From Candidatus Daviesbacteria bacterium RIFCSPHIGHO2_02_FULL_43_12 (GTDB taxonomy: Bacteria > Patescibacteriota > Microgenomatia > Daviesbacterales > UBA10151): a DNA stretch of 36,513 nucleotides. Shown piece by piece: positions 1 through 36,513 of the stretch. The stretch lies in contig MFDD01000002.1 of the NCBI GenBank assembly GCA_001776775.1, forward strand, positions 120,661 through 157,173, written 5' to 3'. The position numbers and the translations under genes were made by a program. Numbering within the stretch: position 1 is the stretch's first letter; each line of letters begins with the position of its first letter. The notes beneath the pieces were generated by a model, which saw only the letters and a program-made list of their open reading frames with translations, did no database searches and was not told the origin of the DNA.

Positions 1-2
1 TA

Positions 3-833
3 CAAAAATTCTGGAAAAATGAGTTTGGTAGAGCTGGTGATTACCAAATTGTAAAAATGATTGCTGGAGTAACAGTCAGGATAGGCAGATTTTTGAACTC
101 AGAAGCAGCTAGAAGAATACTCGATCAACCCCACTCAACAATTAACTTTGCCGAGATTATGGATACCAAAAAGATTTTAATTTGCAACCTTTCTAAAGGA
201 AACCTAAGTGAAGATGTATCCCAGGTTTTAGGAACAACCATTATTACTAAAATTCAACTAGCTGCTATGAGAAGATCAAAAATTCCAGAAGAGACAAGAG
301 TACCATTTTTCCTATATGTTGATGAGTTTCAAAATTATGCGACTGAAAAATTTATCGAGATGTTGTCAGAAGCTAGAAAATATAGACTCTATCTTGTAAT
401 AGTTGAGCAGTCAATGTCGCAACAGAGTGAGCAAAGCTTAGTCAATAATATTTTAGCCAATGCCTCGATCATTGTTTGCTTTAGAACTGGAAATCCATTT
501 GATGAAAAAGTAATGCTTGGACAATTTACTAAATTTATCAATGAAGGAGAGATTATGAATCTACCCTGGTTTCACTTTTACATTAAGATCTATTCTCAAA
601 TGCCCCAAGAGCCGTTCTCTGGACAGACTATTCCCCTAACAGTCAAATATGATAAAACAAAAATTGACCGGATTACTAAAATGTCTCGGGAAAAGTATGG
701 AAATGAATATATAGCAAAGCATACTGTAAGTATTGAAGCAAAAGATGAAGATATGGATGCAGATAACCTAAAAACAAAGGGTAAAGATAGATTTAATACC
801 CAGCCAAAAACATCTTTACCCGAAGATGAATAG
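3..833 (+). CDS. VirD4/TraG-like type IV coupling ATPase, C-terminal part (5' truncated by window edge)
   Basis: Frame is open from base 3 (QKFWKNEFGRAGDYQIVKMIAG...) upstream of the listed ATG at 57; Walker-B-like FFLYVDEFQNY; TraM-recognition-like region KYRLYLVIVEQSMSQ...NILANASIIVCFRTG. Confidence 0.75.
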   Translation, partial: QKFWKNEFGRAGDYQIVKMIAGVTVRIGRFLNSEAARRILDQPHSTINFAEIMDTKKILICNLSKGNLSEDVSQVLGTTIITKIQLAAMRRSKIPEETRVPFFLYVDEFQNYATEKFIEMLSEARKYRLYLVIVEQSMSQQSEQSLVNNILANASIIVCFRTGNPFDEKVMLGQFTKFINEGEIMNLPWFHFYIKIYSQMPQEPFSGQTIPLTVKYDKTKIDRITKMSREKYGNEYIAKHTVSIEAKDEDMDADNLKTKGKDRFNTQPKTSLPEDE

Positions 834-846
834 GTTAAATATTGGG

Positions 847-860
847 TGGTACGCGTACCA
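847..860. repeat. 14-bp perfect palindrome TGGTACGCGTACCA
   Basis: Read directly; intergenic between coupling ATPase and replication-relaxation-like gene. Confidence 0.8.
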
Positions 861-913
861 GCTAAATTGAGGGTGATTTAAAGCTAATTTAATTAAAAGT
901 GCATCCTTATCTT

Positions 914-931
914 TCTTATATTAATATAAGA
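914..931. repeat. 18-bp perfect palindrome TCTTATATTAATATAAGA
   Basis: Read directly; same intergenic region. Confidence 0.8.
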
Positions 932-1025
932 GGAAGAAGTGTATAATCCTAACGATAGGTGAACTTACCTCTGCCTTAGTCTTCTGCCAACTGCCCAACT
1001 TAAACTATATCTGCTCCTTAATTTA

Positions 1026-1811
1026 ATGATACTTGAACCATTAACCAATCAACAAAAACACATTCCTAACTTTCTATATAAATTCCGCTTCATCAATACC
1101 AATCAATTCCAAAAACTCTTTAACCACAAAGAACCAAACACAGTACAAGACTGGCTTAAAGACTTAAAAGATAAAGGATACATCGTTAGTATGTATACAA
1201 GAAAAGTCAGGGGTGAAAATAACAAACCTGCTGTTTATTACCTGGCATCTAAAGCCCGTCATCTACTAAAAAATGAAGAGGGCATAGAACTTAAGGCCTT
1301 AAACTTAATCTATAAAGAAAAGAGGAGAACTAAAAAGTTTATAGATCACTCTTTAAACTTAGTTGATATCTGTTTATTTCTCCTGTCCCGAAAAGAGGCT
1401 GTTGAAGAGATTAAGTTTTTTACTAAAACAACTTTGACTGGTTATGATTATTTTCCAAAGCCTCACCCTGATGCCTATATTGTAGTTAAGGGCAAAAATA
1501 AAACTAAAAGATACTTCTTAGATTTATTTGATGACTACACGCCACCTTTTGTTTATAGAAATAGAGTTAAGCAATATTTAAAATACTCACAAGAAGGAGA
1601 GTGGGCAGTTAATACCAAAAATGCCCCATTTCCTAAAATCTTGTTTGTCTGCCCAAATGAATCGGCTAAAAAACATGTCTACTGGTATGGAAAAAGTGTT
1701 ATCGCAAAATCATTTGAGCAAGTTAAGTTACATGTCACAACAATAGACACGATTAAATTTGCCAACGCTGATACAAAGGTCTGGCAAGATGTAGAAGAAA
1801 TTGAAGATTAA
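1026..1811 (+). CDS. Replication-relaxation-like family protein (winged-helix N-terminus, PD-(D/E)xK-like segment)
   Basis: N-terminal FINTNQFQKLFN...VQDWLKDLKDKGYI wHTH-like segment; HPDAYIVVKGKNKTKRYFLDLFDD resembles the family core. Confidence 0.55.
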   Translation: MILEPLTNQQKHIPNFLYKFRFINTNQFQKLFNHKEPNTVQDWLKDLKDKGYIVSMYTRKVRGENNKPAVYYLASKARHLLKNEEGIELKALNLIYKEKRRTKKFIDHSLNLVDICLFLLSRKEAVEEIKFFTKTTLTGYDYFPKPHPDAYIVVKGKNKTKRYFLDLFDDYTPPFVYRNRVKQYLKYSQEGEWAVNTKNAPFPKILFVCPNESAKKHVYWYGKSVIAKSFEQVKLHVTTIDTIKFANADTKVWQDVEEIED

Positions 1812-1910
1812 TTATTCGAAGAATAGCGACTTGCCGAAGGCAAGTAATAGGTTGTTTGCAAACCTAGTTTCTACTTGACATAGAAGTCTTCTGATTGAGA
1901 TGATATAGAT

Positions 1911-2645
1911 ATGGATCAGCAATCTGAATTGCCACCTCAACAGCCTAAACCAGAACCACCAGCAAGTATGAGTGCTGAAGATTTGATACGACAATCTGGG
2001 CAGGAGACTCCAAAACAAGTCGAAAGCTTTGATGAGATTAAAGAATTGATGGAAGAAGCCCCTGCTGCATTAAGGAGTGGTAACGATACGTCTACCGCTC
2101 ATGCGGGCGAAGGGTCACAGAGAAGCACTAAAAAAGAGGATCGCTCTACGGAGTATGATTATCATGTTCCTGGCTCGGAAGGATTTTACGCAGATTTGAT
2201 GAGAGATTATCGAGTTCCTGCAGAAAGATTGAGACAACTAGTTGAGGAAGAGGGGGTAAAACCAGGTGATCTGCAAGATATTTTAGGCGCAAGACAAATA
2301 TTGACTATTAGAGAAAGCTCCACCGCAGAAGACGAAAAACAAAGACTAGATTCCGCAAGTTTAAGAGTACTGGTGGAGGGTTACCATGTCGTTGCCGGGA
2401 ATATAACTCAGTTTCAAAGGTTAGTTGAAGCTGCCAATAAGGGAATTAATAATACAGTTGACAATAAAAGTTACCGCTTTATGCCAGGTCAAGCAAGTAC
2501 GATCTTTACTGCTACTGTAGACAAATTTCTTGACGGTCAACTAAGAGTAGGATATGCACCACTAGCCCCAGATGTAAGAGGTTTGAAAGATTCTGCCAAG
2601 GCTGTTCAACAAAGCAAAAAAATAAATCCTACTGGACAATATTAG
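1911..2645 (+). CDS. hypothetical protein, proline/charged N-terminus
   Basis: 244-aa ORF co-directional with upstream mobilization-like genes; no recognised family. Confidence 0.55.
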   Translation: MDQQSELPPQQPKPEPPASMSAEDLIRQSGQETPKQVESFDEIKELMEEAPAALRSGNDTSTAHAGEGSQRSTKKEDRSTEYDYHVPGSEGFYADLMRDYRVPAERLRQLVEEEGVKPGDLQDILGARQILTIRESSTAEDEKQRLDSASLRVLVEGYHVVAGNITQFQRLVEAANKGINNTVDNKSYRFMPGQASTIFTATVDKFLDGQLRVGYAPLAPDVRGLKDSAKAVQQSKKINPTGQY

Positions 2646-2680
2646 CTTTACCTATAATTCAACTTACTGAACAAGTAAGA

Positions 2681-3526
2681 TTAGAATCTTCTTATATTTG
2701 GCAATTCAGCCTTAGACTTAGCAGAATTTCTAGCCCAAACGAACTCTACTTCTTTATCGTTTACCTTTAATTCATTACATGCTAGTACGCTAAGGAATCT
2801 GGCATATTCTAAAACAGTTAACCAATGATTTCCAGGATCACCTTTCACTTTTCTAAAGTCTTTTACCATACTATCCCACTCTGGTCTTCCTAATTGATAG
2901 TTCTGAAACTTATCTGGAAAGATTAGTTTAAAATCATGTGCTGTTTCTGCAAAATCCTTCCACTTGTCGCCAGACCTTTTTAAATGGTCAAGCCTATCTT
3001 CTGCTACTTGCGCACTACGAGGATTTAAATTAGCAAGTGGTTGCCAAATCTCATAAGCGTATCGAAGATCCCCAGCTCGACCGAGATATCCTGTATGATC
3101 GTTGTCGTCTATCCGTTTTGTCATAAGAGGATCAAGCTCATTCCACAAACTAGGGAAGTATCTTAAATTTACTGTCCTCTCTGGAAAAAGAACCCGAGCA
3201 TATCGTAACATTTGTGTACAGAGGGAGAGTCCTTGTTCTCTTTTATCCTGTACCGCTTGTCTAGCTTGATCAAGATCAAGTTCGATCGCTTGCCATAAAG
3301 ACTCATCTAAATCCTGATGTATGTCTGAAGCAGGAAATAATAACTTAAGGTCTGCTGTAGTTGCTATTTTTATAAGCTCTATACGAGCTAAATTATCTCG
3401 TTTATCCTTATAACCGAAAAAATCCTCTACGGTAAATTCTTTAGCCGGGTCAAAGCGATAATCTGCTTGAGCAGGCTCAATTATTAAATCTTTAATATTT
3501 ATACCAGATTCTAATTTTACATCCAT
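2681..3526 (-). CDS. INIKDL/RKF-family paralog E (last gene of operon)
   Basis: MDVKLESGINIKDLIIEP... ...LPNIRRF; internal LLFP/VLFP/LIFP...W motifs. Confidence 0.8.
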   Translation of the reverse strand: MDVKLESGINIKDLIIEPAQADYRFDPAKEFTVEDFFGYKDKRDNLARIELIKIATTADLKLLFPASDIHQDLDESLWQAIELDLDQARQAVQDKREQGLSLCTQMLRYARVLFPERTVNLRYFPSLWNELDPLMTKRIDDNDHTGYLGRAGDLRYAYEIWQPLANLNPRSAQVAEDRLDHLKRSGDKWKDFAETAHDFKLIFPDKFQNYQLGRPEWDSMVKDFRKVKGDPGNHWLTVLEYARFLSVLACNELKVNDKEVEFVWARNSAKSKAELPNIRRF

Positions 3527-5628
3527 TAAAAACTTTTTCTTTTACCAACTTCTCGTTTTAGAAATTGCAAAACTGGCTCCAATATTTTATCCGGGTCTTT
3601 AGCTGCATGTCCAAAGACATTACCTTCACGATCTTTCAGTGGATCGATGTAGCTCTTAACAATACCTTCTGCTCCTGTTCCAATCCCAACTGCCATGAAA
3701 ACTACCTCTTTATCGTCCTCAATTTGTCGCATCAGGAGTCTAAGACCTTCTCTGTTTCCAGCACCATCTGTTAAAACAATCATAAGTTTAATAACATTAT
3801 TCCTGTTTAAGGTTAATTCCTCATAAACTTGAGAAATTGCCCCTGTTTCTTCAGTCCCACCGCCAACTTCTGAAACCCCCTCAATAATAGTCAGTTGTTT
3901 TTTATCATTAAGCGGTTCAGCTAGTCTTGTAACTCTTTCTGGCTGTGTAGAAAATTTGGTTACCCCAACCCTAAACGGTTGTTCACTTTCTGGGTTAAGT
4001 AATTGCTCTTCCTCCAAAGACTCCCTAACTCTTTTAAACGCCTCAGTAACTATAACCATCGTTTCTACAGATTTATCCAAAGGCCTACCGTACATAGAGC
4101 CAGAAGTGTCAACGATAAATTCCAGTTCCGTTTCCAAAAATTCTGGATTTCTCACCTCAATCATTCTTGTCTCAGGGTCGAGCTCACCTGAAATTAAGGC
4201 AGCAATAGTTTCAAATTCTAATCCTGGCACGACTTCACCCTCACGCCTTAAATATTCTAATCTTTTTCTTCTGTCATCTAAAAAAATATCTGCTAGAACT
4301 GCAGCTGTGGACTCAATTTCTAGTTTATATTTTTCCTTTATAGTTTCCCATTTCTCAATGGATTCTCGGCTTACTCCTAAAGCTTCTGCCATGCCTCTTT
4401 TTGCTCTTTCTTCATCTTGTCTTCTCAATTCTTCAGCCCTTCTCTTAATTGCTTCTAAACCTGACTCTTCTTCTGGTTCTCCTGGTTCAGAGGGCTCAGG
4501 CTTCTGTTCCTCGCCAGTTTGTCTTTTTTCAGCTGATTGTTTGATCTGTTGCAGCTTTTGATCTAATTCATTTTTTTCTTCTTCGGAAAGAGTTTGAGAT
4601 TCATATTCTTTTCCGGCTTCCTCTAATTGACTTAAGATTTGTTCTACTAATTGTTGTTCTTCTTCATCGGTTAGAGGCACAGCTCCCTCCCCACCAGACA
4701 TTGACTGCTCCTGTTCTTCCTGCTCTCCTTGTTGACCTGGTTGCTTTGGTTGTTTTTCTTGTTGTTTGTCTTGTTTTCTTTTCTCCAGTTCTTCTTCCAT
4801 CAACTTTATATACTCAGGTAAAAATACCTGTGTGTACGCATCGACTTTTCCTTGAATTGACTTTTTTCTATCTAGCGGAGCAGCAAAGGGGTTTTCAAAT
4901 TCCCTTCTACTCATAATTGCCTGTATAGCACCAGAATCAATGAATTTTTTGTATGCCTGATAAACACCTGGAGCCACCTTTTTCTCAACCTCTTTTTGTT
5001 CCAAATACCTACCTCTTAAAGTAATTTGGATTAACTGCTCAGGCATGGATAAATGCGTATAGTCATCCATTTCTCCTTTGGCTGATTGGAATTCTCTTAT
5101 TACTCTTTCAATACTAAAATAAGGTCTTCTGCCCATATAAGCCTCGTCCCAGATGTCGATCACACCGTTATTTAAGTGACTATTAATAGCTCTCCAAAAC
5201 TTTTCTTCAGCCCTTGGTGACGTTTTATATGGTGGAGGGACTAAATCCGGGTTTCCCATAATGGAAACTAATTTCCTTTGAAAATCAAGCACTTCCGGGG
5301 CATGATGACCTGCTTCGTGAAAGGCAAACCCTTGAATATCAGCTCTAGTCCAGGGTTGAATACCTAGTTCAGGTATACCAGTTCTTAAAAGTGGGTTAAA
5401 GTGAATTTCGCCTCCACCTTGTGGAAAGATGTAGGTAAAACCAGTTGAGAGTGTGCCAGTTTCGGTAAATTTCGCGGCCAAAGCAGGATCTTCTACTATT
5501 CTAAATCCCCCCGAAGCCCTAGAAATCATTTTTAAATGTTCCGGTCCAATAACTTCTTCAAATTGTAATGATTTCCTCTCTACGCCGGGCTGAGGGATTG
5601 GTGCGCTCTTATCTAGAAGTTCGGTCAT
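3526..5628 (-). CDS. VWA-domain protein with HExxH metallopeptidase-like motif
   Basis: MIDAS DTSGSMYG, later VLTDGAG; N-terminal FAFHEAGHHAPEVLDF; Q/E-rich linker; C-terminus KRKSF. Confidence 0.85.
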   Translation of the reverse strand: MTELLDKSAPIPQPGVERKSLQFEEVIGPEHLKMISRASGGFRIVEDPALAAKFTETGTLSTGFTYIFPQGGGEIHFNPLLRTGIPELGIQPWTRADIQGFAFHEAGHHAPEVLDFQRKLVSIMGNPDLVPPPYKTSPRAEEKFWRAINSHLNNGVIDIWDEAYMGRRPYFSIERVIREFQSAKGEMDDYTHLSMPEQLIQITLRGRYLEQKEVEKKVAPGVYQAYKKFIDSGAIQAIMSRREFENPFAAPLDRKKSIQGKVDAYTQVFLPEYIKLMEEELEKRKQDKQQEKQPKQPGQQGEQEEQEQSMSGGEGAVPLTDEEEQQLVEQILSQLEEAGKEYESQTLSEEEKNELDQKLQQIKQSAEKRQTGEEQKPEPSEPGEPEEESGLEAIKRRAEELRRQDEERAKRGMAEALGVSRESIEKWETIKEKYKLEIESTAAVLADIFLDDRRKRLEYLRREGEVVPGLEFETIAALISGELDPETRMIEVRNPEFLETELEFIVDTSGSMYGRPLDKSVETMVIVTEAFKRVRESLEEEQLLNPESEQPFRVGVTKFSTQPERVTRLAEPLNDKKQLTIIEGVSEVGGGTEETGAISQVYEELTLNRNNVIKLMIVLTDGAGNREGLRLLMRQIEDDKEVVFMAVGIGTGAEGIVKSYIDPLKDREGNVFGHAAKDPDKILEPVLQFLKREVGKRKSF

Positions 5629-5664
5629 GTTTACATTTTAGCTAAAATCTTAAGGGATTACTAA

Positions 5665-6570
5665 TCAGAACTTTCTAACATTCGGTAAAGTACGTTGTGG
5701 TTCTTCGAATGTTGGAGATGGCATTCTGAGTATCAAACCTGAATCAGCAACATCTACTTTATCAGCTGCAATGACTTTGGCACGGGCAGATAGCATAGTT
5801 ACCCAGAACCATTTTTCGTATTGTTTAATTCTGGATTCATCTGGATCATGAGCCCTTTTAACGGTGTCTCTAAGTTCTCCATTAATATTCCTCCATATTT
5901 CTGGGTCTAGTTTAAATTCTGTCTCCCATGCGTTTGGGAAGGCTACACGAGTAGCGGATAATACTCTAATTACATGACTCCAAGGTATGCGTTGGGGATC
6001 TCGGTGTAATAATCCTTGATAATACTTTTTAGATTCTGAAAGCCATTTCTCTTTGTCATTAGAACCTTGTAGTTTGTCTGGGAATATTATGCCAGTAGTA
6101 AGCAAGTCATCAAAGAAATATTGGACAGGATTCATTGTTTTATCTAACCCAAAATTAACATCCCAATTTCGTTTACGAACAATTTCCTGCCAAACTTCGT
6201 TAGTAGCATAAGTTGTTTTCGAGTACTGACCAGGAAAGAGAACATTGGCTATTGTGCCTTTGTTCATTTCGTCAATTATGCCTCCACGATAATATTGCTC
6301 AAATTTATCTTTTTCTAAATTCCCAATTGCTAGTTGTTGATATAGGTCTTCAGACAAAATCCTTAAATAAAATGCGGTGTTATAGAAGTTTGTAGATACA
6401 CTAGCATCTGCTTCTCTGGGGCGCCCTCTGTCTAACTGATTTCTTATCTTGTTCCAATCAGCTGTAGTGAGTGAGAACTCAGAAGTTACTTTTGCAGCAG
6501 TTCCTTCTTTGGGTGCTACTTCACTCAGATCCTTTATATTAATCGGTCTCTCAGCTAATGTTATATCCAT
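5665..6570 (-). CDS. INIKDL/RKF-family paralog D
   Basis: MDITLAERPINIKDLSE... ...TLPNVRKF. Confidence 0.8.
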   Translation of the reverse strand: MDITLAERPINIKDLSEVAPKEGTAAKVTSEFSLTTADWNKIRNQLDRGRPREADASVSTNFYNTAFYLRILSEDLYQQLAIGNLEKDKFEQYYRGGIIDEMNKGTIANVLFPGQYSKTTYATNEVWQEIVRKRNWDVNFGLDKTMNPVQYFFDDLLTTGIIFPDKLQGSNDKEKWLSESKKYYQGLLHRDPQRIPWSHVIRVLSATRVAFPNAWETEFKLDPEIWRNINGELRDTVKRAHDPDESRIKQYEKWFWVTMLSARAKVIAADKVDVADSGLILRMPSPTFEEPQRTLPNVRKF

Positions 6571-6571
6571 A

Positions 6572-7420
6572 TCAGAAATTTCTCGTAATCGGGAGTTGGT
6601 TACTAACTACTTTTGGCGCATTAGAAGCTAATTTAAACTCATTTGGAGTTGCTACTATGTCTCTGGCACGTAGTATTGAGATATCGGCTGCCATTCTTAA
6701 AATATGCATATAAGGTGTTAGTTTATCTGGTTCATTACGAGTTGCTGCTAGTCTGTTTTCAAAGTCTTGTTCAATATTCTTCCAGTCTTCCTTAGTTAGC
6801 TTAGCTTTACTTATCCTTTCAGGAAATGCTATTTTTATAGCTGAAGCTAAGGTCAACAATCCCTTCCATCTATCAGGTACCATTTCAAATTCGTACTCAT
6901 CCTTGTATGATTCTTCTAAGTAATCCCGTATTTCATTAACATCAGGGTTTTTGCGAACAATATCAGGATCGACGATTACAACATTTGTAACAAGATCAGA
7001 GGTATCCCAACGTCCTTTGCTATTTACTGCCGGACCAAACCAGTCGCCTACGAATTCCATGAGGTTATCTCTATCTGAGGGTGTGATTTGAATCCCTTTC
7101 AAAAGTTCGGAGGAAAGTAGCTTTAAACAAGCAACTCTTTCCAAAAAAGGTTCATAATGACCCTGTGATAATCTATCTTGTACATGATTTGTCCATACGA
7201 CGCTATCAAGGTAATCGAAATCTTTATCCGGATAAACTAGCAAAGCATCGATAACATAACCACTGGTAGTATAGTCATATCTCTTAACCTGATCTTTGAT
7301 TACTTGAAAATCACTATCACTAAATTTACTCCTTGGATCAAAGATTTCGTTGGGACTTGGTGGCATCTCAATACTTAAGTCCTTAATATTTATTGGTTTT
7401 TCGGTAAGTCCTATATCCAT
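6572..7420 (-). CDS. INIKDL/RKF-family paralog C
   Basis: MDIGLTEKPINIKDLSIE... ...NQLPITRNF; start moved to ATG at 7420 (listed ORF begins at a TTG, 7426). Confidence 0.8.
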   Translation of the reverse strand: MDIGLTEKPINIKDLSIEMPPSPNEIFDPRSKFSDSDFQVIKDQVKRYDYTTSGYVIDALLVYPDKDFDYLDSVVWTNHVQDRLSQGHYEPFLERVACLKLLSSELLKGIQITPSDRDNLMEFVGDWFGPAVNSKGRWDTSDLVTNVVIVDPDIVRKNPDVNEIRDYLEESYKDEYEFEMVPDRWKGLLTLASAIKIAFPERISKAKLTKEDWKNIEQDFENRLAATRNEPDKLTPYMHILRMAADISILRARDIVATPNEFKLASNAPKVVSNQLPITRNF

Positions 7421-7422
7421 AA

Positions 7423-8325
7423 TCAAAATTTCCTTAGGGTTGGTAAAGATGGTTTTGTCATGTCTGGGATCTTTGGAGAATCACCAGTAATAATTTCTAA
7501 ACCATTTGGTGTGATTCTAAGTTCTTTAGCGCTTAAGGCATGCATTTTTGCAGCAAGGGTAGCAAACATCCCAAAATCTGCTTCCGGTGGTAAGTTTTCT
7601 CTTCTCAGCTTTGCCAACTCTACCATCATTTTACTCCAGGCAGATGAACCTTCTTGAACTCTAAACTGTTCCCGTCTTGGCTCTATTCTGGATTCAGTTG
7701 GAAATAGTATTCGGCTACTAAATGATAAAAGGGCAAATTTGTAGATCTCTCCTTCATCAAGGGTCTTAACTCCAGTTCTAATACATCTCCTTTTAACCTC
7801 TTCGGTTAATTCAAGTTCGCTTTCTTTTTCAGGCACAAGTATTTTCATAGCCTGAGCTACCTCTAAAAAACGAAAGAACTGATTATCCGCATTAGACGAT
7901 TGCCAATCGACTTGTTCTCTATCAGTTTTAAGGGCATTTAGCATACCTGGCCATAAGCTATTTAGATCCATTTGATTCGCATTTTGAGGATATAGTAGTT
8001 TTAATTTCGCTAGGAATAATGTTAAATGTTGCCAACTTGATGGATCAGGAGTTAGTACAGTTTCTCGAGCGTGTCGATACATTATTGAGAAATGTTCTTG
8101 GCCGAGGCTTAATTGGTTTTTCCTGCTTGGAGCTAAAAGCAGCATATTTGTTGCCACACTGGTATAGAGATCCAAGTTTGGTTCGTTTCTGCTGTGTTCT
8201 AATAATCCTTTAAATCTATTCCAATCTCTTTCTGTCAAACCTAAAGGTAGTTCAGTCTTTCTTTCAGGTACTTCTAGCGATAAATCCTTGATGTTTATTG
8301 GAATTTCAGAAAGTTTGAGATCCAT
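7423..8325 (-). CDS. INIKDL/RKF-family paralog B
   Basis: MDLKLSEIPINIKDLSLE... ...SLPTLRKF. Confidence 0.8.
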   Translation of the reverse strand: MDLKLSEIPINIKDLSLEVPERKTELPLGLTERDWNRFKGLLEHSRNEPNLDLYTSVATNMLLLAPSRKNQLSLGQEHFSIMYRHARETVLTPDPSSWQHLTLFLAKLKLLYPQNANQMDLNSLWPGMLNALKTDREQVDWQSSNADNQFFRFLEVAQAMKILVPEKESELELTEEVKRRCIRTGVKTLDEGEIYKFALLSFSSRILFPTESRIEPRREQFRVQEGSSAWSKMMVELAKLRRENLPPEADFGMFATLAAKMHALSAKELRITPNGLEIITGDSPKIPDMTKPSLPTLRKF

Positions 8326-8327
8326 GA

Positions 8328-9158
8328 TTAGAATTTTCTAACTAGAGGTAAAACAACCTGTCTAGCATGAAAAGAATTTGAGCTTCTTGGAACATGTATT
8401 GCGGCTTCAGTAATCTGAAGGGGTGGTAGAGAAAGAAGCGCTAAGGTTGCTCCTAAAGAAGCAAAATTGACCCAATTCTTCTGTTGGCGATGACCTTCTA
8501 GTCTCTGCTTCATTGTATCCCATTCGGCAATATCAAGCGTGGGTACTGGATTGTTCTGTTCAAAAAGTACTTTTGCATTTAGAATTAATCCAACTACTGT
8601 AGCTAGCCCTGATGGATTTGCCCTTTTTTGTTGAATATCTTCAACCAGTTTCTCCTGTGCAGCGGGCCTTAGGGAAAGATCATCAAATAATGGATGCCCC
8701 AGAAGTTTTAGGTCATACAAAACTCGTGCTTTTGCCGCAGGATCCGAATCAAATAACGTTCTAAAAAAGTTCTTCATATTTTCGTAGTCATTAACATTAG
8801 GAAATTGCTCAGCAAACTTAGTTGGAGATAGCATCTTAACCTGGACTGCTTTTTCGGCTACTTGACTCCAACGGCTATTTCCTCTTTTTTGATTTATTAA
8901 TCCCATAATAGCGTCCCAATTTCTTTGATCAAAACTTGCAGTAGGATCTTGTTCGGGATCAAGAATTTTTATGTTAACGGCATGATTGAACAATGAAGAT
9001 GCGCCAGAACTACGATAGTTCTCAAGAGTATCTCGAATTCCTTGCCAGTCTGAAGGAAAAATGTCCTGTTTGGGATTAAAACCAGTTTCTCTTCTGGTCG
9101 GAATATCAATTGTTAAATCTTTAATGTTAATGGGTCTATCTACTAAGCCAATTTCCAT
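8328..9158 (-). CDS. INIKDL/RKF-family paralog A
   Basis: MEIGLVDRPINIKDLTID... ...VLPLVRKF; start revised from 9215 to ATG at 9158 to match paralogs and remove overlap with the upstream gene. Confidence 0.8.
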   Translation of the reverse strand: MEIGLVDRPINIKDLTIDIPTRRETGFNPKQDIFPSDWQGIRDTLENYRSSGASSLFNHAVNIKILDPEQDPTASFDQRNWDAIMGLINQKRGNSRWSQVAEKAVQVKMLSPTKFAEQFPNVNDYENMKNFFRTLFDSDPAAKARVLYDLKLLGHPLFDDLSLRPAAQEKLVEDIQQKRANPSGLATVVGLILNAKVLFEQNNPVPTLDIAEWDTMKQRLEGHRQQKNWVNFASLGATLALLSLPPLQITEAAIHVPRSSNSFHARQVVLPLVRKF

Positions 9159-9168
9159 AATAAATTTC

Positions 9169-11439
9169 CTAAAACGTTCTCTGAATTGGCATGCCCATTT
9201 CGGATGTATCTCCAATCATTGCATAAGCATCCTTTGCCAAACCTCTAAAGTCTTCTATTATCTGCTCTCGGCTTTTCTGATTACCCTCCTGATCTTTCTT
9301 TCTCTCTTCATATGCCTCCTCACCAATCCAGCCAGCTACTTTATCTTTAATGTCATCATCCATCATCAGTCCCAATCTAGTGCATATATTAACTATTTCT
9401 CTTGGAACAACTTGATCTTCGAAAATGGCTTTCTGACTCTCTATCAAAACTTCATATAATGCCGCATCAAATGATTTTCCTGTGGCCTTATAAATAGGCT
9501 TTTTCGTTTCACGATCGCGATAGAGAATTAATTTTTCACCCAAATCTCGAATAGTTCTATAGGAAATTGGGACAGTTTGTGGTTTATCCTCAATATATTT
9601 TCTAACTGCAGGAACCACTTCCGTAATAGTTAAATAAAGCTTTCCTAAATCGTCCACACTCCTTAACCAATTGCCTTCAGCATCTGACATGGATGATAGA
9701 GCTACCATCATCTCTTCCTGCATAGGAGGATAACCAACCTCAACCACTTTTCCCTGAGCTCTGGATGCTAAAGCTTCGGGGACGACAAATGCACTATGTC
9801 TTCTTCCAATATTGGCGGTAAAATACATTCTCCAGTGATCGGGAATATTAATAGTTTCATCGTTATCGGCAAAGTACCAATCTTCGCCCGGCTTAGCAGT
9901 AAGTAAACTATAAATCAAACTCCAGTTTCTGTTCTTGTTGAATTCATCCATAATTACACTGTCACCCCTCCTCAAAGCGGCAATAATAACCCCATCTCTC
10001 CATCCATTCTTCTTAACTAAATGGGAAAATTCCTGGGCTAACTCTTTTCTAAAAACTGTACTAGCAAGATCATTTACTTTACCCCTAATATTTTGTATTT
10101 GAGTTTCATCTATTTGAGCTTTTCCTACTTCTTCATTAATTAGATCAAGGTAAGCAGATACCGCCTCATCACCATTGAGATGGAATACTTGACTTAGTGT
10201 GGAGCTATTTTCCACAACAAATTTCCGAAAATCATCTGTACCTAAAGCGGCTAACTGTTCAGTTAACGCTCTATGATGCTCGGTTGAAGTTTTAAATTCT
10301 ATAGCTTTTGACCCATATAGTAAGTACCTTGTCACATCTTCAGACAGATCCATATAAACAAATTTTCTACCTTGCGCTTCAAGATAGTGTCTTACTAAGG
10401 TTGTCTTACCAACTCCAGGTGGGCCAGTTAAAACCCCACCAACTGTTGTTCTTTGATGTTGCTCTTCCCATTCATTTAGCTTATTTAAGTTCGCAATAAC
10501 TGATTGAGTTTCAATAACGTCTTCACCTTTCGCAAAAGCGGCAATTAAATCGTTATATTCCTTCTCTCTCCAAAATCTTCTCACCATTCCATCTGAAAAT
10601 AGTTCTAATGCAGTGTTCTTTGCCTTATCATGTTCATCCTGCAAGCCTTTTTTTGTCTTAGGTACAACTTCTTTTGTAGTAGATAATAATATTCCTCTTA
10701 GCTCCTCATATTCAGGTGTACCTTCCGCATAAATTGTTCTCAGTGTAGCTTCCAGTTCATTCATTTCAGGAGCGACCTCAAGTGAGGTGGCAATCTCCCC
10801 AGATCTCATAACTCTTTCTACTCTTGAGTAATCAACTTCATCAAAAGCTTCACCATCAGGTAAGCTTTTAAAGCTGGGTTCAGACAAAAGTCCTTCTACC
10901 CTTTTCATTTCTTCAAGTTTAGAAAGAAAGTTAACGTAGGAGTTGCGAGATTGGATATACTCGCGATAGGCCTTCTCAAAACTCAACGCATCTGGATCAT
11001 GAAGATATTCCCTGTCAATTCTTGTTTTTAACTGATTATAAACTAAGGTTCCATGTGCTCTCTCCACTGGGTCCCTTGCGTCTTTTGACACTTTGCGGTA
11101 TGTTTGTGCATCTTTAACAAGCCTTCTAAAGTCATTTATTACTTGAAAAGATAAATTAATACCTTCTGGAGCCGGTTCCCCATTTTGTTGCTCGTATCTT
11201 TTTCTTAAAACAACTTCTAAATCTGGAGCATTATCCAATGCTTCTCGCCTCTTCTCATAGCGTTCCCTTCTAAGATCAAAAGTTTCAGTAGCCCTACTTT
11301 TAAGGTAAGCATCCAGTTGTCCAGGTTCTTTAGGAGGTAAAAGAGGAGAAAGTGGTGCGGCTTGGTTAACGCTTTTCAACTCTCCACCAATATGCTTTGG
11401 TAACAGTCCTTCTGGTTTTCTTTCCGTATCTCCATCCAT
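9169..11439 (-). CDS. MoxR-like AAA+ ATPase with long N-terminal extension
   Basis: Walker A GVLTGPPGVGKTTLVRHY; Walker-B-like SVIMDEFNKNRN; RMYFTANIG sensor-like; C-terminus IQRTF. Confidence 0.85.
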   Translation of the reverse strand: MDGDTERKPEGLLPKHIGGELKSVNQAAPLSPLLPPKEPGQLDAYLKSRATETFDLRRERYEKRREALDNAPDLEVVLRKRYEQQNGEPAPEGINLSFQVINDFRRLVKDAQTYRKVSKDARDPVERAHGTLVYNQLKTRIDREYLHDPDALSFEKAYREYIQSRNSYVNFLSKLEEMKRVEGLLSEPSFKSLPDGEAFDEVDYSRVERVMRSGEIATSLEVAPEMNELEATLRTIYAEGTPEYEELRGILLSTTKEVVPKTKKGLQDEHDKAKNTALELFSDGMVRRFWREKEYNDLIAAFAKGEDVIETQSVIANLNKLNEWEEQHQRTTVGGVLTGPPGVGKTTLVRHYLEAQGRKFVYMDLSEDVTRYLLYGSKAIEFKTSTEHHRALTEQLAALGTDDFRKFVVENSSTLSQVFHLNGDEAVSAYLDLINEEVGKAQIDETQIQNIRGKVNDLASTVFRKELAQEFSHLVKKNGWRDGVIIAALRRGDSVIMDEFNKNRNWSLIYSLLTAKPGEDWYFADNDETINIPDHWRMYFTANIGRRHSAFVVPEALASRAQGKVVEVGYPPMQEEMMVALSSMSDAEGNWLRSVDDLGKLYLTITEVVPAVRKYIEDKPQTVPISYRTIRDLGEKLILYRDRETKKPIYKATGKSFDAALYEVLIESQKAIFEDQVVPREIVNICTRLGLMMDDDIKDKVAGWIGEEAYEERKKDQEGNQKSREQIIEDFRGLAKDAYAMIGDTSEMGMPIQRTF

Positions 11440-11610
11440 AGGTTTATCATGACAGTTTTTCTATGAGTTATCAACTGTTTTGATCGGAAAGTGAAAGGCC
11501 TAGTTACTACTTTCTTTGAAGTATTTATAGATTTTTATACGGGCTTCTAAATATTTCACAATTTTTTAATAACTCTATATTATTATCTACAGGCTACAGG
11601 CTACTGCCGG

Positions 11611-11640
11611 TTGACAGTGATGCATACTTTCTGATATAAA
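11611..11640 (+). promoter_or_regulatory. sigma70-like promoter of the T4SS operon
   Basis: TTGACA (11611-11616), 18-nt spacer, TATAAA (11635-11640). Confidence 0.7.
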
Positions 11641-11668
11641 TTGAACCAGTTATATTTAGTTACTAACT

Positions 11669-11693
11669 GCTGCCCTGCAAGGCAGCTTTTTTT
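11669..11693 (+). terminator. intrinsic terminator-like hairpin inside the T4SS operon leader
   Basis: GCTGCC-CTGCAA-GGCAGC followed by TTTTTTT, between promoter and first CDS. Confidence 0.75.
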
Positions 11694-11712
11694 GTACCGA
11701 AAGGAGGTGTTT

Positions 11713-12060
11713 ATGAAAATATTTAAAGCATTTTTAATAAATTCTTTAGTCTTAACTTCTCTGATGGTTCCCCAGGTAGCGTACGCTCAAACAGTAAGCG
11801 GTGATGTTAATCAAATTGTAACTTTTCTAAGAAGTATTGTTGGTGTACTCGCAACTTTAGGAGGAATTGTTTCTGTCATTTTCTTTGCTTGGGGAGGTTT
11901 TGGTTATATGACCTCATCTGGTAATCCTGAATCACTTGAAAAGTCAAAGCAAACTATCAAGTATGCTGCGGTAGGATTAGTTATTGTACTTGGAGCATAT
12001 GTGTTTGTAGGGATTGTTTCGCAACTAACAACTGCTGCTTTTGGAAATGTATCTAACTAA
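11713..12060 (+). CDS. VirB2/TrbC-like pilin, T4SS
   Basis: SD AAAGGAGGTGTTT then ATG at 11713; signal peptide MKIFKAFLINSLVLTSLMVPQVAYA; two hydrophobic helices; GYMTSSGNPESLEKSKQTIKYAAVGLVIV. Confidence 0.7.
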   Translation: MKIFKAFLINSLVLTSLMVPQVAYAQTVSGDVNQIVTFLRSIVGVLATLGGIVSVIFFAWGGFGYMTSSGNPESLEKSKQTIKYAAVGLVIVLGAYVFVGIVSQLTTAAFGNVSN

Positions 12061-12117
12061 TACTGCCCACTAAATTTCTGCTCTTGAGGTTAAATCTGTC
12101 CTCAACCTGTCTAACTT

Positions 12118-13416
12118 ATGAAAAGGATTATATTTGTACTGGCAAGCCTTGCACCATACTTAGTTTTTGCTTCTCCTGCTTTCGCAGTAACCGCTCCCTC
12201 TGAAATTACCAGTTACACAAATTCTACATTACAACTTATTATTGCCATAGCCTCTGTCTCAGCTCTATTCTTCCTCGTCCGCGGAGGCTACTTATACGTT
12301 ACTTCTGCTGGAAGCCCTGATACTCTGGAAAACGCCAAAAAGACCATTAAAAACGCCTTAATTGGCCTAGTTATTGTCCTTTCCTCGGGTTTAATTGTCT
12401 CAGTTTTTACCAACTCTTTCGGGGCTGTCTCAAACGGAGGATCAAGCACCACCGTTAATATCCCGGCAATTGAGACAGTTGACCCACCAGATGGACTAAC
12501 TGTAGTTCTTACTGATGCCATATCAGGACTATTTAATATGATTATTCGCTCAGCTGCCACTCCAATAATGAACGGAGTAATCAGCTATCTAACTACCACA
12601 CCAACTCTTTTAGACAACTCAATTATTAGGAATTATTGGTTAATAATCCTGGGAATTACTGATTCTTTATTTGTAGTAGTAATAGCCTTGCTCGGACTTA
12701 GGTTTATGAGCGCAGAATCTTTCGGCTTTGAAGAGATTGAATTAAGACACCTACTGCCTAGAATTGGATTAGCTTTTTTGGGAGCTAATGTTTCTCTCTT
12801 TCTCGCAAACTACGCTATCATTACTTGTAACGCTTTAGTATCCGCAGTCTTAAATTCAACGGGAGGATTATCTCAGGCACTTTTAGTTGACGCAATTACT
12901 CCAACCGGGGATGCAACTGTCGTCACGCCTTTTGTTATTTTAGTATTCCTACTTTTGTTTTTAATAGTCTCTATAGTTTTACTTTTAATGTATGTTTCAA
13001 GGTTAATCTTTATTTCACTTGGGGCAGTACTTTCTCCTTTAATCTTTTTAATGTGGGCTATGCCTAAGTTTTCTGATTTTGCCGAGATTGCAGTTAAAAC
13101 ATATTTAGTATCAGTCTTTACCGTCTTTGTTCATATAGTAGTAATTCAACTTGCCTCAGCTTTTATCTCACTTCCAGCTCATTCAGAGAATTCCATTGTC
13201 TCAATTGTTGTTGGGATTGGACTATTTTTTACCTTACTCAAGATTCCTCAGATGTTAATGCAGATGGCTTTTTACTCAACTGGTGTTGGAGCCCTATATA
13301 AAATGGGTAAACAGATAACCAATGTTATTACTACAGACCAAAGTCAAAAAGGTAGTGAACAAGACTCTGGGAAAGGAAGGACTGTCAAAAAGTCTAGAGC
13401 AAACTTAGGAGTATAA
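12118..13416 (+). CDS. VirB2-like N-terminal domain fused to a VirB6/TrbL-like multi-TM protein
   Basis: N-terminus GYLYVTSAGSPDTLENAKKTIKNALIGLVIVL matches the preceding pilin; remainder polytopic membrane protein. Confidence 0.7.
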   Translation: MKRIIFVLASLAPYLVFASPAFAVTAPSEITSYTNSTLQLIIAIASVSALFFLVRGGYLYVTSAGSPDTLENAKKTIKNALIGLVIVLSSGLIVSVFTNSFGAVSNGGSSTTVNIPAIETVDPPDGLTVVLTDAISGLFNMIIRSAATPIMNGVISYLTTTPTLLDNSIIRNYWLIILGITDSLFVVVIALLGLRFMSAESFGFEEIELRHLLPRIGLAFLGANVSLFLANYAIITCNALVSAVLNSTGGLSQALLVDAITPTGDATVVTPFVILVFLLLFLIVSIVLLLMYVSRLIFISLGAVLSPLIFLMWAMPKFSDFAEIAVKTYLVSVFTVFVHIVVIQLASAFISLPAHSENSIVSIVVGIGLFFTLLKIPQMLMQMAFYSTGVGALYKMGKQITNVITTDQSQKGSEQDSGKGRTVKKSRANLGV

Positions 13417-13418
13417 AT

Positions 13419-13952
13419 ATGCGAACAACTATCATACCAGCACAAATTACCACAGTGGAAGATAAAATAGCCGGAAACTTAAACCTGGCTCAAATTATCC
13501 TTCTTCTCATTCCGGTAATCTGGATTACAGTCGTCTATGTTTTAGTGCCAACACCCTTCGCAATCAACTTGTATAAAATTCCCCTAGCTTTAGTAGTTTT
13601 GATTGCTTGTTTAATCTTAGCTATAAGAATCAGGGGAAAAATAGTTCTAAGTTGGTTAGTGGTGCTTTTACAGTACAACTTACGGCCAAGATACTATGTC
13701 TTCAACAAGAACGACACTTATTTAAGGGAAATGTACATGCCTGAGATTGAAAAGAGAAAGTTTCAACTGTTTAACTTTAGCTTTGCCAGAAGACAGCAAG
13801 AGAAAAAGCAGATTAAGATTGCAGCTAATAAGTTTGACCTAAAGGATCTAGTTTTACTTAAAGACTTTTTATATAACCCTGATTATTCATTAAGTTTAAA
13901 ACCAGATAGCAAAGGAGGTCTGTATGTTACTCTTCAACAAATCAAAAGATAA
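13419..13952 (+). CDS. PrgI family protein
   Basis: IPAQITTVEDKIAGNLNLAQIILLLIPVIW; two TM helices; upstream of VirB4-type genes. Confidence 0.7.
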   Translation: MRTTIIPAQITTVEDKIAGNLNLAQIILLLIPVIWITVVYVLVPTPFAINLYKIPLALVVLIACLILAIRIRGKIVLSWLVVLLQYNLRPRYYVFNKNDTYLREMYMPEIEKRKFQLFNFSFARRQQEKKQIKIAANKFDLKDLVLLKDFLYNPDYSLSLKPDSKGGLYVTLQQIKR

Positions 13953-14544
13953 ATTATCATCCCGACGTCAGATACAAATAAAAGAAGTTAAAGATGGTAT
14001 TTTAGTACTTCCAAATCATGAGTACAGAGTTGTAATTGAAACCTCATCAATAAACTTCGAATTGAAATCAGATGAAGAGCAAGATGTATTAATTGACGGA
14101 TTCCAAAACTTCTTAAACTCACTTCCAAGCCAGCTTCAAGTGCTTGTTAGAGTAAGAGAGGTAGATATAGATGGATACCTTGAAAAGATCTCAAAAAGTA
14201 AACAAACGGAAAAAGAACGAGTATATAAAGACCAGATTGATAATTACTCTGAATTTATTAAAGACTTAGTAGCCGGAAACAAGATCCTCTCCAGAAAGTT
14301 CTTTGTAGTTATTCCCTACAAACATATTGATTCCAATAAAGACTTTAACTTGATTAAAGAACAGATTCATTTATCAAGAGATATTGTGCTTAGGGGACTT
14401 GAGAAGCTTGGTATCAAAGCAAAAGTGTTGGATTCAATTGAACTTATCAGATTGTTTTACAGTTCATATAACCCCTCACAACTTAAAACTCAGGAGTTAT
14501 CTGCCCATACAATTGGAGAAGTATTGAAAGGAATCCATGCTTAA
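13924..14544 (+). CDS. TraC-like / VirB4 N-terminal-like protein
   Basis: SD AAAGGAGGTCTGTATG inside the end of the PrgI gene; position directly before VirB4. Confidence 0.55.
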   Translation: MLLFNKSKDKLSSRRQIQIKEVKDGILVLPNHEYRVVIETSSINFELKSDEEQDVLIDGFQNFLNSLPSQLQVLVRVREVDIDGYLEKISKSKQTEKERVYKDQIDNYSEFIKDLVAGNKILSRKFFVVIPYKHIDSNKDFNLIKEQIHLSRDIVLRGLEKLGIKAKVLDSIELIRLFYSSYNPSQLKTQELSAHTIGEVLKGIHA

Positions 14545-16366
14545 TCCATTTATACATTTCCAAAAGTTTAATTCTAAAAAGAAAAAAGAACGAAGAACTT
14601 CCACTCAGGAAGTTCTTAAAAAGGGGAGATTGTATAACTTCGGAGAGCAAGATCAGATGGATTTACTCTCATACTCTGGATTAGCAGAATATGAGGACCA
14701 CCTTCAGATGGGGGATAAATTTGTTCGAACACTCTTTATATCCGGATATCCCTATGTAGCAACCACTGGTTGGCTAAACATGTTAGTTAACTTTAACCAT
14801 GATATTGACATTTCTTATCATCTTGAGCAAGTTGATCCACTTACTGCTCTTCCTAAGCTAAATAGAAAAATAACTGAACTTGAATCAACTAAAAGGTCAA
14901 TGCTTAAACAGGGTAAAGTTGTCGGCTCTGAAGTTACTGATCCCTTGGATTCAGCAATGGCTTTAAAAGATAAGATTCAAAGAGGCCAAGAAAAACTCTT
15001 CCAAGTATCAATCTATATGACTATTACAGCAGATTCGTTAGTTGATTTAAATAAAAAGACTAAACTCCTAGAAACAGTTATGTCTACAAGACTTTTCTAT
15101 ATTAAAACCGCAACATTCCAACAATTAGAAGGATTACAATCCACCTTGCCTAGAGCCCAAAATTTGCTGGCTCAAAAAAGAAATCTTGATTCGTCCTCAG
15201 CTGCCCTAACTTTTCCTTTTGTCTCCTCAGAGTTAGTACAGGAAACAGGCATTTTGTATGGAATTAATAGATCAAACAATTCATTAGTGATTGTAGATAG
15301 GTTTTCACTAAACAACGCGAATAGTATAATTTTCGCTCAGTCAGGTTCAGGTAAGTCGTTTACCGCAAAAACTGAGATCCTTCGACAGCTTATGCAGGGA
15401 ACAAGAGTTATCGTTGTTGATCCTGAGAGAGAATACAAACAACTGGCTGCTTCGGTAAATGGAACCTACATTAGGCTTTCTGCAAAATCTAAGGAAAAGA
15501 TTAACCCCTTTGATATGTCACTTAGTTCTTCAAATGGAGATGAGCTATCTGAACATATCCAAGACTTAACAGAAATAGTCTCATTAATGGTAGGAGGACT
15601 ATCTGCCGAGGAAAAAGCTGCTGTAGATAAAGCAATTCTACAGACTTATAAAAATCACGGTTGGACAATGAATCAAAGCTACGCTCCAGTTAAGAAAAAG
15701 AAAGATAATAGAGGTAGACCACCAAAAGCTAAAACCTATCCTGTCTTAAAGGACTTTTATAAAGAGCTAAAAGGAATGAAACAAAAGAAACTTTGTGCTA
15801 GATTAGAAAAGTTTATTAAAGGCTCACTATCTTCTGTTTTTGACTCACAAACTAATATAAAACTGGATAACAGGCTAGTTGTTTTTGATATTAAAGATTT
15901 ATCGGAATCCATCAGGCAGATAATGATGTTGGTTGTTGCCAATTTCGTTCATTCTCAAGTTAAATCTGATCCTAGAAGGCGTATTTTAGTGATTGATGAG
16001 GGTTGGATGCTCTTACAGCATGAAGAGTCTGCTAGATTCATTGCAGGACTTACCAGACGTGCTAGAAAGTATTATCTGGGAGTAACAATCATCTCTCAAC
16101 AAGCCAATGACTTTTTATCACAAGATTATGGTCGAGCAATAGCTTCCCAATCAGCTTTAAGGATTTTAATGAAACAAGATACAACTACGATCAAAAAGGT
16201 AGCATCTGAGTTCAATTTAAGCGAATATGAGCAAAACTTTCTGCTTACTTGTGATAAAGGAGAAGCATTAATAATTGCCGACCAACATCACGTTGCCTTA
16301 AAAGTTGTTGCTTCAGCCAAAGAACACCCACTACTTACAACTGATCCAAGGGAAGTATATTTGTAA
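14537..16366 (+). CDS. VirB4-family T4SS ATPase
   Basis: Walker A FAQSGSGKSFTAKT; Walker B RRILVIDEGWMLL; GVTIISQQANDFL. Confidence 0.9.
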   Translation: MLNPFIHFQKFNSKKKKERRTSTQEVLKKGRLYNFGEQDQMDLLSYSGLAEYEDHLQMGDKFVRTLFISGYPYVATTGWLNMLVNFNHDIDISYHLEQVDPLTALPKLNRKITELESTKRSMLKQGKVVGSEVTDPLDSAMALKDKIQRGQEKLFQVSIYMTITADSLVDLNKKTKLLETVMSTRLFYIKTATFQQLEGLQSTLPRAQNLLAQKRNLDSSSAALTFPFVSSELVQETGILYGINRSNNSLVIVDRFSLNNANSIIFAQSGSGKSFTAKTEILRQLMQGTRVIVVDPEREYKQLAASVNGTYIRLSAKSKEKINPFDMSLSSSNGDELSEHIQDLTEIVSLMVGGLSAEEKAAVDKAILQTYKNHGWTMNQSYAPVKKKKDNRGRPPKAKTYPVLKDFYKELKGMKQKKLCARLEKFIKGSLSSVFDSQTNIKLDNRLVVFDIKDLSESIRQIMMLVVANFVHSQVKSDPRRRILVIDEGWMLLQHEESARFIAGLTRRARKYYLGVTIISQQANDFLSQDYGRAIASQSALRILMKQDTTTIKKVASEFNLSEYEQNFLLTCDKGEALIIADQHHVALKVVASAKEHPLLTTDPREVYL

Positions 16367-16372
16367 AAATGA

Positions 16373-17017
16373 ATGAGTTACTTTTCCACAGCTATTACAA
16401 TTTTTTCATTTCGTAGAGAACTCCAAATTGTAGCTTTAGCTTTCCTGATCATCACATTAACTCCTGTTTTTGCCGTTTTTATGCTACTTAACAATGGCCT
16501 AGATATTGTTTCAGATAGGCTTGCAACAGTTGACACACAAACCCAGGCAATTGAGATACATGATCCAACTACAGGAGAAGTAGTTACTGAGATTCATCCA
16601 GTGGTTGCTTGGCCTATTTCAGGGGTTTATACGGCTGAATTTGGGGTCTTAACACCATATCAGCTATTCCATTCAGGAATTGATATAGCAGGACCAAAAG
16701 GAACCCCGGTACATCCTTTTATGGAAGGAACAGTTGTGTATGCTGGTGAAATCTGGTGGGGTTTTGGGAAGCATGTAATTATTGACCATGGAAACAACAT
16801 AACTTCGGTTTATGCTCATCTTGATAAAATCTTTGTAGTTAAAGGGCACCCAGTCACGATTAATCAAGTAATTGGGAATAGGGGTAGTACCGGATGGTCA
16901 ACTGGACCACATTTACATTTTCAGATCAATGTATATGGACTGCCAGTCGATCCAAGAACATTTATGGGGAATTTAGCGAATGGAGTACCAATAGAAGAGG
17001 CCGATCATGACCACTAG
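16373..17017 (+). CDS. M23-family peptidase (T4SS-associated), one N-terminal TM helix
   Basis: HSGIDIAGPKGTPVHPFMEGTVVYAG ... GSTGWSTGPHLHFQI. Confidence 0.9.
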   Translation: MSYFSTAITIFSFRRELQIVALAFLIITLTPVFAVFMLLNNGLDIVSDRLATVDTQTQAIEIHDPTTGEVVTEIHPVVAWPISGVYTAEFGVLTPYQLFHSGIDIAGPKGTPVHPFMEGTVVYAGEIWWGFGKHVIIDHGNNITSVYAHLDKIFVVKGHPVTINQVIGNRGSTGWSTGPHLHFQINVYGLPVDPRTFMGNLANGVPIEEADHDH

Positions 17018-17125
17018 CATCAAGGTTCCAAGAAACCACCAAATGTAGTTTCTCTTGGGTTTCCGCATTTCAATAGATGAGTAAGTATAGGGTTTATTTT
17101 CTTCTCTTTTAAAAAATCTAGTCAT
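16973..17125 (-). CDS. small single-TM protein, 50 aa (absent from supplied ORF track)
   Basis: Hand translation MTRFFKREENKPYTYSSIEMRKPKRNYIWWFLGTLMLVVMIGLFYWYSIR; TGA-TACAAT extended -10 ending 7 nt before the ATG. Confidence 0.5.
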   Translation of the reverse strand: MTRFFKREENKPYTYSSIEMRKPKRNYIWWFLGTLMLVVMIGLFYWYSIR

Positions 17126-17146
17126 TACCTGGATTGTATCAAACAA

Positions 17147-18175
17147 TTAAATTACTCCTAAAAGATCTTTTGTAAACTTTGGCTTTATTCCCTTTTTACG
17201 GCTTTTTGGTTCTGCTTGTCGTACCAGGAAATCAATCCATCCCTCTGTATATAGATAATCGTTATGAGCATTATCATAAAAACAATATTCACTTTTTGTC
17301 TGAACCTTTTGTTTAGAGTTAGAGGCAGGTCTGACCTTAAATTTTTGCCACATTGTTGTATGCCAATTCATGGTCTTTTTTATTCCCCTTTTGTTTAATT
17401 CAACTAAAACAGAACTCGGTCTAAATAACCCCGTATTTGCAACAGGTATATGCTTTTCTTTGATTGCCACAATTGCCTTCTCGTATTTTTCCATTTCTTG
17501 AGGGTTATTCTCGTCATATTTAACAAACTCTATTGCTACATCAGAAGATGAACGGTGATTACCTATTTTTGGAACGAGAAAAGCTTTAAATGAATATTGT
17601 TGGGAGTTGATTACCTCCGGAGTGAGTATATTTCTGTAACTTTTTATAAATTCAATGACTTTCTGTTCAATTTTTGTTTTAGGTAATACACGTTTAGCAC
17701 TTGTAAGTTGTATCGGTACAAACATTGTGTCTATAAGTGAGTATTCATCCCCATATTGACTTATTAACCAACCTTCAAAATTTAGAACTAAAGCTTGGCA
17801 TTCTCCGGTTAATTCCTGATCTATACCAGGTAAGTTTCTATGCTCAATCCTATTACGAAGTTTAATAAATAATTCTACATTTCTTTTAATAGGATCGTTT
17901 TCGTCAAAAATCTGTTTTACTGATTCTCCTAGTTCCCAAGCTTTGCGATCACCGTCTATTTTTATAAATCTCCCATTCTCTTGTTTATAGTAATACTTAA
18001 TCTTTTTTTTCTCAAAATAGCTGTGTAATAAGGCTGTCCATGCAATTGTCATCAAAACTGTAAAATTACCTGTCCTAAAAGTACTTCTGGGATCATTAAA
18101 AACTGATATAGCCTGAGTGGCTGAATCCCTAGCTTTGTCAAGCAATGATCTGGTTTGTTTAGATAATCGGCTCAT
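17147..18175 (-). CDS. DUF3644-like protein with HEPN-type RNxxxH motif
   Basis: ELFIKLRNRIEHRNLPGID; C-terminal YCFYDNAHNDYLYTEGWIDFLV. Confidence 0.7.
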   Translation of the reverse strand: MSRLSKQTRSLLDKARDSATQAISVFNDPRSTFRTGNFTVLMTIAWTALLHSYFEKKKIKYYYKQENGRFIKIDGDRKAWELGESVKQIFDENDPIKRNVELFIKLRNRIEHRNLPGIDQELTGECQALVLNFEGWLISQYGDEYSLIDTMFVPIQLTSAKRVLPKTKIEQKVIEFIKSYRNILTPEVINSQQYSFKAFLVPKIGNHRSSSDVAIEFVKYDENNPQEMEKYEKAIVAIKEKHIPVANTGLFRPSSVLVELNKRGIKKTMNWHTTMWQKFKVRPASNSKQKVQTKSEYCFYDNAHNDYLYTEGWIDFLVRQAEPKSRKKGIKPKFTKDLLGVI

Positions 18176-18257
18176 ATAATTGGATCCATTTTAGCAGAAT
18201 GAACCCAAATTTTCACGATCAGAAAGGCGTTGTTTTGTGATAAGATAGAAAGAACTT

Positions 18258-19895
18258 ATGCCTGTGCTTAATTGGATCGGAAAAGACAAAGTTGTAAACC
18301 ACGATAAAGAACTTCCCTTCAGAGTCTTGAAGCCAATAGAGGAATTATCTGTGGGACACAATAATAAAAATTTCCTTATCGAAGGCGATAATCTTGAAGC
18401 ATTAAAAGCATTAATGCCGTTTTACTATAATCAAATTAAGTGCATTTATATTGATCCCCCTTACAATACGGGTAAGGAGGGCTGGAAATATAATGACAAT
18501 GTTAATTCCCCGATTATTAAGAAATGGCTTAAGGAAACAGTAGGTCCTGAGGGTGAAGATCTTTGTAGACACGATAAATGGTTATGTATGATGTATCCTC
18601 GCTTAACGCTCCTCAAAGATTTACTTTCCGAAGACGGCATTATATTTATTTCCTTAGATAATAATGAGGTTCATAATGGTAGATCGATACTAGATGAAAT
18701 ATTTGGAGGGAGAAACTTTCTAGGTACTATTATTTGGCGAAATGTTACGGATAATAACCCAACTAACATTGCCATAGAACATGAGTATATCCATTGTTAC
18801 TCTAAAAACAAAGACTCATTAGATTCTGTTTGGAAATCTAAACTTTCCGACGCAAAAAATATATTAATAGAAATTGGAAACAAACTAATAAAGGAGTGCT
18901 CCAATCAAGAAGAACTCCAGGAAGCCTATACTGAGTGGTTTAGAGAAAATAAACAGTACTTGGGACAGTTAGATAGATATAAATATATTGATTCTGGAGG
19001 CGTCTATACGGGAAGTCAAAGTGTTCACAACCCTGGAAAGGAAGGATATAGATATGATGTTATCCACCCAATAACTAAGAAACCTAGCAAACAACCATTA
19101 ATGGGTTACAGGTTTCCTAAATCGACGATGGATAAGTTAATTTCTGATGGAAAGATATTATTTGGTAAAGATGAGGATAAGATTGTTGAGTTAAAACTTT
19201 ATGCCAAGGAATATGTAGACAAACTTCCAAGTGTAATTACAATGGATGGACGCTTGGGTGTATATGATTTAAGAGCGGTTATCTCCGAAGAAGTGAAGTC
19301 ATTTAATAATCCTAAACCCGTTGAACTTATTAAGTTATTACTTTCGTACTGTACAAAGGATGAAGATATAATTTTAGATTCTTTTGCAGGATCAGGGACA
19401 ACAGGACAAGCAGTATTAGAACTTAATAAAGAAGATGGTTTTAATAGAAAATTTATCCTTGTGGAGCTTGAAGAACATATTGCAAAGAACATTACAGCTA
19501 AGCGCCTCAAAAGAGTTATAGAAAAAAATAATGTAACTAATACTGGATTTGAATACCTAGATTTAAATGGAGTGCTCTACGACTATTCTGGCTATGTAAA
19601 CCCAGACGCACAATATGAAGATATGGCTGCGTATATCTACTTTACTGAAACAAAAGATTATCTAGACCTCTCAAAAATTAAGAATCCGTATATTGGAGCT
19701 CAAGGGTCAACAAATTATTTCTTATTCTTCAAAGAGAAGGATAAAAACATATTAGATGAAAAATCACTTAGAGAAACTGCCAGTTACAAAGGAAGTAAAG
19801 TTATTTATGCAGATAAATGTCTTATTGATGAAGAGGATTTAGCAAAGCAAGGAGTTATATTTAAACAAATTCCTTATGAGCTTAAAAAGTATTAA
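18258..19895 (+). CDS. mod: Type III restriction-modification DNA methyltransferase (Mod)
   Basis: IYIDPPYNTG (motif IV) preceding DSFAGSGTTGQAVLELN (motif I), beta-class order; adjacent Res. Confidence 0.9.
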   Translation: MPVLNWIGKDKVVNHDKELPFRVLKPIEELSVGHNNKNFLIEGDNLEALKALMPFYYNQIKCIYIDPPYNTGKEGWKYNDNVNSPIIKKWLKETVGPEGEDLCRHDKWLCMMYPRLTLLKDLLSEDGIIFISLDNNEVHNGRSILDEIFGGRNFLGTIIWRNVTDNNPTNIAIEHEYIHCYSKNKDSLDSVWKSKLSDAKNILIEIGNKLIKECSNQEELQEAYTEWFRENKQYLGQLDRYKYIDSGGVYTGSQSVHNPGKEGYRYDVIHPITKKPSKQPLMGYRFPKSTMDKLISDGKILFGKDEDKIVELKLYAKEYVDKLPSVITMDGRLGVYDLRAVISEEVKSFNNPKPVELIKLLLSYCTKDEDIILDSFAGSGTTGQAVLELNKEDGFNRKFILVELEEHIAKNITAKRLKRVIEKNNVTNTGFEYLDLNGVLYDYSGYVNPDAQYEDMAAYIYFTETKDYLDLSKIKNPYIGAQGSTNYFLFFKEKDKNILDEKSLRETASYKGSKVIYADKCLIDEEDLAKQGVIFKQIPYELKKY

Positions 19896-19897
19896 TT

Positions 19898-22216
19898 ATG
19901 CTTCAATTAAAATTATATCAGCAAAGAACTTTAAATGAACTAAAAGAGTTTTTAGTAGATACTAATAAACTAGTTTCTGGATCAAAAATAGAGCCAGAAA
20001 AAGCTCTTAAACTGGTTTTTAATATTAAGAATGAAGCTGAAACCTATAAATCTTTACCAGACCTAGTTAATACCCCTTATGCATGCATAAAAATACCAAC
20101 AGGTGGTGGAAAAACATTAGTAGCAGGTTATTCTCTATCGATTGTTTTTGATAATTACCTTCAAGATAAGAATGGTAAGGGACTAGTTATATGGTTTGTT
20201 CCATCAGATGCAATTCGTAGCCAAACCTTAAAAAACCTTAAAGATAGACAGCATCCCTATCGTGAAGCTATAGACGCAAAATTCGGAAATAATGTTAAAG
20301 TACTGACTCTAGAAGAAACTCTCACAATACAAAAATCAGATATTCAAAATAATCTTTGTATAGTTGTTGCTAGTTTACAAGCCTTTAGAAGAACTGACAC
20401 ACAATGGCTGAAAGTTTTTCAAGCCAACGGCTCATTACTTTCCCATTTTGAGAATTTAGTAGAAGATACTGATTTTTTAGATAAAGACGCTGATGGCCAA
20501 ATAATTTATTCATTAGGAAATGTAATTAAAATAAACAGCCCTTTGGTGATTTTAGATGAGGGTCATAATGTACAGACTTCTTTATCATTTGAGATGCTGA
20601 GAGTTTTAAATCCCGCCTTCATTTTGGAATATACTGCAACTCCAAGAGCAGAAAGTAATGTTTTAGTGAAAGTTTTAGCTTCTGAGCTAAAAGCTGAGAA
20701 AATGGTGAAAATCCCAATTTATTTGTCAAATACTACTCAATGGCAAGAAACTATTCGTGATGGAATTATTCAAAGAATAAAACTAGAAAAATTAGCAGAA
20801 AAAGAGAAAAGACAAACTAAAGAATATATCCGTCCAATTGCATTACTTCAAGCAGAACAAGAAAAAGAAGATGATGACAAGGTATATGTTGGTAAAATAA
20901 AAGCTTTTCTTATTGAAGAACTTAAAATTCCAGAAGATGAGATAGCTATAAAGACGGCTAAAAATGACGAGATTGAAAACCAAGAGTTACTCTTACCGAA
21001 ATGTAAAATTCGATACATAATCACCGTAAATGCTCTAAAAGAAGGATGGGACTGTCCTTTTGCGTATGTCTTAATTTCTGTATCGAATATAGGTTCAAGA
21101 ATTGCTGTAGAGCAAACAATGGGAAGAATTATGAGGCTTCCCAATGCTACTGATAAGAAAAATCTTGATCTTAATTATTCTTTTGTATACACCTCATCCG
21201 AAAATTTTAGTAAAGCTTCCAGTGCAGTTATTTCTGGTCTTGAGGCAAATGGATACTCAAGAGCTGATCTCAGAGAAAATACAGGTAAAGTAACTGTTGA
21301 GAAAACAGAATTTGAACGTCATATCCAAGATAAAAGTATTCAAATTCCATATATGGGAACAAAGTCAAAAAAGGACCCTCTTTCATTCAACCGAGATTTA
21401 ATCGGAGAATTGTTTAAAATTCACGAAAACTACAAACCTTTTAAGGTAAACTTTCACGATGATCAGAATCAGAGAATAAAGATAGATATTGATAAGGAAA
21501 ATGAAATTTATCGAATTACTCAGGGAAAGCTTGTGCTTGTCTTATATCCAGAAGATTTTTCCATCGAGGAAGTTGGTAATTGGTTGAAAATTAACCTTCG
21601 CCACACAGTTATTTCATCTTCAGAGATGAATCAATATATAGATAAAGCATTAAAAGATTTAGCAAAAAACCATACGGTTGAAGAGTTAAGCCTAAATAGA
21701 TTTAGACTTAAAGAAAGAATACAGGAGGAGATACAAGTCATTATCAATGCATATGCAAAAGAAAACTTTGACAAATTATTATCAAAAGGTGAGATTAACA
21801 CCAAGAGCGTATTTTATACACCTGAACGGATAATAGCCATTTCTAGGTTATCACCTGAACATTATCAAAAACATTTGTTTGAGCGATCAGGATATATGAA
21901 TGGCGAGGAAACTGATCTGGCTATGCGGTTAGATATTCTTGAAAATATTGCATGGTGGAATAGAAATCGCGAAAAAGAAGACTTTTACCTTCAGGGTTGG
22001 CGGTCAGGTAAGTTTTATCCTGATTTTATAATTAAAACCAAGAGCGGTAAATATATTTTGACCGAATATAAGGGCGAAGATAGACTTTCTAATGATGACA
22101 CAGGTTATAAAGATACATTAGGTAAGTTGTGGGAAAGTTTAAGTGGGGATAATCGTTTCTTTCTAGTATCTAAAAGTAACATGGATAGTTTTCTTAAAGA
22201 AATAGCAACAATTTAA
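19898..22216 (+). CDS. res: Type III restriction endonuclease subunit (Res)
   Basis: PTGGGKTLVAGYS; VILDEGHNVQT; EYTATPRAES; ALKEGWDCPFAYV; C-terminal YPDFIIKTKSGKYILTEYKGEDR nuclease motif. Confidence 0.9.
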   Translation: MLQLKLYQQRTLNELKEFLVDTNKLVSGSKIEPEKALKLVFNIKNEAETYKSLPDLVNTPYACIKIPTGGGKTLVAGYSLSIVFDNYLQDKNGKGLVIWFVPSDAIRSQTLKNLKDRQHPYREAIDAKFGNNVKVLTLEETLTIQKSDIQNNLCIVVASLQAFRRTDTQWLKVFQANGSLLSHFENLVEDTDFLDKDADGQIIYSLGNVIKINSPLVILDEGHNVQTSLSFEMLRVLNPAFILEYTATPRAESNVLVKVLASELKAEKMVKIPIYLSNTTQWQETIRDGIIQRIKLEKLAEKEKRQTKEYIRPIALLQAEQEKEDDDKVYVGKIKAFLIEELKIPEDEIAIKTAKNDEIENQELLLPKCKIRYIITVNALKEGWDCPFAYVLISVSNIGSRIAVEQTMGRIMRLPNATDKKNLDLNYSFVYTSSENFSKASSAVISGLEANGYSRADLRENTGKVTVEKTEFERHIQDKSIQIPYMGTKSKKDPLSFNRDLIGELFKIHENYKPFKVNFHDDQNQRIKIDIDKENEIYRITQGKLVLVLYPEDFSIEEVGNWLKINLRHTVISSSEMNQYIDKALKDLAKNHTVEELSLNRFRLKERIQEEIQVIINAYAKENFDKLLSKGEINTKSVFYTPERIIAISRLSPEHYQKHLFERSGYMNGEETDLAMRLDILENIAWWNRNREKEDFYLQGWRSGKFYPDFIIKTKSGKYILTEYKGEDRLSNDDTGYKDTLGKLWESLSGDNRFFLVSKSNMDSFLKEIATI

Positions 22217-22284
22217 GTAACTAGAGTTATTCACTTGGATCAATTCTGGTAAAAAGCGAACTTATAAGATAGGAGGCGGAGAGT

Positions 22285-22515
22285 TTAGTTTATTGATCTT
22301 TCCCTCAGGACCATATTGGCGATATTTTGCATTTCAATTGCAATCTGTTGAATGCTTTGATTGTTTAAATTACCAGGGTCAACCTGTTCCATTCCCTTAC
22401 GGGCATATTCTAAAGCTACAGAAAAATCTCCAGTAACGAGCTTGAGACTTTCACTATCGAGCTCTTCAATAAATTTTTGATATTCTTTACTTAACTTTTC
22501 AATATCTTTTGCCAC
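22285..22515 (-). CDS. small hypothetical helical protein
   Basis: Start revised from TTG 22539 to GTG 22515: a TATAAT box (22525-22530) lies inside the longer ORF, 9 nt before the GTG. Confidence 0.5.
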   Translation of the reverse strand: MAKDIEKLSKEYQKFIEELDSESLKLVTGDFSVALEYARKGMEQVDPGNLNNQSIQQIAIEMQNIANMVLRERSIN

Positions 22516-22600
22516 AATACTCGTATTATACCTGTGCAAAACAAGGAGAGTAAATGTCCTATAATTTTTAGCCTTTGAGGTTTTATGCTATACTATCCAC

Positions 22601-22804
22601 ATGCCGGATAGAAAATTAGGTCAAAATTTAAAATCTGCTAGAGAAAAAGTCGGTTTAACTCAGCAACAAGTGGCTGATAAAACAGGAATCCATGTTAATT
22701 ACTATGCCCGAATGGAACAGGGTAGGGTTGAAGTACCCTTAAGAAGGCTTAATGCCTATGCTAAACTTTTTAAAGTGAAGGCCAAAGATTTGCTTCCTAA
22801 CTAA
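22601..22804 (+). CDS. XRE-family HTH regulator
   Basis: LGQNLKSAREKVGLTQQQVADKTGIHVNYYARMEQGRVEVPLRRLNAYAKLFKV. Confidence 0.9.
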   Translation: MPDRKLGQNLKSAREKVGLTQQQVADKTGIHVNYYARMEQGRVEVPLRRLNAYAKLFKVKAKDLLPN

Positions 22805-22805
22805 C

Positions 22806-23267
22806 TTAACCTCCAAAAAATCTAACCTGGTCAAATTTTAAGAACTTAAACGCTTCTTCTGTCAACTCCTCATTTTCTATTCTTCTCATAAATTCACGAC
22901 TGTGCGTCTGAGATAGAATATTTAATGATCCTTCCCAAAGTATTTTTCGGTCAATCATGGCTAGTTTTCTGTGGTGACCGCCATCGCACAGTAAAACCTG
23001 TATTCCTGTCTGTTCAAAATAGGCTATTACTTCTTCTGCTTGATAAGCCATGTTTTCATCGTGTTCATCTGGGTTTCTGGTTATTACAATAATATTTACT
23101 TCCTCATCCAGGAGCTTATTTAGTATAGGAATCAGTTTATTTGCCCTTACACGGGTAATATAGGGGCTTTCTATAACAACCTCTTTCTTGGCATTCTTTA
23201 AGTCTTTTGAAAAAGCTTTATAGAAGGTATTTTCGTTGTGAAGCTGTGAGGCTAGAAAATCGCTCAT
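22806..23267 (-). CDS. PLD-like protein with a single HKD motif
   Basis: HHRKLAMIDRKILWEGSLNIL (HxKx4D); SD-like GAGGAGG upstream. Confidence 0.75.
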   Translation of the reverse strand: MSDFLASQLHNENTFYKAFSKDLKNAKKEVVIESPYITRVRANKLIPILNKLLDEEVNIIVITRNPDEHDENMAYQAEEVIAYFEQTGIQVLLCDGGHHRKLAMIDRKILWEGSLNILSQTHSREFMRRIENEELTEEAFKFLKFDQVRFFGG

Positions 23268-23470
23268 TCCTTCGCCTCCTCACTTTGGTATACTTGCATT
23301 AAGGACTCAAGCCACTCTATTGTCAGTTCGAAATAAGATGCAATGGGGTCACCCAATGATATTTGTGATTTTGCAAGGTTTTAGCTTCAAAGTTTTGTCG
23401 AAAACTCGTCAAATTAGAGCCTATAACCAAGAGACCGAGCAGGATTCGAACTGATGATTAGATTGTTCTA

Positions 23471-23641
23471 TCAATCTTCTTTGTTTTCCAAATCAATATC
23501 TTCAATATCCTTATCCCAATCCTTTCCATAAAAGTGTTGCATAATTCCACAACACAATTGGTAAACAAAAGTCTGTATTCCCTTCAATTCTTCGTCCGAT
23601 GCATTAGGATAATATTTTCTGATTACATCAAGCGGCAACAT
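23471..23641 (-). CDS. small hypothetical protein, 56 aa (absent from supplied ORF track)
   Basis: Hand translation MLPLDVIRKYYPNASDEELKGIQTFVYQLCCGIMQHFYGKDWDKDIEDIDLENKED; AGGAGGG upstream. Confidence 0.45.
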   Translation of the reverse strand: MLPLDVIRKYYPNASDEELKGIQTFVYQLCCGIMQHFYGKDWDKDIEDIDLENKED

Positions 23642-23829
23642 TTTTCATCAACACCCTCCTAAGTTGAAGTGTAGGATATTTCAGGAGGATAACGAATTAA
23701 AGGATAATGAAATAGATTTAACTGTACTATTTTTGGGATTAAAATAACTCCACCTTAAGAATAAGAACTTATTGCTTATAAATTCTGTATTCGACTTCAT
23801 CTAGGCCACAAGGATCGAAACATTACCCA

Positions 23830-23858
23830 TTGTGAATCGTCTAATTATCGTCTATAAT
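23830..23858 (+). promoter_or_regulatory. sigma70-like promoter of the Fic gene
   Basis: TTGTGA, 17-nt spacer, TATAAT; ATG 8 nt downstream of -10. Confidence 0.7.
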
Positions 23859-23866
23859 ACGTCTAT

Positions 23867-24901
23867 ATGTTCACCCCCAAGTATAAGATTACTGACCGTC
23901 TTTTGGATAATATCAAGAGAATTAACAACTTGGTCAATGAACTTAATAATAGACGCTTCCAGTATGTCGTTTTAGTAGAGTTAGAAAGAACAGCAAGAGC
24001 AGTTTCATCTTATGCATCAACAAGTATCGAAGGCAACCCTCTTCCTTTAACTGAAGTTAAAAAAATCCTCAAATTAAAACCTGCTCATATTAGAGATAGT
24101 GAAAAAGAAGTTCTTAATTATAATCAAGCACTGCAAGATTTAAACAAAAGACTTTCAGAAGGCAAAGTAAAACTTTCACTTCCGCTAATCTTAAAAATCC
24201 AAAAACAAGTAGTAGCAAATCTTTTACCAAAATTCGAAACAGGATACCTGAGAGAAAAGGCAATAGTTGTTAATGATCCACTAACTAGCCATGTAGTGTA
24301 CTTACCGCCAGATGCAAAAGACGTCAAATCTCTTGTGGAAAACCTTATTTCGTTTGTAAATAGCAATAGAGATAAAATTGACCCTCTTATTTTAGCTGGT
24401 ATCTTTCATAAACAAATGGTCATTATCCACCCGTTTATGGATGGGAATGGGAGAACAACAAGACTTGCTACAAAAGTACTTTTAGCCGAAATGGGGCTAA
24501 ATACTTTTAATCTTTTTAGTTTTGAGAATTATTACAATCAAAATATTACAAGGTATTTTCAGACAGTAGGAGAATTTGGTAATTATTATGAACTGGTAAA
24601 TAAAATCGATCTCACCTCGTGGCTGGAATATTTTACAGGAGGAATTATTGACGAACTTTTAAGAGTACAAAAAAACTTGCCAGAAGTTGGAATAAGTCCA
24701 AAAACCTACTTACAATCCTATCATTTAAAAATACTTGAGTTTATTAAAGAAAAAGGATTTATTGCTGACCGAGATTATGCAAAATTGGTTAACCGGGCAA
24801 AAGCTACCAGAGCACTGGATTTCAAAAAGTTGATAGATTTGGGGTTAATCAGTAGAAAAGCTAAAGGTAAAGCAACTTATTATATTTTGAAAGAGAAATA
24901 G
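23867..24901 (+). CDS. Fic/DOC family protein
   Basis: Fic motif HPFMDGNGRTTRL; N-terminal STSIEGNPL inhibitory-type motif; C-terminal winged-helix-like segment. Confidence 0.9.
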   Translation: MFTPKYKITDRLLDNIKRINNLVNELNNRRFQYVVLVELERTARAVSSYASTSIEGNPLPLTEVKKILKLKPAHIRDSEKEVLNYNQALQDLNKRLSEGKVKLSLPLILKIQKQVVANLLPKFETGYLREKAIVVNDPLTSHVVYLPPDAKDVKSLVENLISFVNSNRDKIDPLILAGIFHKQMVIIHPFMDGNGRTTRLATKVLLAEMGLNTFNLFSFENYYNQNITRYFQTVGEFGNYYELVNKIDLTSWLEYFTGGIIDELLRVQKNLPEVGISPKTYLQSYHLKILEFIKEKGFIADRDYAKLVNRAKATRALDFKKLIDLGLISRKAKGKATYYILKEK

Positions 24902-24908
24902 CTATTAT

Positions 24909-24959
24909 ACTTTGTTATACATCTTTTAGTCCAAATGTATAAGCAAATTCTGAGTTTAG
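24909..24959. repeat. degenerate 51-bp direct repeat, copy 1
   Basis: 42/51 by-eye identity to 26392-26442. Confidence 0.6.
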
Positions 24960-25275
24960 GCCTTCCTGAAGGAATAATTCAGAGAATTTTCTGAGTCTGT
25001 TTAAGGTACTAACGGGCTCACCGAAGGTGCATCCCTCATTTGGAGCATCAAGAATGGATTGATACAACGGGCTAATCTCGTATTTTTGATTTGAATCTTT
25101 AGTAAGATAGTCTAGCCTCTGATTTTAGAACCCGAAAGTGACTTCGAACCACTCATAAACTTAGATAAACTGTTAAACAGATGTTACGATTTAATTTTGA
25201 GTATGTAAAAAAACTAAAGATTAGGGTAAAGTATCCTTGAAAGACTATTGTTAGTATAACAATAGGTATCAGAAT

Positions 25276-26226
25276 ATGACCGAGCTAAATGGTGAAAAGG
25301 GAGTAAAAATCAATCGATTGCCCCAAGACTATAAAGATTTTGGAAATCTATTAGGCAGACAAAATTCTATAGTAGAAACTTTAAATAGATTCGGTCCTAT
25401 TAGAGCCTATGAGGAGGCTTTCATCCACCTTTGTCAGTTGATGGATAGGAGCGACTATAATCGTTTCCATGGAAATCTGGATAACCTTGAACCGGTATCT
25501 GCGTATACTTGCCAGCAAAAAATTCGAAAGGACCCTCTTCTCCAGGCAGATGTTGCAAGAGGACATCAAGGTGTGCCATTGATTAGTCGCAGAAATATAG
25601 ATATGGGTATAAGACAAAGTTTTGATGGCTTACCTGATCATTTGTTAAATACACATTTAGTTGCAGACATAACCAGTGGTGGCCTCTCTTCTGTATTAGA
25701 AAACGAACAGCAAGTGTGTAAAGAGTGTGGAGTACAGCCTGATGACCCGGTCTATCAAATCGTAATGATAGAGCGACTCCGTGCGGCTGCACGTAACCAT
25801 ATGCTAGATCCACTAATTAAAATAATGAAAAGATATGCCGATACAAATCCTATTAAGTATGCTATAAAGGACGATGCAGGAATTATCGATGCTAAGACGA
25901 ATATTTTAATGGGTGCATTAAAGCAAACAGAGTATTATAGAGGATTGACGGAAAGTCTACAAAGTAAACTGGGCGATATATACATCACACTGACAGATGC
26001 AGGACAAGATGCTGAAGCGGCCTGTCTCTTAGCAGAGGCGCTTGCCTTTATGAGATCATCTCATGCTTCAGGAACTAATTCTAAAACTCTTAAAAGCAGG
26101 ATTATTGAAAAAATAGCACAACATGATTATGATGGTGCAAAAAAAGTAGTTCAAGAATTAATGGTTAAATATCCAAATCTCTGGTTCCCCTCAACTCAGG
26201 AGAAATTTGGAATTGTAGAAAATTGA
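25276..26226 (+). CDS. hypothetical protein, 316 aa
   Basis: Long ORF with no recognised motif; flanked by the two degenerate repeats. Confidence 0.6.
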   Translation: MTELNGEKGVKINRLPQDYKDFGNLLGRQNSIVETLNRFGPIRAYEEAFIHLCQLMDRSDYNRFHGNLDNLEPVSAYTCQQKIRKDPLLQADVARGHQGVPLISRRNIDMGIRQSFDGLPDHLLNTHLVADITSGGLSSVLENEQQVCKECGVQPDDPVYQIVMIERLRAAARNHMLDPLIKIMKRYADTNPIKYAIKDDAGIIDAKTNILMGALKQTEYYRGLTESLQSKLGDIYITLTDAGQDAEAACLLAEALAFMRSSHASGTNSKTLKSRIIEKIAQHDYDGAKKVVQELMVKYPNLWFPSTQEKFGIVEN

Positions 26227-26391
26227 GAAATATTTGTTCTTGTTCGAGATTGTGGATTCTCGATTCACCTTTTGCAAAAATTAGAGGTTTGGATATCAAG
26301 AATAGCTTGATATTGATGGCTAAACACCTGATTCGATAAACCCGAACACTGCCATACCTTAATTATCCTTAAAAATCAAAAGGGGTAATAA

Positions 26392-26442
26392 ACTTTATTG
26401 TACATCCTTTAGACTAAATAAATAGGCAAATTCTGAGTATAG
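26392..26442. repeat. degenerate 51-bp direct repeat, copy 2
   Basis: See copy 1. Confidence 0.6.
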
Positions 26443-26466
26443 ACAGACAGAAAGGTATTTACGGGG

Positions 26467-27267
26467 TCACACTTTGGCAATTTTTGGCATGGGTACAAAT
26501 TGTCTTTCGTGTGGCGCTTTTAAGTAACATCTAGCAAAATTCGATACGCTGAATGCCTTTCTTAAAGTATTCCCAACATAACAATTCCGGCGCTCTATTC
26601 CTTCATAATATGGAAATTCTCTAACATTCTTTGTTATTTCTCCTACGTCAATCATAACCATTTGTCCATCTGGCATAAAGCCAGTGTTTTCAAGCCAGTT
26701 TGGATCGGTATCAAAAATTCCCCTGCTCCAAGCTCTCTGAGACAACTTAACATATGCTCTCTCAACACCAGCAATATTCCTGGTTCGGTTTGTTGCCCGT
26801 AATTCATCTATTACATCAGCTGCAACTCGAACTTTTTGTTGAACGATCATGGAAACAAAATGGGTTTTTCCTCTCCCATCTTCTATAGCTGTTGGGAAAT
26901 CCGTCATTGGCGCAAAGAGTCCTCCTAGTGTAGTCTGAGCTAAAAAGAAACCATCGACAATTTTAGGAGAAAAGTAAGGTGTTAGAGTCATCGCGCCATC
27001 ATCGAAAGGAAATTTAATAACAAAATTGAGATCGTCTCTAGAGTAGGCAACCATATCAGCGCCCTTACCCACTTGATCTAAGCCTTCACCTTCTAACAGA
27101 GGTAGGATTCTGTCAAGGACAGGTTTATGTGAAGAAAAACCTACGGAAAGTTCATTAAGGAGTGCCCATAATAACACCTCTACTGGGTCGAACGTATGTC
27201 TTCTTATTCCTGTAAGTCTTTCGTCTCTACCAAGCTTAAACGATAATCCAGCTGATCTCTCACTCAT
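26467..27267 (-). CDS. possible protein-kinase-like fold protein
   Basis: GKGADMVAYSRDDLNFVIKFP and FDTDPNWLENTGFMPDGQMVMIDVGE resemble nucleotide-binding and catalytic/metal loops; TATAAT 8 nt before ATG. Confidence 0.5.
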   Translation of the reverse strand: MSERSAGLSFKLGRDERLTGIRRHTFDPVEVLLWALLNELSVGFSSHKPVLDRILPLLEGEGLDQVGKGADMVAYSRDDLNFVIKFPFDDGAMTLTPYFSPKIVDGFFLAQTTLGGLFAPMTDFPTAIEDGRGKTHFVSMIVQQKVRVAADVIDELRATNRTRNIAGVERAYVKLSQRAWSRGIFDTDPNWLENTGFMPDGQMVMIDVGEITKNVREFPYYEGIERRNCYVGNTLRKAFSVSNFARCYLKAPHERQFVPMPKIAKV

Positions 27268-27368
27268 AGCTTCGCATTATATCTTATTCTTCTCCTTCAA
27301 GTAATTTTGTAGCCTAGTTTTAGGGTTAAATTCTTGACTTCATAATTTTATTCTGAGACACTGAAATA

Positions 27369-28133
27369 GTGAGAGTGAGAAGGAAGATTGTAATTAGTAT
27401 AGTAATCTTGCTTTTTGTTTTAGGATCTTTAGCAGTAGCTTCTTTTATCTCGGCTCAAATAGAACCTCCCCCCTTGATTGTCGCTAACTTTACTGATTTA
27501 AATAAAATCGAAAAGATCTCTAAATATAGGAGTTGTCAGGGGCATGTAACAGTTCCTCAGGACGAAAGAGAGACAAAAAGAAACATGAAGCATTATTTTT
27601 GGGTCAAACCCGAGTACAACAAGAGCAATACCGTAGAGATTTATTCGCCTTTTGAGGGTTATGTGACGGTTTTACGCACTGAACCAGAGCAAAATCTTGA
27701 AGGCGAAATAGGGATCATACCAGATAGAAAAATTTTTTCAATAATGCCGCCTATCGGAGTCTGGATGTTTAGCGTCCAACATATAGATGTCAAAAAAGAC
27801 TTAAAATTAGGCAGTAAAGTTAGTGCAGGAGAACTTATTGGCTATGCTGCTCTTTCTGAAAAAAGAGGAAACTCTTTTGATATCGTTTATGGAAAATTCG
27901 CTCTGATGCCAAAAAGAATCGATAATTGGACTGCGCCTTTTACCGGTCTTTATACAGTTTTTAACCATATGAGCGAAGCAGTGTTTACCCGATACCAACA
28001 AAAGGGTATCAAATCAAAAGAGGAGATAATTATTAGTAAGGAAGAAAGAGATCAAAGCCCTTGTCAATATAAAGATGCCGGTCCATATTTTGCCCCCGGG
28101 GAAAATATAGACGATTGGGCAGAACTTTATTAG
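27369..28133 (+). CDS. membrane-anchored protein, possibly lipoyl/M23-like beta-hairpin fold
   Basis: N-terminal TM helix; EIYSPFEGYVTVL...GSKVSAGELIGYAAL. Confidence 0.45.
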   Translation: MRVRRKIVISIVILLFVLGSLAVASFISAQIEPPPLIVANFTDLNKIEKISKYRSCQGHVTVPQDERETKRNMKHYFWVKPEYNKSNTVEIYSPFEGYVTVLRTEPEQNLEGEIGIIPDRKIFSIMPPIGVWMFSVQHIDVKKDLKLGSKVSAGELIGYAALSEKRGNSFDIVYGKFALMPKRIDNWTAPFTGLYTVFNHMSEAVFTRYQQKGIKSKEEIIISKEERDQSPCQYKDAGPYFAPGENIDDWAELY

Positions 28134-29455
28134 ATTCTGGGGAGCCTATATAGTTCGTCACCTGTTGGTTGAGGTCTAGTGCCACGGCGAACTTTTATTT
28201 TGCCATCCGTATCCCGAAAAGAGTCCTGATACATGACTGATCCGTTAGGCCAAATATGGTACCCAGGCATACAAGCCATGACGTCATGGTCCGCTGAGCC
28301 GTTCCACTCTCTATTTCTACCTGAGTAGCGAGAGATTCTACATTGATAAATCCCAGCCGGTAGATGATTTTTGGTAATTTCCTGACTTAAAACAGCCAGA
28401 CACTTTTTTTCAAATTCCAAACCATTGGGAGTTTCTTGATCGGCAAAAAGAAGAATTTGATTTAAATCATGGGGAACTCCTGCAGAAAACAGCTCCCTGG
28501 CTGCTGATGTTATAGAGTCCAGGTAGAGATCTAGGCTTTGTTTGGCCGTGAGTTCACCCATATTTACACTCAATCGAAACTGTCTACGCAAGGCCGGATC
28601 GGCTTGTGTTGCTTGAGCTATTTTCTGAGCAGCCCTTTTGGCTACAGCATTATTTTGTCTCCAACCGGCTGTCGTAATATGAATTGGAGAGAATGGAGAA
28701 GCCAAGGCTGTGAAGACATCACCATAGTCTGCCGGGGTCCCATCCTGATGCAATATTGTCGTATCCCGATAGTCAAACGGATCACTATCATAGTAATTGG
28801 TGATACTTCTTTTATGAGGCGTTAACAAGTCATCCTCCCGGAGGCCACTTTTACCCATTACTGCTGGGCGAACAGGCAAAAACGTGGGAGGATCTTGCTG
28901 CAGATACTCCCAGAGCACCTCACTAAGCTCTGCAAATTTATCAAAAAAATGCTCAGTCCCTTCACGAAGCGGGGCATTAGCCCAGGTGACGGATGCTTCG
29001 CGAAACTGCGCCAGAGTCACCCCGGTGTGGAGAGTGAGTCTGGCCTGCCACTCCTGATAGGCCTTTTGCCTCGGTCTTTCCGCCTCCCTTAAACTTTGAG
29101 CGATCTTGAGTACGGATACATAGGGCATAGCTTCGACTCTCGAAAATGCATCTATCGCACAAAAATCACATCCATGGCTACAGCCCTTGGTTACCTGAAT
29201 ATTTTTTATATCGTCCGGAGATTCAAAAATGCGATTACTCCTTAACTTAGCAAATAGATGAAGCTGAGGGGCTTCAACTGTAGGAAGCTGCGGCCTTAAG
29301 GCCAGCAAGGCAGCAGGATCACCCCTGTGGGTTACTTCATCAAGATAGGCCCTTAAAACTTCTCCTTGTTTTGATAACGGAAAACGCTGTCTTAAAAAGG
29401 CCTGAGCAATTTTATTTGTGACCCTTTCATCGGTTACTTGTCTGACTTCAACCAT
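28130..29455 (-). CDS. radical SAM protein
   Basis: VTKGCSHGCDFCAID (Cx3Cx2C); start revised to ATG 29455, 6 nt after TATAAT. Confidence 0.8.
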   Translation of the reverse strand: MVEVRQVTDERVTNKIAQAFLRQRFPLSKQGEVLRAYLDEVTHRGDPAALLALRPQLPTVEAPQLHLFAKLRSNRIFESPDDIKNIQVTKGCSHGCDFCAIDAFSRVEAMPYVSVLKIAQSLREAERPRQKAYQEWQARLTLHTGVTLAQFREASVTWANAPLREGTEHFFDKFAELSEVLWEYLQQDPPTFLPVRPAVMGKSGLREDDLLTPHKRSITNYYDSDPFDYRDTTILHQDGTPADYGDVFTALASPFSPIHITTAGWRQNNAVAKRAAQKIAQATQADPALRRQFRLSVNMGELTAKQSLDLYLDSITSAARELFSAGVPHDLNQILLFADQETPNGLEFEKKCLAVLSQEITKNHLPAGIYQCRISRYSGRNREWNGSADHDVMACMPGYHIWPNGSVMYQDSFRDTDGKIKVRRGTRPQPTGDELYRLPRI

Positions 29456-29504
29456 CTGTCTATTATAACTGAATAGATGTCTAAAAATCAAACTATAGGC
29501 TGCT

Positions 29505-30287
29505 CTAATTTGCCTTAAATAGAGTAATAGCCCGATCAGCGAGTGAAGTAATCATATCCTCACCCCAGACTCTGGAGATTAAGTCGAAAGTCGGTGGTTC
29601 CTGCATAAATAACCCCTGATAAAATTGTCGGTGGATTTCTGCTATAGATCGACCAGTCGCCAAGCCTATACCACTTATCAAACTATGTATATAACTTCTG
29701 TAAAATGGGTAGTCCAGGTCATTAAAACCTGTGGGCAAAAGTTCTCCAACTTCTCTGTCTGATAAATGAAAACTGTCCCTTAGTTTAGAAAGATTTGCTG
29801 CCAGTATCTGTCGTTTCCAGATGTTTATTATCCCTTCATTAAGTGACTGATAGAGCCTTTGCCCGGGCATTATTAGCTCGTAGCCAATTCTAACTCCTAA
29901 AACACCTTGTTGCTGACTATACAGCAAAGACTGATATGACGCCCCGTGTAGCATCTCCTCAGCAAGCATTGATAGAGTTTGTCCTCTGCCGGCCAAACGA
30001 ATGACCGCCGAATCTGACTCGCCGTAGTAAACCCCACCTGAGGAGGAAGATATATCCCTGTCGTACACGGAAGGCGGAAGAAAATGGATTCGATCTGGCT
30101 CGAGGAGATTTCCTTTGACGCTCAAAGCTTTTAGTTCCGGACCGAGGATCCCGTGTATAACATCGATAAATTTTCTCTGCTGCGGGGTTTTTGGCCGTTC
30201 TCCCCTCATCGGTCTGACTCCGATGTATCTAAATCGGGACTCAGCTGGGTAACCATTGGGGTACGGATGTAGAAGAGCTTCGCTCAT
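29505..30287 (-). CDS. hypothetical protein
   Basis: Start revised to ATG 30287, giving an ATGA overlap with the upstream gene; contains LAEEMLHGASYQ. Confidence 0.65.
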   Translation of the reverse strand: MSEALLHPYPNGYPAESRFRYIGVRPMRGERPKTPQQRKFIDVIHGILGPELKALSVKGNLLEPDRIHFLPPSVYDRDISSSSGGVYYGESDSAVIRLAGRGQTLSMLAEEMLHGASYQSLLYSQQQGVLGVRIGYELIMPGQRLYQSLNEGIINIWKRQILAANLSKLRDSFHLSDREVGELLPTGFNDLDYPFYRSYIHSLISGIGLATGRSIAEIHRQFYQGLFMQEPPTFDLISRVWGEDMITSLADRAITLFKAN

Positions 30288-31645
30288 TTTGGCTTTTCCA
30301 CAGGTTGCCCAGGGGCCCAACTACATTCTGGACATTCTTTGTGTTCGCGATGATCTTGATCATCTGGTTGCCAACCACATCTTCTACAAGTAATCTTCTG
30401 ACATTCACCCTCAGTTTTGCCTTTCAAGGCTAGACCACGTTTTCCAACCCCACCAGCTCTGCCTGGCAAGCCAAATTTCCCAACACTATTTGACAGACCT
30501 AGATAATTAATAAATCTTTTCGAGAAAGACGCAGAAACGCTGCCAAAAATATCAAAGTCTGCACCGGATATACCACAACCAGCACTTTTGGACAGAACCT
30601 GCTGAAAGGCAAGCCAATTGATCCGATCTTGAAGATTTGCTAAATAATATGCGTCTTGGGCAAAGGTCTTTGTAGACCCAAACATTCCTGAAGTTCCAAT
30701 AGTAATACCTTGATCCTTTTGATCCTCCCTTTTAACTGCCAGATCATTTTCCACCAAGACAGCTTTAAAGGCTTTGGTAATCTCTAAAGGGTCATGTGAC
30801 TCACGAAGCACTCGTGAGTAATTCATGGCCACAGGTAAGACATGTTGGAATACTCGCTCAAATTTATCTTCTTGCATAATTCCTTTACTAAACCCAAAGT
30901 CTTTTTCAAAAATTTGATTAACCTCTCTGGAATCGCCTTCAAGGATATGTTCTGTAAACCAAGCGTCGATCGGTCCTATTAGTCCATCCAGAAAATGTGG
31001 ATCTTTTTTCAAGGCGATGTCTTGGTATTGAGCGTAAGATAACTCTGATGAGAATCTAATAGTTCTGATAATCCAACCATGCTCTGAGTTGGGTATCTTT
31101 TCATAGATATCCACAAAGTTATCGCCATGGGTTGTGCCTTCAGCAATTCCTGCACCTGTTATTTGGACTCTTTTAGCTCCAATCGGAGCATCGACCAGGG
31201 ATTCAACTGCATTTTTCCATCCCGAAACATCAGCCTTATCCCGCTCTGGCTCTGGAGAGTTATTACTCTGAGACCATTCCAAACCCCTGTTTAACATATC
31301 CTCAAATGGTTCACCAGGAAACCGGGCGCTATAAATCTGCCCATCTTTGAGGTAATATTCAAATGCGCTTTTCCCAGCATGGTTGCGTTCCCGCAGACCA
31401 GTTTGAATCTGGCCATTAAGTTGATAGTCTTTATATCTTGTAATTTGGGAGGGGGTGGGGTTTTTCCTGGCAAATCTCAGCCAATGCACATAATCAAGAA
31501 CAGGGTTCATATTGTTGGTAACGAGTTTCTCTCTTTTTGTCCTGAGCACTTGGCAAAAACGCTCTGTATGAAATTCGACTTCCTCTATCTCGTTCTTAAA
31601 ATTGGGTAGCGGCAGATTAATATTTATCGATCCTTCAGCTTTCAT
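30284..31645 (-). CDS. hypothetical protein with C-terminal zinc-ribbon-like motif
   Basis: C-terminal CQKITCRRCGWQPDDQDHREHKECPECSW. Confidence 0.7.
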   Translation of the reverse strand: MKAEGSININLPLPNFKNEIEEVEFHTERFCQVLRTKREKLVTNNMNPVLDYVHWLRFARKNPTPSQITRYKDYQLNGQIQTGLRERNHAGKSAFEYYLKDGQIYSARFPGEPFEDMLNRGLEWSQSNNSPEPERDKADVSGWKNAVESLVDAPIGAKRVQITGAGIAEGTTHGDNFVDIYEKIPNSEHGWIIRTIRFSSELSYAQYQDIALKKDPHFLDGLIGPIDAWFTEHILEGDSREVNQIFEKDFGFSKGIMQEDKFERVFQHVLPVAMNYSRVLRESHDPLEITKAFKAVLVENDLAVKREDQKDQGITIGTSGMFGSTKTFAQDAYYLANLQDRINWLAFQQVLSKSAGCGISGADFDIFGSVSASFSKRFINYLGLSNSVGKFGLPGRAGGVGKRGLALKGKTEGECQKITCRRCGWQPDDQDHREHKECPECSWAPGQPVEKPK

Positions 31646-31675
31646 ATATTAAATATTTTTTATAGCCTCTCAGAA

Positions 31676-32485
31676 TTACTCTGTTGGAAATGTCATCACA
31701 AAACGAAAGGCAGAAGTTAGATTGACCGGATGCTTGGCATATTTACTCTCAACTACCAAGGCTTCCGGGACAGCCTCTAAATGATTCAGACCTCCTTGAT
31801 CGTAATCCCCGGCTCTAAATAGCAGATAGGCAGCTGGGGTTACTGGAATCATGGGAAAATTAGCATCTCCCGTTGGTCGAAGTTGCAGAGTTTTGCCACG
31901 AACCCACTCCGCAGTTCCACGGGCTACTCCAATTGGTAAGCTACTTGCTGCCTGCACTAGTTCTAAATATGAGGGTAATCTAGGTTTAACCCCCTCCTCT
32001 GAGCCATTAAGGGCCTGTGCTAACCTGGAAAAAAGCTTGGTTCTTGCGTCAGGAGACAGGCCAAGCCTTGATGTAGGGGGTACCTCAAGATCCTGAGCCG
32101 CTTCTCCCCCCTGTTGCTCTCTTATTCCTTGGATCAAAGACCCAATGAAAGAACTATCTCCTAAGTCACCCCCGGCACTGGGGAGCTCTGTAGGATCAAT
32201 TAAAGCCCAGACAGGTCCTTGTTTAGTGCCTCCTCTAACTCTCGCCTCAGGATCTGATCTGTCGATGGTATATCCCCAAGCCGGATGGAGGTTGAACTGC
32301 CCATATTGCCGACCGGGTACAAAGCTTCCATTTTCGAAGACGGTTGGAACAAGGTCTAATCCTAAACCCCGACTCCTGGCTAGGATTTTTAAGAGTTGAT
32401 CTGGCGGCCTAGCAATCTCCCCCTTTGGTGATAACAAGTCTTTTGCTGTTGGTCGAAAACCGGCTTGATCAGAGTCTCTAAGCAT
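31676..32485 (-). CDS. hypothetical protein
   Basis: 269-aa ORF overlapping the cobQ stop by 8 bp, same strand. Confidence 0.65.
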   Translation of the reverse strand: MLRDSDQAGFRPTAKDLLSPKGEIARPPDQLLKILARSRGLGLDLVPTVFENGSFVPGRQYGQFNLHPAWGYTIDRSDPEARVRGGTKQGPVWALIDPTELPSAGGDLGDSSFIGSLIQGIREQQGGEAAQDLEVPPTSRLGLSPDARTKLFSRLAQALNGSEEGVKPRLPSYLELVQAASSLPIGVARGTAEWVRGKTLQLRPTGDANFPMIPVTPAAYLLFRAGDYDQGGLNHLEAVPEALVVESKYAKHPVNLTSAFRFVMTFPTE

Positions 32486-33965
32486 GGTTCTCCTTATTAA
32501 AAATTTTGTAAAGCAAATTCATATCCAGATTGCTCCTGACGAGATCAGCCAAGGTGTCGTATTTATCTTGTTTAGCAGCAATAGTCTTTTGGCTGGTAAG
32601 TTTTTTCCCGGTTTTATGAGCCAGGTTTCCTAGGATCAATGTTCGAAAATTATAATTTTTAAAGATATCATGCAGGTAAGTTCCTAAGACCCAACCCTTT
32701 TGATCGAAACTTACCTTTACTCCCTGCTTTGTGGTCTGACCCATATGAATCTCGAAACCCTTAACGTCCAGATTTGCCGCCCCTTTGAGCATTGCAACGC
32801 CGGAAGAGATCTTTATTTTGGTCTGCTTGGTAACTTTTTTCTGAGCAAAGACTGTTTCGGTATCCAGTAGACCAAGACCGGCGACTCTTTGTTCGTTGGA
32901 CTCTACTGAATGCGGGTCTCGGATGATCTTTCCTAACATCTGGAAGCCACCGCAGATGCCAATGATAGCTTTACCCGCTTCTGCATGATTAAGAATCAAT
33001 TTTTTAAAGCCTGCCTCTTCCAGCCAATGCAGATCGGAGATGGTATTTTTAGTTCCCGGAAGGATGATTAAATCTGGATCACCAATACCTATAACATTTG
33101 AGACAAAACGGGTTTGGACACCTGGTTCCTCAAAAAGCGGATCAAAATCGGGAGAGTTTTGTAGACCAGGAGTGCGGATAATGACTAGATCTAAGACTAT
33201 AGCCCTTCTTGTCGTACTTTTGTCTTTTAAAAACCAAGTATCTTCATCGGCGATACCGTGATTTTGCATCAAGGGAACTACTCCCAAAACGGGTACTCCT
33301 GTAATTCTGGTCAACTCTCTGCAAGCTGACTCTAAGTGCCTTTTTTCTCCTTGATATTTATTGATGACAATCCCCTGAATTAGCTGAGAGGCTTTTGGGT
33401 CGTGCCTTTTGAGAATCGAGATCGTGCCTTCAAGTGAGGCAAAGACGCCTCCTTGATCTATATCTCCCACTAGGATCACCGGAGACTTAGCATATTTGGC
33501 GATCTTTAAATTTACAACATCACTACTGATAAAACTTGGTTCGGCCGGGCTGGCTGCACCTTCTAAAATAATCACTTCGTGGCAACCAGCAAGATTTTCA
33601 AAACTCTGTTTAACCACAGACCATAAACCATCTTTGTCAGTGTAATACTTGGCAATTTGGGTAGGGCTTGCCAGCTTGCCTTTAATTATTACCTGCGGTT
33701 TTTGATTATGCTGGGGCTTAATCAGAAATGGGTTCATGTTCGCCTCTGGTTCGACCCCAGCCGCCTGAGCTTGAGCAATTTGGCTAATCGCAATCTCTTC
33801 TCTATTGGCTGTAACTCCGGAATTAAGAGAAATATTTATGGCCTTAAAAGGGGCAATGTCTAGGCCGTCCTGATAAAGAATTCTGCAAAGAGCCGTCGCC
33901 AGCAGACTTTTTCCCACGCCCGAGGCCGTGCCTTGGACCATCAATGTTTTTACTTTTCTATTCAT
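32478..33965 (-). CDS. cobQ: cobyric acid synthase (CobQ)
   Basis: MVQGTASGVGKSLLATALCRIL; PFKAINISLNSGVT...QAAGVEPEANMNPFLIKP; GATase GICGGFQMLG; GTYLHDIF. Confidence 0.9.
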   Translation of the reverse strand: MNRKVKTLMVQGTASGVGKSLLATALCRILYQDGLDIAPFKAINISLNSGVTANREEIAISQIAQAQAAGVEPEANMNPFLIKPQHNQKPQVIIKGKLASPTQIAKYYTDKDGLWSVVKQSFENLAGCHEVIILEGAASPAEPSFISSDVVNLKIAKYAKSPVILVGDIDQGGVFASLEGTISILKRHDPKASQLIQGIVINKYQGEKRHLESACRELTRITGVPVLGVVPLMQNHGIADEDTWFLKDKSTTRRAIVLDLVIIRTPGLQNSPDFDPLFEEPGVQTRFVSNVIGIGDPDLIILPGTKNTISDLHWLEEAGFKKLILNHAEAGKAIIGICGGFQMLGKIIRDPHSVESNEQRVAGLGLLDTETVFAQKKVTKQTKIKISSGVAMLKGAANLDVKGFEIHMGQTTKQGVKVSFDQKGWVLGTYLHDIFKNYNFRTLILGNLAHKTGKKLTSQKTIAAKQDKYDTLADLVRSNLDMNLLYKIFNKENHA

Positions 33966-33999
33966 ATAGTAATTTTCTGGAGCAAAGAAACTTGAAGAT

Positions 34000-34025
34000 A
34001 AAAAAAGCTTCCCGAAACGAGAAGC
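34000..34025 (-). terminator. intrinsic terminator in the cobQ leader
   Basis: Minus strand GCTTCTC-GTTTC-GGGAAGC-TTTTTTT; overlaps an alternative hairpin AAGCC...GGCTT (34022-34042). Confidence 0.75.
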
Positions 34026-34070
34026 CTGAAGTTATCCGGCTTTCCTTTGCTCGAAGGATAAATCCTAATG

Positions 34071-34142
34071 GTCAAAGGTCTGCGATCTGACTTTTACAGT
34101 TACGGCATAGCGCTGAGTGACACAGCTTTCGGACCCTTTGAC
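34071..34142 (-). ncRNA. cobalamin riboswitch-like aptamer upstream of cobQ
   Basis: Closing stem GTCAAAGGgTC/GACCTTTGAC; CCGAAAGCTG-TGTCACT-CAGCGCTATGCCGTAACTGTAAAAGTCAGA resembles conserved cobalamin riboswitch core segments. Confidence 0.7.
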
Positions 34143-34214
34143 TAGTTATTTAGTTGTCAAGAGAATATAGCATATGGTATCTATGCTTAGTCAATACACT
34201 ATATACTGTGTAGG

Positions 34215-34742
34215 TTAAGTGGAGGGTCGCTTTGGAGATCGATCTAAGCCTACTATACCATTACGCGCCCAGTAAACAAGACTGGGGCCATTAAATAAAA
34301 GCCTATGCTGAATTTGCTGTCTTTGCGGCGTAAGAAAGCGGGAGGTAATCGCAATCTCATCCAACCGAGCGGAGCTTCTTCTGGCTGGCATAGTATAATC
34401 GACAGAGAACTGAAGGGTTTCGCTAGTTCGGCTTAAATTCATGTTAATTACACGAGCGGCTAAAGGTTTATCCGGATTCATGTCACTTGTGACAACCGTT
34501 TCCATTCCGCCGATTATCAGACATCCTCCCAGTCTTGGAGGGTGGCCAACTTGAAGAATATATTCTCCGACCATTACCCTCCATTGTTCTATTATCGGGT
34601 CGGAATGTGTATCTGCCCACTGAGCTCTTGCTGAGGCGTCCGCCTCTTTGATCAGCTCGGCGTATCCTAATTCTAAAAGTTGATGATACTCTGTGTCATT
34701 TAGGCGCTGAGGTGGAGGAGCGGTGGTTTCTTTATTGCTCAT
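34215..34742 (-). CDS. hypothetical protein
   Basis: 175-aa ORF. Confidence 0.55.
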   Translation of the reverse strand: MSNKETTAPPPQRLNDTEYHQLLELGYAELIKEADASARAQWADTHSDPIIEQWRVMVGEYILQVGHPPRLGGCLIIGGMETVVTSDMNPDKPLAARVINMNLSRTSETLQFSVDYTMPARRSSARLDEIAITSRFLTPQRQQIQHRLLFNGPSLVYWARNGIVGLDRSPKRPST

Positions 34743-34819
34743 ATCCTTTTATTTATGTTTATGGGCTCTATAGGCTAAGTGAAGTATAACATTTTAAGGC
34801 TGAATTTGTTTGAAGTTTT

Positions 34820-35134
34820 TTAGGGACGTCTCTGACCTCCGGATAGATAGCCTTCAAGATATGCTATCATCTCGCCTCTTAGACCCTCCGGGGTGACCCT
34901 CTCTAGCTGCCCGTTAAATCTACTCCGCGCCAATAACCTATACGAATACGCCAGCTGCCTTCCGGCTGGACCGGTTAACGACCTCAGCGAATGACGCGCC
35001 CACATAACCCTTTCCGGACCTGGTAGCGGATCAAGGGTGTTTCCCAGAATATATATTGACAGAACTCTTTCGGCCGCTCTATCAATCGGAGGATTGGTGT
35101 CAGTTCGGCCACCTGATGACCTCTCGTTGGACAT
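34820..35134 (-). CDS. hypothetical protein
   Basis: 104-aa ORF, Arg-rich. Confidence 0.45.
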   Translation of the reverse strand: MSNERSSGGRTDTNPPIDRAAERVLSIYILGNTLDPLPGPERVMWARHSLRSLTGPAGRQLAYSYRLLARSRFNGQLERVTPEGLRGEMIAYLEGYLSGGQRRP

Positions 35135-35201
35135 AAAATATATTAAACCCTAAAGGCATTAGGCAAGTGTAAAAAATGAGTAAGGCTTGGGTAATTTGGG
35201 T

Positions 35202-35630
35202 TTAGACCTTTATTTTGTATCTCTTAATATATTTCTTTCCTGATTTTAAGGTGTAAGAGACTTCCAAACGCATATTCTTTAGACCGGTGTGATACCGGCA
35301 AACATTTTTAGAACAAGTCCCAAAAAGCAGCTCGACAGAAGTATTCGATCCATTTAAATTGAGAACCCCCATTGCACCCTCTTGCTGTGTCGAGGTGTTA
35401 TAGGTCAAAGAGTACGAAACGGAGGCGGCGTTTTGGAGGTTAGAAAAATAGACAACCAAAGCTCTTCTGTCTTTTCGTAACCTGGGGGTAACATTAATAC
35501 CGGAACTAGTAACTAAGCCTGTCGCTGGTTTGGAGATAGATCGAGCAGCTTGAGGTAAAAGTTTGGCTTCGGCTGTTTGGAGTAAAGAAAAAAATACTAA
35601 CAAGGTCAAAAAGACTACTAATTTTTTCAT
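35202..35630 (-). CDS. secreted hypothetical protein
   Basis: Start revised to ATG 35630; signal peptide MKKLVVFLTLLVFFSLLQTAEA. Confidence 0.65.
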   Translation of the reverse strand: MKKLVVFLTLLVFFSLLQTAEAKLLPQAARSISKPATGLVTSSGINVTPRLRKDRRALVVYFSNLQNAASVSYSLTYNTSTQQEGAMGVLNLNGSNTSVELLFGTCSKNVCRYHTGLKNMRLEVSYTLKSGKKYIKRYKIKV

Positions 35631-35664
35631 TGTTAAAATCACTCTAGCATACTATACTGGTAAA

Positions 35665-36270
35665 GTGAATAAAATAACTCTGGCACTAGTGGTTTTGGTA
35701 GTGCTTTCGCTAGTTTACGTCTGGAAGATACTCTATAGTTATCCCAAAGCGAGCTTAGCTTCCCCTGAGGGGATCAGTCAGGCTGTTAAAGCGGTGCCTT
35801 CCCAAACTTTAAAATCATATACAGATCCCAGCGGCTTTGAGTTTAGCTACCCTGATAATTTATCCTTAGCAAATAACGAAGCGACCGATAGTTCAACCTA
35901 TGCTGATATCGGTTTAACTTTTAAAGGTGTTGCCGGAGACTTAAGTTTAAAGATCAAGGATAGTAAATTAAAAACCATCGAAGAATGGGCTAAATCTATC
36001 TCTGATCAAACACCAATACCAGCCAAGCTCGGGACTTTACAGGCTTTAGAGCTAAACTTAGGTGAAAAGATAGTACTCGGAAGCTTGGATTCTGGAGTAT
36101 TATTTACTGTGGAAACTACTTTTGGAGACAAAAAAGATTTTTGGAAGAGTATTTATGCCAGTTTCCTCCAGGATTTTTCTTTTGCCCAACCAACCAAAGA
36201 AACTACTACCTCAGTAGACAATTCGTCTGATCAGGGAATCTCTTTTGAAGGCGAAGAGGTGGTGGATTAA
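35665..36270 (+). CDS. membrane-anchored hypothetical protein
   Basis: Start revised to GTG 35665, 6 nt after TATACT; N-terminal TM helix; FEFSYPDNL segment. Confidence 0.6.
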   Translation: MNKITLALVVLVVLSLVYVWKILYSYPKASLASPEGISQAVKAVPSQTLKSYTDPSGFEFSYPDNLSLANNEATDSSTYADIGLTFKGVAGDLSLKIKDSKLKTIEEWAKSISDQTPIPAKLGTLQALELNLGEKIVLGSLDSGVLFTVETTFGDKKDFWKSIYASFLQDFSFAQPTKETTTSVDNSSDQGISFEGEEVVD

Positions 36271-36275
36271 CGAAT

Positions 36276-36512
36276 CTATAGCTTTGTAGAAGGAGAGAGG
36301 TCGATGATCTCGGTAGCTTTTAAAACAGCTGTCCTAGTATCCAGTTTTCCTTTGACTAGAACTTTATGATCCATTAGACCAGCCACAGTCTGGTTTAGAG
36401 GAAGTTCGATGGTATAAACTTGATCCGTGGAGGTAAGCAGAAAAAGCCTGTCGTTGCTGCCCGCTAATGTTCCGGTAAAAGTAGTTTTACCCAAAAAGGC
36501 ATTGGGAACCAC
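36276..36512 (-). CDS. hypothetical protein, truncated at window edge
   Basis: ORF runs to the window end. Confidence 0.4.
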   Translation of the reverse strand: MVPNAFLGKTTFTGTLAGSNDRLFLLTSTDQVYTIELPLNQTVAGLMDHKVLVKGKLDTRTAVLKATEIIDLSPSTKL

Positions 36513-36513
36513 C

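Follow-up and report, generated by a model that had tools for sequence, protein, structure and literature searches.

Characterized pairs of MoxR ATPases and VWA-domain proteins are client-specific remodelling machines (PMC13036017, PMC9976466), and in one of them, NorQD, the extreme C-terminal residues of the VWA partner NorD dock on the MoxR ring (PMC13036017). Kaur et al. (2020) proposed that the MoxR-vWA ternary systems (VMAP, iSTAND and others) act in biological conflicts; the helical third components of these systems evolve rapidly, repeat proteins are among their parts, and some vWA ternary systems pair a metallopeptidase with a variable protein that bears a conserved C-terminal peptide (PMC7159879). 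MoxR-VWA machines are ubiquitous, and their clients are mostly unknown. Here we describe a patescibacterial operon, located in a 36,513-nucleotide stretch of DNA that is called the window in the following text, in which the probable clients or adaptors are numerous, tagged, and adjacent to the machine, so that recognition is directly testable. Genome sizes, the type of secretion system, and gene content point to the Patescibacteria/CPR as the phylum concerned. In the literature searched, no paper mentions MoxR together with Patescibacteria.

Relation to described MoxR-VWA systems

The operon resembles the VMAP ternary systems in that the MoxR and vWA core is co-encoded with a largely α-helical third component that evolves fast, in its patchy accessory distribution, and in its recurrent peptidase-type and repeat domains (PMC7159879). 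However, the third component in the window is a multi-copy family of tagged repeat proteins with no recognized VMAP-C or STAND domain, and the gene order in the window and in the related locus of genome G438 is MoxR-paralogs-VWA instead of VMAP-MoxR-vWA. The VWA protein of the window also differs from those of the ternary systems in that it lacks a C-terminal effector domain and has an HExxH motif positioned N-terminal to the VWA domain. The system occurs in bacteria with tiny genomes, for which Kaur et al. had no data on multicellularity (PMC7159879). The identification of the locus as a VMAP ternary system was rejected on the basis of its gene order, the missing C-terminal effector, and a profile search that found no VMAP domain.

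The operon shares with NorQ-NorD, RavA-ViaA, and CbbQ-CbbO a MoxR ATPase of the AAA_5 type and a partner with a C-terminal VWA domain and a MIDAS motif. Unlike in these pairs, the MoxR of the window has an N-terminal extension of about 300 residues and carries a tail common to the paralogs, and the operon co-encodes a multi-copy family of tagged repeat proteins. The peptide-processing systems of FxSxx-COOH type, which are linked to vWA ternary systems, similarly combine a zincin-like metallopeptidase motif with a neighboring variable protein that ends in a conserved peptide (PMC7159879); however, the window proteins are larger repeat proteins, the HExxH motif is fused to the VWA domain, and the operon includes no radical-SAM enzyme. 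The cobaltochelatase CobS-CobT also combines a MoxR-like ATPase with a protein that has a charged linker and a C-terminal VWA domain. By contrast, the CobT_C match in the window is below the Pfam cut-off, the HExxH motif is present, and no CobN was seen.

Organization of the operon

Seven open reading frames on the minus strand between positions 2681 and 11439, in the order MoxR-D-C-B-A-VWA-E, are packed as in an operon, with intergenic gaps from MoxR to E of 10, 2, 2, 1, 36, and −1 nucleotides:

9169–11439, minus strand: MoxR-type AAA+ ATPase, 756 residues, with an AAA_5 match
8328–9158, minus strand: paralog D, tagged helical-repeat protein, with an ATG start at 9158
7423–8325, minus strand: paralog C, tagged helical-repeat protein with the clearest repeats among the five
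6572–7420, minus strand: paralog B, tagged helical-repeat protein, with an ATG start
5665–6570, minus strand: paralog A, tagged helical-repeat protein, the most diverged
3526–5628, minus strand: VWA protein, 700 residues, with a VWA match
2681–3526, minus strand: paralog E, tagged helical-repeat protein

The start of paralog D was taken as the ATG at 9158, because the listed TTG start at 9215 would overlap MoxR. The first-pass annotation had described seven tightly packed genes on one strand that lie opposite an operon of a type IV secretion system (T4SS). The coordinates of the reading frames and the AAA_5 and VWA matches agree with the former, and the latter is borne out by TraG/VirD4-like, Replic_Relax, pilin/TrbL-like, VirB4-like, and M23 genes that lie on the plus strand to either side of the operon. 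Scans for promoters and terminators gave sites no more numerous than those in shuffled sequence. The operon has no recognized domain of nuclease, toxin, membrane-pore, or nucleotide-signalling type, and PADLOC returned weak generic AAA matches only.

Structure of the MoxR and VWA core

Both defining domains of a MoxR-VWA pair, an AAA_5 ATPase with intact motifs and a partner with a C-terminal VWA domain and MIDAS, are encoded in the operon, which is thus a MoxR-VWA system. The MoxR protein (AAA_5 E-value of 1e-11 in Pfam) contains, beyond its N-terminal extension, the Walker A motif GPPGVGKTT, the Walker B motif DSVIMDEF, and the sensor-1 motif FTANI; the P-loop, DEF, and FTANI are kept in the three genomes that have the protein. 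The VWA protein consists of an N-terminal part with the HExxH motif HEAGHH and an N-xxx-D-x-W-x-E motif, a charged linker, and a C-terminal VWA domain (PF00092, E-value of 1.4e-13, residues 504–651 of 700) with the MIDAS sequence DTSGSM. The domain match stops about 50 residues short of the C-terminus, and nothing that could represent an effector domain follows it.

The D-x-S-x-S of the MIDAS is intact in the VWA proteins from three genomes (DTSGSM, DTSESM, and DGSGSM), as is the HExxH motif (HEAGHH, HEAFHH, and HEAGHH). The invariance of HEAxHHAPEV and of the downstream N-xxx-D-x-W-x-E in the three sequences suggests that the N-terminus forms a putative zinc-peptidase-like domain; no known Pfam peptidase family matched it. 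An AlphaFold2 model of the VWA protein has a pLDDT of 40, which is too low for use. Membership of the protein in the family DUF2201 (PF13203) was rejected: DUF2201 is not among the Pfam matches of the protein itself, and DUF2201_N has no match in the whole genome G000 at an E-value of 0.001, at which two control genomes were matched. The sequence identity of the core components across the three genomes is 40–52% for MoxR and 39–46% for the VWA protein.

Helical-repeat structure of the paralogs

The five paralogs belong to a family of helical proteins in which repeats of about 44 residues are located between an N-terminal tag (INIKDL in the window) and a C-terminal tail. In genome G202 the protein bodies are runs of 43–44-residue units of the form ..AWQGMKDELESYRQNNNWWDFADQAMxLKILFPDRxAELDL, with a spacing of 43 or 44 between 29 of 45 successive anchors. 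A hidden Markov model built from the G202 repeats alone finds 11 units in the five window proteins, compared with about 0.05 expected from shuffled sequences; this count is from iteration 0, and iterations 1 and 2 were left out because they contain the window's own units. Together with the common terminal motifs, the repeats uphold the earlier proposal that the five genes form one family. Past the last repeat there is a short conserved unit (LAA.EVKITDQGLELVMP, predicted to be a hairpin), which is followed by the tail. An AlphaFold2 model of paralog C calculated from five sequences displays a pattern of helix pairs and a C-terminal hairpin; because its pLDDT is 39, only the alternating helices were accepted from it.

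The fixed framework of the G202 repeat consists of W4, L11, W20, F23, A27, L33, and P35, and the variable positions (9, 10, 13, 14, and 17, and 22, 25, and 29) lie on one face of each predicted helix. This arrangement fits a putative binding surface, and surface positions generally vary in the same manner. At the variable positions pN is not clearly higher than pS, with synonymous sites being saturated. Reading of the paralog sequences revealed neither a signal peptide nor a membrane segment, so the proteins are probably cytosolic.

Searches of Pfam, NCBIfam, and PADLOC gave no significant family for the five window paralogs, PHROGs gave no match for the three of them that were scanned, and the best hit of the paralog profile among PDB sequences has an E-value of 0.81. 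A known family was thereby ruled out in these collections. No Pfam family is common to 31 members, and no curated repeat family (TPR, HEAT, ankyrin and others) recurs among them; the matches that they do have are scattered and unrelated. The first-pass annotation had not recognized the family, and no characterized family matches it; it appears to be undescribed in the databases and literature searched. In a phylogenetic tree the paralogs cluster strictly by genome, one group for each; the window group and the G438 group each have moderate support, and the branches are long.

Tags shared by the paralogs and MoxR

The identity of the window paralogs to the first of them in an alignment is 19–24%; however, all five carry an invariant I-N-I-K-D-L close to the N-terminus and end in an invariant L-P-x-x-R-x-F. 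Among the 339 non-overlapping reading frames of at least 90 residues in the 382-kb contig C2, which holds the window, only six end in P-x-x-[RK]-x-F: the MoxR of the operon and its five paralog neighbors, to which the N-terminal motif is confined. Because of this restriction, the similarity of the paralog ends is beyond chance. MoxR ends in ...PIQRTF, which follows the pattern of the paralog tail, and the VWA protein ends in ...KRKSF, which matches [RK]-x-F without the proline. The pattern is repeated in G438, where MoxR ends in ...PAAKQF and the paralogs in ...PEIKNF. In genome G188 a different tail is common to MoxR (...RPERKLKAVA) and the paralogs (...RPERKELN).

The fractional identity among the window paralogs is 0.15 for the bodies, 0.77 for the N-terminal tags, and 0.58 for the C-terminal tails. 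Between the window and the other genomes, it is 0.34–0.46 for the N-terminal tags, 0.17–0.41 for the tails, and at background for the bodies. The lower identity of the tags between genomes would be expected were each set fitted to a partner of its own. With tags locked within a genome, diverged bodies, and a conserved core, the sequences indicate that the bodies diversify fast, the tags change in concert in each genome, and the core is stable, which may be read as the pattern of many variable parts fitting one shared machine. Recent duplication or gene conversion of the paralog ends would also contribute to the likeness of the tags. The tail on MoxR itself may be a mark of self-regulation or of a common receptor. 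Because MoxR carries the paralog tail, the sequences favor the paralogs being parts that dock on the machine.

Distribution of the system

Among 95 genomes from the window's family and class, only the window's own genome is matched by the paralog profile and by MoxR. An even sample of the phylum, comprising 380 genomes, contains three further carriers of paralogs, G438, G188, and G202, with 13, 9, and dozens of copies, respectively, compared with 5 in the window. MoxR is present in three of the four genomes bearing paralogs and in no other genome of the phylum sample, where its profile matches 2 of the 380 genomes (G438 and G188); it also matches 1 of 374 genomes of the window's class and 1 of 49 of that of G438. 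This MoxR was never seen without paralogs in the genomes searched. By its distribution, the operon is a rare accessory system. Scans of the whole genome collection gave no match with patterns derived from the window's own peptides, which would miss G438 and G188, and the paralog family could exist outside the phylum. A phage or plasmid origin was considered and set aside, since phage and plasmid records gave no tblastn match to MoxR; a scan of viral contigs gave no match.

In G438, the genes for MoxR, thirteen paralogs, and the VWA protein are on one strand beside rpsB/tsf, in ribosomal and housekeeping surroundings, and no T4SS is found within the 40 kb of surrounding sequence that were read. 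In G188, MoxR is divergent from three paralogs and located beside cysS and dnaB, and on a second contig paralogs flank the VWA gene on both sides. G202 contains about 35–48 pieces of the family on more than 20 contigs, of which 16 have both tags by a strict pattern and several have internal stops; neither MoxR nor VWA was found in this assembly, which is 76% complete and broken at the paralog repeats. A TraG-like ATPase is located about 2 kb from paralog loci in G188 and G202. The link of the family to MoxR and VWA, which the first-pass annotation had exposed to homologs lacking such neighbors, holds in G438 and G188, which have both, and is challenged in part by the dozens of dispersed copies in the incomplete G202 assembly.

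The ICE-like element and its cargo site

The plus-strand genes that flank the operon on both sides are of T4SS type:

3–833, plus strand: TraG/VirD4-like coupling ATPase, C-terminal part; the gene begins outside the window
1026–1811, plus strand: Replic_Relax protein (MobC-type relaxase-like), left border of the cargo site
11641–12060, plus strand: small T4SS membrane protein, right border of the cargo site
12118–13416, plus strand: T4SS pilin or TrbL-like membrane protein
13419–14544, plus strand: two T4SS genes (13419–13952 and 13924–14544), syntenic in sister elements
14537–16366, plus strand: VirB4-like ATPase of the mobile T4SS
16373–17017, plus strand: M23 peptidase of the T4SS operon

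Six other genomes of the class have copies of VirB4 that are 73–85% identical to that of the window; the other VirB4 copies, which are present in nearly every relative, are mostly about 42% identical to it. The T4SS of the window is, as judged from these identities, a second system of mobile type. A gene for a large serine recombinase is located just upstream of the window (C2:116789–118357, Resolvase E-value of 3e-31), which completes a set of integrase-type serine recombinase, Replic_Relax, TraG coupling protein, and VirB4-like ATPase resembling that of an integrative and conjugative element (ICE). By this gene content, the T4SS is part of an ICE-like element.

Four sister elements have the gene order TraG, Replic_Relax, a variable stretch, the small membrane gene, the pilin/TrbL-like gene, two small genes, VirB4, and M23. 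The MoxR operon occupies the variable stretch, between Replic_Relax and the small T4SS membrane gene, and its position therefore marks it as accessory cargo, of a kind that is often defensive, and not as part of conjugation. In the sister elements the same site holds two AbiE toxin-antitoxin pairs (G046), a reverse transcriptase that is a candidate for being DGR-like going by the neighboring reading frames (G051), a P-type ATPase and a glycosyltransferase (G011), or a methylase that has LexA-like domains, together with PDC-S39 and Schlafen AlbA_2 (Schlafen/PDC-S19-like) proteins (G047). Because this cargo is unrelated, the T4SS is the vehicle of the operon and not its functional partner. The tie to conjugation suggested earlier is thus abandoned: conjugation as a general functional partner is contradicted by sister elements without the operon and by the G438 operon without a nearby T4SS.

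Possible functions of the system

We tentatively favor the explanation that the operon is a mobile MoxR-VWA module of conflict type, in which the tagged and diversified solenoids are recognition parts for the AAA+/VWA core. The conserved core, composed of a MoxR hexamer and the VWA protein with its putative zinc-peptidase motif, would serve a set of soluble helical-repeat proteins that diversifies rapidly. Each solenoid body would bind a different target, and the common tags would dock any member of the family onto the core. Remodelling driven by ATP, or a cut made at the tail by the HExxH domain, could then disable the bound target or free the solenoid as a signal. The likeliest biological role would be to counter invading DNA, viruses, or rival elements. 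The mechanism is plausible because the docking in NorQD, the ternary conflict systems, and the pairs of metallopeptidases and C-terminal peptides are precedents for it.

The conflict function is supported by the paralog tail on MoxR, by tags that are fixed over diverged bodies, by the strict clustering of paralogs by genome, by the variable residues on one face of each helix in the G202 repeat, by the variable copy number, and by the conserved core. It is also supported by the rarity of the system and its transport as mobile cargo at a hotspot shared with AbiE, methylase, PDC-S39, Schlafen/PDC-S19-like, and reverse transcriptase genes. It is opposed by the G438 copy among housekeeping genes with no visible defense island, by the many G202 paralogs in an assembly in which MoxR and VWA were not found, by the operon having no recognized effector-type domain, by the lack of a match between the HExxH domain and any known peptidase family, and by pN not clearly exceeding pS. 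We are more doubtful of the wider proposal that genomes of about 1 Mb maintain a repertoire system, in which one AAA+/VWA-peptidase core would use many interchangeable helical-repeat receptors plugged in by their tags, spread by conjugative elements and numbering about 40 in one genome.

It is possible, if rather unlikely, that the machine is an assembly chaperone similar to RavA-ViaA, NorQD, and CbbQO, with the paralogs as the subunits of a hetero-oligomeric scaffold or filament that it matures and with no role in conflict. The characterized pairs act on specific clients, paralogs encoded in one operon with the same tags at their ends could form a polymer, and the components co-occur in three genomes. 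However, scaffold subunits are not expected to lose all similarity of their bodies within one operon, to range from five to dozens of copies per genome, or to be so rare and mobile.

Export of the paralogs as effectors through the T4SS into a host or rival cell, for which the basic C-terminal tail would be the signal and MoxR-VWA would be an unfolding or loading chaperone, is improbable. It would agree with the T4SS adjoining the operon in the window, the TraG-like ATPases near the paralogs of G188 and G202, the widespread occurrence of T4SS in Patescibacteria (PMC12102498), and the large families of repeat proteins typical of host-associated bacteria. However, sister elements with the same T4SS have no paralogs, the G438 operon has no such system around it, the tail is also carried by MoxR, which is an improbable cargo, and the paralogs have no apparent signal peptide or membrane segment. 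About equally improbable is a module that serves the mobile element itself by excluding competitors, stabilizing the element, or controlling host factors. The location within the transfer region, where the relaxase-like gene is on one side and the T4SS operon on the other, and the AbiE pairs at the same site in G046 speak for it, but the copies in G438 (rpsB/tsf) and G188 (cysS/dnaB) adjoin chromosomal genes outside such an element. Ordinary metabolic maturation by a chelatase-like or cofactor-inserting MoxR-VWA pair with repeat-protein adaptors is very improbable despite the weak similarity of the VWA domain to CobT_C (E-value of 5.5e-4, 20.1 bits against a cut-off of 21), since the system is rare, mobile, and rapidly diversifying, and no gene for a CobN-type or other metalloenzyme was noticed beside the operon in the loci read.

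If the solenoids of a conflict module are receptors, they would be a new third component of MoxR-vWA conflict systems, and the reduced genomes of epibiont type would hold an unexpected, defense-like repertoire of multiple receptors. The transfer region of this patescibacterial-type conjugative element contains a hotspot of cargo in which candidate defense genes can be sought. The window contains a second cargo stretch after the M23 gene, with DUF3644/PDC-S19 and type III restriction-modification genes.

Host element and its cargo sites

The element that hosts the MoxR operon is of the conjugative type, and candidate defence genes adjoin its T4SS operon. Related elements with the same T4SS gene order carry other cargo.

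Window 1-17017 and positions 116789-118692 of the 382-kb contig (C2): conjugative-type element with large serine recombinase, Replic_Relax, TraG, and mobile-type VirB4
Window 17147-22216: DUF3644 protein and type III restriction-modification (RM) pair, mutually divergent, adjoining the T4SS operon
Locus L133, 13186-14283 and adjoining ORFs: reverse transcriptase and neighbours, cargo of the sister element in genome G051

The DUF3644 protein matches PADLOC PDC-S19 with an E-value of 2.7e-123. The sister elements of four other genomes (loci L131 and L133-L138) have two fixed cargo sites with differing contents, which include AbiE, type I and III RM, reverse transcriptase, and P-type ATPase. It is possible that the G051 cargo is a diversity-generating retroelement. 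Its reverse transcriptase is adjoined by a short ORF similar to a variable-repeat target and by a 1526-residue protein.

The GC content of the MoxR operon (0.36-0.41) exceeds that of most flanking T4SS genes (0.34-0.36). At window 28000-35500, GC climbs from approximately 0.35 to 0.43-0.46, which is probably the border between mobile element and resident chromosome.

Paralog copies in other genomes

The 1.1-Mb genome G202 contains approximately 35-48 paralog pieces (loci L036-L040 and L091-L110), several of which are interrupted by a single stop codon. Contigs often break off within these pieces. This pattern may reflect either birth-and-death evolution or an assembly artefact at repeats. In genome G438 (L032/L033), a stretch directly upstream of most paralog starts, reading K-L-K-I-F-N-M in frame, is conserved; therefore, leader or ribosome-binding regions were probably copied along with the paralog genes.
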